Positions 1 through 64,000 of a stretch of 64,000 nucleotides of DNA are shown piece after piece. The DNA is from Micromonospora halotolerans. Lineage in GTDB: Bacteria; Actinomycetota; Actinomycetes; Mycobacteriales; Micromonosporaceae. Position 1 is the stretch's first letter. The number at the start of each line of letters is the position of its first letter. The stretch is from contig NZ_CP134876.1 of NCBI RefSeq assembly GCF_032108445.1, forward strand, positions 4,278,001 to 4,342,000, in the 5' to 3' direction. Position numbers and translations under genes: made by a program. The notes under the pieces were generated by a model. The model had not been told where the DNA came from. It made no database searches and saw only the letters and a program-made list of their open reading frames with translations.

Positions 1-930
1 GTCGACGTCGGTGGCACGAAGGTGGCCGGCGGTGTCGTGGACGACACCGGCAAGGTTCTCGTGCAGGCCCGACGGGACACCCCCGCCGACGACGTGGCCA
101 AGACCCGCGACGTCATCACCGAGCTGGTCAGCGAGCTGGCCACCGGCCGGACCATCGACGCCGTCGGCATCGGCGCGGCCGGCTGGATCGACGCCTCCCG
201 CTCCACCGTGCTCTTCGCCCCCAACCTCGCCTGGCGGGACGAGCCGCTGCGCGAGTACGTCAGCAACGCCACCGGCCTGCCGGTGATCGTGGAGAACGAC
301 GGCAACGTCGCGGCCTGGGCCGAGTTCCGCTACGGCGCGGCCCGGCACGCCGACGACTCGATGGTCATGTTCACCATCGGCACCGGGGTGGGCGGCGGGA
401 TCGTGCTCGGCGGCGAGCTGGTCCGTGGCGCCCACGGCATCGCGGCCGAGCTGGGGCACATGCTCACCGTGCCGGACGGCCACCAGTGCGGCTGCGGCCG
501 GCTCGGCTGCATCGAGCAGTACGCCAGCGGCAGCGCCCTGGTCCGCTTCGCCCGCGCCGCCGCCCGCCAGGAGCCGCACCGGGCCACCGCCCTGCTGGAG
601 CTGGCCGGCGGCGAGGCCGAGGGGATCAGCGGGCCGATGGTGACCGCCGCCGCGAAGGGCGGCGACCCGGTCTCCACCGAGGCGTTCGCCCAGGTCGGCC
701 GCTGGCTCGGCACGAGCCTCGCCGACATGGCGCAGATCCTCGACCCGCAGGTGCTGGTGGTCGGCGGCGGCGTGATCGACGCCGGCGACCTGCTGCTCGG
801 CCCGACCCGCCGGTCGTTCACCGACGCCCTGGCCCAGCGCAGCCGCCTGCCCGTCGCCGAGGTGCGCCCGGCCGAGCTGGGCAACACCGCGGGCGTCATC
901 GGCGCCGCCGACCTCGCCCGGCGGATCTGA
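1..930 (+). CDS. glkA: ROK-family glucokinase, 5' end missing
   Basis: Phosphorylates glucose with ATP in the cytoplasm, feeding glycolysis. The reading frame is open from base 1, so only about the first ten residues are missing. The visible start, VDVGGTKVAGG, is the phosphate-binding DxGGTK motif of the sugar kinase/Hsp70/actin fold. Further on are ENDGNVAAWAE, a glycine-rich FTIGTGVGGG loop and the ROK zinc signature CGCGRLGCIEQYASG. About 310 residues is the normal family length. The symbol follows the Streptomyces ROK glucokinase, which also lies in a region with pfkA and a DAHP synthase gene. The next gene starts 1 base after the stop, suggesting co-transcription. ROK membership is sure; glucose as the substrate is inferred. 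Confidence 0.88.
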   Translation, partial: VDVGGTKVAGGVVDDTGKVLVQARRDTPADDVAKTRDVITELVSELATGRTIDAVGIGAAGWIDASRSTVLFAPNLAWRDEPLREYVSNATGLPVIVENDGNVAAWAEFRYGAARHADDSMVMFTIGTGVGGGIVLGGELVRGAHGIAAELGHMLTVPDGHQCGCGRLGCIEQYASGSALVRFARAAARQEPHRATALLELAGGEAEGISGPMVTAAAKGGDPVSTEAFAQVGRWLGTSLADMAQILDPQVLVVGGGVIDAGDLLLGPTRRSFTDALAQRSRLPVAEVRPAELGNTAGVIGAADLARRI

Positions 931-931
931 C

Positions 932-1633
932 GTGGCCGTGGCAGGCGTGCCGCTGCGGGTCGTCTCCTACAACATCCACAGCCAGCGGGACGACACCGCG
1001 GCGCTGGCCGAGGTGGTCCGGGAGGCCGCGCCGGACGTGGTGATCGTCCAGGAGGGGCCGCGGCGGTTCCGGTGGCGACAGAAGTGCGCCACGCTGGCCG
1101 ACTCGTTCGGGCTGGTCTTCGCGGCCGGCGGCCTGCCGGCGCTGGGCAACGTGCTGCTGACCAGCCTGCGCGTCCGGGTGACGGCCAGCCGCTGCCAGCG
1201 CTACCCGCTGACCCCGGGACGGCATCTGCGCGGCGCCGCGTACGCCGAGTGCCTCGTGGGTGGCACCCGGTTCCTGTTGGCCGGCTCCCACCTCTCCACC
1301 GACCCGGCGGAGCGGCCCGCCCAGGCGGCCGCGTTCAAGCGGGAACTGGCCGCCGCGACGCTGCCCGTGGTGGCCGGCGCCGACCTCAACGAGGGGCCGG
1401 ACGGGGCGGCCTGGCGGACCGTCGCCGAGGGACTGACCGACGCGGCCGTGGCCGCCGACCGGGCCGACCGGCACACCTTCTCCTGCGCCGACCCGCGGCG
1501 ACGCATCGACGCTCTCTTCGTCGACCCGCGGATCACCGTGGTCGACTACGACGTGGTGGACACCCCGCGTACCCGCCGGGCCAGTGACCATTTCCCGGTC
1601 CTGGTCGACCTGCTGCTGCCCGCCGGCGACTGA
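932..1633 (+). CDS. endonuclease/exonuclease/phosphatase family hydrolase
   Basis: A 233-residue metal-dependent phosphodiesterase or phosphatase of the DNase I/exonuclease III fold. The family's conserved blocks are visible in order: SYNIHSQRDD near the N-terminus, VIVQEG (metal-binding Glu), AGSHLSTDP (catalytic His block), VVAGADLNEG (Asp/Asn block), and a terminal ASDHFPVLV (catalytic Asp-His pair). No signal peptide or membrane segment is seen, so it is probably cytoplasmic. The GTG start lies 1 base after the glucokinase stop, implying translational coupling. The substrate cannot be read from the sequence: nucleic acid, inositol phosphate or sphingomyelin-type lipids are all possible in this family. 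Confidence 0.8.
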   Translation: MAVAGVPLRVVSYNIHSQRDDTAALAEVVREAAPDVVIVQEGPRRFRWRQKCATLADSFGLVFAAGGLPALGNVLLTSLRVRVTASRCQRYPLTPGRHLRGAAYAECLVGGTRFLLAGSHLSTDPAERPAQAAAFKRELAAATLPVVAGADLNEGPDGAAWRTVAEGLTDAAVAADRADRHTFSCADPRRRIDALFVDPRITVVDYDVVDTPRTRRASDHFPVLVDLLLPAGD

Positions 1634-1737
1634 GCCCCCGCCCGCCGTCGCCGGCCCGTGGGGCTGGACAACGGCGGGCATTGTCGGCAGGATTTCGCAC
1701 CGACCCGGCACTCGTGCCGCACAAAAGGAGATTCCCG

Positions 1738-3141
1738 GTGTCCTCCTCCACCGACCTCGGCCGCCCCGATCCGGATCCGACGGTCGCCCCGACCCGGGAC
1801 GGCCGCCCGGTCTCCGACCGCGGCGACACCGTCTGCGTCATCGGCGCCGGAGCCAGCGGCCTGACCGCCGTGAAGAACCTCCGCGAGGCCGGCTTCGGCG
1901 TGGACTGCTACGAGCGGGAGACCGGCGTCGGCGGGGCGTGGAACTGGCGGCACGACCGCAGCCCGGTCTACGCCAGCACGCACCTCATCTCGTCCCGGCC
2001 GTTCACCCAGTTCCCCGACTTCCCGATGCCGGACGACTGGCCGGACTACCCGCACCACGCCCAGCTGCTGTCCTACTTCGAGCGCTACGCCGACCACTTC
2101 GACCTGCGCCAGCACGTCTGGTTCGGCACCGAGGTGGTCCGGGTGGAGCCGGTCGAGGGGGACCGCTGGGACGTCACCACCCGCAGCACCGGCGGCTACG
2201 GCCCGGAGCGCACCTCCCGCTACGCCGCCGTGGTGCTGGCCAACGGGCACAACTGGTCGCCGAAGCTGCCCCGCTACGAGGGGCTGGAGCAGTTCCGCGG
2301 CGAGGTCATGCACGCGTCGTCCTACAAGGACCCGGCGCAGCTGCGCGGCAAACGGGTGCTGGTGGTCGGCGCCGGCAACACCGGCTGCGACATCGCGGTC
2401 GAGGCGGCCCAGCAGGCGTCCCGCTGCTGGCACTCGACCCGCCGCGGCTACTGGTACGCCCCGAAGTACGTCTTCGGCCGCCCCGCCGACCAGGTGAACG
2501 ACACCCTGCTCGCGTTGCGGGTGCCGCTGCGGGTGCGGCAGTGGCTCTACCACTGGACGCTGCGGCTCACCGTCGGCGACCTGACCCGGTTCGGCCTGCC
2601 CCGCCCCGACCACCGGGTCTACGAGACCCACCCGATCGCCAACAGCCAGCTCGTCTACTACGTGGGCCACGGGAGGGTCAGCCCGGTGCCGGACGTGGCG
2701 CGCTTCGGCGACCGCACGGTCGTGCTGGCCGACGGGAGCGAGATCGACCCGGAGCTGGTCGTCTTCGCCACGGGCTACCTGCCGCGCTTCGAGTTCCTGG
2801 AGGGCCGGGTGCTCGGCGACGCGGACGGCTCGGGCCGGCCCCGGCTCTGGCTGAACGCGTTCGCCGCCGGCCACCCCACCCTGGCCGTGGTGGGCCTGGT
2901 GCAGCCGGACTCCGGCATCTTCCCCATCTCGCACTGGCAGAGCGTGCTCTTCGCCCGGCTGCTCACCCTGCGCGCCACCCGCCCGGACCGGGCCGTCGCG
3001 TTCGGCAAGCGGGTCGCGGCCGGTCTCGGCGAGCGGTACTCGGCCCGGGTGAAGGACAGCACCCGGCACTGGTTCGAGGTCGGGCACGCCGACTACCTGC
3101 GCGCGCTCCAGCGGGCGCTCCACGACCTGGAGGACAAGTGA
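1738..3141 (+). CDS. flavin-containing monooxygenase (FMO-like)
   Basis: A 467-residue FAD/NADPH monooxygenase that would oxygenate a soft nucleophile (N or S) or a ketone. The GTG start is chosen because AAAAGGAG lies 8 bases upstream; the frame is open 57 bases further up but has no ribosome site there. VCVIGAGASGLTAVKNL near residue 30 is the FAD-binding GxGxxG; VLVVGAGNTGCDIAVEA near residue 215 is the NADPH-binding one. VVFATGYLPRFEFLEG near the C-terminus is the conserved ATG block. The Baeyer-Villiger fingerprint FxGxxxHxxxW is not evident; NGHNWSPKLPRYEG stands in that region. The stop overlaps a 20-codon linker reading frame that leads into the following hydrolase gene. Substrate unknown. 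Confidence 0.82.
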   Translation: MSSSTDLGRPDPDPTVAPTRDGRPVSDRGDTVCVIGAGASGLTAVKNLREAGFGVDCYERETGVGGAWNWRHDRSPVYASTHLISSRPFTQFPDFPMPDDWPDYPHHAQLLSYFERYADHFDLRQHVWFGTEVVRVEPVEGDRWDVTTRSTGGYGPERTSRYAAVVLANGHNWSPKLPRYEGLEQFRGEVMHASSYKDPAQLRGKRVLVVGAGNTGCDIAVEAAQQASRCWHSTRRGYWYAPKYVFGRPADQVNDTLLALRVPLRVRQWLYHWTLRLTVGDLTRFGLPRPDHRVYETHPIANSQLVYYVGHGRVSPVPDVARFGDRTVVLADGSEIDPELVVFATGYLPRFEFLEGRVLGDADGSGRPRLWLNAFAAGHPTLAVVGLVQPDSGIFPISHWQSVLFARLLTLRATRPDRAVAFGKRVAAGLGERYSARVKDSTRHWFEVGHADYLRALQRALHDLEDK

Positions 3142-3200
3142 GCGCGAGGAACGCAGCGCAGCGGCGTCCCGCAGTCGCGAACGAAGGGCCGGCTCGGTGA
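3138..3200 (+). CDS. 20-residue coupling micro-ORF between two genes
   Basis: A minimal reading frame whose GTG overlaps the stop of the monooxygenase gene (GTGA) and whose TGA overlaps the GTG of the hydrolase gene (GTGA). The peptide begins MSARNAAQRRPAV. It resembles the peptide encoded by the four tandem repeats at 24808-25047 (both share an AR....PAV pattern and the DNA words GCGAGGA and CCCGCAGTCG). Ribosomes leaving the upstream gene could be handed to the downstream one through it. Expression is not proven; the alternative is a DNA repeat whose frame happens to fit. Confidence 0.5.
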   Translation: MSARNAAQRRPAVANEGPAR

Positions 3201-4021
3201 GCGCCGAGCGGGTACGGGTCGTCCGCGGTTGGGAGTGGGCCCGTCCGGAGCGGCCGGCCCGCCGCGAGGTCGTCGCGGCGGTGCCCGAACTGGACCAGGC
3301 GAAGCCGCCCCTGCTGTTCGTGCCCGGCTTCGGCCACGGGGCGTGGGCGTTCGCCGAGCACTGGCTGGGGCACGCCGCCGGCCGCGGCTTCCCGGCGTAC
3401 GCGCTGAGCCTGCGGGGGCACGGCGGCAGCGAGCCGGCGCCGGGGGCGACGCTGCGGTCGTACACCCATGACGTGGTCCAGGTGGCGGCGAGCCTGCCGC
3501 GGCGGGCGGTGCTGGTGGGGCACGGCGCCGGCGCCCGGGTGGTCGCGCACGCCCTGGCCCGCTACCCGGCCCGGGCGGCGGTGCTGGTGGCGCCGGTGCT
3601 CGGCGGCTGGGGCACGCTCGGCACGGCGCTGCGCCGCAACCCGGCCGGCACGGTGCCCGCCGTGTTCGGCGCCGGCCTGCGCCTGAACCGTCGGCAGCTG
3701 TTCAGCCGGGAGCTGCCCGACGCCGACGCCCGCCGGCACCTCGGCCGGCTGGGCCGGGCGGGCCGCCGGGCGCAGTGGCAGCTCCTCACCGGGCGGCAGC
3801 CGGAGCCCGCGGTGGGTCGCCCGCCGGTGCTGGTGCTGGGCAGCCCCGACGACCGGGTGGTGCCGCCGGCCGCGCTGACCCGGGCGGCCCGCCGCTACGC
3901 CTCGGCCCCGCTGCTGTTCCCCGGCATGGGGCACGACCTGATGCTCGACGCCCGCTGGCGGGAGCCGGTGGACGCGATCCTCGACTGGCTGGAGAAGGAT
4001 CCGGCGCCCGCCGCCGGCTGA
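3197..4021 (+). CDS. alpha/beta-hydrolase-fold protein lacking the nucleophile serine
   Basis: A 274-residue protein with an alpha/beta hydrolase fold: LLFVPGFGHGAWAF (oxyanion loop), LSLRGHGGS, then VLVGHGAGARVV at the nucleophile elbow, VLGSPDDRVVPPAAL (acid Asp) and PGMGHDLMLD (catalytic His). In the elbow the usual Gly-x-Ser-x-Gly reads Gly-His-Gly-Ala-Gly, so the Ser/Cys/Asp nucleophile is replaced by glycine. Either the protein is not a classical esterase or it works by a cofactor-free or binding role. The GTG start overlaps the stop of the preceding micro-ORF. It converges on otsA with a 13-base gap. Confidence 0.75.
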   Translation: MSAERVRVVRGWEWARPERPARREVVAAVPELDQAKPPLLFVPGFGHGAWAFAEHWLGHAAGRGFPAYALSLRGHGGSEPAPGATLRSYTHDVVQVAASLPRRAVLVGHGAGARVVAHALARYPARAAVLVAPVLGGWGTLGTALRRNPAGTVPAVFGAGLRLNRRQLFSRELPDADARRHLGRLGRAGRRAQWQLLTGRQPEPAVGRPPVLVLGSPDDRVVPPAALTRAARRYASAPLLFPGMGHDLMLDARWREPVDAILDWLEKDPAPAAG

Positions 4022-4034
4022 GCGCCGCCGCGGG

Positions 4035-5453
4035 TCACTCGGCGCCGGTGAGCCGGGCGACCAGCGACCCGCTCTCGTCCAGGGCGCGCAGGTAGGACCG
4101 GGCCCAGGCGTGGATGTCGTTGCGGCCCAGGTGCTCCCGCATGGCCCGCATCCGGGCCGCGACGTCCTCGGGCGCGGCCCGCAGGGCGGCCAGCAGCGCG
4201 GCCTTGAGCCCGTCCAGGTCGTGCGGGTTGACCAGGTACGCCTGCGCCAGCTCGGCGGCCGCCCCGGCGAACTCGCTGAGCAGCAGCGCGCCGGTGCCGT
4301 CGACCCGGGCGGCCACGTACTCCTTGGCCACCAGGTTCATCCCGTCCCGCAGCGGCGTCACCGCCATCACGTCGGCGATCCGGTAGAGGGCGACCAGCTC
4401 GGTGCGGTCGAAGGGCTGGCTGAGGTAGTGGATCGCCGGCTCGCCGACCCGGCCGAACTCGCCGTTGATCCGGCCGACCTGGTGCTCCACCCGGTCGCGG
4501 AGGATCTGGTACCGGTTCACCCGGTCCCGGCTGGGCACCACCACCTGCACCAGCACGGTGTCCCGGACCTTCACGTCTCCGCTGGTCAGCAGCTCGTGGT
4601 AGGCCTTGAGCCGCTGCTCGATGCCCTTGGTGTAGTCCATCCGGTCGACGCTGAGCACGACCCGCTCCGGGTCGCCGAGATCCTGGCGCAGCCGCCGGGC
4701 CCGGTCGGCGACGTCGGGCCGGGCGGCCAGCGCGCCCATCTCGGCGGCGTCGATGGAGACCGGGAAGGCGCCGATCCGGACCACCCGGTCGCCGACGCCG
4801 ATCCGCCGGTCGGTGGCGGGCAGGTCGAGCACCCTCGTCGCGAGCTGGGCGAAGTTGTGCGCGGCCTGGGCCCGCTGGAAGCCGATGAGGTCGGCGCCGA
4901 GCATCCCGCGCAGCAGCTCGGCCCGGCGGGGGAGCTGCATGTACAGCTCCGGCGGCGGGAACGGCACGTGCAGGAAGAAGCCGATCCGCAGGTCGGGGCG
5001 GAGGTCGCGGAGCAGCCCCGGCACGAGCTGGAGGTGGTAGTCCTGCACCCAGACCAGCCCGCCGGGCTCGGCCACCTCGGCGGCGGCCTCCGCGAACCGC
5101 TGGTTGACCCGCTGGTACGCCTCCCACCAGCGCCGGTGGTACTCGGGCTGCTCGACGGCATCGTGGTAGAGCGGCCAGAGGGTGGCGTTGGCGAAGCCCT
5201 CGTAGTGGTCGCGGAAGTCCTCGCCGCTGAGCGCGACGGCGTGCATTCGGACCCCGTCCACGTCGGGCAGGTGCGGGGCCGGGCCGGTGCCGCCGGCCCA
5301 GCCCACCCAGGTCGCCGGCGTGTGCCGGAGCAGGGGGTGCAGGGCGCTCATCAGGCCGCCGGGGCTGCGGCGCCATTCGAAGGCGCCGTCCGGCGCCACA
5401 CTGTCGTCGATGGGGAGGCGGTTGGCGACCACCACGAGGGGACTCTGTCGCAT
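4035..5453 (-). CDS. otsA: alpha,alpha-trehalose-phosphate synthase (UDP-forming)
   Basis: Joins UDP-glucose (or GDP-glucose) to glucose-6-phosphate to give trehalose-6-phosphate, the first step of the OtsA-OtsB osmoprotectant pathway; a GT20 GT-B glycosyltransferase. The N-terminus SPLVVVANRLPID, WVQDYHLQLVPGLLR (sugar-phosphate pocket), IGFFLHVPFPPPE, LSVDRMDYTKGI, and VTPLRDGMNLVAKEYVAA (nucleotide-sugar site) are all present. About 472 residues is normal length. The frame extends to a GTG at 5486, but neither that nor the ATG at 5462 has a ribosome site; the ATG at 5453 places the conserved block near the N-terminus as in relatives. No otsB phosphatase gene lies next to it. Confidence 0.93.
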   Translation of the reverse strand: MRQSPLVVVANRLPIDDSVAPDGAFEWRRSPGGLMSALHPLLRHTPATWVGWAGGTGPAPHLPDVDGVRMHAVALSGEDFRDHYEGFANATLWPLYHDAVEQPEYHRRWWEAYQRVNQRFAEAAAEVAEPGGLVWVQDYHLQLVPGLLRDLRPDLRIGFFLHVPFPPPELYMQLPRRAELLRGMLGADLIGFQRAQAAHNFAQLATRVLDLPATDRRIGVGDRVVRIGAFPVSIDAAEMGALAARPDVADRARRLRQDLGDPERVVLSVDRMDYTKGIEQRLKAYHELLTSGDVKVRDTVLVQVVVPSRDRVNRYQILRDRVEHQVGRINGEFGRVGEPAIHYLSQPFDRTELVALYRIADVMAVTPLRDGMNLVAKEYVAARVDGTGALLLSEFAGAAAELAQAYLVNPHDLDGLKAALLAALRAAPEDVAARMRAMREHLGRNDIHAWARSYLRALDESGSLVARLTGAE

Positions 5454-5625
5454 CTCGGGCATTCCGATCAGCAGAGGACCGGCCACCGGAGGAAGCGCAC
5501 AACCCGGACAGCCGGTGCGCGAAGTGACGTTCAGCGGTATTCCTACTGACCGTAAGTTACACCCTTGTTACGTGGTCGGCCCGGGACGCGGGTGTCTCGC
5601 GATCCGGGCGTCGGGTGCCCGCCGG

Positions 5626-6471
5626 TCAGACGACGGCGCCGTCGTCCGGGTCGTGCTCGTCGGAGTCGCCGGGGCGCAGCCGCCAGATCAGCATCACGAA
5701 GCCGGCCAGGATGCCGGTGAAGCCGAGCAGGGTCACCACCGACGGGTCGACCACCGACAGCACGGTGGGCGACAGGAACAGCAGGAACCCGACCACGATG
5801 CAGAGCACGCCCAGCACCGCGTACTTCGAGAAGCGCGGCAGCGGGGGCGGCGGTGGCGGGGTGAAGTGCTCCTCGTCCTCGTCGCCGGGCAGGTCGGCGC
5901 CGAAGGTGTCCAGGCCGTCCAGGAGCGAGGGCTCGTCCTGCGGCCCGCGGCTCAGCGAGATGCCGGAGACGTCGGCCGCGTAGGGCAGCCGGCGCACGTC
6001 GGTGGCGGTCGGACCGGCGGTCTCCTCGGCGCGGCCCGGTGCGCCGCCGCCCGGGGTGGTCGGGTCCACCGGCTCGTCGACGTCCTCCGCGGCCGGCCAG
6101 GGGTGGCTCCCGGCGCTCGGCGCGGTGTGGAAACCGGCGACGATCTTCGCCCACTCGGCCTCGATGTCCGGCTCGTCGTCGCGGGTCGGCTCGCGGCCCT
6201 CCTCGTCGGTGAGCTGGGTGAGGTAGTCGCGGGCGGTGGTCAGGTGGGAGCGGTCGACGTAGAGCCGGTCGACCGGGCGGGACGGGACGGTGGTGGTGCG
6301 GGTCACCGGGTTGAGGTCGGCCGAGGGCTGCAGGTAGGCGGCGATCCCGCCCGCGGCGAGCACGTCGAGCAGGTGCTCACCGACACGCGGATCGACGTCG
6401 CCCGCGACCGCGTACTCGGCCGCGTCGAGCCCGTTGTCCCGCCGTCCCCGACGGGGCCCACCCCCTGACAC
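5626..6471 (-). CDS. hypothetical membrane-anchored protein with acidic linker
   Basis: A 281-residue protein of unknown role. The GTG start has GAAGGGGG just upstream. Residues 1-115 form a soluble domain containing a VDPRVGEHLLDVLAAGG segment and a repeated-looking DR.YVDRSHL region. A long acidic, proline-rich linker follows, ending in a run of prolines. Two hydrophobic segments (KYAVLGVLCIVVGFLLFL and a second VVTLLGFTGILAGFVMLIW) sit near the C-terminus, followed by a short acidic tail. The likely topology is a large cytoplasmic N-terminal domain anchored by a C-terminal hairpin. Similar proteins are known in actinomycetes only as hypothetical. It is transcribed divergently from the acyltransferase. 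Confidence 0.65.
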   Translation of the reverse strand: MSGGGPRRGRRDNGLDAAEYAVAGDVDPRVGEHLLDVLAAGGIAAYLQPSADLNPVTRTTTVPSRPVDRLYVDRSHLTTARDYLTQLTDEEGREPTRDDEPDIEAEWAKIVAGFHTAPSAGSHPWPAAEDVDEPVDPTTPGGGAPGRAEETAGPTATDVRRLPYAADVSGISLSRGPQDEPSLLDGLDTFGADLPGDEDEEHFTPPPPPPLPRFSKYAVLGVLCIVVGFLLFLSPTVLSVVDPSVVTLLGFTGILAGFVMLIWRLRPGDSDEHDPDDGAVV

Positions 6472-6666
6472 CGGACACCCCCTTCACCGCATCGTCGTGC
6501 CCTGAATCCTGACACGCCGGGACCCGGTTCCGGGAGTGCGTTGTGGCGTGCCGCTCCCTGTTCGTACGCTCTTCCCCGACAGTCCCGCTCGCCGACGGCG
6601 CCCCGGGCACGGTCCCGGCGGCCCCGGCGACCGTCGCCCGTCACGCTCCCGCCTGGAAGGACCCCG

Positions 6667-7359
6667 GTGCTGTACTGGCTGCTGAAGTACATCATCCTCG
6701 GCCCGCTGCTGAGGTTGATCTTCCGCCCGCAGGTGGAGGGGCTGGAGAACGTCCCGGAGGACGGCCCGGTGATCCTGGCCAGCAACCACCTCTCGTTCTC
6801 GGACTCGATCTTCACCCCGCTGATCGTCAAGCGAAAAGTCACATTCATCGCGAAAGCCGAATACTTCACCGGCAAGGGCCTCAAGGGCTGGCTGACCAAG
6901 ATGTTCTTCGTCGGCTCCGGCACCATTCCGGTGGACCGCTCCGGCGGCCGGGCGGCCCGCGCCGCCCTGGACACCCAGCTCAACGTGTTGCGCTCCGGCG
7001 GCATCGCGGGCATCTACCCGGAGGGCACCCGCTCGCCGGACGGCCGGCTCTACCGGGGCAAGACCGGGGTGGCCCGGCTCGCCCTGGAGAGCGGCGCCCC
7101 GGTCGTGCCGATGGCCATGCTCAACTCCGACGCCATCCAGCCGACCGGTCAGATCGTCCCCAACCTCGGCCGGGTGCGGATCCGCTTCGGCGCGCCGCTC
7201 GACTTCTCCCGCTACGCCGGGATGTCCGGCGACCGGTTCGTCGAGCGCGCCGTCACCGACGAGATCATGTACGAACTCATGGAACTCTCCGGCCGCGAGT
7301 ACGTGGACGTGTACGCGCAGAAGGCGAAGGCCCGGCCCCGCGAGCCGGTGCCCGCCTGA
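6667..7359 (+). CDS. 1-acyl-sn-glycerol-3-phosphate acyltransferase (PlsC family)
   Basis: Transfers an acyl chain to lysophosphatidic acid to make phosphatidic acid at the membrane. GTG 6667 follows GGAAGGA; the longer upstream frame is arginine- and proline-rich and looks non-coding. Motifs are in order: SNHLSFSD (catalytic HxxxxD), GTIPVDRSGG, YPEGTRSPDG (glycerol-phosphate binding) and VVPMAML. An N-terminal hydrophobic stretch (LYWLLKYIILGPLLRLI) probably embeds in the membrane. About 230 residues is typical. It converges on the cyclase/ATPase gene with a single base between the stops. Confidence 0.88.
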   Translation: MLYWLLKYIILGPLLRLIFRPQVEGLENVPEDGPVILASNHLSFSDSIFTPLIVKRKVTFIAKAEYFTGKGLKGWLTKMFFVGSGTIPVDRSGGRAARAALDTQLNVLRSGGIAGIYPEGTRSPDGRLYRGKTGVARLALESGAPVVPMAMLNSDAIQPTGQIVPNLGRVRIRFGAPLDFSRYAGMSGDRFVERAVTDEIMYELMELSGREYVDVYAQKAKARPREPVPA

Positions 7360-7360
7360 G

Positions 7361-10300
7361 TCAGCCGGCCCCGGCGATCCGGAGCAGGCCGCCGGCGGCG
7401 TGCCGTTCGGCGAACGCGCGCACCGTGGCCAGCGTCTCCGCCGCGGCCGCCGGATCCACCTCGGTCAGCGGCCCCACCGCGAGGGCGGACGCGATGACGT
7501 GGTCGGTGACGTCGGTCATCTCCGCGTAGCTCTCCGCCGCCGCGCTGAACAGCCGGGCGGCCCGCCGCGCGTCGCCGTCCCGCCGGGCCAGCGCCGCGTC
7601 GGCGGACCGGCCGGCCGCCTGCGCCCAGCGCGTCGTGCGCGGGGCGCGGGCCAGCAGGTCCCGGACCAGGAGCGCGGCCTCGTCACCGAGCACCCCCGCC
7701 ACGTGCCCGACCGCCGGCACCCACTCCGCGAACGGGATCATCCGGGTCCGCCGCCAGTCGGCGTCGAGTTCGGCGAGCAGCGCCAGCGCCTCCTCCCGGC
7801 GGCCCTGCACCGCGCGGCACAACGCGGCGTGCGCCACGGTCGACCGCAGCACCCGGAGAAAGCCACTGCGCCGGGCGGCGACCAGCGCCTGGTCCACCAG
7901 GTCGGCGCCCGCCTCGTCCGTGCCGTCACCGGCGGGCACGTCGCCGAGCGCGCGGATCCAGCCGGAGACCGCCACGATGTGCAGGTCCCATTCGTCGGTG
8001 GGGCGCCGGATCGACCCCTCGGCCATCCGCAACGCCGCCGTCCAGTCCCCGCTGTAGTACGACCGGGTCCACTGGTCGGCGAAGCTCACCGTGAGGCCGT
8101 GCTCGCCGGCCAGGTCCAGCGAGCGCTGCTCGTCGACCAGGCGGGCCGAGCCGGTCAGGTCGCCCTCCTCCTGCAGCGCCCAGGCCAGGTTGTGCACCGC
8201 GCGCCGGCGGCTGGTCAGCCGCTCCACCCGGCACTCCTCGGTCACCTCGGCGAGCTCGGCGTACGCCCCCTCGACGCCGGCCTGGTAGCGCGCCACCGCC
8301 AGGGTGATCCGGGCGTTCGCCCGCGCCTCACGCAGCTCCAGCCGCTCGGCCAGCTCGGCGGCGGCCTTGGCGGCGGCGCACGCGGGCTCGGCCTCCGCGT
8401 CCAGCATGTGCATCCGGGCCAGCTCCAGCAGCGCGCCGACCTTGTCCTCGCTGTCCGGCAGCTCGGCGTGCAGCCGGATCGCCCGGTCCAGGCAGCGCAG
8501 CGTCTCCGACCGGTCCGCCCGGGCCCACGCCGCGGTGGCCAGCAACCGCCACGCCTTCGCCGCGCCCGGCAGGTCGCCCGCCCCCGCCAGCCGGTCGGCC
8601 AGCGCGGTGAGCAGATCCGTGCCCCCGCCCACCAGGAACCCGTCGCGGTCCCGGTAGAACGCCAGCTCCGCCTCGAACAGCTCGAGGGACGGGTCCGGTC
8701 CGCAGTCCACCGCCAGCGTGCGGCCGATCAGCGTGGCGGCGGTGTCCAGCGCGTGCAGCGCGTACGCCCGCCGGGCGGCCCGGTGCAGCGCGCTCCGGGT
8801 GGCCGGGGCGTACGGGGTCGGGTCGAGGCCGACCGTGCGGGCGATCTCGTGCGCCGCCCACCGGTGGTTCGCCAGCACCTCGGCCAGGTCGTGCTGCCGT
8901 CCGTCGGCCAGCTGCTCGAGCCAGTCGGCGGTGCGCTGGTGCCGGGTGACCCGCTCCGCCCGGGGCAGGCGCTGGTAGCAGACGTCCCGCACCAGGATGT
9001 GCCGGAACCGGTACTCGGGCTGGCCCGGCATGGACGAGGCGGGCAGCTCGTAGACGAGGTCGCGGCGCTGGAGGCGGTGCAGCGCCCGCTCCACCCACTC
9101 CGCGGGCCGGCCCAGGGCCAGGGCCACCGGCGCCGCCCAGAACTGCACGCCCACCACCGAGGCGGCCTGGAGGACCGCCCGGTCGGCCGGGTCGAGCAGG
9201 TCCAGCCGGTTCGCGATGACCGCCTGGACGGTTCGCGGCATCCCCGTCCCACCCATCGGGTCCAGCGGTGGGAGGGCCGTCGTCCGGTCGACGAGCCCGC
9301 CGTCGAGCAGCATCCGCGCGTACTCCTGGGCGTACAGCGGATTGCCGTCGGCGAACTCGAGCAGCGGCCCGCGGGCCTCCGCCGGCAGGGTGGCGTGGCC
9401 GAGCAGCAGCGAGTAGAGGCTGTCGATGTCCCCGTCGTGCATGGGCGGCACCGAGATGGACATCGCGCCGCTGATCGTGCCCGTCCACGCCGGATGCCGT
9501 TCACGCAGCTCCGGGCGGGCGGTCGCGATCACCAGCAGCGGCACGTTGCGGGCGGCCGCGCCGAGCTGCTCGACGAAGGAGAGCATCGTCTCGTCCGCCC
9601 AGTGCATGTCCTCGAAGACGAGCACCGTGGGACCGGTCGCGGCCAGGTTGAGCAGGAACCGCCGCCAGGCCGCCTCGGTCTCGGCGGAGGTGAGCCGCTC
9701 GCCGGCCACGCCGACCAGCGGGCCCAGCGCCTCGGCCAGCCGCACCGAGTGCGGGTCGGCCAGCCGGCCCAACCGGTCCCGCAGGCGCTCGCGCATGGCG
9801 GCGGGATCGTCCGAGTCGGGCAGCCCGATCCAGCTCCGGACGATGTCGGCCAGGGCGGCGTAGGTGACGTTCTCCCCGAACGGCGGGCAGTGCCCGATCA
9901 GCCAGGTCACCCGCGCGCCGGGCAGGTTCGCCGCGTGCCGGGCCAGCTCGCGCAGCAGCCGGCTCTTGCCCACCCCCGCCGGCCCGAAGACCGTGAGCAG
10001 CTGGGAGGTGCGTTCGGTGACGGTGCGGTGCAGCGCGCTGACCAGCAGGCCCCGCTCGTGGTCCCGGTCGACCATCGGGGTCAGCTCGGCGGTCTGCCCG
10101 TCCCGCCGGGGCTTGGCGCGGACGGCCAACCAGATCCGGCTGACCGCCGACCGCCCTCGGAGGGTGACGGGTGGCTGGTCGGCGTACTCCATCTCGTGCC
10201 GGGTGGCCGCCCAGGTGCTCTCGTCGACCACGACGCCGCCGGCGGGCGCCAGCCCCTGCAACCGGGAGGCCGTGTTGACCACGTCACCGGTGACGAACGC

Positions 10301-10843
10301 CTGGCCGCCGTCACGGGCGGCGGCGAGGTCGACCAGGGCCTCGCCGGTGGCGATGCCGACCCGGAACTCGAGCGGCGGGTGCGGGCCGGCCGACTGCCGG
10401 GCGAGGCTCCGGTGCAGCTCCAGCGCCGCCCGTACGCAGCGCAGCGCGTCGTTGTCCGTCGCCACCGGCGCCCCGAACAGCGCCATCACGGCGTCGCCGA
10501 TGTACTTCTCCACCACGCCGCCGTACTGGTGCACCAGCCGGCGGACCGTGCCGAAGTACGCCTGCTGGAGCCCGCGGGCCTGCTCCGGGTCGGCCCGTTC
10601 GGCGTAGGTGGTGAAGTCCACGATGTCGATGAAGAGCACGCTGACCTGCCGGCGGTCCTCCTGCACCGAGACGGCGTGGTCGCGCAACGGCTGCCCGCAG
10701 TTGGTGCAGAAGTTCGCTCCGGCGTTGTTGGCGTGACCGCAGCCCGGACAGGTCGCCGCGAGGGGCCGGCCGCAGCCGCCGCAGTAACGGTCGTCCGGCC
10801 CGGCGGTCCGGGAGCAGTGTCCACAGGTGAGGTCGATGTCCAG
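7361..10843 (-). CDS. zinc-ribbon class III cyclase fused to AAA ATPase and helical repeats
   Basis: A very large regulator of about 1160 residues. A double zinc ribbon (CGHC...CGGC...CPGC...CTNC) comes first. A class III adenylate/guanylate cyclase domain follows, with VSVLFIDIVDFTTY and YIGDAVMALFGAP supplying the two metal-binding Asp. Next is a P-loop ATPase (FGPAGVGKSRLLREL; Walker B-like VLVFEDMHWAD) and a long alpha-helical TPR-like C-terminus. The zinc ribbon lies upstream of the first ordinary start codon in frame (TTG at 10687) and no ATG, GTG or TTG precedes it. A CTG at 10843 is the best in-frame candidate, so the true start is unresolved. An ATG at 10866 is one base out of frame. 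Probably a stand-alone signalling or transcription-linked sensor; ligand unknown. Confidence 0.8.
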   Translation of the reverse strand: MDIDLTCGHCSRTAGPDDRYCGGCGRPLAATCPGCGHANNAGANFCTNCGQPLRDHAVSVQEDRRQVSVLFIDIVDFTTYAERADPEQARGLQQAYFGTVRRLVHQYGGVVEKYIGDAVMALFGAPVATDNDALRCVRAALELHRSLARQSAGPHPPLEFRVGIATGEALVDLAAARDGGQAFVTGDVVNTASRLQGLAPAGGVVVDESTWAATRHEMEYADQPPVTLRGRSAVSRIWLAVRAKPRRDGQTAELTPMVDRDHERGLLVSALHRTVTERTSQLLTVFGPAGVGKSRLLRELARHAANLPGARVTWLIGHCPPFGENVTYAALADIVRSWIGLPDSDDPAAMRERLRDRLGRLADPHSVRLAEALGPLVGVAGERLTSAETEAAWRRFLLNLAATGPTVLVFEDMHWADETMLSFVEQLGAAARNVPLLVIATARPELRERHPAWTGTISGAMSISVPPMHDGDIDSLYSLLLGHATLPAEARGPLLEFADGNPLYAQEYARMLLDGGLVDRTTALPPLDPMGGTGMPRTVQAVIANRLDLLDPADRAVLQAASVVGVQFWAAPVALALGRPAEWVERALHRLQRRDLVYELPASSMPGQPEYRFRHILVRDVCYQRLPRAERVTRHQRTADWLEQLADGRQHDLAEVLANHRWAAHEIARTVGLDPTPYAPATRSALHRAARRAYALHALDTAATLIGRTLAVDCGPDPSLELFEAELAFYRDRDGFLVGGGTDLLTALADRLAGAGDLPGAAKAWRLLATAAWARADRSETLRCLDRAIRLHAELPDSEDKVGALLELARMHMLDAEAEPACAAAKAAAELAERLELREARANARITLAVARYQAGVEGAYAELAEVTEECRVERLTSRRRAVHNLAWALQEEGDLTGSARLVDEQRSLDLAGEHGLTVSFADQWTRSYYSGDWTAALRMAEGSIRRPTDEWDLHIVAVSGWIRALGDVPAGDGTDEAGADLVDQALVAARRSGFLRVLRSTVAHAALCRAVQGRREEALALLAELDADWRRTRMIPFAEWVPAVGHVAGVLGDEAALLVRDLLARAPRTTRWAQAAGRSADAALARRDGDARRAARLFSAAAESYAEMTDVTDHVIASALAVGPLTEVDPAAAAETLATVRAFAERHAAGGLLRIAGAG

Positions 10844-10976
10844 CTCCGTACGCGTGAGGTCCCCATCGTCTCGCGCGACCGCGCAGTCGGGTACCCGACG
10901 GGTCGGCGGGACGTCACGGCTGATCGGCCGGGTCTAGTGTTCCGTACCAGGAAGTTCCGTCGACAGGGAGAGTGCC

Positions 10977-11210
10977 GTGCACGTCCGGCTGTCCGCCTCC
11001 TGGACCGATCCACGAGGGACGGTGTGGGCGCCGGGAGACACGGTCGACGTCGACGCTGTCACCCTCGCCGAACTGGAGGAAAAAGGCATGGTAGAGCAGC
11101 CGGGCACTGGATCGACCGAGACCACGACGACGACCACGCCCAAGGAGACCGACCCGAAGAAGATCGGCCCCGGCCCGAGCGCGCCGCCGGCCGACACCAC
11201 CGGGAAGTGA
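10977..11210 (+). CDS. small acidic/Thr-rich hypothetical protein
   Basis: A 77-residue protein starting at GTG 10977 with AGGGAGAG upstream. The first 40 residues look folded (VRLSASWTDPRGTVWAPGDTVDVDAVTLAELEEKG). The remainder is a disordered tail with a six-threonine run and proline/lysine-rich end. The N-terminal part resembles the small DUF-type domains found in phage and actinomycete small proteins, but I cannot name it. No signal peptide. It is followed at once by a strong terminator hairpin that separates it from the convergent Crp-family gene. Confidence 0.6.
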   Translation: MHVRLSASWTDPRGTVWAPGDTVDVDAVTLAELEEKGMVEQPGTGSTETTTTTTPKETDPKKIGPGPSAPPADTTGK

Positions 11211-11213
11211 CAC

Positions 11214-11254
11214 AGTCGGTGGGGCCGGCGGCGGTGCCGCCGGCCCCACCGACT
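11214..11254. terminator. bidirectional terminator hairpin
   Basis: Perfect 19-bp inverted repeat (arms 11214-11232 and 11236-11254, AGTCGGTGGGGCCGGCGGC) with a 3-base loop. It is placed between the stop of the small plus-strand gene and the stop of the convergent Crp-family gene, so it can serve both. Confidence 0.85.
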
Positions 11255-11294
11255 CTGTGCTGCTGAGGCGAGCGTCGCCCGGCGAGTGGGCCGG

Positions 11295-11987
11295 TCAGCG
11301 GTCGTTCATGCCGGCGCGGCGGCGCAGCGCGGCCACGTCGGTGACCACGATCCGGCGGCCCTCGGTGCGCAGCCAGCCGCGGCTGGCGAAGGAACCGATG
11401 GCCTGGTTGACGCTCTGTCGCGAGCCGCCGGCCATCTCGGCGAGCTGGCTCTGGTTGAGCTCGATGGTGATCATCGGCGCCTGGCTCTCGCCGGCCAACC
11501 GGACCAGCGTCTTGGCCACCCGGCCGGGCAGGTCGAGGAAGACGTGGTCGGCGTTCTGCTCGGTGAGCCGCCGGATCAGCTGGCCGAGGGAGCGCATCAC
11601 CGCGTCGAGGATGCGCGGGTTGGAGTGCACCAGCTCCATGAAGGCCGGCCGGGACAGCGCCAGCGCGGCGCAGTCCTCGATCGCCTCGGCCGACGCCGAC
11701 CGGGTGGAGGCGTCCAGCAGGGAGACCTCGCCCAGCACGTCCGGCGGTCGGATGACCGACAGCACCGCACGCTCGCCGGTCGGTGCGGTGCGGAACACCG
11801 CGACGGCGCCGCGGCGCAGCACGATCAGCGACTCGCCGGGGTCGTTCTCGACGAACAGCAGCTGGCCCTTGCGGTAGGTGCGCGGCACGGCTGCGGCGAT
11901 GACCCGCTGCCGCACCTCCGGCTCCAGCCCGGCGAACATCTCGACGCCCGTGAGCGCGTCACCCGGCTCCGGCAGGCGCATCTCCAC
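11295..11987 (-). CDS. Crp/Fnr-family transcriptional regulator
   Basis: A 230-residue one-component regulator. Residues 15-130 form the cyclic-nucleotide-binding fold (GLEPEVRQRVIAAAV, FVENDPGESLIVLRRGAVAV, DVLGEVSLLDASTRSASAEA), followed by the dimer helix. A winged helix-turn-helix follows with QLAEMAGGSRQSVNQAIGSF as the recognition unit. The cNMP pocket sequence GEVSLLDASTRSAS keeps the GE...L.....RSAS pattern expected for cAMP binding. The C-terminal GRRIVVTDVAALRR matches the mycobacterial/Streptomyces Crp type. Likely a global regulator. The divergent region 11988-12233 (about 245 bases) holds no other gene and probably its promoter. Confidence 0.87.
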   Translation of the reverse strand: MEMRLPEPGDALTGVEMFAGLEPEVRQRVIAAAVPRTYRKGQLLFVENDPGESLIVLRRGAVAVFRTAPTGERAVLSVIRPPDVLGEVSLLDASTRSASAEAIEDCAALALSRPAFMELVHSNPRILDAVMRSLGQLIRRLTEQNADHVFLDLPGRVAKTLVRLAGESQAPMITIELNQSQLAEMAGGSRQSVNQAIGSFASRGWLRTEGRRIVVTDVAALRRRAGMNDR

Positions 11988-12233
11988 GGCCCAACCCCTC
12001 CCCGGTCAAGGACCACATCCCGCACACCGGGTGAACCTGTCATCCCCGGCACGAGGCATCTCAACCGGTTCGGCGTCCGGTAGCGGTACACATCAGATCA
12101 TGACGGTCCCGTCGCGTGCTGTACACCCCTGGAGACACTTCCGTGACCGTCCCCAGCTGCGGTGGCCTGCCGTCCCGGTTCGGCGGCGGCCCCGGCGACC
12201 GGCCGGTGACGGCGGTGGGCGAGGATGGTGCCG

Positions 12234-12731
12234 ATGGTCTACCGCTACTTCTACGACTGCGAGTTCATCGAGGACGGCCGGACCGTCGACCTGGTGTCGA
12301 TCGGCGTCGTCGACGAGCACGGCCGCGAGTTCTACGCGGTCTCCACCGAGTTCGACGACTCCCGGGCGGTGCCCTGGGTGCGCCGCAACGTGCTGGACAA
12401 GCTCCCCTCGCCGGCCGACCGGGCCTGGCGGTCGCGGGAGCGGATCCGCGACGACCTCTACGAGTTCCTGATGGCGCCGGTCCGGGACCGGCCGGGGGAG
12501 CAGCTGGAGCTCTGGGCCTGGTACGCGGCGTACGACCACGTCGTGCTGGCGCAGCTCTGGGGGGCGATGCCGGCGCTGCCCCGGGAGATCCCGCGGTTCA
12601 CCAAGGAACTGCGCCAGCTCTGGGACGACCGGGGCCGGCCGCGGCTGCCGGAGGCCGAGGCGGGCCGGCACGACGCGCTGGTCGACGCCCGGCACAACCT
12701 GGCCCGCTGGCGGGCCATGACCACCCGGTGA
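12234..12731 (+). CDS. DEDD-type 3'-5' exoribonuclease (AS/Rv2179c-like)
   Basis: A 165-residue exonuclease of the RNase H-like DEDD superfamily. YDCEFIEDGR at the start carries the first Asp-Glu pair. WAWYAAYDHVVLAQLWG carries the middle Asp, and RHDALVDARHNLARW the last His/Asp block. Relatives such as mycobacterial Rv2179c digest 3' overhangs of RNA. ATG 12234 is preferred to ATG 12225 because GAGG lies 9 bases upstream of it and MVYRYFYDCEF matches the family N-terminus. In M. tuberculosis Rv2179c is beside aroG (Rv2178c); here the DAHP synthase gene is 11 kb away in the same region. Confidence 0.8.
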   Translation: MVYRYFYDCEFIEDGRTVDLVSIGVVDEHGREFYAVSTEFDDSRAVPWVRRNVLDKLPSPADRAWRSRERIRDDLYEFLMAPVRDRPGEQLELWAWYAAYDHVVLAQLWGAMPALPREIPRFTKELRQLWDDRGRPRLPEAEAGRHDALVDARHNLARWRAMTTR

Positions 12732-12801
12732 CCTCTCGGCAGGTTTGACCGGTTCTGTCCCGGGCACGGTTCGGCTCGAACCGATCGCGAGGGAGGGGCG
12801 C

Positions 12802-13305
12802 ATGAGCCAGCAGCCGACCAGCGCCGAGGATGGCCGCCGCCGGGTCACCGAGCTGATCCGGGACGCGCGAATCTGCCTGCTGACCACCACCGCAGTCGAC
12901 GGGCGGCTGGTCAGCCGCCCGATGGGGCTCCAGGAGGCCGAGTTCGACGGCGACCTGTGGTTCTTCGCGTACGCGGACTCCGCGAAGGTCCGCCAGATCC
13001 GGGTCAACCCGCAGGTCAACGTCGGCTTCTCCGACCAGCGGCACCACGCCTGGGTGTCGGTCGCCGGCACGGCGGTCGAGCAGTGGGACCGGGCCCGGGC
13101 CGGGCGGCTGTGGAACCCGCTGCTGAAGGCGTGGTTCCCGGACGGGCTGGACACCCCGGGCATCACGCTGCTCCGGGTGCACGCCGGCTCGGCCGAGTAC
13201 TGGGACGCGCCGGGCAACCGGGTGGTGAACCTGCTCGGCCTCGCCCGGGCGGCGGTCACCGGGCAGCCGCCGGAGGCGGGGGAGAACCGCGAGGTCAGCT
13301 ACTGA
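12802..13305 (+). CDS. pyridoxamine-5'-phosphate-oxidase-fold stress protein
   Basis: A 167-residue split-barrel flavin-binding protein of the general-stress-protein-26 group. ATG 12802 has GGGAGGGG 6 bases upstream. LIRDARICLLTTTAVDGRLVSRPM starts the barrel, FDGDLWFFAYADSAKVRQIRVNPQVNVGF is the central part, and KAWFPDGLDTPGITLLRVHAGSAEYWDAP the C-terminal part typical of this subgroup. Such proteins bind FMN, FAD or F420; which one cannot be told here. Regulation is not evident from the upstream DNA. Confidence 0.8.
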   Translation: MSQQPTSAEDGRRRVTELIRDARICLLTTTAVDGRLVSRPMGLQEAEFDGDLWFFAYADSAKVRQIRVNPQVNVGFSDQRHHAWVSVAGTAVEQWDRARAGRLWNPLLKAWFPDGLDTPGITLLRVHAGSAEYWDAPGNRVVNLLGLARAAVTGQPPEAGENREVSY

Positions 13306-13483
13306 ACGGTAGCCGGCCCGGGGTGCGGGACGGGCCGGGCCGCGGTGCCGGCGGACAGCCACGCCGACTACAGTGCGCAGTGACGGCCCGCCCCGGGCCG
13401 GCAACGGCGCCGATGGTCTGATCTGACACATATCCTGGGGCTTATCCGGGCTTCACCTGATGCTCCAGGAGGATGAGCAGATC

Positions 13484-14512
13484 ATGCGTATCGGCGTGCT
13501 CACCGGCGGCGGCGACTGCCCAGGTCTCAATGCGGTGATTCGGGCGGTGGTCCGCAAGGGCGTCGCCACCTACGGTCACGAGTTCGTGGGCTTCCGGGAC
13601 GGCTGGAAGGGCCCGCTGGAGGGCCTGTCCAGGCCGCTGGGCATCGCGGACGTCCGTGGCATCCTGCCGCGCGGCGGCACCATTCTCGGCTCGTCCCGGA
13701 CCAACCCGTTCAAGATCGACGGCGGCGTGGAGCGGATCAAGGACAACCTCGCCGCGCAGGGCGTGGACGCGCTCATCGCGATCGGCGGCGAGGACACCCT
13801 CGGGGTCGCCACCAAGCTGCACGAGCTGGGCGTCCACGTCATCGGCGTGCCGAAGACCATCGACAACGACCTCGGCGCCACCGACTACACCTTCGGCTTC
13901 GACACCGCCGTGAACATCGCCATGGAGGCGATCGACCGGCTGCACACCACGGCGGAGAGCCACCACCGCACCCTGGTCGTCGAGGTGATGGGCCGGCACG
14001 CCGGCTGGATCGCCCTGCACGCCGGCCTCGCCGGGGGCGCCAACGTGATCCTGCTGCCGGAGCGGCAGTTCGACGTCGAGCAGGTCGCCGGCTACGTCGA
14101 GAAGCGCTTCCAGCACCAGTACGCCCCGATCGTCGTGGTCGCCGAGGGCGCCCAGCCGCTGGACGGCCAGATGGTGCTGCACAACCAGGAGCTCGACGCG
14201 TTCGGCCACGTCCGCCTCGGCGGCATCGGCCAGTGGCTCGCCGAGCAGCTGGAGGCGAAGACCGGCAAGGAGGCCCGCACCGTGGTGCTCGGCCACATCC
14301 AGCGCGGCGGCACCCCGACCGCGTTCGACCGGGTGCTCGCCACCCGGCTGGGCCTGCACGCGATCGACGCCGCCAACGAGGGCGACTGGGGCAAGATGGT
14401 CGCGATGCAGAGCACGGACATCGTCCGCGTCCCCCTCGCCGAGGCCACCCGGGAGCTGAAGACCGTGCCGCTGGAGCGGTACGCCGAGGCCGAGGTCTTC
14501 TTCGGCAGCTGA
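13484..14512 (+). CDS. pfkA: 6-phosphofructokinase, predicted pyrophosphate-dependent
   Basis: Phosphorylates fructose-6-phosphate to the 1,6-bisphosphate. 342 residues starting at ATG 13484, with AGGAGG 11 bases upstream. LTGGGDCPGLNAVIRAVV is the N-terminal phosphate loop, PKTIDNDLGATDYTFGFDTA the catalytic loop and VVEVMGRHAGWIAL the sugar-phosphate site. Residue 104 is Asp (GGEDT) and residue 124 is Lys (PKTIDND). In E. coli ATP-PFK both are Gly; in characterised PPi-PFKs, including that of Amycolatopsis methanolica, they are Asp and Lys. A switch to pyrophosphate as the phosphoryl donor is therefore predicted, which would make the step reversible. A 14-bp terminator stem follows. Confidence 0.93.
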   Translation: MRIGVLTGGGDCPGLNAVIRAVVRKGVATYGHEFVGFRDGWKGPLEGLSRPLGIADVRGILPRGGTILGSSRTNPFKIDGGVERIKDNLAAQGVDALIAIGGEDTLGVATKLHELGVHVIGVPKTIDNDLGATDYTFGFDTAVNIAMEAIDRLHTTAESHHRTLVVEVMGRHAGWIALHAGLAGGANVILLPERQFDVEQVAGYVEKRFQHQYAPIVVVAEGAQPLDGQMVLHNQELDAFGHVRLGGIGQWLAEQLEAKTGKEARTVVLGHIQRGGTPTAFDRVLATRLGLHAIDAANEGDWGKMVAMQSTDIVRVPLAEATRELKTVPLERYAEAEVFFGS

Positions 14513-14522
14513 CCGACGGCGG

Positions 14523-14563
14523 GCGGCGCGGCGGGGTCCTCCGGCGAGGCCCCGCCGCGCCGC
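14523..14563. terminator. terminator hairpin after pfkA
   Basis: Perfect 14-bp inverted repeat, arms 14523-14536 (GCGGCGCGGCGGGG) and 14550-14563, loop 13 bases, starting 10 bases after the pfkA stop and ending before the proC ribosome site. Confidence 0.7.
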
Positions 14564-14588
14564 GCCTCCACCGAGAGGGGTACGGCTC

Positions 14589-15407
14589 ATGGCACCCGAG
14601 GTGCACACGGTCGCGGTGATCGGCGCGGGCAAGATCGGCGAGCTGATGCTCTCCGGGCTGCTCCGCTCCGGCTGGCCGGTCGAGCGGCTGCTCGCCACCG
14701 CCCGGCGACCGGCTCGCGCGGAGGAACTGACCGCCCGGTACGGCGTCCGCGTGGTGGACAACCTGACCGCGGTGGACGAGGCCGAGGTGCTCGCCGTCTC
14801 GGTCAAGCCGCAGGACGCGGCCGCCCTGCTGGACGAGATCGGCCCGAAGGTGCCGGCCGACAAGCTGGTCATCTCGCTCTGCGCCGGCCTGCCCACCGCC
14901 TTCTTCAACCGCCGGCTGCCCGAGGGCACCCCGGTGGTCCGGGTCATGACCAACACCCCGGCCCTGGTCGACGAGGCGATGAGCGCCATCTCGCCCGGCG
15001 CGCACGCCAGCGGCGCGCACCTGGCCCTGGCCGAGGAGATGTTCAAGCCGCTTGGCGCCACCCTCCGGGTGCCCGAGTCCCAGCAGGACGCGGTGACCGC
15101 GCTCTCCGGCTCCGGTCCGGCCTACTTCTACCTGCTGGTCGAGGCCATGATCGACGCGGGCATCCTGCTCGGCCTGCCCCGGCAGGTGGCGCACGAGCTG
15201 ATCGTGCAGACCGCCATCGGCTCGGCCGTGATGCTGCGCGACTCCGGTGAGCACCCGGTGAAGCTCCGCGAGGCGGTCACGTCGCCGGCCGGCACCACCA
15301 TCTCCGCCATCCGGGAGCTGGAGAACCACGGCGTCCGCGCGGCCATGCTGGCGGCCCTCGAAGCGGCCCGCGACCGGGCCCGCGAACTGGCCGCCCAGGC
15401 CGACTGA
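14589..15407 (+). CDS. proC: pyrroline-5-carboxylate reductase
   Basis: Reduces pyrroline-5-carboxylate to proline with NAD(P)H, the last step of proline synthesis, in the cytoplasm. 272 residues from ATG 14589 with GAGAGGGG upstream. VAVIGAGKIGELMLSGLL is the Rossmann dinucleotide loop, VLAVSVKPQDAAALL follows, and RVMTNTPALVDEAMSAIS matches the family's MPN region. The C-terminal ALSGSGPAYFYLLVEAMIDAG with TSPAGTTISAIRELE is the ProC signature. Full length with no oddities. Confidence 0.94.
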   Translation: MAPEVHTVAVIGAGKIGELMLSGLLRSGWPVERLLATARRPARAEELTARYGVRVVDNLTAVDEAEVLAVSVKPQDAAALLDEIGPKVPADKLVISLCAGLPTAFFNRRLPEGTPVVRVMTNTPALVDEAMSAISPGAHASGAHLALAEEMFKPLGATLRVPESQQDAVTALSGSGPAYFYLLVEAMIDAGILLGLPRQVAHELIVQTAIGSAVMLRDSGEHPVKLREAVTSPAGTTISAIRELENHGVRAAMLAALEAARDRARELAAQAD

Positions 15408-15466
15408 GCGGCCCGGCCACCCCCGAGCCGGCTTCGCTCTCCCGCGGCGTGCCCCATACTGGCGCG

Positions 15467-15817
15467 GTGTTCACTCTCGCCCAGGCGCGACACCTGGTGG
15501 CCACCCTGCGGCCGCGCGTCGACGAGCTGATCCGGCACCGCGCCGACCTGGCCGAACTGCGCATGGACCTGGCCGACCACCGGGTCAGCTCCCTCGGTGG
15601 GCTGGCCGAGGTGAAGGCCCTGGAGGCCCGGCTGCACGCCGTCGTGGAGGAGTTCCACCAGCACGGCATCCAGGTCAAGGGGATCGCCCCGGTGCTGCTC
15701 GACTTCCCCGGCGAGCGGGACGGCCGGGCGGTGCTCTGGTGCTGGCTGGAGGGCGACACCGACATCCGCTGGTACCACCGGGTGGAGTGCGGCTTCGCCG
15801 GCCGCCGCCCGGTCTGA
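15467..15817 (+). CDS. DUF2203-family protein
   Basis: A 116-residue, mostly helical protein. FTLAQARHLVATLRPRVDELI at the start and VLLDFPGERDGRAVLWCWLEGDTDIRWYHRVECGFAGRRP at the end are the two blocks that define DUF2203. GTG 15467 puts FTLAQA at the N-terminus as in relatives. No catalytic motif is known for the family; the invariant Trp/His-rich C-terminal block suggests binding of a small ligand or metal (inference). It follows proC by 59 bases and may share its transcript. Confidence 0.72.
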   Translation: MFTLAQARHLVATLRPRVDELIRHRADLAELRMDLADHRVSSLGGLAEVKALEARLHAVVEEFHQHGIQVKGIAPVLLDFPGERDGRAVLWCWLEGDTDIRWYHRVECGFAGRRPV

Positions 15818-15880
15818 CCGGCCGGCGCCGGCCGCCGTCCGATCCGACCCGCCGGGACTGCCGCCGCCCGGTCCGACCCG

Positions 15881-16828
15881 TCAGCCCAGGGTGGCCAGCA
15901 CGGCCGGCGCGACGTTGCCGCCGCTGAGCACCAGGACGGTCCGCTCGCCGGGCGTCACCTCGACCAGCCCGGCCCGCAACGCCGCCAGGGTGACCGCGGC
16001 GGCCGGCTCCACCAGCAGCTTCGTGGCCTGCACCAGCTCGGCCCAGGCGGGCAGGACGGCCGCCTCGGGCACCTCCACCACGGCGTCGACCAGCGCCCGG
16101 ACGTGGGCCAGGGTGTGCCGCCCGGCGAACGGGGCGGCCAGGCCGTCGGCGACCGAGGCGGGGCGGAACGGCGGGGTGGGCGTCCCGGTCCGCAGGGCGT
16201 ACGACATGGCGTTGGCCCCGTCCGGCTCCACCCCGACGATCCGCGTGCCCGGTGACCCGGCCCGGATCGCCGCGGCGATCCCGCTGATCAGCCCGCCGCC
16301 GCCCACCGGCACGAGCACCAGGTCCGGCGGCGGGCCGTCGGCCAGGATCTCCCGCCCGACGGTGGCCTGACCGGCGATCACGTCCGGGTCGTCGAAGGGC
16401 GCGAGGAGGTGGAAGCCGCGCTCGGCGTTGATCGCCTCGGCGGTGGCCAGCAGGTCGTCGGTGAGCACCGCCTCGGCGCCGAGCCGGCGGACCGTGGCCA
16501 GCTTGCCGGGCACCGCGTGTGGCGGCATGCAGACCACCGCGGGCAGCCCGGCGGCGCGGGCCACGTGGGCCACCGCGATCGCGTGGTTGCCGGCGGAGAA
16601 CGCCACCAGCCCGGCCGGTGTGCCTTCGCGCTCGGCGTGGGCGAGCAGCGCGTTGGTGGCGCCGCGCACCTTGAAGCTCCCGGTGTGCTGCAGGTTCTCG
16701 GCCTTCACGGCCAGCCGGAGGCCCAGGTCGGCGCCGAGGACCGGCGCGTCCAGCAGCGGGGTGCGGACCACCCGCCCGTCGAGGCGCCGTTCGGCCGCCG
16801 TCATGTCGTCCCCGGTGATCAACCGCAC
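15881..16828 (-). CDS. PLP-dependent threonine/serine dehydratase
   Basis: A 315-residue fold-type II PLP enzyme that would deaminate threonine (or serine) to a 2-oxo acid. HTGSFKVRGATNALL holds the PLP Lys (Lys53). FSAGNHAIAVAHVARAAGLPAVVCMP is the substrate-binding block and VPVGGGGLISGIAAAIR the glycine-rich phosphate cup. LVLSGGNV ends the catalytic domain. No C-terminal ACT regulatory domain is present, so this is the short catabolic-type or serine racemase-like form, not allosteric IlvA. GTG start. Confidence 0.85.
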   Translation of the reverse strand: MRLITGDDMTAAERRLDGRVVRTPLLDAPVLGADLGLRLAVKAENLQHTGSFKVRGATNALLAHAEREGTPAGLVAFSAGNHAIAVAHVARAAGLPAVVCMPPHAVPGKLATVRRLGAEAVLTDDLLATAEAINAERGFHLLAPFDDPDVIAGQATVGREILADGPPPDLVLVPVGGGGLISGIAAAIRAGSPGTRIVGVEPDGANAMSYALRTGTPTPPFRPASVADGLAAPFAGRHTLAHVRALVDAVVEVPEAAVLPAWAELVQATKLLVEPAAAVTLAALRAGLVEVTPGERTVLVLSGGNVAPAVLATLG

Positions 16829-17006
16829 CCGCCGAGCCTAGCCCGCGCCGCACGATGACGAAAACCTTCAGCGGGGATTGCTGCCTCGGCAACGATTTGT
16901 AGCGATAAGCGTCTATCGGCAACCGGCGCGAAACGATGATCTTTCGCGGGCATCCGATTCATTGGTATCTATCTCTCACCACCACTTCCCACCCCAGGAG
17001 TGCGAC

Positions 17007-17810
17007 GTGCGGAGATCCCGTCTTGCCACCCTCGCCCTGACCCTGGCCGCCTCGTTCGGCATCACGCTGACCCTGGCCGCTCCCGCCCAGGCGGCCCCGG
17101 CCGACCGCTACGTCGCTCTCGGCGACTCGTACGCCTCCGGCGTCGGCGCCGACAGCTACACCTCCGAGAGCGGGTCCTGCCTGCGCAGCACCAACGCCTA
17201 CCCGGCGCTCTACAACACCAACATCAGGCCGGCCTCGTACCGGTCGGTCGCCTGCTCCGGCGCGACCACCACGGACGTCATCAACAACCAGCTCTCGGCG
17301 CTCTCCTCGACCACCACGCTGGTCAGCGTCACCATCGGCGGCAACGACGTCGGCTTCTCCAGCATCATGAGCACCTGCGTGCTCCAGGGGGAGACCCAGT
17401 GCGTGTCCGCGATCCAGGCCGCCGAGGACAAGGCCCGCACGCAGCTCCCCGGCAAGCTGGCGAACGTCTACAACGGCATCCGGAGCCGCGCACCCTCGGC
17501 CCGGGTCGTGGTGGTGGGCTACCCGGTCTTCTACCAGCTCGGCACGGTCTGCGTCGGGCTGAGCGCCACCTCCCGGGCGAAGATCAACGAGGGGATCAAC
17601 CTGGTCGACGACATCACCCGCACGGCGGCCACCTCGGCCGGCTTCACGTTCGCCGACGTCCGCTCGATCTTCGTGGGCCACCAGCTGTGCAGCTACGGCG
17701 AGAAGTGGCTGCACGCTTTGAACGTCCTGAACCTCACGAAGTCGTACCACCCGACGGCCGCGGGGCAGTCCGGTGGCTACTACCCGGTGTTCCGCTCCGC
17801 CGCGGGCTGA
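17007..17810 (+). CDS. secreted SGNH/GDSL hydrolase (lipase/esterase)
   Basis: A 267-residue secreted serine esterase. GTG 17007 follows CCAGGAG; the residues after it form a Sec signal peptide (RRSRLATLALTLAASFGITL) ending at AAPAQAAPA. Blocks of the SGNH family are clear: block I YVALGDSYASGVGA (nucleophile Ser), block II around ACSGATT (oxyanion Gly), block III VTIGGNDVGFS (Asn) and block V SYHPTAAG (His, with the Asp position two residues earlier taken by Ser). Paired cysteines suggest disulfides, as in Streptomyces SGNH lipases. The 178-base upstream region holds only promoter-type sequence. A 12-bp terminator stem follows. Confidence 0.88.
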   Translation: MRRSRLATLALTLAASFGITLTLAAPAQAAPADRYVALGDSYASGVGADSYTSESGSCLRSTNAYPALYNTNIRPASYRSVACSGATTTDVINNQLSALSSTTTLVSVTIGGNDVGFSSIMSTCVLQGETQCVSAIQAAEDKARTQLPGKLANVYNGIRSRAPSARVVVVGYPVFYQLGTVCVGLSATSRAKINEGINLVDDITRTAATSAGFTFADVRSIFVGHQLCSYGEKWLHALNVLNLTKSYHPTAAGQSGGYYPVFRSAAG

Positions 17811-17818
17811 ACCGGCGC

Positions 17819-17846
17819 GGGCCCGGGGTGCGCACACCCCGGGCCC
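17819..17846. terminator. bidirectional terminator hairpin
   Basis: Perfect 12-bp stem (GGGCCCGGGGTG, arms 17819-17830 and 17835-17846) with a 4-base loop, lying between the convergent GDSL esterase and NamZ-like genes. Confidence 0.85.
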
Positions 17847-17856
17847 CGTCGCCGGC

Positions 17857-19152
17857 TCAGTAGAGCAGGTACGGACGCCGCTGCCGCTCGAAGGCCGCCA
17901 GCTCGTCGGCCCAGGCGCCGACCACGTCGTCCACGTCGGCTCCGGCGTCGATCATCGTGCGCAGCCGGGGCGAGCCGGTCAGCTTGTCCACCCAGTACGG
18001 CCGGACGGTGTCGTACGAGTCGAACCGCCACGCGAACGCCGGGTACTTCCGCGCCTCCACCAGCATGGCCACCGCGGTGCGGATCGGGTCGTACGCGGAC
18101 CGGTCGACGACCTTGACCTCGACACCGGCGCAGAGCTTGTTGAGCAGGGCCGGCTTCTGCCCCGCGGCGGTCGGGGAGAAGTAGGCCTCGCGGAACTCGA
18201 CGCCCGGCAGGTTCCGGGCGTTGAGCCGGTCTCCCCAGTGGTGGTCGAAGTCGCCGGCGAGCCCGCCGATCAGCTCGAACGGCCGGCAGGTGCCCCGCCC
18301 CTCGGTGATCGAGGCGACGCCCTCGAACAGGCAGGTGCCGGGGTAGACCAGCGCGGTGTCCGGCGTGGGCATGTTCGGACTGGGCATCACCCACGGCAGG
18401 TCGGTGTCGGCGGCGAGCCGGTCACGCTTCCAGTTCCGGCACCGCACCACCTCCAGCTCGACCGGGCGGCCGGCGTCGGCGGGCAGGAACTCCGCGTTGA
18501 AGAACCGGGCCAGCTCGCCGACGGTCATGCCGTGCTGCTGGACGATCTCCTTCAGCCCCACGCCGGAGGTGAAGGCGGGCGTCATCATGGGCCCGCGCGC
18601 CCGCCCGCCCACCGGGTTGGGCCGGTCGAGCACGACGTACCGCTTGCCGACCCGGGCCGCGGCGACCATCGACGTGTACATCGTCCAGATGTACGTGTAG
18701 AAGCGGGCGCCCACGTCCTGGATGTCGAAGACGATCGTGTCCACGCTGGCGGTCGTGAACAGGCTCTCCCACTTGGCCTGACTGGCGCCGTACGCGTCGT
18801 AGACCGTGATGCCGGTGCGGGCGTCCGTCCCGGTGCCCTCGCTGCCGCCGGCCTGGGCGGAGCCCCGGAAACCGTGTTCGGGGCCGAACGCCGCGACGAC
18901 CTGCACGCGGCCCGAGGCGTGCATGAGGTCGACCAGGTGTCGGTAGGCCGAGTCCACGCCCGTGGGGTTGGAGACCACCCCCACCCGCTGGCCGGCCAGT
19001 GCGGCGAATCCGGAATCGACCAGCACGTCCAGGCCGGTCGCCACCCGGCGGACGCCGGGCACTGCCTGCCCCGGCGTGCCCGGGCCCGTCGCGACCACCG
19101 CGCCCGCGGTGACCGCGCCCGCGCCGGCCAGGAACCTTCTGCGCTCCATCAT
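17857..19152 (-). CDS. NamZ-like (DUF1343) secreted exo-beta-N-acetylmuramidase
   Basis: A 431-residue DUF1343 protein. Characterised members (Bacillus NamZ, GH171) remove terminal N-acetylmuramic acid from peptidoglycan fragments. The N-terminus MERRRFLAGAGAVTAG has the twin-arginine pattern followed by a hydrophobic stretch, so export by Tat is likely. VGVVSNPTGVDSAYRHLVDLM, FGPEHGFRGSAQAG, VFDIQDVGARFYTYIWTMY and VLDRPNPVGGRARGPMM are the family's conserved blocks, with Glu and Asp candidates for catalysis. The upstream region lacks the GGAAAGTTTCC palindrome seen before the neighbouring chitinase but does contain AAGTTTCA. A role in cell-wall recycling or scavenging is inferred. Confidence 0.83.
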   Translation of the reverse strand: MMERRRFLAGAGAVTAGAVVATGPGTPGQAVPGVRRVATGLDVLVDSGFAALAGQRVGVVSNPTGVDSAYRHLVDLMHASGRVQVVAAFGPEHGFRGSAQAGGSEGTGTDARTGITVYDAYGASQAKWESLFTTASVDTIVFDIQDVGARFYTYIWTMYTSMVAAARVGKRYVVLDRPNPVGGRARGPMMTPAFTSGVGLKEIVQQHGMTVGELARFFNAEFLPADAGRPVELEVVRCRNWKRDRLAADTDLPWVMPSPNMPTPDTALVYPGTCLFEGVASITEGRGTCRPFELIGGLAGDFDHHWGDRLNARNLPGVEFREAYFSPTAAGQKPALLNKLCAGVEVKVVDRSAYDPIRTAVAMLVEARKYPAFAWRFDSYDTVRPYWVDKLTGSPRLRTMIDAGADVDDVVGAWADELAAFERQRRPYLLY

Positions 19153-19229
19153 GACCTCCTCGTCCGGGGGTCATTGAAACTTAGCTACAGCTCGATGGGC
19201 GGTCAAGGAAGGTTCCCTACAAGGCGGCG

Positions 19230-19721
19230 TCAGCCGACCGGCAGCACCTTCTCGACGGCGGCGCGCAGCTCGGGGGCGTCCGGGGTCACCGTCGGGGCGA
19301 ACCGGGCCGCCACTGTGCCGTCCGGCGCGACGAGGAACTTCTCGAAGTTCCACCGCACGTCACCGGTGTGCCCCTCGGCGTCCGGCGTGGACACCAGCTC
19401 GGCGTAGAGCGGGTGCCGGTGCGGCCCGTTGACGTCGACCTTCTCCGTCAGCGGGAACGTCACGCCGTAGTTGACCTGGCAGAACTCCTCGATCTCGGCG
19501 GCGCTGCCCGGCTCCTGGCCGGCGAACTGGTTGCACGGCACGCCGAGCACGGTCAGGCCCCGGTCCGCGTACTCGTCGGCGAGGGCCTGGAGGCCGGCGT
19601 ACTGCGGGGTGAGGCCGCACCGGGAGGCCACGTTGACCACCAGCAGGGCGCGGCCGCGGTAGCGCCCGAGGTCGGCCGGCCCGCCGGCGAGGGCGTCGAT
19701 CTGCACGTCGAAAACGGTCAT
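19230..19721 (-). CDS. glutathione-peroxidase-family thiol peroxidase
   Basis: A 163-residue thioredoxin-fold peroxidase. NVASRCGLTPQYAGLQ carries the peroxidatic Cys (Cys in place of selenocysteine), LGVPCNQFAGQEPGSAAEI the Gln of the catalytic tetrad plus a candidate resolving Cys, and RWNFEKFLV the Trp and Asn. Actinomycetes lack glutathione, so thioredoxin or mycothiol is the probable reductant (inference from family knowledge). Cytoplasmic; no signal peptide. Confidence 0.9.
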   Translation of the reverse strand: MTVFDVQIDALAGGPADLGRYRGRALLVVNVASRCGLTPQYAGLQALADEYADRGLTVLGVPCNQFAGQEPGSAAEIEEFCQVNYGVTFPLTEKVDVNGPHRHPLYAELVSTPDAEGHTGDVRWNFEKFLVAPDGTVAARFAPTVTPDAPELRAAVEKVLPVG

Positions 19722-19787
19722 GGCACGAGGCTACGGGGCCGCGAGGCTCCGTCGACGCCGGACCCAAGGAATCGATGTATCTACATC

Positions 19788-19816
19788 TTGACGAAGTGGT
19801 GACGCGTGAGTAGCGT
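19788..19816 (+). promoter_or_regulatory. vegetative-type promoter of the chitinase gene
   Basis: TTGACG (19788-19793), a 17-base spacer, then TAGCGT (19811-19816), close to the actinomycete housekeeping sigma consensus. Transcription would start near 19823, about 40 bases before the ATG. Confidence 0.6.
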
Positions 19817-19831
19817 CTCAGCATCCAATCT

Positions 19832-19842
19832 GGAAAGTTTCC
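19832..19842. promoter_or_regulatory. palindrome, possible operator of the chitinase gene
   Basis: GGAAA-G-TTTCC is a perfect 5+5 palindrome just downstream of the predicted transcription start and 22 bases before the chitinase ATG, a position where a repressor would block elongation. Similar AAGTTTC-containing sequence occurs upstream of the NamZ-like gene at 19170-19185. The regulator is unknown. Confidence 0.4.
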
Positions 19843-19864
19843 TAACTGTTTGGGGAGACGCCGT

Positions 19865-21505
<1,641 letters not shown>

Positions 21506-21533
21506 GCCGAGGGCCGACGCACCACCCACCCGG

Positions 21534-21562
21534 CGGGGAGGGGCCGCACCGGCCCCTCCCCG
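21534..21562. terminator. bidirectional terminator hairpin
   Basis: Perfect 12-bp stem (CGGGGAGGGGCC, arms 21534-21545 and 21551-21562) with a 5-base loop, between the convergent chitinase and AraC-family genes. Confidence 0.8.
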
Positions 21563-21574
21563 CACGGTGTCCGC

Positions 21575-22546
21575 TCAGGTACGGATGCTGCGGGCCCGGT
21601 GCTCGCGGGGCGAGAGCCCGTACGCGGCACGGAACGCCCGGCTGAAGTGGGCCCGGTCGCGGAAGCCCCAGCGGGCGGCCACCTGGTGCACGGCGAGGTG
21701 CCGCAGCCGCGGGTCGGCCAGATCCCGGAAGCAGCGGTCCAGCCGGGCGGTGCGGATCAGGGCCGCCACGCTCGTGTCGCCACCCTCGAAGAGCCGGTGC
21801 AGCGCGCGCACCGAGAGGTGGTGCGCCTCGGCCGCGGCGGCCGGGGTGAGCCCGGGGTCGGCCAGATGCTCCCGGATCCACGCCTCCACCCGGGCCCGCA
21901 GGCCGGTGATCCGCACCTCCACGGGGAGGTCCCGCTCCGCCTCCACCTGCCCGGCCAGGGTGCCGGCGATCAGATCGAGGGCGATCCGGTCGAGCCGCGG
22001 CGCGTCCGCGGCCGCGTACTGCTCGGGATGGGCCACCAGCCGGCGCAGGAAGCCGGCCAGCAGGGCGCCCATCCCGGCGTCGGCGGGGATGGGCGCGGCG
22101 AGCAGCGCCGCCGCCCGGTGCGGGGGCAGCGGCAGCGCCCGGTGCGGCACCAGCACGGTCAGCGTCTCCAGCGGGGCGGCGGTGCGGTCCGGCGCGTGCC
22201 GGGAGCCGTGCGGGCGGACGGTGTCGATGAGGGCGAAGCCGGACGGGCCGAGCCGGCCCGATCGCCGCTGCTGCGACACCACGCCGTGGCCGTTCAGCGG
22301 CAGGGCGAGCTGGTAGAGCTCCGGGTCCGAGCTGCGGATCAGCCGTGGGGTACGGGCCAGCTCCAGTGACGGGTACCGCCAGGCGCCGAGCCGGACCACG
22401 CCCAGGTCGACGGCCCGGGCCGAGGCGGCGAAGTCGGCCGCGTGCGCGCTGCTGATCCGGGCGGCCACCGACTCGCGGGCCACGACGTCCTGCCAGAAGT
22501 CGAACCGCTCGGCCGGGGGCAACCCGGCGGTGTCGACCGATGCCAC
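21575..22546 (-). CDS. AraC-family transcriptional regulator
   Basis: About 323 residues. The N-terminal half (PPAERFDFWQDVV ... YQLALPLNGHGVVSQQ ... FALIDTVRPH) is the AraC_binding_2 ligand/dimer domain. The C-terminal 100 residues hold two helix-turn-helix units, with LTPAAAAEAHHLSVRALHRLF and VAARWGFRDRAHFSRAFRAAYG as recognition regions, ending in SPREHRA. The start is uncertain. A perfect AAGGAGGTGA lies at 22562-22571; it abuts a GTG at 22564, is 17 bases from the GTG at 22546, and sits at ideal distance only from an in-frame ATC. Its target is unknown; the chitinase gene is adjacent but convergent. Confidence 0.85.
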   Translation of the reverse strand: MASVDTAGLPPAERFDFWQDVVARESVAARISSAHAADFAASARAVDLGVVRLGAWRYPSLELARTPRLIRSSDPELYQLALPLNGHGVVSQQRRSGRLGPSGFALIDTVRPHGSRHAPDRTAAPLETLTVLVPHRALPLPPHRAAALLAAPIPADAGMGALLAGFLRRLVAHPEQYAAADAPRLDRIALDLIAGTLAGQVEAERDLPVEVRITGLRARVEAWIREHLADPGLTPAAAAEAHHLSVRALHRLFEGGDTSVAALIRTARLDRCFRDLADPRLRHLAVHQVAARWGFRDRAHFSRAFRAAYGLSPREHRARSIRT

Positions 22547-22799
22547 GGCGAGGATGACCGTCACCTCCTTGGGGGGTACGCCATTGTCGGCGCCGGCCGG
22601 CACGGCGTCCACGGCCCCCCACCAGGTCGATCCGCGTGCCGCTCTGGCCGGCCGGGGTGATCCGGGCGAGGATGGCAGGATCGTCGGGGATCCGGTGGCG
22701 GCGGCCGTCGGCGCCCCCGCGGGCCGGCATCCGGCGACGTCGATGTGACAGACTCGCCGCTCGGCATGTGCCGATGTCCACGCCGAGGGAAGGGGACCG

Positions 22800-23294
22800 A
22801 TGGGCCTGACGCACCCGAGGGCGGTGGCCGGCGCGGCCCTGCTCGCGCTCCTGCCGGTCACGCTGGCCGGCTGCGGCCTCGGCGGCGGGGACGACGCCCC
22901 GGGCGGCCCGGCCAGCCAGTCCCAGCGGGCACCGGCTGAGGAGGCGGCGGCCAAGAGCCGGGAGCGGGTCCAGGCGTACCTGGACGCCATGGCGGCCAAG
23001 GACGTCGACGCAGGCCGCAGCCAGCTCTGCGCGCCCATGCAGACCGCCTTCGACGCCGCCGCCACCGGCCCGAACGGCGACTTCGCCGACCACTTCACGG
23101 TCCCGCAGGCCACCATCACCGACGTCCGGTCCGGCCCACACGGCGAGGAGGTGAGCACCTCGGTCACCGTGGCCGTCGGGTCCCGTAAGGCCACCCGCTC
23201 GCTGCTGTTCACGGTCACCCGTACGGGCGCCGACTGGTGCATCGCCGGCGAGGCGCTGGGCGGCAACACCCCGGAGCCCGGGGTCACCCCCTGA
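22800..23294 (+). CDS. lipoprotein of unknown function
   Basis: A 164-residue exported protein. ATG 22800 is preceded by GAGGGAAGGGG. The signal peptide ends in LLPVTLAGC, a lipobox with Cys near residue 25, so it should be lipid-anchored on the outer face of the membrane. The mature part begins with a Gly/Ala/Pro linker. A compact 100-residue domain follows (RVQAYLDAMAAKDVDAGRSQLC ... LLFTVTRTGADWCIAGEA) that resembles the NTF2-like/DUF4878 folds of actinomycete lipoproteins. The two Cys may form a disulfide. No catalytic residues are recognisable. Confidence 0.72.
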   Translation: MGLTHPRAVAGAALLALLPVTLAGCGLGGGDDAPGGPASQSQRAPAEEAAAKSRERVQAYLDAMAAKDVDAGRSQLCAPMQTAFDAAATGPNGDFADHFTVPQATITDVRSGPHGEEVSTSVTVAVGSRKATRSLLFTVTRTGADWCIAGEALGGNTPEPGVTP

Positions 23295-25039
<1,745 letters not shown>

Positions 25040-26071
25040 GTGGCTGACGAACTGATCGATCTGCGGTCCGACACCGTGACCCGGCCCACCGCCGGGATGC
25101 GCGAGGCGATGGCGACCGCCGAGGTCGGCGACGACGTCTACGGGGAGGACCCGACCGTCGCCGCCCTGGAGGCCGAGGTCGCGGCGCTCTTCGGGCACGA
25201 GGCGGCACTGTTCGCGCCGAGCGGCTCGATGGCCAACCAGATCGCCCTGCAGCTCGTCGTCCCACCGGGGGACGAGCTGCTCTGCGACGCCGACGCGCAC
25301 GTGGTCACGTACGAGATCGGCGCCGCGGCGGCGTACGGGGGGATCTCCTCGCGGACCTGGCCGGCGGTGGGCGCGGAGGTCGACCCCGAGGTGGTGGCCG
25401 GGATGGTCCGGCCGGACGGCTACTTCGCGGTGCCGACCCGGGCCATCGCCGTCGAGCAGACCCACAACCGGGGCGGCGGCGGGGTGATCCCCCTGGCGAC
25501 GCTGCGGGAGCTGCGCCGGGTCGCCGACGACCACGGGCTCGCCCTGCACTGCGACGGCGCCCGGATCTGGCACGCGCACGTCGCCGACGGGGTGCCGCTG
25601 GCCGAGTACGGCGCGCTGTTCGACACCCTCTCGGTCTGCCTCTCCAAGGGCCTCGGTGCGCCGGTCGGCTCGCTGGTGGTCGGCAGTGCCGAGAAGATCG
25701 CCCGGGCGCGGTTCGTCCGGAAGCGGATGGGTGGCGGCATGCGGCAGGTCGGCATCCTCGCGGCCGCCGGCCGGTACGCGCTGGCCCACCACGTCGAGCG
25801 GCTCGCCGAGGACCACGCCAAGGCGGCCCGGCTGGCCGAGGCGGTCGCCCCGTACGGGGTGCTCGCGACCGTGGTGCGGACCAACATCGTCCCGCTCGAC
25901 CTGGCCAAGCACCCGCTCGACGCGCCCGCCCTGGCGGCCGCCGCCCGGGAGCGGGGCCTGCTGATCTCGGTGCTCGGCCCGCGCACGGCCCGCCTCGTCA
26001 CCCACATGGACGTGTCGGACGACCAGATCGACCGGGCCGCCGAAACCCTGACCACCCTCCTGCGCGCCTGA
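25040..26071 (+). CDS. ltaE: low-specificity L-threonine aldolase
   Basis: PLP enzyme of fold type I that cleaves L-threonine or allo-threonine to glycine and acetaldehyde. 343 residues. [19 protein letters not shown] is the family N-terminus. The active site includes [12 protein letters not shown] (Asp that contacts PLP nitrogen) and [16 protein letters not shown] (Schiff-base Lys), followed by [18 protein letters not shown] 25040 is the fifth occurrence of the GTGGCTGACG word that starts each upstream repeat unit, and it overlaps the last micro-ORF. Expression is therefore probably coupled to aroG through the repeat chain. Confidence 0.92.
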
Positions 26072-26103
26072 CCCGCGCACACCGCGTCCCGCCCGACGCC
26101 TTG

Positions 26104-26161
26104 TCGATCAAGAGGTTTGCGTCTCCCACGACGCGGATCCCGACGCAAACTTCTTGATCAA
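26104..26161. terminator. long imperfect hairpin between convergent genes
   Basis: Arms 26104-26123 (TCGATCAAGAGGTTTGCGTC) and 26142-26161 pair at 18 of 20 positions with an 18-base loop. It lies between ltaE and the convergent endonuclease IV gene and resembles the hairpins at 29598 and 38488, so it is both a probable terminator and a member of a repeat family. Confidence 0.7.
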
Positions 26162-26203
26162 CGCCGGGGTCCGGGCGGGCGGGGGGCGCGCGCGTGCGCG
26201 GGG

Positions 26204-27064
26204 TCAGGGGTGCAGGCGTTTCAGGGTTGCTATGTCGGCGGCGTGGCCCACGTGCTTCTCGGTGGGGGTTTCCACCAGGACGGGGACGCCGGCGGTGGCG
26301 GGGTGGCGCATCAGCTCCGCGAACGCGGGCTCGCCGATGGTGCCCTTGCCGATGCTCTCGTGCCGGTCCCGGGTGGAGCCGCACAGGTCCTTCGAGTCGT
26401 TCGCGTGCACCAGCTTCAGCCGGTCCGCGCCCACCGCCGCGACCAGCGCGTCCAGCGTGGCGGTCATCCCGCCCTCGGCGGCCAGGTCGTGCCCGGCCGC
26501 CCAGGCGTGGCAGGTGTCGAAGCAGACGCCCAGCATCGGGTGGCGGTCCACCGCGTCGAGGTAGGGGCCCAGGTGCTCGACCCGGGAGGCCAGTGACCGG
26601 CCGCCCCCGGCGCTCGGCTCGACCAGCAGCATCGGCCCGCCGGTGGCCGCGCTCTCGTCCAGCAGCGGGAGCAGGGCCTCGCGGACCTGCCGCATGGCCG
26701 CCTCGGCGTGGCCCGCGTCGACGGCGCTGCCGGCGTGGAACACCACGGCCTCGGCGCCGATGGCCCGGCCCCGGCGCAGCGCGTGCGCCAGGGTCTCCGC
26801 CGACCGCTCGACCGTGGCCGGGGTGGGGGAGCCGAGGTTGACCAGCAGCGAGGCGTGGATGAAGACCGGCAGGCCGCGCTCGCCGCAGCCGTCCCGGAAC
26901 AGCACGTCCTGCTTCGGGTCGCCCGCCGGCAGCGCCCAGCCCCGGGAGTTCGAGACGTAGACCTGCACCACCTCGGACGCGGCCGCGTCGGCGTAGGGCA
27001 GTGCCGCCTTGGCCAGGCCGCCGGAGGTGGGGGTGTGCGAGCCGACCCGCCGCCGGGTGCTCAC
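26204..27064 (-). CDS. nfo: deoxyribonuclease IV (AP endonuclease, Nfo type)
   Basis: Cuts DNA at abasic sites in base-excision repair. A 286-residue TIM-barrel metalloenzyme. Conserved blocks: VGSHTPTSGGLAKAAL at the N-terminus, FIHASLLVNLGSP, AVVFHAGS, MLLVEPSAGGG, GVCFDTCHAWAAGHD and KLVHANDSKDLCGSTRDRHESIGKG, supplying the His, Asp and Glu ligands of the trinuclear zinc site. The GTG start overlaps the kinase stop by 4 bases (27061-27064), so the two are co-translated. Confidence 0.9.
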   Translation of the reverse strand: MSTRRRVGSHTPTSGGLAKAALPYADAAASEVVQVYVSNSRGWALPAGDPKQDVLFRDGCGERGLPVFIHASLLVNLGSPTPATVERSAETLAHALRRGRAIGAEAVVFHAGSAVDAGHAEAAMRQVREALLPLLDESAATGGPMLLVEPSAGGGRSLASRVEHLGPYLDAVDRHPMLGVCFDTCHAWAAGHDLAAEGGMTATLDALVAAVGADRLKLVHANDSKDLCGSTRDRHESIGKGTIGEPAFAELMRHPATAGVPVLVETPTEKHVGHAADIATLKRLHP

Positions 27065-29043
27065 AGGCAGGTCACCGTGACCGGGGTGCCCGGCGGCACC
27101 GGCGTGTTCTCGCCCGGGTTCTGGAAGCGCGCCACCCCGTTGGGGTTGAGCTGGATGTTGACCGGGAAGCCCTGGCTCTCCAGCACCTGCTTGGCCTGCT
27201 GGCATGGCAGGTCGACCACCCGGGGCACGGGCACCTGGGCGGGCCCCTTGCTGACGTCCAGCTTGACCTGGGCGCCCTTCTCCACGCCGGTGCCGTCGGC
27301 CGGGCTCTGGCCGAGGACCTCGTCCTTCGGCTTGTCGGAGTCCTTGTACGTCTCGACCGGGGTCAGCCCCAGCCGGCCGAGGGTGGCGCGGGCCTCGGTG
27401 AGGTTCTTGCCCACCAGGTTCGGCACGGTCACCGGCGCGCGGCCCTTGCTCAGGACCACCGTCACCTTCGCGCCCGGCTTGACCACCGTGCCCACCTTCG
27501 GGTCGGTGGCCAGCACCACCCCGGCCGGCAGCGCGTCGTCGTAGCGGGAGCCGCCCTTGACCGGCACCAGCTTCGCGTCGGTCAGCTCGGCCTCGGCCAG
27601 CGCGAAGTCCTTGCCCACCACGTCCGGCACCGGCAGCCGCTCCGGACCGAGCGACAGGGTCAGCGTGATCGTGCCGCCCTTGACGATCCGGGTGGCGGAC
27701 ACCGGGTCCTGGCCCAGCACCGTGTCCTTGGGGATCTTCTCGTCGTAGCGGGGCTCGGCGTAGCGCAGGGTGAACCCGCCCCGGGTGGCCTGCGCCTCGG
27801 CGTCGGCCTTGCTCAGGCTCACCAGCTGCGGGGCGACCGTGTAGCGGCCCACCCCGAACCACCAGCCGCCCAGGGCGGCCACCAGGCCGAGCACCACGGC
27901 CGCCGCGGCGACCGCCAGCCGGCCACGCGGCGAGCCCATCACCCGGGTGCGCAGCCCGGCCAGCCGGGCGCCCAGGCCCTCGTCGGGGACGGCGCGGCGG
28001 CGGTGCGGGCGCTGCGGGCCGCCCTCGGGCAGCCGGGCCCAGGCGGGGCGCTCGGCCGGGCGGACCGCCGCCACCACCATGGTGGGCTGCGCGAGCACGC
28101 TCGTCTCGTCACCCACCTGCCGCAGCACCGCGGTGTGCGAGTTGCCGTTGCCCAGCTCGTCCCGCGCGGCCTGCACCTCGGTGAGCAGCGCGCCGGCGTC
28201 GGCCGGGCGGGCGGCGGGGTCGCGCCGGGTGGCCCGGGCGACCAGCCGGTCGAGGACCGGGGGCAGCGCCGGCACCAGGGTCGACGGGGCCGGCACGTCG
28301 CGGTCGACGTGCTGCCAGGCGACCTCCACGGGGCGGTCGCCGTCGTAGGGCACCCGGCCGGTGAGCATCTCGAACAGCACGATGCCGGCGGAGTAGACGT
28401 CGGTGCGGGGGTCCGCGTGGCCCTGGGCGACCAGCTCCGGCGCCACGTAGGCCACGGTGGCCATGAGCTGGTTGCCGTTCTCCTCCTCGGCGCTCGCCTC
28501 GACCGCGCGGGCCAGCCCGAAGTCGGCCACCTTGACCACGCTGTCCACCAGGCTGGCGGTGCCGCCGGTGGGCGGCTCGGCGACCAGCACGTTCTCCGGC
28601 TTGACGTCGCGGTGGACCAGGCCGGCCCGGTGCGCTGCGGCGATCGCGGCGAGCATCTGCTCGGCGATGGCCAGCGCCTCGTCCGGGTTGAGCCGGCGCC
28701 GCTCGGCGAGCACGTCGCGCAGGGTGCGGCCGCGCACGTACTCCATCACCAGGTAGGGGAGGCCGCCGTGGCTGCCCTGGTCGTAGACCGCCACCACGTT
28801 GGGGTGGGTGAGCCGGGCGATGGTCTTGGCCTCGTCGGTGAAGCGCTCGACGAAGCCGGCCATCCGGGCCCGGGCCTCGGGCGCCTGGGTCGGGTGAATG
28901 ATCTTGACCGCCACGGTGCGCTCCAGGCGCTCGTCGGTGGCGGTGTACACGGTCGCCATGCCGCCACGGGCCACGCGACCGCGAATGCGGTAGCGCCCGT
29001 CGATCAGCGAGCCCAGCAACGTGTCGGCGACCTGTGTGTCCAT
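27061..29043 (-). CDS. pknL: Ser/Thr protein kinase with PASTA repeats, PknL-type
   Basis: A 660-residue membrane receptor kinase. Kinase domain, residues 15-275: VARGGMATVY (glycine loop), TVAVKII (ATP Lys), HRDVKPENVLV (catalytic loop), VADFGLARAVEAS (DFG), VAPELVAQGHADPRTDVYSAG. A linker, then one membrane segment (LAVAAAAVVLGLVAALGGWW), then four extracellular PASTA repeats, which in this kinase class bind peptidoglycan. The divergent partner is an Rv2175c-like HTH protein. In M. tuberculosis Rv2175c is the neighbour and substrate of PknL (Rv2176), which supports the name, although tuberculosis PknL itself has no PASTA repeats while the corynebacterial one does. Confidence 0.9.
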   Translation of the reverse strand: MDTQVADTLLGSLIDGRYRIRGRVARGGMATVYTATDERLERTVAVKIIHPTQAPEARARMAGFVERFTDEAKTIARLTHPNVVAVYDQGSHGGLPYLVMEYVRGRTLRDVLAERRRLNPDEALAIAEQMLAAIAAAHRAGLVHRDVKPENVLVAEPPTGGTASLVDSVVKVADFGLARAVEASAEEENGNQLMATVAYVAPELVAQGHADPRTDVYSAGIVLFEMLTGRVPYDGDRPVEVAWQHVDRDVPAPSTLVPALPPVLDRLVARATRRDPAARPADAGALLTEVQAARDELGNGNSHTAVLRQVGDETSVLAQPTMVVAAVRPAERPAWARLPEGGPQRPHRRRAVPDEGLGARLAGLRTRVMGSPRGRLAVAAAAVVLGLVAALGGWWFGVGRYTVAPQLVSLSKADAEAQATRGGFTLRYAEPRYDEKIPKDTVLGQDPVSATRIVKGGTITLTLSLGPERLPVPDVVGKDFALAEAELTDAKLVPVKGGSRYDDALPAGVVLATDPKVGTVVKPGAKVTVVLSKGRAPVTVPNLVGKNLTEARATLGRLGLTPVETYKDSDKPKDEVLGQSPADGTGVEKGAQVKLDVSKGPAQVPVPRVVDLPCQQAKQVLESQGFPVNIQLNPNGVARFQNPGENTPVPPGTPVTVTCL

Positions 29044-29186
29044 CGGCAGGCAGTCTATGTGTCGGGAGGGTGAAGGTTGAACAGGATGCTACAGCCGGCA
29101 TGCGACGGGGCGGCACCGGCGCACGCTCCCGCCGCGGTACGGGGTGCCGCCGACCGGCCCCGCCGGGCACGTGGCAGGGTGGTCGG

Positions 29187-29579
29187 GTGACCGATTCCGT
29201 ACCCGCCGAGAGCGCCACCACCGGGGCCGACCTGCCCGGACCGACCGACCCGGCCGGCTGGCTGACCCTGCCGGACGTGGCCGAGCGCCTCGACCTGTCG
29301 ATCAGCAAGGTGCACCAGATGATCCGCGACCGGGAGCTGCTGGCGGTGCGCCGCGACGGCGTCCGCCGGATCCCGGCCGACCTGGTGGCCAACCGCACCG
29401 TGCTCAAGCACCTGCCCGGCGTGCTCAACCTGCTCGCCGACGCCGGGTACGACGACGAGGAGGCGTTGCGCTGGCTCTACCAGCCCGACCCGACCCTCGC
29501 CGGCACCACCCCGGCGGCCACCCTCGCCGGCGACCAGGCCCGCGAGGTCAAGCGCCGCGCCCAGGCCCTGGGCTTCTGA
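29187..29579 (+). CDS. Rv2175c-like DNA-binding protein
   Basis: A 130-residue winged helix-turn-helix protein. WLTLPDVAERLDLSISKVHQMI is the DNA-binding unit, followed by LLAVRRDGVRRIPADLV and a helical C-terminal region (KHLPGVLNLLADAGYDDEEALRWLY) typical of Rv2175c. In M. tuberculosis Rv2175c binds DNA and is phosphorylated by PknL. The same divergent kinase-HTH pair is present here, so control by the neighbouring kinase is likely. The disordered Thr/Ser-rich N-terminus (TDSVPAESATTGAD) holds candidate phospho-acceptors. GTG 29187 was chosen because the upstream frame is arginine-rich and shadow-like. Confidence 0.82.
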   Translation: MTDSVPAESATTGADLPGPTDPAGWLTLPDVAERLDLSISKVHQMIRDRELLAVRRDGVRRIPADLVANRTVLKHLPGVLNLLADAGYDDEEALRWLYQPDPTLAGTTPAATLAGDQAREVKRRAQALGF

Positions 29580-29597
29580 CGGCCACCCCGACCAGTC

Positions 29598-29652
29598 GAT
29601 CATGAGGTTGGCGGCACGATCAGAGATCGACTTCGCCGCCAACCTCATGATC
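29598..29652. terminator. perfect 18-bp hairpin between convergent genes
   Basis: Arms 29598-29615 (GATCATGAGGTTGGCGGC) and 29635-29652, loop 19 bases, between the Rv2175c-like gene and the polyprenyl synthetase gene. It is of the same GATCATGA family as 38488-38547. Confidence 0.8.
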
Positions 29653-29675
29653 GCCCAGCGGGGGGTGGGGGTGGG

Positions 29676-30758
29676 TCAGTCGGTGCGGCGGGTGGCGGCT
29701 ATGGCCAGGTCGACCAGGGACTGGCGGGCCTCGGTGTCCAGGTCGACGGTCGTGAGGGCGGCCAGGGCGCTCTCGGTGAGGGCGGTGATGCGCCGTTCGG
29801 TGCGGTCCAGGGCGCCGCTCACCGTGATCAGCTCGCGCAGGCGGGTCACCCCGGCGGCCTCCAGCGCGGGGTCGCCGAGGCCGCCGAGCAGCAGGTCGCG
29901 GCCGGCGTCGTCGAGCGCCTCGAGGGCCGCCGCCACCAGGTAGGTCCGCTTGCCCTCGCGCAGGTCGTCGCCGGCCGGCTTGCCGGTGCGCTCCGGATCG
30001 CCGAACACCCCGAGCACGTCGTCGCGGAGCTGGAACGCCTCGCCGAGCGGCAGCCCGTACGCCGAGTAGGCCGCGTGCACCTCGGCCGGGGCGTCGGCCA
30101 GCGCGGCGCCGAGCAGCAGCGGCCGCTCGACGGTGTACTTCGCCGACTTGTAGCGGGCGACCTTGCCGGCCCGCTCCAGCGAGGTGTCCCCGGTGGCCTG
30201 GGTGAGCACGTCCAGGTACTGCCCGACGGTCACCTCGGTGCGCATCTCGTCGAAGACCGGCCGGGCCCGGGCCACCGTGCGCGGGTCCAGGCCGGCGGAG
30301 TGCAGCACCTCGTCGGACCAGACCAGGCAGAGGTCGCCCAGCAGGATGGCCGCCGCGTCGCCGAACCCGTCCGGGTCGCCGCTCCAGCCGGCCGCGCGGT
30401 GCCGGGCGGCGAACCGCCGGTGCACCGCCGGCTCGCCCCGGCGGGTGTCCGAGCGGTCCATCAGGTCGTCGTGGATCAGCGCGCTGGCCTGCACGAACTC
30501 CAGCGCGGCCAGGGCGGCGACCACCTGGTCGGAGTCGACCCCGCCGGCGCCCCGGTAGCCCCAGTAGCCGAAGGCCGGGCGCAGTCGCTTCCCGCCGCCC
30601 AGCACGAACGCCTCGATCGTCTCGGCGACGGGCACCAGGCCCTCGTCGAGGGTGGTCAGCCAACCGCGCTGGCCGGCGAGGAACTCGGTGAGGGCCTTGT
30701 CGATCCGCTGGCGCAGGCCGGCGCGGTCGACGGGGGAAACGGGAGCAGCGTGGGTCAC
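29676..30758 (-). CDS. polyprenyl (isoprenyl) diphosphate synthase
   Basis: Condenses isopentenyl diphosphate with allylic diphosphates to make C15-C20 or longer prenyl diphosphates, which could feed carotenoid and quinone synthesis. 360 residues from GTG 30758. GGGKRLRPAFGYWGY, LIHDDLMDRSDTRRG (first Asp-rich motif), YKSAKYTVERPLLLG and EAFQLRDDVLGVFGDPERTGKPAGDDL (second Asp-rich motif) are all clear. In M. tuberculosis the same neighbourhood holds the prenyl synthase gene Rv2173 (idsA2). The frame continues upstream without a stop into an HTH domain (see the next entry). Chain length of the product cannot be read here. Confidence 0.9.
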   Translation of the reverse strand: MTHAAPVSPVDRAGLRQRIDKALTEFLAGQRGWLTTLDEGLVPVAETIEAFVLGGGKRLRPAFGYWGYRGAGGVDSDQVVAALAALEFVQASALIHDDLMDRSDTRRGEPAVHRRFAARHRAAGWSGDPDGFGDAAAILLGDLCLVWSDEVLHSAGLDPRTVARARPVFDEMRTEVTVGQYLDVLTQATGDTSLERAGKVARYKSAKYTVERPLLLGAALADAPAEVHAAYSAYGLPLGEAFQLRDDVLGVFGDPERTGKPAGDDLREGKRTYLVAAALEALDDAGRDLLLGGLGDPALEAAGVTRLRELITVSGALDRTERRITALTESALAALTTVDLDTEARQSLVDLAIAATRRTD

Positions 30759-31268
30759 GCCGACGACGCTAGCCGGTCCCCGCCGCTGACGCCCGACCGC
30801 CGTCCCGGCGTGCCGCGCGCGGCGTGGGCCCGGATCGGCGTGCCGGCGGCGCCCGGGGACCGCCCGCCCGGGCGACCGGGAGGCGGGGGCGGTGCGCGGC
30901 CCGGGCCGGCGGAGTCGGTCCGGGCGGCCCCGGCCAGCCCCGGCCCGGCGGCGCGCGACCGGCCGGCGAGGGCCACCCGGCGCGGCGGCGGCACCCGCGG
31001 GACGGGCGAGGCGGCGGCTGCGCGCGGCGGCCTCGGCGAGCAGTTCGCCCGGCACTCCGAGGACCACCGCCAGCCAGCCGGACCAGAAGCCGCCGGGGAG
31101 CCGGCGCTGCCGCTCCCACCGGGACACCTCGTGCCGGGTCAGGGTCGGCACGCCGGCGGCCGCGCACAGCTCGGCGGCGACCCGCTGCTGGCTCCAGCCG
31201 CGAGCGGCCCGCAGCTCGGCCAGGAGCGGCCCGAGCTGGCGCGGGCCGGGTGGCGGGGACGGGGTCAT
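30759..31268 (-). CDS. XRE-type HTH protein, in frame with the prenyl synthase
   Basis: ATG 31268 has GGGAGGA 6 bases upstream. The first 90 residues are a convincing XRE helix-turn-helix (LLAELRAARGWSQQRVAAELC ... LTRHEVSRWERQRRLPGGFW). After residue 90 the frame becomes a low-complexity Arg/Pro/Ala stretch that runs without a stop into the polyprenyl synthase. Another minus-strand frame over this stretch ends at a TGA (30755-30757) overlapping the synthase GTG, the arrangement expected for two coupled genes. Either the protein is an HTH-synthase fusion of about 530 residues, or one frameshift (real or a sequencing error) hides the stop of a separate regulator. Confidence 0.6.
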
Positions 31269-31496
31269 CGGGTCCTCCCGGGGCGACGGCGCGGGTGGCG
31301 GCGCGGAGGCCCGGCGGTGCCGGACCGGCGCGTCGCCGATCGTGGCGACCCCCGCGCGGGCCCCCCGGGACCGGCCACCGGCCGGCCCCACCGCGCTGCC
31401 CCCTTCCTACCCCCGGGGTACGACGCTCCGCCGCCCTCGTGCTCGCGGGCTGGGAAGATCCTGGGTCGGCCCGGACCCGCCGGTTACAGTCGGTCC

Positions 31497-32414
31497 GTGG
31501 CGCTCGGTCTTCCCTCGGTCCTTCCCAATCCCCAGCCGGCCATCGGGGAGCTGATCCGTCACGGCCGACCCACCTTCTCCTTCGAGTTCTTCCCACCGAA
31601 GACCCCGCAGGGGGAGCGCCTGCTCTGGCAGGCCATCCGTGAGCTGGAGTCGTTGCGACCCTCGTTCGTCTCGATCACCTATGGCGCGGGCGGTTCGACC
31701 CGGGACACCACGGTCGCGGTGACCGAGCGGATCGCCACCGAGACCACCCTGCTGCCGATGGCGCACCTCACCGCGGTCAACCACTCGGTCGCCGAGCTGC
31801 GGCACGTCATCGGCCGGCTGGCCTCGGTGGGGGTGCGTAACGTGCTGGCCGTGCGCGGCGACCCGCCCGGCAACCCGGGCGGCGAGTGGGTCAAGCACCC
31901 GGAGGGCGTGCGATACGCCGAGGAGCTGGTCCGGCTGGTGCGGGACGCCGGCGACTTCAGCGTCGGGGTGGCCGCGTTCCCCTACAAGCACCCCCGCTCG
32001 CCCGACGTGGCCAGCGACACCGCGCACTTCGTCCGCAAGTGCCGGGCCGGGGCCGAGTTCGCGATCACCCAGATGTTCTTCGACGCCGACGACTACCTGC
32101 GGCTGCGTGACCGGGTGGCCGCCGCGGGCTGCGACACCCCGATCCTGGCCGGGGTGATGCCGGTGACCCAGCTGGCCACCATCGAGCGGTCCGTGCAGCT
32201 CTCCGGCGCGCCCTTCCCGCCGGCCCTCGCGGAGCGGTTCGCCGCGGTGGCCGACGACCCGGAGGCGGTCCGCCGGCTCGGCGTCGAGCAGGCCGGCGAG
32301 ATGTGCGCGAAGCTGCTGGACGAGGGCGTGCCGGGGATCCACTTCATCACCCTCAACCGGTCCACCGCCACCCGCGAGGTCTGGCAGCGGCTGCGCGCCC
32401 ACGCGCGGGTGTGA
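31497..32414 (+). CDS. metF: methylenetetrahydrofolate reductase
   Basis: Reduces 5,10-methylene-THF to 5-methyl-THF for methionine synthesis, with FAD. 305 residues from GTG 31497. PTFSFEFFPPKTPQGE at the N-terminus (catalytic Glu), SITYGAGGSTRDTT, AHLTAVNHS, VLAVRGDPPG, VAAFPYKHPRSP, FAITQMFFDADDY and AGVMPVTQ are the family blocks. It belongs to the conserved DAHP synthase-kinase-prenyl synthase-MetF neighbourhood. Confidence 0.94.
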   Translation: MALGLPSVLPNPQPAIGELIRHGRPTFSFEFFPPKTPQGERLLWQAIRELESLRPSFVSITYGAGGSTRDTTVAVTERIATETTLLPMAHLTAVNHSVAELRHVIGRLASVGVRNVLAVRGDPPGNPGGEWVKHPEGVRYAEELVRLVRDAGDFSVGVAAFPYKHPRSPDVASDTAHFVRKCRAGAEFAITQMFFDADDYLRLRDRVAAAGCDTPILAGVMPVTQLATIERSVQLSGAPFPPALAERFAAVADDPEAVRRLGVEQAGEMCAKLLDEGVPGIHFITLNRSTATREVWQRLRAHARV

Positions 32415-32458
32415 GCACCCGGCCCACGCCACCGCCGCCGCCCTTCTACGGTTGATCC

Positions 32459-33148
32459 GTGGTGGGCACACGGCTGAACTGGGACCAGTACGCGACCGCG
32501 TGGGCGCGGCTGCACGGCGGCTTCGACCCCCGGGTGGCCGCGCCGGTGGTCCGCGCCTGGCTGCGCTTCGCCTACCACGTGGGCTACATCCTGGGCCGGC
32601 TGCGGATCGGCCCCACCCCGGTGACCGTGGTCGGGGTGCTGCTCTGCCTCTGCGTACCCCTGCTGGTGGGGCGGGCCGGCGACGGGCCGTTCCTGGGCGC
32701 GCTGTTCGTGCTGCTGGCGGCGGTGGCGGACAGCGTCGACGGCGCGGTGGCGGTGGCGACCCACCGCACCACCCGGCTCGGCTACGTCTACGACTCGGTG
32801 GCCGACCGGCTCGGCGAGGCCGCCTGGCTGACCGCGTTCTGGCTGCTCGGCGCGCCCGGGGCGCTGGTCGCCGCGGCCGGGGGCCTGTCCTGGCTGCACG
32901 AGTACGTGCGGGCCCGGGCGGTCTCGGCCGGCATGCGGGAGATCGGGGCGGTGACCGTCGGGGAGCGGCCCACCCGGGTGTGCGTGGCCCTGGTCGGGCT
33001 GGTGGTCGCGGGCCTCACCGGGCTGATCGACACCGACCTGACCTCCGGCACCATCACCATGGCCACCACGGTCTGGGTGCTGCTGGCCGGCTTCGGCCTC
33101 GGCCAGCTGCTCTCCGCCGTCCGCCGCGCCCTGGTCGACGCCGGCTGA
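32459..33148 (+). CDS. CDP-alcohol phosphatidyltransferase family membrane enzyme
   Basis: A 229-residue integral membrane enzyme that exchanges the CMP of a CDP-alcohol for another alcohol in phospholipid synthesis. The catalytic motif DxxDG..A.(x8)GxxxDxxxD is complete in DSVDGAVAVATHRTTRLGY followed by VYDSVADR, except that the usual Arg after the Ala is Val. Five or six hydrophobic helices surround it. The start GTG lies 44 bases after metF. The lipid alcohol (inositol phosphate, glycerol phosphate or other) cannot be assigned. Confidence 0.85.
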   Translation: MVGTRLNWDQYATAWARLHGGFDPRVAAPVVRAWLRFAYHVGYILGRLRIGPTPVTVVGVLLCLCVPLLVGRAGDGPFLGALFVLLAAVADSVDGAVAVATHRTTRLGYVYDSVADRLGEAAWLTAFWLLGAPGALVAAAGGLSWLHEYVRARAVSAGMREIGAVTVGERPTRVCVALVGLVVAGLTGLIDTDLTSGTITMATTVWVLLAGFGLGQLLSAVRRALVDAG

Positions 33149-33172
33149 CCCGCGTCCCGTCCCCGCCGGTGT

Positions 33173-33222
33173 GAGAAGGGGACCCTTCTCGACCGTAGGC
33201 GTTAAGAGGGGGCCCTTCCTTA
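33173..33222. terminator. two adjacent AAGGG/CCCTT palindromes
   Basis: GAGAAGGG-GA-CCCTTCTC (33173-33190) is a perfect 8-bp hairpin. TAAGAGGGGGCCCTTCCTTA (33203-33222) is a second, nearly perfect one. They fill the gap between the convergent CDP-alcohol transferase and carotenoid desaturase genes. They probably terminate both transcripts and look like an interspersed repeat. Confidence 0.6.
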
Positions 33223-34707
33223 CCAGGCCGGGCCGACGGCGTCGGCGACGATCTCCGCGGACAGCGTCACCATGGGGAGGCCGCCGCCGGGGTGGCTGGA
33301 GCCGCCGACCAGCCAGAGCCCGGCCACCGGGCCCCGGTTGGCCGGGCGGAGCAGCCCGCCCGCGGTGCCGTAGATCGCCCCGCCCGGCGCGCCGGTCGCC
33401 GCGTCCAGGTCGGCCGGGGTGCGGATCTCCCGGAACGCCAGCCGGTCCCGCACGTCCACGCCCCGCTCGGCGAGCACGTCGAGGATCCGGTCGGCGTACG
33501 CCTCGGCCAGCCCCGGCCGCCGCCAGTCGACCGCGCCCGCGGCCGTGCCGTGGCGGGCCGCGTTGACCAGCACGAACCATGCCTCGTGCCCGGCCGGGCG
33601 GACCGCCGGGTCGTCGGCCACCGTGACGAAGACGGTCGGGTCGGGCGCGGGCCGGGCCCGGACGCCCCGCCCCGGGTCGCCGAAGACCGCGTCGAACTCG
33701 GCGTCGTGGTCGCGGGGGAAGAAGACGGTGTGGTGGGCCAGCCCGGAGTCGCCGCGGACGCCCAGCAGCAGGACGAATCCGGCCAGGCTGCGGTCGGTGA
33801 GCGCGGCCAGCCGGCGCGGGGTGGGCAGCAGGTCCCGGTAGAGGGTCAGCGCGTCGACGTTGGCCACCACGACGTCGGCGGGGACGGGGGCGGCCATCCC
33901 GGCGAGGCGTACGCCGTGGACCCGGCCGCCGGCCGCGTCGATCCGGGTGACCGTGGCGCCGGTCCGCACCACGACGCCGAGGTCCAGGCAGCGCGACAGC
34001 AGCGCGTCGGCCAGGGTGCCCAGCCCGCCGCGCAGGTACCAGCCGCCGTACGCCAGTTCGGCGTAGGGGACGGCGACCAGCGCGGCCGGGGCGCGGCGGG
34101 GGTCGGCGCCGGTGTAGGTGGCGTAGCGGTCCAGCAGCATCCGCAGCCGCGGGTCGGCCAGGTGCCGGCGGCTCAGCCCGCGCAGGGTGCGGCCGGGGCC
34201 GATGGCGGCGAGGTCGCCCAGCCGCCAGGCCAGCGCGGCCAGGTCGCGGGGGGAGTCGACGGTGCGGCGCAGCACGTCCCGGTGCGAGGCCGCCCACACC
34301 CGGCCGGCCCGCCGCCAGAGCCGCTGCCAGTCGGCGGCGGCGCGGTCGCCGAACGCCGCGCCGACGCGGGCGGTGAACTCGGCCGGGTCGGCGCAGGAGT
34401 CCAGGGCGGGCCCGCCGCCGGGGAAGACGTGCCGGACGATCGGGTCCAGCGGCACCAGGTCCAGGTATTCGTCGAGTTTCGCGCCGGTCGCCTCGAACAG
34501 GTCGTGGAACACCTGCGGCAGGGTGAGCAGGCTCGGCCCGGTGTCGAAGTGCCACGACCCCTCGGGGGTGTCGTGCCGGTGCCGGCCGAGCTTGCCGCCG
34601 ACCGTGCCGGCCCGTTCGAGGACGGTGACCTCGTGCCCGGTGACCGCCAGCCGGGCGGCGGCGGCCAGACCGCCCACGCCGGCGCCGATGACCACGATCC
34701 GCGCCAT
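33220..34707 (-). CDS. carotenoid desaturase (CrtI/CrtD family)
   Basis: A 495-residue FAD-dependent desaturase, last gene of a six-gene operon. ATG 34707 has AGGAGG upstream. IVVIGAGVGGLAAAARLAVTGHEVTVLE is the FAD loop, FDTGPSLLTLPQVF the phytoene desaturase N-terminal block, and GLWLVGGSSHPGGGLPMVTLSAEIVADAV the C-terminal signature. Beside CruF- and CruG-like genes, a 3',4'-desaturase (CrtD) role on a hydroxylated linear end group is more likely than primary phytoene desaturation (inference). It starts 11 bases after the glycosyltransferase stop. Confidence 0.88.
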   Translation of the reverse strand: MARIVVIGAGVGGLAAAARLAVTGHEVTVLERAGTVGGKLGRHRHDTPEGSWHFDTGPSLLTLPQVFHDLFEATGAKLDEYLDLVPLDPIVRHVFPGGGPALDSCADPAEFTARVGAAFGDRAAADWQRLWRRAGRVWAASHRDVLRRTVDSPRDLAALAWRLGDLAAIGPGRTLRGLSRRHLADPRLRMLLDRYATYTGADPRRAPAALVAVPYAELAYGGWYLRGGLGTLADALLSRCLDLGVVVRTGATVTRIDAAGGRVHGVRLAGMAAPVPADVVVANVDALTLYRDLLPTPRRLAALTDRSLAGFVLLLGVRGDSGLAHHTVFFPRDHDAEFDAVFGDPGRGVRARPAPDPTVFVTVADDPAVRPAGHEAWFVLVNAARHGTAAGAVDWRRPGLAEAYADRILDVLAERGVDVRDRLAFREIRTPADLDAATGAPGGAIYGTAGGLLRPANRGPVAGLWLVGGSSHPGGGLPMVTLSAEIVADAVGPAW

Positions 34708-34718
34708 GCCGCCGCCTC

Positions 34719-35843
34719 CTAGCTGGTCGGACGACCCCGCCAGGTGAGCCGGCGTCGCTTCCGCAGATGGTACGACCGGAATGTCAGCCAACCGAGGACC
34801 ACGACCGACACGGGGTGTGCCAGCGCGTCGGGCCAGGCCCGCCCGCCGGTGGCGCGGGCGCTGACGGCCCGTCCGAGCACCCCCAGCAGGTATGCGACGA
34901 GCGCGACCATCGACACCAGGGGAGCTGTCGAGGCGAGCCCGAGCGCGATCAGCGGGGGAGCGGTGTAGAGCAGGAGCAGCAGGGCCACCACCAGGGCCGC
35001 GGCGGCCGGGTGCCCGAAGGAGGCCCAGAGCGACTTGGTGTAGCCGTCGCGCAGCTGCGGCCAGCTGTCGTACATCCGGCAGGCGGCCAGCCGGGAGCCG
35101 TCGGCCAGGGCGATCCGGCCGCCGGACCGCTTCACGGCCCGGGCCAGCTCGATGTCCTCCAGGATCCGGTCGGCCACCGCGGCGTGCCCGCCGGCCCGCA
35201 GGTAGCCGGCCCGGTCCACGACCAGGAACTGCCCGCCCGCCGCGGCGAGGGACGGCCGTGGCGAGCGTTCCATGGCGCGCAGCGGCAGGAAGGTCAGCCA
35301 CAACCACTGCAGCAGCGGCTGCACGAGCCGGTCGGCCGCCGTCCGCACCACGATCCGGGGGTACGGCGACAGCAGCGTCGCGCCCGCCGCGCGCAGCCCG
35401 GTCACCGCCGCCGCGACGGCGTACGGGGTGAGCACCACGTCGGCGTCGACGAAGGCCAGCACGGTCGGGGCCGGGTCGGTGCGGGTGGCGAGCTGCCAGC
35501 AGGCGTGCGGCTTGCCCAGCCAGCCGGGCGGCGGGGCGACCCCGGTGAGCAGGGTGACCCGCGGGTCGTCGCCGGCCACCGCGCGGACCACGTCGGCGGT
35601 GCCGTCCGTCGAGCCGTCGTCGAGCACCACGATCCGCAGCGCGGGCACGCCGCGCTGGGCGAGCAGCGCGCGCAGGCACGGGGTGACCCGGTCGGCCTCG
35701 TCGCGCAGCGGCAGCAGCACCGCCACCGCCTCGGTGACCTCGACCGGGCCGGCGCCGGGGCGGCGCAGCCAGGCGGTGGCGTTGACGACGGTGTGCGCGG
35801 TGAGCACGGCGACCGCCGCGGCCAGGACCAGCGCGGGGATCAT
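34719..35843 (-). CDS. cruG: family 2 glycosyltransferase, CruG-like
   Basis: A 374-residue membrane glycosyltransferase. An N-terminal hydrophobic helix precedes VAVLLPLRDEADRVTPCL, VVLDDGSTDGT (nucleotide-sugar site), FVDADVV (metal DxD) and RILEDIELARAVKRSGG (catalytic ED). Three C-terminal helices (VVALLLLLYTAPPLIALGLA ...) follow. Its position between CruF-like and CrtD-like genes matches the 2'-O-glycosyltransferase CruG of cyanobacterial, Deinococcus and actinomycete glycosylated carotenoids such as sioxanthin of Salinispora. ATG overlaps the CruF stop (ATGA). Confidence 0.78.
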   Translation of the reverse strand: MIPALVLAAAVAVLTAHTVVNATAWLRRPGAGPVEVTEAVAVLLPLRDEADRVTPCLRALLAQRGVPALRIVVLDDGSTDGTADVVRAVAGDDPRVTLLTGVAPPPGWLGKPHACWQLATRTDPAPTVLAFVDADVVLTPYAVAAAVTGLRAAGATLLSPYPRIVVRTAADRLVQPLLQWLWLTFLPLRAMERSPRPSLAAAGGQFLVVDRAGYLRAGGHAAVADRILEDIELARAVKRSGGRIALADGSRLAACRMYDSWPQLRDGYTKSLWASFGHPAAAALVVALLLLLYTAPPLIALGLASTAPLVSMVALVAYLLGVLGRAVSARATGGRAWPDALAHPVSVVVLGWLTFRSYHLRKRRRLTWRGRPTS

Positions 35844-36652
35844 GCCGGCGCGTCGACGCGGGGCGTCGGTTCCGCCACCCCGGCGCCGGCCCGGCGCCGG
35901 CGGGCGCGCAGCAGCGTGACCGCCAGCGGCACGGCGGCCACCGCCATCCCGGCCGCGCCCCAGGCCGCCGAGGCGGGCAGCCGGAGGAAGACCGCGTGCG
36001 CCAGGACGCTGGAGGCGTACGTCCACAGGTAGAGGGCGAACATCGGCGCGTCCCGGGCGTCGGTGCGGTCGACGGCCGGCCCCGCGAGCGGGCGCAGCGC
36101 GGCCGTCAGCAGCACCGCGAAGAGCAGCCAGCCGAGGTAGTTGCTGACCGGGATGCCGGGCAGGCCGGGCAGGGCCGGGACGGCGTCCCGCCAGCGCCAG
36201 TAGCCCTCGGCCACCATCTGCGGGTCGAGGAAGAGGTCCCAGGCGGCCAGCCCGACCGCGGCGAGGGCGATCCGGCCCGGGCGGGAACGGGTGAGGCGGA
36301 CCGCGGTGAGCCAGGCCGGCCAGGCCATCCAGGTCCAGGCCAGCGGGATGACCAGCGGCACCCCGGCCAGCTTCGGGCCCAGTTCCCCGGAGTAGTCGTA
36401 GCTGCCGAACGGGAAGCCGGTGGCCACGCCGAGCGCCTCGATCGCGAAGCCACCGCCGGTGGCCACGGCGACCAGCGCGAGCGCGGCGCGCGTGCCCCGG
36501 GTGAGCAGGGCGTGCCCGACGGAGAGCAGCCAGCCGAGCCCGACGGTGGCCACGGTCAGCCCGGCCCGGGTCGCGCCACCGGTGAGCGGGTAGCAGATCT
36601 GGGCCAGGACCAGGACGGCCAGCAACGCCCAGGGCAGCCGCTTCCCGCTCAC
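35840..36652 (-). CDS. cruF: carotenoid 1',2'-hydratase, CruF-like
   Basis: A 270-residue multi-pass membrane protein of the DUF422/CruF family. Hydration of the psi end group gives the 1'-hydroxyl that later enzymes desaturate and glycosylate. GFPFGSYDYSGELGPKLAGVPLVIPLAW and WDLFLDPQMVAEGYWRW are the conserved blocks with polar residues in membrane helices, and GIPVSNYLGWLL follows. About seven hydrophobic helices. GTG overlaps the preceding acetyltransferase stop by 4 bases. Confidence 0.82.
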   Translation of the reverse strand: MSGKRLPWALLAVLVLAQICYPLTGGATRAGLTVATVGLGWLLSVGHALLTRGTRAALALVAVATGGGFAIEALGVATGFPFGSYDYSGELGPKLAGVPLVIPLAWTWMAWPAWLTAVRLTRSRPGRIALAAVGLAAWDLFLDPQMVAEGYWRWRDAVPALPGLPGIPVSNYLGWLLFAVLLTAALRPLAGPAVDRTDARDAPMFALYLWTYASSVLAHAVFLRLPASAAWGAAGMAVAAVPLAVTLLRARRRRAGAGVAEPTPRVDAPA

Positions 36653-37218
36653 GGCGTATCCGGTGCGGGGGCGGGGCCCGCGGGCAGCGGCAGGTCCCGG
36701 CCGAGCACGCCGAACGGCCGCTCGTCGCCGGGGAAGTGGAAGTGGCGCAGGATGTCGACGAAGCCGAACCGACGGTAGAGCCGCCAGGCCCGGGACTTCT
36801 GCTCGTCGGCCTCCGGCGTGGAGAGCAGGGTGGTGCTGCCCTCGGCCATGGTGAGCAGCGCGCGCAGTTGGCCGGCGCCCAGGCCGTGCCCCTGCGCGGG
36901 TGGGCGGACGTGCAGCTCGACCACCTCGAAGCAGTGGGTCAGCCAGCGCTGCCGGGCCTCGCTGTCCAGCGCCCGGTGCACCTGGTCGTGCCACCACTGG
37001 CCGGCGGCGCCGAGGTAGCCGTACCCGAAGCCGGCCAGGTGTCCCTCGGAGGTCAGGCTGGCGACGGCGCGGAAGCCGGGACGGCGGACGTGGGTGGCGA
37101 TGTAGCCGCGCCGGGCCTCCAGCAGGTCGGCGCGGTAGCCCATCGCCTCGCCGTAGACGGCCACCACGTCGTCCAGCCGCCGGACCAGATCGTCCGGCGT
37201 CCACCGCACCAACCTCAT
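36649..37218 (-). CDS. GNAT-family N-acetyltransferase
   Basis: A 189-residue acyl-CoA-dependent acyltransferase. LHVRPPAQGHGLGAGQLRALL is the acetyl-CoA pyrophosphate loop (R/QxxGxG/A form), and LLSTPEADEQKSRAWRLYRRFGFVDILRHF the C-terminal motif B. It sits inside the carotenoid operon with 4-base overlaps on both sides, so it is expressed with it. A role in modifying the pigment or its sugar is possible but unproven, as such GNATs also act on small amines or proteins. Confidence 0.82.
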   Translation of the reverse strand: MRLVRWTPDDLVRRLDDVVAVYGEAMGYRADLLEARRGYIATHVRRPGFRAVASLTSEGHLAGFGYGYLGAAGQWWHDQVHRALDSEARQRWLTHCFEVVELHVRPPAQGHGLGAGQLRALLTMAEGSTTLLSTPEADEQKSRAWRLYRRFGFVDILRHFHFPGDERPFGVLGRDLPLPAGPAPAPDTP

Positions 37219-37946
37219 GCGTTCCCTCTCGCCGCTTCCGGGCCGCTCTCGGGGGCGACCCATCCCAGCACCGCGCGGTCGCCGACCACGTCGGCCACCG
37301 CGAACCGCGCGAACAGTTCCTCCGCGTACCAGCCCTCGGTGGGGGTGCGGGTGATCGCGGCCCGGTGCTCCGGGTGACGGTACGCGAACGCGACGAGGTC
37401 CGCCGCGTCGCGCCACACGCTCACCGTGCCCTGCCAGCCCAGCGGGGCCTCGCCGACGCCGAACCGGGCGAGCAGCCCGGGCGCGGCGTGCAGGGCCGCG
37501 GCGACCGGCGGGATCGCCCGCCAGAAGGTGACCGCCCGGCGGGCCCGCAGCCGGGCCCGGGTCAGCGCCAGCACCGGCCCGGCGACCCGCCCGCCGGACG
37601 GCTCGCCGAACGGCCGGTGGCCGGACCACTCGCCCCGGCTGGTCAGCGGGCGCAGCTCCACCCGTACGCGGGCGCGGGCGAGCCGGGCCCAGGAGCGGCC
37701 GACCGGGGAGGCGTCGAAGCCGGCCGCCGCGGCGGGGGAGTCCCACACCACCAGGGCGGCCCACCGGGTCAGGTCGGTGTCGCCGGGGCCGAAGCCGGTG
37801 CCCGTCCCGGTGCCGAGCAGCTTGGCGAAGCGGACGCCGGGCATCCGGCGCAGCCGCGCCGGGTGGGTCGCCATCCGGGCCAGCGCCCGGGGGACGGCCG
37901 TGCGCGGGATCCGCCACACGTGCAGCGTGACGAGCTCGGGAGTCAC
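37215..37946 (-). CDS. CrtA-like (spheroidene monooxygenase family) protein
   Basis: A 243-residue protein resembling spheroidene monooxygenase CrtA, which introduces keto groups into linear carotenoids. The resemblance rests on FAKLLGTGTGTGFGPGDTDL, RWAALVVWDSPAAAAGF, SPVGRSW and LRPLTSRGEWSGHRPFG. FWRAIPPVAAALHAAPGLLARFG and QGTVSVWRDAADLVAFAY follow as in heme-binding members of the group. Lying in an operon with CruF, CruG and CrtD types supports pigment tailoring. The call is by motif memory, not by a search. GTG overlaps the YbaK-like stop. Confidence 0.68.
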   Translation of the reverse strand: MTPELVTLHVWRIPRTAVPRALARMATHPARLRRMPGVRFAKLLGTGTGTGFGPGDTDLTRWAALVVWDSPAAAAGFDASPVGRSWARLARARVRVELRPLTSRGEWSGHRPFGEPSGGRVAGPVLALTRARLRARRAVTFWRAIPPVAAALHAAPGLLARFGVGEAPLGWQGTVSVWRDAADLVAFAYRHPEHRAAITRTPTEGWYAEELFARFAVADVVGDRAVLGWVAPESGPEAARGNA

Positions 37947-38440
37947 GCCACCTCGTGCGGGGTGCCGGCGGTGAGCCGCAGCAGCTCCGCGTGCGTGGTG
38001 GGGAAGACCGCCTGCGGCACGCCGCCGGCCGCCCACACCTCGTCGTACGCCGCCAGCGCGGTGTCCACGATGGTGCGCAGCGGCCGCGGGTGCCCGACCG
38101 GGGCGACCCCGCCGATCACCTGCCCGGTGTGCCGCTTGACGAATTCCGGGGTGGCCCGGCGCAGGTGGGTGACCCCGAGGGACGCGGCCAGCCCGGCGGT
38201 GTCCACCCGGTGCGCGCCGGAGGTGAGCACCAGCAGGGGCGCGTCGTCGGCGTCGAAGACGAGCGAGTTGGCGATGGCGCCGACTTCGACGCCGAGCGCC
38301 TCGGCCGCCGCGGCGGCGGTGTGCACGGCCTCGGGCAGCAGGCGGACCTGGCTCGGGCCGCCGGAGCCGTCCCGCGCGCCCGCGTCGTCGAGCGCCCGCT
38401 GCACCGCCTGCACGTTCGGGTGTGGCTGCATGTCGTTCAT
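37943..38440 (-). CDS. YbaK/EbsC-type aminoacyl-tRNA deacylase
   Basis: A 165-residue cytoplasmic trans-editing protein that would clear mischarged tRNA. HTAAAAAEALGVEVGAIANSLVF is the YbaK substrate-pocket region, followed by LLVLTSGAHRVDTAGLAASLG, HTGQVIGGVAPVGHPRPLRTIVDTAL and VWAAGGVPQAVFPTTHAELLRLT. It is first gene of the six-gene operon. ATG 38440 and ATG 38431 are both possible; GGGGAG is better spaced for 38431. Confidence 0.85.
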   Translation of the reverse strand: MNDMQPHPNVQAVQRALDDAGARDGSGGPSQVRLLPEAVHTAAAAAEALGVEVGAIANSLVFDADDAPLLVLTSGAHRVDTAGLAASLGVTHLRRATPEFVKRHTGQVIGGVAPVGHPRPLRTIVDTALAAYDEVWAAGGVPQAVFPTTHAELLRLTAGTPHEVA

Positions 38441-38487
38441 TCTCCCCACCGCGCCCTCCCCGCCGCGCCCGGTCCCACCCCGGACGC

Positions 38488-38547
38488 GTCGATCATGACG
38501 TTGGTGCAGCGGCCGTCGGCGTGTCGCGACAACAAATCATGATCGAC
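38488..38547. repeat. GATCATGA-family hairpin
   Basis: Left arm GTCGATCATGACGTTG (38488-38503) and right arm CAACAAATCATGATCGAC (38530-38547); the outer 11 bases pair perfectly. It lies downstream of the TetR-family gene, whose stop codon (38537-38539) is inside the right arm, and upstream of the YbaK-like gene. Probable terminator and member of an interspersed family. Confidence 0.65.
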
Positions 38548-39256
38548 GGGGTGAGCGGGCGGTGATGAGCGCCTCGATGCCGTCGAGGATCCGGGCCAGG
38601 CCGAAGTCGAGGGCCGCGTCGGTGGCCTGCGGGTCGGTGTCGCGCAGGGCGGCGTCCAGCGCCGGGAACCGCTCCTCCCGGCCGCGGATCAGGGCGCCGA
38701 AGGCGGCCTCCCGGCCCGCGCCGGGCGCGTCGTCCGGCGCCGCGTGCTGGGCCAGGTTGCGGGCGTGCCCGACCAGCAGCACCGCGACGTCGAGCTGCTC
38801 GGCGCCGGTCAGCCCGGTGCCGGCGAGGGCGGCGACCACCCGTTCCAGCCAGGCCAGCTCGTTCGGGCCGGGCAGTCGGGCGCCGGCGGTCGCCGCCTGG
38901 GCCCACGGGTGCCGGCGGAACCGGTCGAAGAGCTGCCGGGTCCAGTCGTCGAGCTGGCCGCGCCAGTCGGCCCCGGCCGGGGGCGGGGGCGGCTCGCCGA
39001 CGGCCGTCTCCAGCATGAGCGCCACCAGTTCGGCGCGGCCGGGCACGTACCGGTAGAGCGCCATCTTGGTGACGTCCAGCGACTCGGCGACCCGCTGCAT
39101 GGTCAGCCCGTCGAGCCCGTCGGCGTCGGCGATGGTGATGCCGGCGCGGGCGATCGCGGCCAGCGTGAGGGTGGGGCGCGGCCCGCGCCGGGGACCGGTC
39201 GGGGTCCCCCACAGCAGTTCCCGCAGCCGGCCCTGGTCGGCGGTCTCCACGATCAC
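38537..39256 (-). CDS. TetR-family repressor
   Basis: A 239-residue one-component repressor. LAAIARAGITIADADGLDGLTMQRVAESLDVTKMALYRYV is the N-terminal helix-turn-helix. The C-terminal ligand domain (TetR_C type, WRGQLDDWTRQLFDRFRRHPW) is helical and long. It is divergent from an FAD monooxygenase gene with a 76-base gap holding a clear operator, the arrangement of drug- or metabolite-responsive TetR/monooxygenase pairs. Starts GTG 39256 and GTG 39250 are both possible. Confidence 0.87.
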   Translation of the reverse strand: MIVETADQGRLRELLWGTPTGPRRGPRPTLTLAAIARAGITIADADGLDGLTMQRVAESLDVTKMALYRYVPGRAELVALMLETAVGEPPPPPAGADWRGQLDDWTRQLFDRFRRHPWAQAATAGARLPGPNELAWLERVVAALAGTGLTGAEQLDVAVLLVGHARNLAQHAAPDDAPGAGREAAFGALIRGREERFPALDAALRDTDPQATDAALDFGLARILDGIEALITARSPRRS

Positions 39257-39275
39257 CCCTCTTGTCCTCGGTCCG

Positions 39276-39316
39276 AAACTGTGTCTAGAGTACTCTGTAT
39301 CCAAGGGACACAGTTT
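39276..39316. promoter_or_regulatory. divergent operator of the TetR/monooxygenase pair
   Basis: Inverted repeat AAACTGTGTC (39276-39285) and GACACAGTTT (39307-39316) with a 21-base spacer. A nested 10-base palindrome AGAGTACTCT (39287-39296) lies inside the spacer. Located midway between the two divergent starts, as expected for a repressor controlling both. Confidence 0.75.
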
Positions 39317-39332
39317 TAGGACGGGGAATGAC

Positions 39333-40520
39333 ATGTCCACTCCACTTCGCGGTTTCCGTGTGCTCGTCTCCGGCGCCGGGGTCGCCGGCCCGGCGGTGGC
39401 CTGGTGGCTGACCCGGCACGGGGCCGAGGTCACCGTCGTCGAGGCCGCTCCCGCGCTGCGGACCAGCGGCTTCGCGGTCGACTTCCGCGGACCCACCCAC
39501 CTCGGCGTGCTCGCCGCCATGGGCGTGCTCGACGAGTTGCGCGCGGTGCAGACCCACGCCGGCGCCATGAGCCGGGTGGACGAGCACGACCGGGAGATCT
39601 TCCGGCTGCCGGCCGAGTTCGCCGGCGGCGAGCTGGAGGTCCTCCGCCGGGACCTGTCCCGGATCCTCCACGAGCACAGCGCCGACCGGGTCGGGTACGT
39701 GTTCGGCGACCGGATCACCGCGCTCACCGAGACCGCCGACGGGGTGCGGGTCGACCTGGCCCGGGGCGCCTCCCGCACCGTCGACCTGGTGATCGGGGCG
39801 GACGGGCTGCACTCCGGCGTGCGGCGGCTGGCGTTCGGGCCGGAATCGGCGTACGTCCGCCACCTCGGCTACCACCTGGCCGGCTGGGACGTGCCCGACG
39901 ACGGCTTCGACGTCGTCCCCCGGCAGTACAACGTGCCCGGCCGGATGGCCAGCGTGGCCGCCGACCAGCGCGCCCCGGGCCGGGCTGGCGCCCTCGTCGT
40001 GTTCGCCTCGCCCCGGCAGGACCACGACCGGCTCGACCTCGACCGGCAGAAGGCGTTGATCACCGACGCCTTCGCCGGGCTGGGCTGGCACGTGCCCCGG
40101 CTGCTCGCCGGTCTGCGCGCCGCGCCCGAGCTCTACTTCGACGCGATCGCCCGGGTCAGCGTGCCCCGCTGGCACACCGGCCGGGCGGTGCTGCTCGGCG
40201 ACGCGGCCTGGGGGGTGACCCTCGGCGGGATGGGGGTGGGCACCGGGCTCGTCGGGGCGTACGTGCTCGCCGGTGAGCTGGCCCTGGCCGGCGGCGACCA
40301 CCGGGTGGCGCTGCCGGCGTACGAGCGGCGGATGCGGGGCTACGCCGGCCGCTGGCAGCGCGGTGCCAGCCCCGGCCACTTCCTCGCGCCGGCCAGCGGC
40401 TGGGGGCTGTGGCTGCGCGACCGGCTGCTGGCCACCCGCCCGGTCCGGTCGCTGCTGGTCCGCAGCACCGACTCGCTGGCCACCGAGGCCGACCTGCCCG
40501 ACTACGCGGCGCGGGTCTGA
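39333..40520 (+). CDS. FAD-dependent aromatic-type monooxygenase
   Basis: A 395-residue class A flavoprotein monooxygenase. VLVSGAGVAGPAVAWWLTRHG is the FAD loop, followed by VVEAAP, DLVIGADGLHSGVRR (DG motif binding FAD and NADPH) and VLLGDAAWGVTLGGMGVGTG (GD motif). Its sequence resembles enzymes that inactivate tetracycline- or rifampicin-like aromatics or hydroxylate polyketides. The partner TetR repressor suggests induction by such a compound; the substrate is inference only. ATG 39333 follows GACGGGG. Confidence 0.87.
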   Translation: MSTPLRGFRVLVSGAGVAGPAVAWWLTRHGAEVTVVEAAPALRTSGFAVDFRGPTHLGVLAAMGVLDELRAVQTHAGAMSRVDEHDREIFRLPAEFAGGELEVLRRDLSRILHEHSADRVGYVFGDRITALTETADGVRVDLARGASRTVDLVIGADGLHSGVRRLAFGPESAYVRHLGYHLAGWDVPDDGFDVVPRQYNVPGRMASVAADQRAPGRAGALVVFASPRQDHDRLDLDRQKALITDAFAGLGWHVPRLLAGLRAAPELYFDAIARVSVPRWHTGRAVLLGDAAWGVTLGGMGVGTGLVGAYVLAGELALAGGDHRVALPAYERRMRGYAGRWQRGASPGHFLAPASGWGLWLRDRLLATRPVRSLLVRSTDSLATEADLPDYAARV

Positions 40521-41008
40521 GCCGCCGGTGTGGACGAGGGCCGCCTCGCGCCCTGGGACCGGAGTTCGGCGCTCCTCTGCCGGTGCTGTGCGCGCCCGGA
40601 GAATCCGGTCGTCTCCCGGCGCGCCACACGTTGCGTTTTCGTCGGAGGGGAGGTGTACTGTCAGAGCAGTTAGAACGAGTGTTCGATTCAGTCGTACGCT
40701 CGTTCCAACGTCCGGGAGCGGTGTTTCGCGGCTCCGGCTCCCGGGAGGTGCGGTTCCGCGGACCGCACCGGGCTCCGGACAGTCGCGAGTCCGGACCCGT
40801 CAAGGCAGGATCGTCGCCCGCCGCCCACGACCCCCGGGCGGCGGGCGACGGACCCGCCGGTACGCCGGCCGGGTGTGGTGTGGGGAAGCATCCACACCCG
40901 GCCGGCCCCCACCTGGTGCGTCTTCCTCCGCACCGCCCGTTCCGGGCGTCCCGGGCGACGGTTCCCGTCGCGCGGCCGCCCCGCCCCGGCCCACGCGGAG
41001 GAGAGACC
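40521..41008. other. 488-base intergenic region with an SOS promoter
   Basis: No convincing gene. It contains the LexA box at 40671-40686 and then an unusually long leader of about 320 bases before the HEPN gene. Confidence 0.6.
40671..40686. promoter_or_regulatory. LexA (SOS) box
   Basis: TAGAACGAGTGTTCGA matches the actinobacterial SOS consensus TCGAAC-N4-GTTCGA except for one base, with the invariant GAAC-N4-GTTC intact. It lies upstream of the HEPN/imuA' genes, whose cassette is DNA-damage inducible in other actinomycetes. Confidence 0.75.
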
Positions 41009-41512
41009 ATGTCGACCAGTCCGGCCCAGGCGCCCACGGTGCCCGCGCACGTGCTGCCGCACCGCACCCCCGCCCAACTGCTCGTGGTGGCCCGCCACGG
41101 ACTGGCCGAGGCCGCCCGGACCCGCCCCGACGGCCTCCGGTACGCCGCCGCCCACCTCGCCGCGCTGCGCGCCGCCGCCGCCCTGCTGGCCGCCCGCGCC
41201 CGCCCCGCACCGACCCGGCGCAACCGGATCACCAGCGTCTGGGTGCTGCTCGCCGCCGTCGCCCCCGAGTTGGACGAGTGGGCCGCCTACTTCGCCGCCG
41301 GCGCCAGCAAGCGGGCCGCCGCCGAGGCCGGCATCCCCCGCGTGGTCACCGCCCGGGAGGCCGACGACCTGCTCCGCGCCGCCGATGAGTTCGTGACCGT
41401 GGTGGAGACCGCGCTCGGCCTGGCACACCAACCGGCGCTCGACGAACCGCACCGGCCACTCCGGCTCGGCGTGCCTGACGCCCTGCCGCGACCCGGAGCA
41501 GCCGCCGCCTGA
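41009..41512 (+). CDS. SAV_6107-type HEPN protein of the mutasome cassette
   Basis: A 167-residue helical protein. LLVVARHGLAEAARTRPDGLRYAAAHLAALRAAAALLAARAR matches the SAV_6107 HEPN group that precedes imuA' (recA-like), imuB and dnaE2 in many actinomycetes. ATG 41009 has GGAGGAGA upstream. A LexA box 320 bases upstream fits SOS induction. The RxxxxH RNase motif of toxic HEPN proteins is not evident, so a structural or recruiting role is more likely. Confidence 0.7.
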   Translation: MSTSPAQAPTVPAHVLPHRTPAQLLVVARHGLAEAARTRPDGLRYAAAHLAALRAAAALLAARARPAPTRRNRITSVWVLLAAVAPELDEWAAYFAAGASKRAAAEAGIPRVVTAREADDLLRAADEFVTVVETALGLAHQPALDEPHRPLRLGVPDALPRPGAAAA

Positions 41513-41676
41513 GTCGCGGCGCCCGGCCACCACCGGCGGGACCCCGGGTGGCCGGGCGCCGCTCCCGGCGACGGCGAGCACGCCGCGCCGGGCCGCACGC
41601 GCGTCCCGCACCGCACGATCCAAGCACCATCCACGGGCCGGTGCCCGTGGTGAACACACGACGGGGGGTAGGTCCG

Positions 41677-42150
41677 ATGGCGGGCCGCATGGTGGTCGGT
41701 TCCGCCGCCCTGGCCGAGTTGGTACGCCCGGCCAGCGCGCCCGACCCGGCGGGTGGCCACCGGGTGCTCCCCGTCCGGCCCGAGCTGACCGGGCTGCTGC
41801 CCAACCGCGGGCTGCGGCGCGGCAGCACCATCGCGGTCGGCGCCGGCCAGCCCCGGCGCAGCGGCGCCACCTCCCTGATCCTCGCCCTGCTCGCCGAGGC
41901 GTCCCGGGCCGGCTCGTGGTGCGCCGTGGTCGGCGTGCCCACCTTCGGGGCGGGCGCGGCGGCCGAGGCCGGCATCGCCCTGGATCGGCTCGAAGCGGGC
42001 GGGTTCGCAAATTCCCGCGCGGCAGAGGGTTGGAACCGGCGCCAGACTAACGGATCAACACGTCATGGCAGGTCGGGTTCGCTGGACCCCTGGCGCCGCG
42101 CCTCATGGTTGAGGACTCTCGGCGAAAGGGAGGTCGAAAGGCATGGCTGA
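41677..42150 (+). pseudogene. truncated imuA' (RecA-like mutasome protein)
   Basis: The first 107 residues are typical imuA': VLPVRPELTGLLPNRGLRRGSTIAVGAG, SLILALLAEASRAGSWCAVVGVPTFGAGAAAEAGIALDRL. The normal continuation (ALVPHPGPEW...) is missing. After base 41995 the frame reads unrelated sequence (EAGGFANSRAAEGWNRR...) and ends in a TGA that overlaps the ATG of the next gene (ATGGCTGA). The junction coincides with a change in codon use. The gene is interpreted as broken by insertion or recombination, and its product, if made, lacks half of the RecA-like core. Confidence 0.7.
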
Positions 42151-42835
42151 CCTCGCGCGGCTGCGGGCGATGGTTGGACAGACGGATCCACGGGCCGCTG
42201 TAGGTGATCGACTGCCGCTGGTAGCTCCGATGGAGAGGTTGCTCGGCCAGAAGCTGCGTCGCGGCACGGTGATAGCGATCGAGGGCGATGCGGCGCGCTA
42301 CTCGCTGGCGATGGTGCTGCTGGCTGGAATATCCCGGGCAGGGGGTTGGTGCGGAGTGGTGGGTGCCCCCGAGTTCGGCTATGCCGCAGCCGAGGGGTAC
42401 GGCGTCCAGCTGGACGCGTTGGGCCTGGTCCCGCATCCTGGCCCGGAATGGCCGACAGTGGTCTCCGCCTTGTCCGCCGGCATGGCAGCTGTACTCGTCC
42501 GTCCACCCGAGCGGGTGTCCGGACAAATGGCGCGCCGATTGATCGCGAAGGCCCGTCAGGCCGGCTGCGTGGTGCTCACGATGGGATCTGCCTGGGAAGG
42601 CAGTGACGTGCGGTTGTCCGTCGTCCGGCGGGAGTGGGTGGGGCTCGGTCAGGGCAGGGGCCGTATCCGGCGGTGCCGGGTCACGGTGGTGGCTTCGCAT
42701 CGTCCCCATGTCAGGCTCGACATGTGGATGCCAGCCGATGACGGCACGGCTCAGGCGGTTCAAACCGTGTCGGACCTGGCGGGGCCGGCGGTAACAGCAA
42801 CGACCCAGGTTGGCATTGGAGCTCGGACGGCTTGA
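42143..42835 (+). CDS. second, complete imuA'-like RecA-fold protein
   Basis: 230 residues, homologous along its whole length to the truncated gene before it: LPLVAPMERLLGQKLRRGTVIAIEGDAARYSLAMVLLAGISRAG, WCGVVGAPEFGYAAAEGYGVQLDALGLVPHPGPEW, and the C-terminal REWVGLGQGRGRIRRCRVTVVASH. The ribosome site is AAAGGGAGG. As in other ImuA' proteins there is no intact Walker A lysine. ImuA' links ImuB and DnaE2 in SOS mutagenesis. Codon use is more mixed than in the backbone, suggesting it came with the island. Confidence 0.68.
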   Translation: MADLARLRAMVGQTDPRAAVGDRLPLVAPMERLLGQKLRRGTVIAIEGDAARYSLAMVLLAGISRAGGWCGVVGAPEFGYAAAEGYGVQLDALGLVPHPGPEWPTVVSALSAGMAAVLVRPPERVSGQMARRLIAKARQAGCVVLTMGSAWEGSDVRLSVVRREWVGLGQGRGRIRRCRVTVVASHRPHVRLDMWMPADDGTAQAVQTVSDLAGPAVTATTQVGIGARTA

Positions 42836-43214
42836 CCTAAAGAGCCCACTACCCGGAGTGGACCGCCTCGGTGGCGTTTCAGGAGTGACCAATCCATGGA
42901 CGAGTGCTACGATCGCCGATGCCTGCGACGCGTGGAGCGAAGCAGGATCGCCGCGGGGCTTGCTCCCCCGGAAGGCAACGTGGAGGCTCGCTTCCTCACG
43001 CCGCAGATCCTGTCTAGTACCGCGTTGCCGCCGAAGACCACATCGGGGCTTGCTCCGACAAGTTGGAGGGGATGCGCTCGACGGCCTCGGTCGTCCGACC
43101 TCCCGGGCACGGATCCCACACCACGTGTGGCACTCCGGGAGCGGACGAGACAATTAGCAGCCTCATCGTCTCGACCTCTTTCGGCGTGCCCGAGACATGC
43201 CAGGAGGCATCGAG
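42836..43214. other. 379-base intergenic region
   Basis: No convincing coding sequence on either strand; frames here are short or arginine/serine-rich shadows. It probably contains the promoter of the ParB-like/GIY-YIG operon; AGGAGG at 43202-43207 is that operon's ribosome site. Confidence 0.5.
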
Positions 43215-45242
43215 ATGACCACGACCATGGACGAGTCGGTCGCCGTCCACGACCACGTCCCGCCCCGCCCCGTGAGCAAGCTCCCGGAACTCGCGCCGAT
43301 CGCTGCGCGCCGCAAGGCAGCCGACAAGTTGATCGAGACCTTCAACCTCGACGAGGAGGCCGCGAGCTGCATCGCTGATGCAGTTGTCGATCCCGCCGAG
43401 CTGCGTCGCTCAATCGAGACCCCCACCCAGCTTGCCATCACCGGCGGGACGCTCCTCGCCGTACGGGCGAAGGTCTGGGCGCGCCGTACCCTGCCCGACA
43501 TCCGCAACCCGCGGATCGGAACCGCCCGTCGCCACCCAATCGCCGTCGAGCCCGGCACCGATGAGGAGTCCCGCTTCGCGCCGGTCGGTGACCCGACCAG
43601 CGAGGGCACGACCCCGCATCTCACGGTCGAGGTCGAGTCGGCCGAGCACATGCGATGGGCTTCCGGCCTGGCCGCTCGTGCCGTCATCGAGGCTAACGAC
43701 TGGCGGTACTCCATCCGCAACCAGGGCGTGCTCACCGAAGTGTGGCTGGTCGCCACCCGCTACGACCACACCGAGGACGGCAGCCCCGCGCTATGGGCTA
43801 TGACCACTGCTGAGGGTTCCTCACGCACCACCGCCGCCCACGACATCCTCGGGATCGGCAACAGCATCGACGCTGTCGTGACGGCCGCCTCCGACACCTA
43901 CATGCGCGGCCAGATCAAGGAGCTGAATACCGCCTTCGAGCAGGGCCCCACGACCAAGCAGTCCGAGGCGCTGCGCTGTGAAACGCTGCCGGCGCTCATC
44001 CTCGTCGGCTACCAGCCCCTCAGCGGAGGACCGGACCGGTTCTCGTCGGCGGTGAAATCGCTCGTGGCGCTGCGCCACGTCGACGCGCCGAAGGCGTGGG
44101 GCGACGGCCCCGAGATGGAGTCCCTCGCCGATGAGGCCCTGGCTGTCATGGAGGACCGCGGCATCCTCACGCCCCTGCGGCGCCGCTGGTTCGCCGGTTC
44201 GATCAGCCGCGCCCAGGCGAACGCCGCTCACTTGCCCACCGACCAGGCCATTCGGGCGGCCGAGATCATCGCACTGTTCACCAGCGACGACCAGCTCGTG
44301 CGCGACGCGATCCGCGACGCCGTCACGCGCCAGTCGACCCGCAAGCGGATCACGAAGAATGTTCGGGTCAGTCTCGCCGTGGCCCTGATCGTCCGGGCTG
44401 TCGCCGGCGAAGGCGCCAGCCCAGACCGGGTCCGCCGTTACATGCAACATGGATTCGTCGCCGTACGCGACAGGTACTTCAAGCCCACGCACCGCACCGC
44501 CGACGTGGTCGTCGCCGAAGCCTTGGACGAGCTGGACCAGGATCCTGCCGGTGACGCAGGGCCGGCGCGTCTCGAGCTCGCGGCCCGCTCGGCCTACCCG
44601 CTCATCGCCACGCTGTCACTGTGGGCCGACCGCGGCACGAAGGACAATCCGAACGCCGACGACCGGCGCCGCCCCGGCGAGGTCATCGACACCATGCTCA
44701 CGTCGAGGCTCGGCATCCGGCAGCTGCACCGGGCGATCGTCGACCATCACGAGGGCCGCTCAACGCTGCGGGCGGTGAATGAAGACGGCAGCATCCGCCG
44801 TACCGAGGACCGTGCCCAGGACCAGACCCTTAACGACGTCTACCTGCGCTCGACGTTCCCGAAGCCGGGCTCGCCGCAGCGGCCGACCAGCACCGACACC
44901 CCGGACGACGCGCTGCGGGACGCCGCCGCACAGCTCGGCGCTGCCGTGCGGGCTGTCGAGGACGCGATGGCCGCGATCCGTGGGGTCAAGGCGCTCGACG
45001 GCACCGACCACGTCGAGACGGTCGGGGTTGACCGTAACCACGTCAGGGAGTGGAAGAACGTCCTGGATGATGCGACCTCGGACCTGGAGTTCTGGGGCCG
45101 GATCTGGGAGCGGCGCAACCGCGGAGCCCGGGCTGCCGCTCGGCGCGATGACAACTGGGAGGCCGAGTACGACGACGATCCCGATCGCGCGGTCGAGGCG
45201 TGGGAGGACGAGGAAGCCGACGACCTGAAGGTTGTGTCGTGA
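43215..45242 (+). CDS. ParB/DGQHR-like protein of unknown function
   Basis: A 675-residue protein not recognised with certainty. ATG 43215 follows AGGAGG by 7 bases. Residues about 160-215 (IRNQGVLTEVWLVATRY ... LWAMTTAEGSSRTTAAHDIL) resemble the ParB/sulfiredoxin fold, in which a preference strand is followed by a DGxHR-type catalytic loop; here it reads EGSSR. The middle is helical (QLVRDAIRDAVTRQSTRKRITKNVRVSLAVALIVRAVAGEG), and the end is strongly acidic with a coiled-coil look. The stop overlaps the GTG of a GIY-YIG nuclease gene (GTGA), so the two form an operon. A defence or DNA-modification role is inference. Confidence 0.5.
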   Translation: MTTTMDESVAVHDHVPPRPVSKLPELAPIAARRKAADKLIETFNLDEEAASCIADAVVDPAELRRSIETPTQLAITGGTLLAVRAKVWARRTLPDIRNPRIGTARRHPIAVEPGTDEESRFAPVGDPTSEGTTPHLTVEVESAEHMRWASGLAARAVIEANDWRYSIRNQGVLTEVWLVATRYDHTEDGSPALWAMTTAEGSSRTTAAHDILGIGNSIDAVVTAASDTYMRGQIKELNTAFEQGPTTKQSEALRCETLPALILVGYQPLSGGPDRFSSAVKSLVALRHVDAPKAWGDGPEMESLADEALAVMEDRGILTPLRRRWFAGSISRAQANAAHLPTDQAIRAAEIIALFTSDDQLVRDAIRDAVTRQSTRKRITKNVRVSLAVALIVRAVAGEGASPDRVRRYMQHGFVAVRDRYFKPTHRTADVVVAEALDELDQDPAGDAGPARLELAARSAYPLIATLSLWADRGTKDNPNADDRRRPGEVIDTMLTSRLGIRQLHRAIVDHHEGRSTLRAVNEDGSIRRTEDRAQDQTLNDVYLRSTFPKPGSPQRPTSTDTPDDALRDAAAQLGAAVRAVEDAMAAIRGVKALDGTDHVETVGVDRNHVREWKNVLDDATSDLEFWGRIWERRNRGARAAARRDDNWEAEYDDDPDRAVEAWEDEEADDLKVVS

Positions 45243-45601
45243 CCCCTGTCCGCCTCGCGTCGCTCGCCGCCTATGCCGGTGACAAGCTCCATCCCGACGG
45301 GCCGTCTGGGCCGTTGCCCTTCAGCCCGCACATCAGCGTCAGCGCACGCAACGTGGTCTACCTCGTGTGCGGCTGGTCCGGAAGGATCCTCTACGTCGGA
45401 TCCACCACGGTCGGCGTCCGCACGCGCTTCTCTCAGCACCTCGCGAGCCTGACAAAGACGCTCGATTGGGCGAGCGTGTACATCATTCCGCTCACCGATG
45501 GCACCTCAGAGAGGGACGTGCGCCGGATCGAAGGACGCATCGGGCTCGCTGTTGGGCCTGAGCGGAACAAGGCGTTGCCTCGCATCGCCGTCGATTGCTG
45601 A
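45239..45601 (+). CDS. GIY-YIG nuclease domain protein
   Basis: A 120-residue single-domain protein. NVVYLVCGWSGRILYVGSTT is the GIY-YIG strand pair (VVYLV....LYVGST), with RTRFSQHLAS supplying the helix with catalytic Arg and DVRRIEGRIGLAV the metal-binding Glu. Such domains cut one DNA strand per subunit. The GTG overlaps the stop of the ParB-like gene, so it is made with that protein, which may supply specificity. A nuclease effector is a fair inference; the target is unknown. Confidence 0.75.
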   Translation: MTPVRLASLAAYAGDKLHPDGPSGPLPFSPHISVSARNVVYLVCGWSGRILYVGSTTVGVRTRFSQHLASLTKTLDWASVYIIPLTDGTSERDVRRIEGRIGLAVGPERNKALPRIAVDC

Positions 45602-45782
45602 ACTGCGTTGCGCTGGCCCTGGCCTTACCCAGGGCCAGCGCAACGCCGCGGCGATGCAGATGGGCAGATCTGACCGCGCTGGCCCGGCTTGCCTCATCCC
45701 GACTAGGGCGTGTCCTCCGCTGCTCAGGTTGCCGAGGCGTGGCAACCTGGCAGGGCGTAGATCAGCTGGGGGTGGACCTGCC

Positions 45783-46922
45783 ATGGCCGAAGCTTCGATC
45801 GAGGTTGCCGACGACGGCGGCGAGGGAGGTGTTGACGCTTCCTGGCGGGCGGCTGTCGTACGTCGAATGGCCGAGCTGCGCGAGTTCGCCAAGGGGCTGA
45901 GCGGGGCCGACTTCGAGTCGGGCGACTGGTTCACCAAGTTGTGCATGCATGTGCTGAGGACATACGCCGCCAAGGTCGATGCGGAGTACCTGCTGAGGCG
46001 GAATCCCGGCATGCCCGCGAACGCCTTGGTCGACCAGCGGATCAAGCTGGCGGCCCGGGAGGCCGCGATCGCGGGCGGAGTTGCGGGCAGTGTGTACACG
46101 GGTGTCTTCGTGTCCAAGCTGGGCCCACGTGGTGGCGCTGGCTCTTCCAGCTCTGCCACCCTCGCGGCTGGCGGTATGTCCGCCCTGGGCAACCTCGCGT
46201 ACGTCTCGCGGGTGCAGCTGAGGTTGGCCTGGGACATTGCGGTGCTCTACCGGGTGCCGCCTGACCTGAACGACCCGGAAGAGCTGGGAGAGTTCGTCCG
46301 GGTGGCGTTCGGGATCAAGGCTGGGGAGCTGCCTGTTGCGGGCGCGGTCACGGTGGCGCCGGAGATGACGCGCAGGGCCGTCAAGAAGGTTTACTCGGGG
46401 AAGAGGCTGGAAGCGGCGAAGCAACTGCCGATCATCGGTGAGGACCTGCTGCAGCGCAGGGTCATGAGAACAGCGATCCCGGGTGTTGTCGTCCCTCTCG
46501 CTGCGCTGGCGAGCCGCACCATGACCAAGGCCGCGGGCGAGCACGCGCGGTTGGTCTTCGGGGATAAGGCGAAGGTGTTGGAGCGGGCCGAGAGGCTGAT
46601 CAGACGGACCCGGCATGTGGAGTTGATGTTGTGGGTCGCCTGGCTGGTCATCGAAGCCGACCAGAAGAGAAGCGACGAAGAGTACCTGCTGATGAGGCAC
46701 CTGCTGAGGCTGGCGAAGGAGCAGCATCAGCACGTCGACGACCAGCTCGAGAAGGTCATCGCGGTTGAACCCGCCGAGGTGTGGGAGCGCGTGGCCGCCG
46801 CGACCGGGGAGCTGAGTGACGTCCTTGACGCTGCGCAGCAGGTAGCTGAGGTGGACGGGCCGGTCAACGAGCAAGAGAAGGCCGTCCTCGACGAGCTTCA
46901 CGACCGCTGCCGGCGGGACTGA
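45783..46922 (+). CDS. EcsC/TerB-like protein
   Basis: A 379-residue protein. The central part has a Gly/Ala/Ser-rich, weakly hydrophobic segment (AAIAGGVAGSVYTGVFVSKL, SSATLAAGGMSALGNLAYV). This is followed by RVQLRLAWDIAVLYRVPPDLNDPEELGEFVRVAFG, similar to the EcsC family. The C-terminus (VAWLVIEADQKRSDEEYLLMRHLLRLAKEQHQHVDDQL ... VDGPVNEQEKAVLDELH) has the acidic EF-like pattern of the TerB tellurite-resistance fold. TerB-type domains occur in stress and phage-defence modules at the membrane; the role here is not established. ATG 45783; the 181-base gap before it shows nothing. Confidence 0.6.
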   Translation: MAEASIEVADDGGEGGVDASWRAAVVRRMAELREFAKGLSGADFESGDWFTKLCMHVLRTYAAKVDAEYLLRRNPGMPANALVDQRIKLAAREAAIAGGVAGSVYTGVFVSKLGPRGGAGSSSSATLAAGGMSALGNLAYVSRVQLRLAWDIAVLYRVPPDLNDPEELGEFVRVAFGIKAGELPVAGAVTVAPEMTRRAVKKVYSGKRLEAAKQLPIIGEDLLQRRVMRTAIPGVVVPLAALASRTMTKAAGEHARLVFGDKAKVLERAERLIRRTRHVELMLWVAWLVIEADQKRSDEEYLLMRHLLRLAKEQHQHVDDQLEKVIAVEPAEVWERVAAATGELSDVLDAAQQVAEVDGPVNEQEKAVLDELHDRCRRD

Positions 46923-47707
46923 CGCCGCCGTCCCGACCTCAGCCGACCTGATGCACGGGCGTCGGTGGACTGGTGGATCAGTGGGCGGGGTGCAGGATGC
47001 GGCCGGCGGTGGCGAGCAGCTCCGCCGGGCGAACGTGTCAGCGATGTGGTGCAGGCCGGCAGCTTCGCGCAGCTGAACGTCGGTGTCATGGTGGGTCGGG
47101 GATCAGGGTCGCGGCGATCTGCTCGGCCGGTTCGGCGGTGCTCAGCCCGCCGACGTGTAGGTCGTTCTCGAGCCACAAACCTGCGTCCGAGCACAACTGC
47201 TCCTCTGGACCAGTACAACGTTCGCCCTGTTGTTGCCTGGCGTTAGCTCGTGCTGGCTAGCGTGGTTTGCTCAGTCTCCGGCGACGCCGGTCGCCATCGC
47301 CTCGGCCAACCGATCCAGGCGCTACTGCCGAAGCCGTCCGACTCGATCAAACTCTCACAGTCTGCTGAGGGCGCCGTCGTATGGGTCAACGTGCACAACG
47401 TGCACAGCCAGGTACATCGTGCAGATGGCGGAGGCACGTCCGAGCCTTCAACCGACCGCGAGCCGGCCGGCCAGCGGACTCAGCGAGACCCAAAGGAACG
47501 AGCGGGCGGCCATCGTGACGTTCCGTTACCAGCGAGCCGGCACCGACCGTGTGGCGTATCCGCGTCTGCCGATGCCAGCTCGTCGAGATGACCAACAACG
47601 ACGTGCACTCACCGCGCTCGACGTGCAGTCAGGGCCGGTCCTCTAGGCAGAAGCCATAGCGGGTCCCTTCGCCGGCCTAGCCCGCGTTTCCACAGAAGCC
47701 GCAGGGG
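46923..47707. other. 785-base region without intact genes
   Basis: Only decayed coding traces are seen (see the pseudogene at 46979). Bases 47240-47700 show no frame on either strand with convincing protein-like composition. Confidence 0.5.
46979..47208 (-). pseudogene. decayed gene remnant
   Basis: Reading the minus strand, protein-like stretches appear in different frames: EEQLCSDAGLWLENDLHVGG with LSTAEPAEQIAATLIPDPP, then TDVQLREAAGLHHIAD, then AELLATAGRILHPAH and a stop. This looks like the end of a gene interrupted by frameshifts. Family not recognised. Confidence 0.35.
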
Positions 47708-47875
47708 TCAGAACCTATGAGGCCCTCGGTACTCACAGTCGCGGTAGCCGGGTGGAGCACCCCACGATTTTCCGCACGAGCAGAAGTAGACGTGGGTGTG
47801 GACGCCCGGGTAGATCATCGCGTCGCGCCGGACCGAGTGGCCGAGGCGTAGGGCGTGCCACAGGGCTCGGATCAC
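47708..47875 (-). CDS. small Cys/Tyr/Trp-rich protein
   Basis: A 55-residue frame starting at GTG 47875: VIRALWHALRLGHSVRRDA, then YPGVHTHVYFCSCGKSWGAP, then GYRDCEYRGPHRF. The C-S-C-G-K core and aromatic content look like a small zinc-binding or treble-clef-like peptide. AAGGTGG lies upstream at moderate distance. It is too short for routine gene calling. No family recognised. Confidence 0.45.
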   Translation of the reverse strand: MIRALWHALRLGHSVRRDAMIYPGVHTHVYFCSCGKSWGAPPGYRDCEYRGPHRF

Positions 47876-47938
47876 AGCTGCCACCTTACTGGGTGTCCCT
47901 ATTCGTCATCGCGCGCTGGGCATCCGTGTTCTCCGGAC

Positions 47939-48145
47939 ATGCCTGCGGGTTCAGGCAGCCGGGCGGAGGACGCCGCCCGCCGGGTCGGCGCCGATGTGGC
48001 CGCCATCGGCGAGGTCGAGCTGATGGCGTTCGCCGGTGCGAACTGCCAGGGCGAAGCTGACGAGTGGGCGCTGATCGAATGGCGGGCGATCCGGTTGGCA
48101 ATGGTGCTGTCCGGGCTTGACTTCGGCGGTCCGCTGCCCCGATGA
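47939..48145 (+). CDS. small hypothetical protein
   Basis: A 68-residue frame with high third-position GC: PAGSGSRAEDAARRVGADVA, AAIGEVELMAFAGANCQGEA, DEWALIEWRAIRLAMVLSGL. It is followed after four bases by a 19-residue frame (48150-48209) with LHRNLGDLMRM, possibly its displaced C-terminus. Likely coding or recently decayed; function unknown. Confidence 0.35.
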   Translation: MPAGSGSRAEDAARRVGADVAAIGEVELMAFAGANCQGEADEWALIEWRAIRLAMVLSGLDFGGPLPR

Positions 48146-48352
48146 GGCTGTGGCTGTGGACGATTCGCTGCACCGCAACCTCGGTGATCTGATGCGGATG
48201 ACCGGCTGAGGGCGCTACGTCGACACCTCGCCGCGTTCGTAGTGGTCCCCAGCCATATCCGTCGGTTTTTCCGCTAGGACTACGGAAACCCGTACGACTG
48301 GTCCGAAGGCGACGATGTCGAAATGGTCGGTGGCCGATCGTAGGATGCGCTC

Positions 48353-49351
48353 GTGGCGCTGATCTATGCATTTGAAGACGAGGACGGCAGTTGGCACGGC
48401 AACCCTGGCAGGACCTATCGAGGGATGGGCCGGGCGACGTACGCGACGTTGACCTTTTGCCCTGGCCCCGCCGAGCCGGGTGCCGACAGCAGCTTCGCCG
48501 GGCAGACGTTGCGCGTCGCGGTGGCTAGCATTGACGAGCAGGTGGCCGGCGAGATCGCGTATCGGCTCGACAACGGTACGGTGCACTACGCAACCGACGA
48601 GGTCGACGAGCTGCTGTTCGGCATCGACGTGCACCGGCTGCCCATCAGCTCCTGGCCACCGGTCGTGCACCATCCGGTGCCAGCTGCTCCCGCCACACCA
48701 GCGGAGCCGGATCCGACGCCGCTGGTGCTGTCGTGGGAGGTCAGCGACGCCGGGCGGCACTACACGCTGACCCTCACCAGGGGCATGGTCGGCCCGACCG
48801 TCGAGGTGACCGGCGCCGACACCGAGGGCCAGCTCATCGCCCAGCTCGCCGGACACCTGCCGGGCGACGATCTGTCCCTGGTGGCGCGGGTGTTCCTTGC
48901 CGCCGTGGCGAACCCCGGCGTGTCGACACGCGTTCCGGCGGCCCGCCGTCCCCGATCCTGGTCGGAGCAGGAGACCGCGTACGTGGCCAGCCGGCACCGC
49001 GACGGCGCCGATGCCGAGGCGATCGCCGTGGAGCTGGGGCGGACCGCCAACAGCATCCGGTACAAGCTGCACGCCCTGGGCCTGGCCCCGTTTCCCGGGC
49101 CGAACACCAGCCGCCCACCGGCACCCCCGCGAACGCCGGCGTACACGATGGAAGACCTGCGCCAAGTCCACTCGAACTCGCACAGGCCGTGGGAGCCCGA
49201 GGACGACGAACGGCTCGCCCGACGCGCCGCAGAAGGCGCGAGCATCTCCGAGTTGATGGAGGAGTTCGGCCGTAACCACGGCGCGATCACCTCCCGCCTG
49301 GCACGGGTACAGCCCCCGGTCGCCCCCAGCCCGCCGCCAGCCGCTCCCTGA
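48353..49351 (+). CDS. protein with two SANT/Myb-like HTH domains
   Basis: A 332-residue protein. Residues 1-100 are an uncharacterised domain (LIYAFEDEDGSWHGNPGRTYRG ... VDELLFGIDVHRLPISSWP). Two helix-turn-helix units with tryptophan-initiated Myb pattern follow: RSWSEQETAYVASRHRDGADAEAIAVELGRTANSIRYKL and RPWEPEDDERLARRAAEGASISELMEEFGRNHGAITSRL, separated and followed by proline-rich linkers. Probably binds DNA. It lies directly before the reverse transcriptase gene, same strand, 176 bases apart, and could regulate it (inference). Confidence 0.6.
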   Translation: MALIYAFEDEDGSWHGNPGRTYRGMGRATYATLTFCPGPAEPGADSSFAGQTLRVAVASIDEQVAGEIAYRLDNGTVHYATDEVDELLFGIDVHRLPISSWPPVVHHPVPAAPATPAEPDPTPLVLSWEVSDAGRHYTLTLTRGMVGPTVEVTGADTEGQLIAQLAGHLPGDDLSLVARVFLAAVANPGVSTRVPAARRPRSWSEQETAYVASRHRDGADAEAIAVELGRTANSIRYKLHALGLAPFPGPNTSRPPAPPRTPAYTMEDLRQVHSNSHRPWEPEDDERLARRAAEGASISELMEEFGRNHGAITSRLARVQPPVAPSPPPAAP

Positions 49352-49469
49352 GCCCACCAGGCGGCCGCCCGCAGGCATCGATAGCCGGTTCCTCGCGTAC
49401 CTGACGCGGCTAGTCCGCTGAGGGGACCAGCGGGCGCGGGAAAGTAGCCAACGGAACGCCACAAACTAC

Positions 49470-49529
49470 ATAGCCGGTCTCAATGGCCGTTGCGGCCACC
49501 TGAGTGCGGCGTGCTTTCATACCGGCTAT
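49470..49529 (+). promoter_or_regulatory. inverted repeat enclosing the RT start
   Basis: ATAGCCGGT (49470-49478) pairs perfectly with ACCGGCTAT (49521-49529), and the right arm includes the first two bases of the ATG at 49528. An inner GGCC-GTTGC-GGCC hairpin (49485-49497) sits in the loop. Folded RNA would bury the start codon, or this may be part of a structured RNA. Confidence 0.45.
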
Positions 49530-51102
49530 GCGATCCGTCCCTCTAGACATCCTCTCTCGCCTGGATCTGGAAGGGGCCGCGCGACGGGAGGCCGACGCCA
49601 CGGAGCCGCTGATCCCGTCGTCGCCCGGCACCGACCAGTTGAAGGACAACGCAGCTCCCTTCGCCTCCTGGCTCGGCGGCCAGCTCCGGGCCGGGCTGCC
49701 GACCGGCCGCGGCCTGGTAATCGCCGTCGCCAAGCCGGTGACCGGCAGCCGGCCGGTCGCGATCTGGGGATTCGCCGAGCGGGTCACCTACCGGGCACTC
49801 ACCGACCTGCTCATGACCGAGGCGAAACACGAGGTGGACCGCTCGCCCGAACGGTACCGGGACTTCATCTCCGCGCCGATGACCTACGCCGAGGAGCGCG
49901 GCACGCGGCCGGACGACAACGAGGATGGCTCCCCCTTCGCCACCCCCTGGCCCGCCGATGCGATCATCCAGTACGTCGTGAAGGCCGACCTCGCCTCGTT
50001 CTATGACTACATCGACCACGACATCCTCGGCCGTGAACTTCTAGTTCGCACCGGAGACCATGCCGCCGTCGAGTGTCTGCTCGACCTCCTTGGCGAGGTC
50101 CAGGGCCGGCGGTACGGGCTGCCCCAGTTGCTCGAGCCTTCGGATCGTCTCTCCGATCTCTACGCGGGCCGGGTGCTGCGCGCGCTGCGCCGGAAGCAGT
50201 GGGCGGCCTGGCGCTTCAACGATGACTTCCGGATCGCCGTCGAGACGTTCGAGGATGCCAAGCGCGCGCTTGATGATCTGGCGGCGGCCGCTCGCGACAA
50301 CGGCCTTGTGCTGAACGAGTCCAAGACCCGCACTCCGTCAATCACCAGCTACTGGCACGAAACAGTGATTAGTCAGGTCGACGCCCATCTGCCGAGGGAC
50401 GGGGCCGAGCACGACCCAGCTGACTTTGTGGCCGACTACACTGAAGGGGCCCGCGACAGCGACCCCGAGTGGGCCCTCAGCTTCCTCGAGTCGACCGTCA
50501 CACCCCGCGGCCTAAGAGCTGGGGTGCAGGCCGAAGGACAGACAAACCTGCGCGATGTCGACCGCTTCGGCATCCGGTACATCCGACGTGCGCTGATCAG
50601 ACTGGCCGATCCCGGGGAACCGCGCGCGCTCTCGGTGCTGTCGAAGACGGAAGGCATCGTTGCATTCGTCGCGTCCGCGACGCCATACGTGCTGCGCTAT
50701 CTGCGGGCCATGGTCGCGCTCGACCGGTCGGCGGTGACCCGCATTGTTGAGGCCATCACTGCGGACGTCAGCCTCAGCAGCTGGCAACGGCTCTGCCTAC
50801 TTCGCGCAATCGGTGATCTGGACTTGCTCGACTCGGAACCACTCTCCACCTGGGTCGAGGGCCACCGCGCGCAGCGTTTCGAGCCCGTCGTGCGCGCCGA
50901 AGCCGCCCTGGCCCTCGCGGCCGTGAACCGAATCGAGGCGCAGGAGATCACCCGCGGCCTCGACGAGGAACCGTCGGCTCTAGCCTCCTGGTATTTGGTG
51001 GCCCTGCAGCGACTGCACGACTGCGGAGCCGTCAACCGGGAGACCTGCGACGCCGTCCGCGAAGAGGGCGGCCTGCACGAGACGCTCCTGGTCCGGTCAT
51101 GA
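49528..51102 (+). CDS. reverse transcriptase of the Abi/UG (DRT) class with helical C-terminus
   Basis: A 524-residue RT. Motifs in order: WGFAERVTYRALTDLL (near residue 80); VVKADLASFYDYIDHDIL with the first catalytic Asp, D154; YGLPQLLEPSDRLSDLYAGRVLRAL at residue 196, where the usual GLPQG reads GLPQL; AAWRFNDDFRIAV with the catalytic pair D232-D233 in an unusual FNDD version of YxDD; and ARDNGLVLNESKTR. Residues 340-524 are all-helical and repeat-like (LRYLRAMVALDRSAVTRIV, QRLCLLRAIGDLDLLDSEPL, AEAALALAAVNRIEAQEI), matching the alpha-repeat extension of AbiA/AbiK-type RTs. There is no maturase or retron feature. The stop overlaps a HEPN gene. An anti-phage role is inference. Confidence 0.8.
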   Translation: MRSVPLDILSRLDLEGAARREADATEPLIPSSPGTDQLKDNAAPFASWLGGQLRAGLPTGRGLVIAVAKPVTGSRPVAIWGFAERVTYRALTDLLMTEAKHEVDRSPERYRDFISAPMTYAEERGTRPDDNEDGSPFATPWPADAIIQYVVKADLASFYDYIDHDILGRELLVRTGDHAAVECLLDLLGEVQGRRYGLPQLLEPSDRLSDLYAGRVLRALRRKQWAAWRFNDDFRIAVETFEDAKRALDDLAAAARDNGLVLNESKTRTPSITSYWHETVISQVDAHLPRDGAEHDPADFVADYTEGARDSDPEWALSFLESTVTPRGLRAGVQAEGQTNLRDVDRFGIRYIRRALIRLADPGEPRALSVLSKTEGIVAFVASATPYVLRYLRAMVALDRSAVTRIVEAITADVSLSSWQRLCLLRAIGDLDLLDSEPLSTWVEGHRAQRFEPVVRAEAALALAAVNRIEAQEITRGLDEEPSALASWYLVALQRLHDCGAVNRETCDAVREEGGLHETLLVRS

Positions 51103-51695
51103 CCCTGGAACCCGTGATGCTCGACATCACCGAGGGCGCCCTAGAAGAGCTGACAACGACCTATGCCAGGCACAACGCCACGACGACCGGCCGGCCGCCG
51201 GCCCGATCCCTGCGCCGTTACCGAGACGGAATCGTCGGCGACGCTGCTGCGGCTGACCGGGCGGCCTGCTGGCTACGCCTGGTCAGCGTCGTCGAGATCT
51301 ATACGGAGACTCTTCTGCGGCGTCTCTCCGATGAACAACCGGGGCGGGCGCCGCGCGGTTGGAGTGACGTCACGGAGTCGTTGAAGCGCCACCACAACAT
51401 TGACGTCGCAGCCGTCGAGGGTTGGGCAAGGTTGGATGCCAGCTTCACCGTTCGCAACGCTGTCGCCCACGGGCTGGGACGCTTCACCGCCAGGCAGATC
51501 GAAAAGGGGGAGCCCCGCAAAATGCGCCTCATCGCCGTGCAGGTGCGCGACGGAGCGGTGGTGATTACTCCCGAGGCCCTCGCTGCCTGTGCCGAAACCT
51601 GCCGGGTCTTCGTCACTGCGCTGGACGCGTGCTCGAGGCCGTCCACGGCATTCGGACCAGCGCAGACGGAGGCTTGCCGACGCTTATCTGGCTAG
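51099..51695 (+). CDS. HEPN-domain protein paired with the RT
   Basis: A 198-residue helical protein. ASFTVRNAVAHGLGRFTARQ contains R119-x4-H124, the RxxxxH motif of HEPN ribonucleases, preceded by a long helix (ACWLRLVSVVEIYTETLLRRLSDE) as in RiboL-PSP-HEPN and MAE_28990-type proteins. Its ATG overlaps the RT stop (ATGA), so the two are translationally coupled. In AbiA the RT, helical repeats and HEPN are one chain; here the HEPN part is a separate gene. It is the probable toxic RNase effector, held in check or triggered by the RT (inference). Confidence 0.75.
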   Translation: MTLEPVMLDITEGALEELTTTYARHNATTTGRPPARSLRRYRDGIVGDAAAADRAACWLRLVSVVEIYTETLLRRLSDEQPGRAPRGWSDVTESLKRHHNIDVAAVEGWARLDASFTVRNAVAHGLGRFTARQIEKGEPRKMRLIAVQVRDGAVVITPEALAACAETCRVFVTALDACSRPSTAFGPAQTEACRRLSG

Positions 51696-51775
51696 GCGCC
51701 AGCCGGGCGATCGATTGAGCCGCATCTGCTGGAGTCGGATCAACGACGCGTGGGCGGCCCTAGGAAACGGTGCCG

Positions 51776-51820
51776 CTAGCCTTTCTGCAAGGCCGGTGCG
51801 TGTCGCTACGGAAAGGCTAG
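51776..51820. terminator. inverted repeat after the HEPN gene
   Basis: CTAGCCTTTC (51776-51785) and GAAAGGCTAG (51811-51820) are perfect 10-bp arms with a 25-base loop, 80 bases after the HEPN stop. It could be a terminator, a small structured RNA or a recombination remnant. Confidence 0.45.
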
Positions 51821-51876
51821 ATTCGCCGCGGGGGCTTCTAGCCGGCTCCGAAGTCCGGCGCGCAGACCGTGAGGTC

Positions 51877-51933
51877 ATGCTCGGGTCGCTGCTCTTCATC
51901 CACGGCATCGGCAATGGGGATAAGCGCATGTAA
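51877..51933 (+). pseudogene. remnant of an alpha/beta-hydrolase N-terminus
   Basis: An 18-codon frame with LGSLLFIHGIGNGDKRM then TAA. The LLFIHGIGNG word is the first strand and oxyanion loop of alpha/beta hydrolases; nothing of the rest follows, so it looks like a truncated leftover at a module boundary. Confidence 0.4.
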
Positions 51934-52011
51934 GGCGAGACCGGCAGCTGGCCCGGGACGGCGTCCAACATTCGTCAGGCCCTGGGGCCGTCGATCAAGG
52001 GATGAACCGCG

Positions 52012-55000
52012 ATGGCTGACGACGCGTCCTCGACGGTCCCGCCCCGGGCGGCCGCCCCATCGATCACGATGCCCAAGGGCGGCGGTGCGGTTCGGGCGAT
52101 CGGGGAGAAGTTCGCCGCCAACCCGGTCACCGGCACCGGCACCCTGACGATTCCGCTCCCGACCAGCGCAGGCCGCTCCGGCTTCGGGCCCGAGCTGCGC
52201 CTGGCGTACAACTCCGGCACCGGGCAGACCGCGTTCGGCCTGGGCTGGGACGTCGATCTGCCGCGGATCACCCGCCGGACCGACAAGGGCCTGCCGACCT
52301 ACGACGACGCCCGGGACGCCGACGTCTTCGTCCTCTCCGACACCGACGACCTGGTGCCGGAACTGGACGCGGACGGCCGCCTGGTGCGGCGCGACAGCCC
52401 GCAGGGCGATTTCCGGGTGACCCGCTACCGACCGCGGGTGGAGAACCGGTACGACCGGATCGAGCGCTGGACCGGGCCCGACGGGCAGATCCACTGGCGC
52501 TCGATCAGCCGGGACAACGTCACCACCGTGTACGGCCGCGACGGCAACTCCCGGATCGCCGACCCGGCCGACCCGCTGCGGCGCATCTTCAGCTGGCTGA
52601 TCTGCGAGTCGTACGACGACCGCGGCAACGCGATCGAGTACCGATACGCCGAGGAGGACGACGCCGACGTCCCACTGTCCGCCGCCCACGAGCGCAACCG
52701 TCCGCCCGCCGCCCGTACCACGAACCGATACCTCAAGTCGGTCCGCTACGGCAACCGGATCAGCCGCCTCGCGCCGCCGCGCCCGGTACCCAAACGGCCC
52801 TGGCTGTTCGAGCTGGTCTTCGACTACGGCGAGCACGACACCGGCGGTTGGGTGTGCCGCGCCGACCCATTCTCCACCAACCGCGCCGGCTTCGAGGTCC
52901 GCGCCTACCGGCTCTGCCAGCAGGTGCTGATGGTCCACCACTTCGCCGGCGAGCCCGGGGTCGGCGACGACTGCGTGGTCCGGTCGCTGCGGCTGGCCTA
53001 CCGCGGCGACGCCCAGCGCGGCGAGCCGGCCGGGTCGCTGCTGGCCTCGACCACGCTGACCGGCCACCGCCGCTCCGGTGCCGGCTACGTCCACCGCAGC
53101 CTGCCCTCGCTGGAGTTCACCTACACCACCGCCACCGCCCACCCCGAGGTACACGACCTGGAGCCGGCGGGTGTGGACACGGCCGGCGCCGAATGGGCCG
53201 ACCTGGACGGCGACTCGATCAGCGGCCTGCTCACCCGGTACGCCGGCGCCTGGTACCACCGGGCGAACCAGGGCGGCGGACGGCTGGCCCCGCCGCGCCG
53301 CCTGCCCAGCATGCCGTCGGCCGGCGACCGCGGGCAGCTCATGGACCTGGCCGGCGACGGCCGGCTCGACGTCGTCGACTTCGCCCGCCCCGTCCCCGGT
53401 TTCGCCGAGCGAACCGACGACGGCGACTGGTCGCCATGGCACAAGTTCGGCGCGCTGCCGGCCCGCGCCTGGGACGACCCGAACCTGCACTTCGCCGACC
53501 TGGACAGCGACGGCCTGACTGACGTGCTGGTCACCGAGGTCGACGCAATCGTCTGGCACCGGTCGCTGGGGGAGGAGGGCTTCGGCGAGGCGATCAGGGT
53601 GCCGCTCCCACCGGACGACGACACCGGCCCACGGCTGCTGTTCGCCGACGGCTCCCAGTCGGTGTACGTCGCCGACATGACCGGCGATCGCCTGCCCGAC
53701 GTGGTCCGGGTCCGCAACGGCGAGATCTGCTACTGGGCCGGCCTGGGCCGTGGCCGGTTCGGGCCGAAGACGGTCATGGACGGCTCGCCGCTGCTCGACC
53801 ACCCGGACCGCTTCGACCAGCGCCGGGTACGCCTGGCCGACCTGGACGGCAAGGGCCCAGCCGACCTGCTCTACCTGGGCGCCGACGGCGCCGTCCGATA
53901 CACCAACCTGATGGGCAACGGCTGGTCCGGCCCGGACCGGTTGCCGCTGGTCCCACCGGTCGACGACGTGTCGGTGGTGGACCTGCTCGGCTCGGGCACC
54001 GCCTGCCTAATCTGGTCCACGGCGGCCGGCGGCCGCCGCCGGGTCCGGTACGCCGACCTGACCGGCCAGAAGCCGGATCTGCTGGAACGGGTGACCAACA
54101 ACTTCGGCGGCGAGACCACGATCAGGTGGACCACCTCCACCCACTGCTGGCTGCGCGACGACGCGGAAGGCCGCCCGTGGCTGACCCGGGTGCCGTTCCC
54201 GGTCCACGTCGTCGAACAGGTCGAGACCGTCGACCGGGTCGCCCGCACCCGCTTCGTCACCCGCTACCGCTACCGGGACCCCTGGTTCGACCCGGACGAC
54301 CGGGAGTTCCGCGGCTTCGCCTTGGTGGTGCAGGACGACGCCGAGGAGATCGCCGCGCTCGGCCGCACCGACCGGCTCGCGGCGAACGAGGACCCCGCCC
54401 ACCGGCTGCCGCCAACCCGTACCCGCAGCTGGTTCCACACCGGCGCGTTCCTCGGCCGCGACCGACTCTCGAAGCTCTTCGCCGAGGGCTACTACCCGCC
54501 GCCCGAGCACGCCACCCCGGCCGCGCTGAGCTGGCTGCTCGACGACACCCCGCTGCCCGGCAGGCTGCCCGAGGGGGAGGAGCGGGAGGCCTGCCGCGCG
54601 CTGAAGGGCCGGCTGCTGCGGCAGGAGGTGTACGCCCTCGACGGCACCGAGCGGGAGCCGCACCCGTACACGGTGGTGGAGCACAACTACGGCATCCGCA
54701 CGCTGCAGGCCCCGGTCGCCGGGCGCGCCGGGGTGTTCGCCGTGGATCCGCGGGAGACGGTCACCGCCACCTGTGAACGCCAGCCGGACGACGCCCGGGT
54801 CAGCCATGAGGTGGTGCTGGACGTCGACCCGTTCGGCACGGTGCTGCACTCGGTGACGCTCGCCTACGGGCGATCCGCCGAGGACTCCACCCTGCCGCCG
54901 CGCACCCGGGCGGTGCAGGCGACCACCCTCGCCCTCGAAACCCGGGTCGAGGTGACCGGGAAGGTCGACGAGGACGGCGCGTACCGGGCGCCGGTGCCGT

Positions 55001-58000
55001 ACGACACCAAGCGGTTCCAGCTCAGCGGCCCGGCGATCGACGGCGCACGGCCGCGACTGGACCGTGCGTACGTGAAGAAGATCCTCGCCGGGCTCACCCG
55101 CCGCCTGACCGGACGCGAACGCGTCCGGTTCTTCGCCGACGACCTGAGCGGGCCGCTCGCCTGGGGCGAACGGCAGTCGCGTGGCCTGGTGCACGAGACG
55201 TACCGGCTCGCGCTGCCGGACGCGCTGCGTGACGAGCTCTACGGCGTCCGGGTGACCGGCGCCGACATGACCGCGGCCGGCTACGTCGCCGCGGACGGCG
55301 GCTGGTGGGCGCCGTCCGGCACGGTCCGCTACGGCGCGGACCTGGACGACACCCGGCAGCACTTCTTCGTGCCGCGCTCGTACGTCGACCCGTTCAACGC
55401 GGTCACCGCCGTCGAGTACGACGACTACGACCTCCTGCCGGTACAGACCGTCGACCCGCTCGGCAACACCGTCACGGTGGGTGAGCGGGACGCGGCGGGC
55501 GGCCGTACCCCCGGCATGGACTACCGGGTGCTCGCGCCGACGCTGACCACGGACCCCAACCGCAACCGCACCGCGGCGCTCTTCGACACGCTCGGCATGG
55601 TTGCCGCGATCGCGCTGCTCGGCCGGGTGGGCGCGGAGACCGGCGACCGGCTCGACGGCATCGACCCCGACCTGCCGGACACCGCGATCACGGCGTTCTG
55701 GACCGATCCGTACGGCGCCGCCACCGCACTGCTCGGCGAGGCGACCAGCCGTACGGTCTATGACCTGGACGCCTACCGGCGCACCGCCGCCGGCGCCGAC
55801 CCGCAGCCCACGGGGGTGGCGACCATCGCCCGCGAGAGGCACGTCAACGACCCGCCCGCCGCCGGTCCACCGCAGGTGACCTTCGCCTACGCCGACGGCG
55901 GCGGCCGCGAGCTGCAGCGCAAGCTGCCCGCCGAGCTTGACCCGGCGATGCCGGGCCCCGGTCCGCGGCCGCCACGCTGGGCCGGCACCGGCTGGGTGGT
56001 CCTCGACAACAAGGGCAATCCGGTACGTCGCTACGAGACATTCTTCACGCCCCGGCACACCTTCGAGTTCGCCGTCATGCACGGCGTCAGCCAAGTGCTC
56101 TGCTACGACCCGCCGGGCCGGGTGGTGGCCACGTTCCACCCCCACCACACCTACGACAAGGTGGTCATCGGCGCCTGGCAGCAGCAGGCCTGGGACGCCA
56201 ACGACACCGCGGGCCTTCCCGACGGCGCCGGGCGCCCGGCCGGCGACCCCACCGGCGATCCGGATGTGGCCCGCTTTGCCGCTGCCTTGCTCACCGCCGA
56301 CTACCTGCCCACCTGGATGCGGCGGCGGCTCAACGGCGGCCTGGGCCAGCGGGAGGCCGACGCCGCTAAACGGACCCTGCCGCATGCCGGCACGCCACTG
56401 ACGACCTGCCTGGACCCGCTCGGGCGCCCGGTGCTCACGGTGGCGCACAACCGCACCCCCGACGAGGCCGGCGGCCCGCCGGTGGACACCCTGCACCGCA
56501 CCCACACCGTTCTCGACATCCTCGGCAATCACCTGGAGGTGGCCGACTGCACCGACGGCACGCCCGGGCCGGGCGATGGCACCGCAGACCGGACGCTGGC
56601 CCGCATCGACCACGACCTGCTTGGCAACCCGCTGCGCGAGCACGGCGTGGACACCGCGGCGCGGCTGCTGCTGGTAGACGTCGCCGCCGAATCGGTCACC
56701 GGGTGGGAGGTCGTGGACGAAGCCGGTGCGGAGCGGGCGCGGACCACGAGCCGAGACCAGCTGCGCCGGCCAGTCGAGGCGATGGTCCGGGAGAGCGGCC
56801 AGGACCGAGTCGTGCACCGGATCGAGTACGGCGAGCAGGCCTCCGATCCGGAGGCGGGGAACCTGCGCGGGCGGGTGTGGCGGGTGTACGACGGCGCGGG
56901 TCGGGCCGAGTCCGCGTACGATTTGCACGGCAACGAGGTGCGCGCGACGCGGCGGCTGTTCGCCGGGGCGGCGTACCAGGACGCCGTGGACTGGGCCGCC
57001 GGGCCGGCGCTGGAGGGTCACGAGTACCTCGGCGCCGCCCGATTCGACATCTCCGGCCGCAGGTACGAGCAGACCCATCCGGACGGGACGGTGGTGCGCC
57101 ACGAGTACAACCGGGCGGGTCTGCTCAGCGGTGTGGCGGCGACGTTGGCGCCGTCCGGCCGGGAACTGACCGTGGTGGCGAGCGTCGAGTACGACGCCAA
57201 GGGCCAGCGCACCGCGATCACCTACGGCAACGGCACGACGACGACCCTGACGTACGACCCGGATACGCTGCGGCTGCGGACGGTTAAGAGCAGCGGCGGG
57301 GCACAGGATCTCGGGTACGTCTACGACCCGGCCGGGAACGTCACCCACGTCGCCGACGCCGCCCAAGCGTCGGTGTTCCGGCTGAACACGCTGGTGGAGG
57401 CGGCCACCGACTACACGTACGACGCGCTGTACCGGCTCGTCGTGGCGCACGGCCGCGAACACGTCGCCCCGCTCACCCCGACCGGCGCCAGCGACGCGTC
57501 CCGGGTGAACCCGGCGGACCCCAACGCCCTGGGCCGCTACCGCGAGCGGCACACCTACGACGTCGTCGGCAACCTCACCGAGCTGCGGCACCGCGGCACT
57601 GACCCAGCGCATCCGGGATGGACCCGCACGTTCGCCTACCAGGCGCAGAGCCGCCTGCCCGGGACGCCGGCCGGCGTGCACGGCAATCGGCTGACCGCCA
57701 CGGAGACAGCGAACGGCGGGCTGGACGCACAGGCGTACCACCATGACATGCGCGGCAACATGGACATCCTGCCGCCGCTGACGCTGGTCCGCTGGGATCA
57801 CGACGACCGGTTGCGGGCCACCTCCACGCAGAGCGTCGGGCCTGGGCTGGTGCCGGAGACCACGTACTACTGCTACGACCAGGGCGGCGAACGGCTGCGG
57901 TGGGTGCGCGACGGGCAGGTGGCGGCCCCTTCCTCGGCAGCGCCCGTGGACGAGCGGATCTATCTCGGCGAGTTCGAGGTGTACCGGTCATTCGGCGGGA

Positions 58001-59385
58001 CTGGCGCGGTGACGCTGGAACGCACCACGGTGCACGTCATGGACGGTCCACGACGGATCGCGCTGATCGAGACGCGGGTGGACCCGGGCGCGGCCGCCGA
58101 CCCGGACCGGCTGGTGATCCGCTTCCAGTACGCGAACTACCTGGGCTCGGCGGTGCTGGAACTGGACGACCAGGGCGGGTTCGTGTCCTACGAGGAGTAC
58201 TACGCGTACGGGTGCACGGCGCTGGTGCACTGGCGGGCCAACGCGCCGCCGAAGCGGTACCGGTTCACCGGCAAGGAACGCGACGCGAACGGCCTGTACT
58301 ACCACGGCGCCCGCTACTACGCGCCCTGGCTCTGCCGCTGGACCGCCCCCGACCCTGAGCCCGCACCCAACCTGTACCGCTACTGCGACGGCAACCCGGT
58401 CATGTTGTCGGATCCCAGCGGGCGCAGCCCGAACGGGAACGAGTGGGTGGCCAGCCCGGCCTTCCCTGAGGACATCGAGAACCTGCACCAGGTGCTCGGA
58501 CCCGACTACGACCAACTGCCGCAGGCGCTGGATCTGGAAACCGGAACGTCATCGCCGGTGCTGCCGAGCGAAACGATGATCGTCCGGAAGCAGCTGAATG
58601 AGGGAGGCGCCTTTTTCCTAGCCGGGAAGTATCAGGCCCTGACGGTCCACGAATACTTCATGATCGAGAAGTCGGACGTGTTCGTCGCCAACCGCGACGG
58701 CTCGTTCACGGTGCACAGCCGGCCACAGATAACTTCGCTCGGAAGGATGGCCCCCGCGCTCCGGGACACCCCGATATCGGAGCAACTGCAACTCGCCGTC
58801 GAGTTGGGGCTGATGTTCTTCCCGTGGGACGAGGCCGCAAAGGCGCTCCCGGGCGTCGCCGCGGCGGCCAAGGGTGGCGGCAAAGCAGCACAGGTGGCCG
58901 TGTCGGGAGTCCATGAGTCCTTGCTTCAGCAGGCGCAGGTTGTCGCCCTCCGGTCCACCGAGGAGCAGGCTCGGTTCCTTGCCGAGCTCGTCCCCGGGCT
59001 GGAGCGGGAACAAGCCATAAAAATCCTGGAGAGCGCCTTCAAAAACGATTCTTCCGCGGTATTCGGCGGGAGCCGTATCCGGGGGAATTTTCATATGGGA
59101 AGCGACCTCGATGTGGGCTTCAGCAAGCTCACCGCGAATCAGGCGACGAAGGTCACGGCCCGCCTCTCGAGAGCGGGGCCGTTGGGGTTGGAGCAAAACG
59201 TTCGCATCGTCACGGGAAATATTTCGAGAAATATTCCCCACATCGTCTCGCCGGAGGAATTCTTCCAGCGTATCGGTATCCGCGCGATGCAGGACGCCCA
59301 GGCAGGCCGGGTCTTCCTGCCCTCCGGGTCGGTCACGGCCGTTCCCGGAGGAAGGATCTTCTACATCCCACCCGGCATCCGTTGA
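52012..59385 (+). CDS. Tc toxin TcB-TcC fusion (SpvB/RHS) with nucleotidyltransferase-like tip
   Basis: 2457 residues. An SpvB-type N-terminus (GTGTLTIPLPTSAGRSG, LRLAYNSGTGQTAFGLGW) is followed by VCBS/FG-GAP-like repeats (GDRLPDVVRVRNGEICYWAG). TcB middle domains come next (near residue 730: VVEQVETVDRVARTRFVTRY ... DREFRGFALVVQ), then RHS/YD repeats, which form the cocoon that stores the toxin. The RHS core ends YYHGARYYAPWLCRWTAPDP ... NPVMLSDPSGR, with D2134 where the RHS aspartyl protease normally cuts. The last 320 residues are the variable toxin: helices, then FGGSRIRG (2351-2358) and SDLDVGF (D2365, D2367), the GS...DxD pattern of nucleotidyltransferases. No signal peptide. Confidence 0.85.
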   Translation: MADDASSTVPPRAAAPSITMPKGGGAVRAIGEKFAANPVTGTGTLTIPLPTSAGRSGFGPELRLAYNSGTGQTAFGLGWDVDLPRITRRTDKGLPTYDDARDADVFVLSDTDDLVPELDADGRLVRRDSPQGDFRVTRYRPRVENRYDRIERWTGPDGQIHWRSISRDNVTTVYGRDGNSRIADPADPLRRIFSWLICESYDDRGNAIEYRYAEEDDADVPLSAAHERNRPPAARTTNRYLKSVRYGNRISRLAPPRPVPKRPWLFELVFDYGEHDTGGWVCRADPFSTNRAGFEVRAYRLCQQVLMVHHFAGEPGVGDDCVVRSLRLAYRGDAQRGEPAGSLLASTTLTGHRRSGAGYVHRSLPSLEFTYTTATAHPEVHDLEPAGVDTAGAEWADLDGDSISGLLTRYAGAWYHRANQGGGRLAPPRRLPSMPSAGDRGQLMDLAGDGRLDVVDFARPVPGFAERTDDGDWSPWHKFGALPARAWDDPNLHFADLDSDGLTDVLVTEVDAIVWHRSLGEEGFGEAIRVPLPPDDDTGPRLLFADGSQSVYVADMTGDRLPDVVRVRNGEICYWAGLGRGRFGPKTVMDGSPLLDHPDRFDQRRVRLADLDGKGPADLLYLGADGAVRYTNLMGNGWSGPDRLPLVPPVDDVSVVDLLGSGTACLIWSTAAGGRRRVRYADLTGQKPDLLERVTNNFGGETTIRWTTSTHCWLRDDAEGRPWLTRVPFPVHVVEQVETVDRVARTRFVTRYRYRDPWFDPDDREFRGFALVVQDDAEEIAALGRTDRLAANEDPAHRLPPTRTRSWFHTGAFLGRDRLSKLFAEGYYPPPEHATPAALSWLLDDTPLPGRLPEGEEREACRALKGRLLRQEVYALDGTEREPHPYTVVEHNYGIRTLQAPVAGRAGVFAVDPRETVTATCERQPDDARVSHEVVLDVDPFGTVLHSVTLAYGRSAEDSTLPPRTRAVQATTLALETRVEVTGKVDEDGAYRAPVPYDTKRFQLSGPAIDGARPRLDRAYVKKILAGLTRRLTGRERVRFFADDLSGPLAWGERQSRGLVHETYRLALPDALRDELYGVRVTGADMTAAGYVAADGGWWAPSGTVRYGADLDDTRQHFFVPRSYVDPFNAVTAVEYDDYDLLPVQTVDPLGNTVTVGERDAAGGRTPGMDYRVLAPTLTTDPNRNRTAALFDTLGMVAAIALLGRVGAETGDRLDGIDPDLPDTAITAFWTDPYGAATALLGEATSRTVYDLDAYRRTAAGADPQPTGVATIARERHVNDPPAAGPPQVTFAYADGGGRELQRKLPAELDPAMPGPGPRPPRWAGTGWVVLDNKGNPVRRYETFFTPRHTFEFAVMHGVSQVLCYDPPGRVVATFHPHHTYDKVVIGAWQQQAWDANDTAGLPDGAGRPAGDPTGDPDVARFAAALLTADYLPTWMRRRLNGGLGQREADAAKRTLPHAGTPLTTCLDPLGRPVLTVAHNRTPDEAGGPPVDTLHRTHTVLDILGNHLEVADCTDGTPGPGDGTADRTLARIDHDLLGNPLREHGVDTAARLLLVDVAAESVTGWEVVDEAGAERARTTSRDQLRRPVEAMVRESGQDRVVHRIEYGEQASDPEAGNLRGRVWRVYDGAGRAESAYDLHGNEVRATRRLFAGAAYQDAVDWAAGPALEGHEYLGAARFDISGRRYEQTHPDGTVVRHEYNRAGLLSGVAATLAPSGRELTVVASVEYDAKGQRTAITYGNGTTTTLTYDPDTLRLRTVKSSGGAQDLGYVYDPAGNVTHVADAAQASVFRLNTLVEAATDYTYDALYRLVVAHGREHVAPLTPTGASDASRVNPADPNALGRYRERHTYDVVGNLTELRHRGTDPAHPGWTRTFAYQAQSRLPGTPAGVHGNRLTATETANGGLDAQAYHHDMRGNMDILPPLTLVRWDHDDRLRATSTQSVGPGLVPETTYYCYDQGGERLRWVRDGQVAAPSSAAPVDERIYLGEFEVYRSFGGTGAVTLERTTVHVMDGPRRIALIETRVDPGAAADPDRLVIRFQYANYLGSAVLELDDQGGFVSYEEYYAYGCTALVHWRANAPPKRYRFTGKERDANGLYYHGARYYAPWLCRWTAPDPEPAPNLYRYCDGNPVMLSDPSGRSPNGNEWVASPAFPEDIENLHQVLGPDYDQLPQALDLETGTSSPVLPSETMIVRKQLNEGGAFFLAGKYQALTVHEYFMIEKSDVFVANRDGSFTVHSRPQITSLGRMAPALRDTPISEQLQLAVELGLMFFPWDEAAKALPGVAAAAKGGGKAAQVAVSGVHESLLQQAQVVALRSTEEQARFLAELVPGLEREQAIKILESAFKNDSSAVFGGSRIRGNFHMGSDLDVGFSKLTANQATKVTARLSRAGPLGLEQNVRIVTGNISRNIPHIVSPEEFFQRIGIRAMQDAQAGRVFLPSGSVTAVPGGRIFYIPPGIR

Positions 59386-59403
59386 CGAGGTGAAGGGTTT
59401 CGC

Positions 59404-62400
59404 ATGGAAGCGGCACTCTGGCTCAACAGTCGTGGGGATGACGTGCGGGTGTTGCACGAGGACCTGCAGGCGCTCGGCTTCCACTTACCGGACGCCGAAA
59501 TCGAGGAAGCCGTGTTCGGTGTCGGCACCTGTTCCGCCGTGCGGGGTCTGCAGGCCCAGGCGGGTCTGGAACCGACCGGGACCGTCGACGCCGCGAGCTG
59601 GCAGGCCCTCGCGCGGGCGCAGGCCGTCGCGACCCTCGCGGTGCCGCGGGTCGAGGGGCGGCTGCGCACCGAGTTGGCCGGGCCGGCCAGCGGCGCCCAG
59701 GTCCGCCTCTACCTCCACCTGCCGAACGGCCGGGCGGTCTCGATCGGCGAGGCGCAGGCCGACCCGGACGGCTACTTCCGGATCGACTACGACGTGACAC
59801 CGGAACCCGGGACCGCGATCGACCTGCGCGCCGTCACCCCCGACGGCACCGAGGTGCCGCTCACCACGCCGCGGCCCACGGCCGGCCGGTACGAAACCCT
59901 GAACCTCGTCGTCCCGGCGCCTGTGACTCCGGTCGCGGACGAGCTGGACCGGGTCACCACCGACGTCGAGCGCGCCGTCGGCGGGTTCGGCCCCCTCGCG
60001 CGGGCTCTCGGCGAGAACGCGCGCGGCGGTGAACGCGCCGTCGGCGGGTTCGGCCACCTCGCACGGGCCCTCGGCGAGAACGCGCGCGGCGGTGACGACA
60101 TGCTGGCCGCCGCGCACCTGGCGACCGGCTGGGACGCGCGCCTGCTGGCCCTGGGTGCGGCGGCGGAACGCCTGGCAACGACCACCGGCCTGGACCGGCG
60201 AGGTGTCTATGCGCTGGTCCGGCAGGGGCTGCCGACCGGGGCCGCAGAGTTGTCCGCCGTACCGGAAGAGACCGTGCGCGCCGCGCTCGACCGCGCCGCC
60301 GAGACGGGCCTGGCGACCGTCGATGCCGCGGCCTTTTTGGAGAATTTCGCCGAGTTTGCGCAGCGGACCCGATGGGCGAGCCGGCCCGCTGGCGCACTCT
60401 CCAGCTACGGTGAGTTCCTAGACGCGACCGGCCTCGACGCCGGAAAGAAGGCTGCCTTCGATCGGGCCGTGGTGGCGCACGTCAACGACCCGGAGGCGCT
60501 GTGGGCGGAGGCCCGCGCCGCCGGCATCGACGACGCCCAGCTCGCCGACCTGCGCTTGCAGGGCAAGCTTGCCCTGCTCACCACCCAGAACCAGCCGCTG
60601 TCCGCGGTGCTGCTCGGCCGCCTCCCGGCCGGCGAGAACGGCCGGGAACTGCGGCAACTCGTCGCCGCCGACCTGCACCGCCCGGAACCCTGGCGGGAGC
60701 TGCTGAACGAGGCGGCCAACGGCGGCGAACTGGCCGCCGTCATCCCGCCCGCGTTCCGCGACGGCCGGTCCGTCGAGGAGGCCGCCGACCGGTATGCAGC
60801 CGACCTGGCCCGGCATGTCCGGCTCGCCTTCCCGACCTCGGTGGTCCGTTCCGAGGTGGCCGCCGGTCGGCTGTCACTCGGTGATGGCCTGGCCCACCTG
60901 ACCGCGCCGCTGACGGAGGTCATCGGCCGGGCCGAGGACCGGGGCTTCTCGTTCTCCCGCACTCCGCTCGGCCCCTTCCTGCGCGAGCACGGCGAGGCGC
61001 TGACCGCCGGGCTGGACGGGCCGGTCGCCGAGGCGGTCACCGCGCAGCTGCAGCGCCTGCAACGGCTCTACCAGATCACGCCCTCCAACGGCGCACTCGC
61101 CACGCTGGCCCGGCTCGGCGTCCGCGCGGCCGGCGAGCTGGCCATGTTGGACAAGCGCGAGTACGTCGAACGCTATGGCAAAGAGCTGCCCGACCCGCAG
61201 GAGATGGAGCTCGTGTTCCGCCGGGCGGTGCAGGTGGCCGCGACGACCTACAGCTTCTACGGCATCGCCAAGGACGCCGGCGGGCTGCAGACCACGGTCA
61301 CCGCGACGCCGGAGCCGCGCCGCTCGCAGACCCTCGAATCGCTGATCCGGCGCTTCCCGACCGTCGAGGAGCTGTTCGGCTCGCAGGACTTCTGCGACTG
61401 CCCGGAGTGTCGCTCGGTGCTCGGTCCCGCGGCGTACCTGGTCGACCTGCTGCACTTCCTGGACCGGCCCGGCCCCGGCGGGGTCAACCCGTTCGACGTG
61501 CTGACCACCCGTCGGCCGGATCTGCAACACCTGCCGCTGACTTGCGAGAACACCAACACCACGCTGCCCATGTTGGATGCCGCGAATGGGATCATGGAGT
61601 ACCTCGTCGCGCACGACCGGTTGGACGCCGGCGCAGTGCAGGACACCGGGCCGGCGGTCACCGAGGACCTGCTGGCCGAGCCGCAGTATCTGCTGCCCGC
61701 GGCGTACGACCGGCTGCGGTCGGCGACCTATCCGATGACGTTGCCGTTCGACCTGTGGCACGAGACGGTCCGCGGCTTCCTGGACCGGGTCGAGGTGACG
61801 CCGGGCGAGCTGCTGGACGCGCTGCGGCGTACCGACGAGCTGCTGCCGGGCCCGCCGCCCGTACCGCCGGAAGAGCCCGGATACCGGCGCTGGCAGGTGC
61901 ACCTGGCCCGGCTCGGCCTCGCCCCGGCGGAAGTACGCGTGCTCACCGGCGCCTCCACCGTGGACTGGCACACCCTCTACGGCTACGACACGATCGCCGC
62001 CGCCCGTACCTCGCTGCGTTCGGCGAAGACCCTCGCTCGGCGTCTCGGCGTCACCTACACCGAATTGGTTGCCCTGGTCCGGACCTGGTTCGTCAACCCC
62101 GGCCTGGACGCCGTAGCCACCCTGCGCACGATCGGCATCGAGGTGCTCGACGTGCTGCGCTACTTCGGCGCCGACGGGGTCACCCGGCTGACAGGCCTGG
62201 AACACGACGCGATCACTGCCAAACTCGACGCCGCCACGGCCGCCTACGACCGGCCCGATTTTGACGCGGCCGCCTGGCTGACTGACGCCTGGCAGGCCGG
62301 GCGATTCGACGCCGTGCTGCTGCTCGCCGACGACGACCCCGGCTGCGGGTTCGAGAACACCACGCTGCGGCTGGCCGGCACCGAGCCGCCGGCCGACCTG

Positions 62401-64000
62401 GCGGCCGACGCAAGCCTGGACGAGCCGCTGCTGCGGGTCAACCTGCTGGTTCGGCTGTGGCGGCGGCTCGGTTGGCGATTGTCTGAGCTGGACCTGGCGC
62501 TGTCCGCGCTGCTGCCCGGCGGAGCCGGCGGCTTGGCGGCGGCCGGCCTGGGTGGGGGACTGCGGACCGCCCTGATCTACCTGGCCCACTTGAGCGAACT
62601 CACCGATCGGCTGGGTTCCCGGGCGCCGCGGAGGCTCGACCTGGTCACCCTCTGGGGGCCGATGCCGACCAGGGGGCAAGATTCCCCGTACGCGAGGCTC
62701 TTCCTGCGTCCGCGCACCGCCACCCCGGACCCGGTCTTTGACCACCCGGCCGGCGACTATCTGACGGCGCCCGGCACCCTCGCCGAGCACCAGCAGGCGG
62801 TGCAGGGCGCGCTGGGCCTGACCGCAGGTGAGATCGCGGCCATCATCCCGCCAGACACTACCCCGCTGACCGTCGAGACCGTCTCCCTGCTGTATCGGCA
62901 CGCGCTGTTCGCTCGCGCGCTAGACCTGCCGATCACCGGCCTGCTCGCCCTGCGCGAGATGAGCGGGATCGATCCGCTGCACCCGCTGCACGCCGGGCCC
63001 CTGCCCGCCGGTCCGGGCGGCGCGGCTGCCGACTACCCGTATGCGGGCACCCTCGCCTTCCTCGACCTGGTCGACGACCTGCGTGCCGCCGGGCTGTCCG
63101 TCGCCGGGGCGGACTACCTGCTGCGCCACCGCTACGACCCGGAGGGGCCGTTTGCGCCGGACGAGGACGCGGCGGTGCGGACCGCGGTCCAGGTCGCGGA
63201 CCGGCTGCGCGACCTGGACCGGGAGTACCCGCTGGGCGCCGGCGACGCCGTGGACGACGCCCTGGTCGCGCGGGTACTCGGCCAGGTGCTGCCGGCCGAC
63301 GTCGCGGCCCGCGTGGTCGCCGCCTGGCAGCGGCAGATCGAGTACTCGGCCACCGAGACCGGCGTCGACCCCGCCGAGCGCATCGATCCCGCGCTGCTGG
63401 AGGCGTTCCCCGAGGTCACCATCCAGTACGACACCGACCTGCACATCCAGCGGCTGGTCTACCGCGGCTTCCCGGTCCTGGAACGGACGTTGGCGATCCA
63501 GGCGGTGGACCCGGCGGGGTCGCTGCTGGACCACCTGCTGGACCGGATCGCTACGGACGCCGACCGGGAACGGCGGGCAGGCTTCGACTGGTTGATCCGC
63601 GACGAGGACGTCACCCCGCTGTTCCGGCCGCCGCCGGACGTCTCCGGACTGCCCGAGATGGAGGCAGCCCGGACTCTGCAACTGTACGAACGGGACCGCC
63701 GCGCCTGGTTCGCCGGCCATATCGTGCCGCGTGCCGTGGAGGCGCTGCGGCGCCGGCTGGTCGCCGACACCGTACTCGGCACCGTCGCCGCCGACTCGGC
63801 ACTCCTGGAAGCCCTGCTCACCGACGCCAGCCTGCTCGCCGTGCCTGGCGACCCACGACCGCTCTGGCAGGTGCTCGCCGGCGTGGCCGCCGGCGGGCTC
63901 TCCGCTGCGGCGCACGATCCGGCCGGAGCGCCGATCGGCCCGGACCAAGCGCCCGACACTACGACCGCGGGCTTCGACGGCGCCGCAGAGGTGCTCGTCG
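59404..64000 (+). CDS. TcA-like toxin subunit with N-terminal peptidoglycan-binding domain, 3' end missing
   Basis: 1532 codons are visible from ATG 59404 (GAAGGG upstream); the frame runs off the window. Residues 1-65 (WLNSRGDDVRVLHEDLQALGFHLPDAEI ... GTVDAASWQAL) form a PG_binding_1 fold. Residues 75-165 are a transthyretin-like beta domain (RVEGRLRTELAGPASGAQVRLYLHLPNGR). A large helical shell follows, with VRP1 (Salmonella virulence plasmid A) blocks near residue 655: FCDCPECRSVLGPAAYLVDLLHFLD and DLQHLPLTCENTNTTLPMLD. TcA forms the pentameric pore that docks TcB-TcC and translocates the toxin. The expected pore and receptor-binding parts lie beyond the edge. It starts 18 bases after the TcB-TcC stop. 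Confidence 0.85.
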   Translation, partial: MEAALWLNSRGDDVRVLHEDLQALGFHLPDAEIEEAVFGVGTCSAVRGLQAQAGLEPTGTVDAASWQALARAQAVATLAVPRVEGRLRTELAGPASGAQVRLYLHLPNGRAVSIGEAQADPDGYFRIDYDVTPEPGTAIDLRAVTPDGTEVPLTTPRPTAGRYETLNLVVPAPVTPVADELDRVTTDVERAVGGFGPLARALGENARGGERAVGGFGHLARALGENARGGDDMLAAAHLATGWDARLLALGAAAERLATTTGLDRRGVYALVRQGLPTGAAELSAVPEETVRAALDRAAETGLATVDAAAFLENFAEFAQRTRWASRPAGALSSYGEFLDATGLDAGKKAAFDRAVVAHVNDPEALWAEARAAGIDDAQLADLRLQGKLALLTTQNQPLSAVLLGRLPAGENGRELRQLVAADLHRPEPWRELLNEAANGGELAAVIPPAFRDGRSVEEAADRYAADLARHVRLAFPTSVVRSEVAAGRLSLGDGLAHLTAPLTEVIGRAEDRGFSFSRTPLGPFLREHGEALTAGLDGPVAEAVTAQLQRLQRLYQITPSNGALATLARLGVRAAGELAMLDKREYVERYGKELPDPQEMELVFRRAVQVAATTYSFYGIAKDAGGLQTTVTATPEPRRSQTLESLIRRFPTVEELFGSQDFCDCPECRSVLGPAAYLVDLLHFLDRPGPGGVNPFDVLTTRRPDLQHLPLTCENTNTTLPMLDAANGIMEYLVAHDRLDAGAVQDTGPAVTEDLLAEPQYLLPAAYDRLRSATYPMTLPFDLWHETVRGFLDRVEVTPGELLDALRRTDELLPGPPPVPPEEPGYRRWQVHLARLGLAPAEVRVLTGASTVDWHTLYGYDTIAAARTSLRSAKTLARRLGVTYTELVALVRTWFVNPGLDAVATLRTIGIEVLDVLRYFGADGVTRLTGLEHDAITAKLDAATAAYDRPDFDAAAWLTDAWQAGRFDAVLLLADDDPGCGFENTTLRLAGTEPPADLAADASLDEPLLRVNLLVRLWRRLGWRLSELDLALSALLPGGAGGLAAAGLGGGLRTALIYLAHLSELTDRLGSRAPRRLDLVTLWGPMPTRGQDSPYARLFLRPRTATPDPVFDHPAGDYLTAPGTLAEHQQAVQGALGLTAGEIAAIIPPDTTPLTVETVSLLYRHALFARALDLPITGLLALREMSGIDPLHPLHAGPLPAGPGGAAADYPYAGTLAFLDLVDDLRAAGLSVAGADYLLRHRYDPEGPFAPDEDAAVRTAVQVADRLRDLDREYPLGAGDAVDDALVARVLGQVLPADVAARVVAAWQRQIEYSATETGVDPAERIDPALLEAFPEVTIQYDTDLHIQRLVYRGFPVLERTLAIQAVDPAGSLLDHLLDRIATDADRERRAGFDWLIRDEDVTPLFRPPPDVSGLPEMEAARTLQLYERDRRAWFAGHIVPRAVEALRRRLVADTVLGTVAADSALLEALLTDASLLAVPGDPRPLWQVLAGVAAGGLSAAAHDPAGAPIGPDQAPDTTTAGFDGAAEVLV
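59968..60093 (+). repeat. in-frame 63-bp tandem duplication in the TcA gene
   Basis: Two copies (59968-60030 and 60031-60093), each coding the 21-residue unit that begins ERAVGGFG and ends ENARGG. They differ at only a few bases (CCCCCTC/CCACCTC and CGCGG/CACGG among them), so the duplication is recent. Confidence 0.9.

Follow-up and report, generated by a model that had tools for sequence, protein, structure and literature searches.

A UG22-type reverse transcriptase and an overlapping HEPN gene form a candidate two-gene defence module in Micromonospora halotolerans

Within a 64,000-nucleotide stretch of the Micromonospora halotolerans genome (the window, to which all coordinates refer), we found what sequence profiles identify as a typical, intact two-gene module, in which a reverse transcriptase (RT) of the UG22 type is coupled to a separate HEPN protein of the RTasHEPN family, a pairing that is already catalogued as a candidate DRT. 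The host genome is a single contig of 6.96 Mb, and the closest named relatives of the window proteins are Micromonospora proteins with 86-90% identity. The RT gene lies at 49528..51102 on the forward strand (524 aa from the ATG, coordinates including the stop; an in-frame GTG at 49504 is an alternative start that would give 532 aa) and the HEPN gene at 51099..51695 on the same strand (198 aa), with its ATG inside ...TCATGA and an overlap of 4 nt with the RT gene. A short conserved box (GTGCTTTCATACC-like), perhaps a promoter or a leaderless start, is found directly 5' of the RT ATG, both in the window (~49500-49527) and in relatives. The identity of the module is well supported; how it would work is what we infer, namely by protein-primed, untemplated DNA synthesis, a dimeric HEPN RNase, gating of that RNase by an RT-DNA complex and an abortive outcome.

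Profiles were taken from PADLOC-DB 2.0.0 (2023), which holds both RT_UG22 and RTasHEPN under DRT; the UG/Abi classification is reportedly that of Mestre et al. 2022. The RT matched RT_UG22 best (E 1.3e-131; residues 6-521 on profile positions 3-473 of 476), followed by UG21 (E 3.8e-26). The original prediction had read the locus as a possible split AbiA with a distinct DRT architecture. The former reading does not hold, given an AbiA profile match of E 8.2e-6 against that of UG22, a partner of the RTasHEPN family and an R-x4-H instead of an R-x6-H motif, and the latter was overstated, both parts having already been modelled. Pfam recognised RVT_1 (E 5.4e-9) and NCBIfam gave below-cut-off matches only. 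A group II maturase or a DGR was rejected on a TIGR04416 score of 43 bits, where the cut-off is 300, the lack of an Rfam match and the lack of a TR/VR-type repeat, the longest direct repeat in window 47000-52100 being 37 nt at 76%. The best profile is thus that of UG22 rather than of any retron, DGR or group II intron RT, which supports the defence-type RT of the original prediction; as noted there, no features of a retron, a DGR or a maturase were found, here in the profile scores, the Rfam search and the repeat search.

The catalytic motifs are as predicted. Asp154 (residues 154-159, 49987..50004, numbered from the ATG at 49528) and Asp232 and Asp233 (within FNDD, residues 230-233, 50215..50226) are invariant in 58/58 aligned RT homologues and in all 24 intact HEPN-linked RTs; the first stretch also holds an invariant Tyr159, which we take to be the steric-gate position by analogy with HIV RT. 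The divergent GLPQL (residues 197-201, 50116..50130) is present as claimed, and the 24 intact HEPN-linked RTs carry at position 201 Leu (13), Val (5), Gln (3), Met (2) or Ala (1), but never Gly. At position 230 they have Tyr (14), Phe (9) or Thr (1), so the Phe of FNDD is not unusual.

The structure model of the RT (pLDDT 90.2) has the all-helical C-terminus that had been anticipated, from about residue 334 to 524 (50527..51099), and in fold comparisons this predicted model is similar along its entire length to DRT4, DRT6, AbiK and Abi-P2, whereas its similarity to DRT2 and DRT9 lies mainly in the RT domain and spans only about 240-256 residues. In the model, an RT domain is thus followed by an Abi-type all-helical domain, as in class 1 UG/Abi RTs, in which, according to a citation in PMC12489045, the C-terminus carries HEAT-like helical repeats. 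Between the two domains, residues 302-309 have pLDDT under 50, as expected of a disordered linker, and a Tyr at position 304 (codon 50437..50439, +) occurs in 55/57 aligned RTs. In AbiA the DNA-priming tyrosines are likewise in the linker between the RT and the helical domain, and Tyr304 would be the best candidate for a protein-priming tyrosine here.

The second protein matched RTasHEPN alone in PADLOC-DB (E 5.1e-34). It gave no Pfam family at E<=1, and its profile found only weak matches among PDB sequences, all to unrelated proteins. It has the features of the HEPN superfamily, that is, a HEPN profile match together with the R-x4-H motif, here R119-N-A-V-A-H124 (51453..51470, +). R119, N120, H124, E66 and T130 are invariant in all 24 HEPN partners, and the R, N and H of the motif in 31/31 aligned HEPN homologues, so the motif and its 4-base-overlapping gene stand as originally described.

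The two genes travel together. Across the genus, 160 genomes were surveyed; UG22 (E<=1e-100) and RTasHEPN (E<=1e-5) each occur in 10, and the two sets of genomes are identical, with a hypergeometric probability of 4e-16 that ignores relatedness; this agrees with the prediction of a separate, coupled HEPN gene. In seven other genomes of the genus the RT matches are weaker (7e-36 to 9e-22) and RTasHEPN is missing. Among 354 genomes of the family, UG22 at E<=1e-40 was found in 20 genomes as 21 loci, and the HEPN gene adjoins it in 19 of these genomes and at 20 loci, the exception being the distant G1112; close RT homologues have therefore kept the partner. A class sample of 394 genomes gave six matches at 1e-40 including the window's own, three with HEPN (G354, G641, G611), one without (G897) and G684, while a phylum sample of 396 genomes added G378 and G117, both without HEPN. 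RT matches weaker than 7.8e-75 (phylum sample) or 7.9e-110 (genus) were not counted as UG22; that of G684 (1.1e-42, class sample), the sole such weaker match classified further, proved to be UG32. Both genes are also present on two Rhodococcus plasmids. With all samples pooled, HEPN adjoins 25 of the 29 UG22 loci examined, G021, with its broken RT, being among the 25.

The RTs of the four remaining loci (G897, G378, G117, G1112) still score best with UG22, and neither a whole-genome search with the RTasHEPN profile nor a search for the motif in the adjoining 400 nt found such a partner; these RTs may have one of a different kind. The HEPN-less UG22 RTs form a sister group of four that keeps GxPQG, the glycine of which is missing from 24/24 intact HEPN-linked RTs; RTs of this sort, best matched by UG22, keeping GxPQG and encoded in genomes that lack RTasHEPN, are those of loci L082, L084, L085 and L111. 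A tree of 43 RTs placed the 24 that have a HEPN partner together on one side of a branch (SH-aLRT 91), a provisional result, as the method was quick and long branches were flagged.

The RT and HEPN genes have co-diversified: their distances correlate with r 0.95 (0/10000 permutations) and with r 0.73 over 242 deep pairs. The 4-nt overlap is possible in 18/24 loci, and purifying selection acts on both genes in 5/5 pairs (dN/dS 0.16-0.24 for RT, 0.13-0.29 for HEPN). One genome (G943) carries two divergent UG22-HEPN modules, L102 and L103. In another (G021, locus L074), about 1.5 kb inside the UG22 RT gene, there is an insertion bearing two transposase-like ORFs on the reverse strand, which we read as IS3-like, and the HEPN ORF downstream is open. 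Since this genome keeps the HEPN ORF open with a split RT, constitutive HEPN toxicity is disfavoured, although polarity could also explain it. A viral or phage origin was considered and rejected, three peptide patterns having found no relative in viral contigs and tblastn giving 0 hits in 50,697 phage records.

The module had been placed in an island of defence-like genes, and this part of the prediction stood in some relatives only. In the window, eight ORFs of 32459-49348 gave no PADLOC match at E<=0.01. An ImuA'-like DnaE2 mutagenesis accessory gene lies at 42143-42835 (+; NF058630), the other neighbours being proteins of unknown family and an ORF with weak HTH-like matches. Downstream lie a gene (52012-59385, +) whose 2457-aa product combines SpvB, TcdB_mid and RHS domains, and a large ORF (59404-63999, +) that continues past the window end; an ARAGORN tRNA call with no assigned amino acid (52959-53054), inside the RHS-type gene, is probably false. 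The region is accessory, since a genome labelled as the same species (G468) lacks both genes and has no DNA match to window 42000-49450. G024 has a counterpart of a 1-kb piece of that stretch (48306-49353 in the window), at 83% identity.

Among 99 flank ORFs of relatives, the matches listed (25 of 127 families) include pPIWI-RE (3), PprDinG (2), RmrA (2), a cyclase (1) and JetD (1). When ORFs were scanned singly, pPIWI-RE was found with a PDC-M01A/PtuA-type ATPase in M. parva (L008), with PprDinG in M. lutea (L009) and beside the interrupted locus L074, and RmrA in the flanks of L010 and L107; 10 of the 17 flank proteins scanned in this way had no PADLOC match. L009 and L074 are perhaps not independent, because they are nearly identical directly upstream of RT. 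As a control, 29 window genes matched 35 PADLOC families, each in one member, and a kinase-like ORF scanned alone (27064-29043, -), probably an ordinary Ser/Thr kinase, accounted for 33 of these families (e.g. PD-T4-6, 1e-117), so generic PADLOC matches do occur among ordinary genes.

We hypothesise, with a leaning only slightly beyond even, that the pair is a class-1-like DRT that makes protein-primed, untemplated DNA and thereby controls a separate HEPN RNase as a two-gene defence module. The RT would make single-stranded DNA without a template or an ncRNA, primed on one of its own tyrosines, most plausibly that of the flexible linker. The HEPN protein would dimerise into an RNase that is held by the RT-DNA complex until phage proteins act on the RT-linked DNA, and the HEPN dimer, once active, would cut RNA, with tRNA as the best guess, and growth of the infected cell would stop. 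We lean slightly towards the RT-linked DNA holding HEPN back rather than switching it on. The DNA-gated reading draws on two precedents, DRT1 with the proposed gating of its nitrilase by DNA adducts and the retron Kva2 with its sequestered HEPN tRNase. D232/D233, Y304, Y275 and L201 in the RT, and R119/H124 in HEPN, stand out as candidate functional residues.

Other explanations could account for parts of these observations. The HEPN protein may be a structural subunit that dimerises or activates the RT, with the untemplated DNA alone defending as toxic or sponging ssDNA, as DRT4 reportedly does, an explanation that we consider unlikely. It would follow AbiA, of which it is reported that HEPN mediates dimerisation, that the protein without HEPN shows no polymerase activity, and that the HEPN itself is inactive and dispensable as an enzyme, with no RNase activity seen and defence kept in R581A/H588A; it would also fit DRT4, for which a review describes template-independent ssDNA from a single gene, and the HEPN ORF retained beside the broken RT of G021. 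A HEPN protein that only served as a structural part would not need its catalytic residues, however, and R119, N120, H124 and E66 do not vary in 24/24 partners even though identity to the window protein falls to 22-33%; moreover, the spacing is R-x4-H here against R-x6-H in AbiA.

It is highly improbable, in our view, that the module is a class-2-like DRT or a retron, with an unrecognised ncRNA beside the genes as the template, as in the ncRNA-templated class 2 systems DRT2, DRT9 and DRT10. Profile searches with only the RT domain do also find DRT9 and group II RTs, but the fold likeness to DRT2 and DRT9 lies mainly in that domain. We aligned the flanks of eight pairs of related loci against shuffled windows, upstream to 500 nt (the pair G021-G477, nearly identical throughout, was left out), and the first 50 nt upstream of RT exceeded 99% of shuffled windows in 4/8 pairs, whereas beyond 50 nt no upstream window did so in any of the eight, and downstream of HEPN single windows did so in 2/8 pairs, at different places. 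No conserved flank of ncRNA size was thus found on either side in the eight pairs, and a search of window 47000-53000 (6001 bases) against Rfam found nothing at E<=1; a very small RNA within those first 50 nt, or a retron RNA of an unfamiliar type, may still be present. That the module is not anti-phage, being instead a stress or plasmid-maintenance toxin pair, is a quite doubtful alternative. Its occurrence on plasmids, a RelE/ParE gene annotated ~7 kb from the module on one of them and the eight window neighbours without a PADLOC match would suit such a role; the DRT/Abi structures that the RT resembles are, on the other hand, antiviral proteins in the literature consulted, the neighbours of the module in relatives include pPIWI-RE, PprDinG, the PtuA/PDC-M01A-type ATPase and RmrA, and its spread over the genus (10/160) is patchy.

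Compared with the PADLOC pairing of RT_UG22 and RTasHEPN, the locus has the same best profiles, gene order and coupling, with no difference of weight; the UG22 model is also the best fit for the four sister RTs with GxPQG and without HEPN. We found no experimental account of the UG22 and RTasHEPN pair in the open-access literature. The literature consulted includes PMC12489045, PMC12596737, PMC13213688, PMC8934634, PMC3710099, PMC13092281, PMC12632851, PMC13174585, PMC12483538, PMC11077055, PMC13405049 and PMC13275509. AbiA of Lactococcus shares the RT, the helical domain and HEPN as parts, but has them in the same chain, whereas HEPN is a separate gene here. DRT4/UG15 and DRT6 share the whole-length predicted RT fold and differ in being described as single-gene systems with no HEPN partner. 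DRT1 is reported to make template-free, protein-primed DNA that gates an effector, the adducts being proposed as both activator and safety catch; it differs in belonging to class 3 and in having a nitrilase, fused in cis, as that effector. In the type IX retron Kva2, according to a preprint, an RT-DNA complex sequesters a separate HEPN dimer that cuts tRNA once triggered, but this retron has an ncRNA/msDNA and a winged-helix protein, and the canonical motif of the HEPN protein described here is missing from its own HEPN.

More tentatively, the module may be an RNA-less, two-gene analogue of a retron, in which random protein-linked DNA would serve as the sensor and the safety catch of a separate HEPN RNase, and a phage protein touching or degrading that DNA would unleash RNA cleavage. 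If so, it would be, within the literature surveyed, the first class-1-type DRT acting through an RNase in trans, and the loss of the GxPQG glycine in the HEPN-linked clade would mark the passage from a toxic DNA product to a DNA-gated effector. Should the HEPN protein be catalytic, the module would join the untemplated, protein-primed DNA of Abi, DRT4 and DRT1 with the trans-acting HEPN RNase of the type IX retron, which an RT-DNA complex keeps in check, two features so far seen apart in the literature surveyed.
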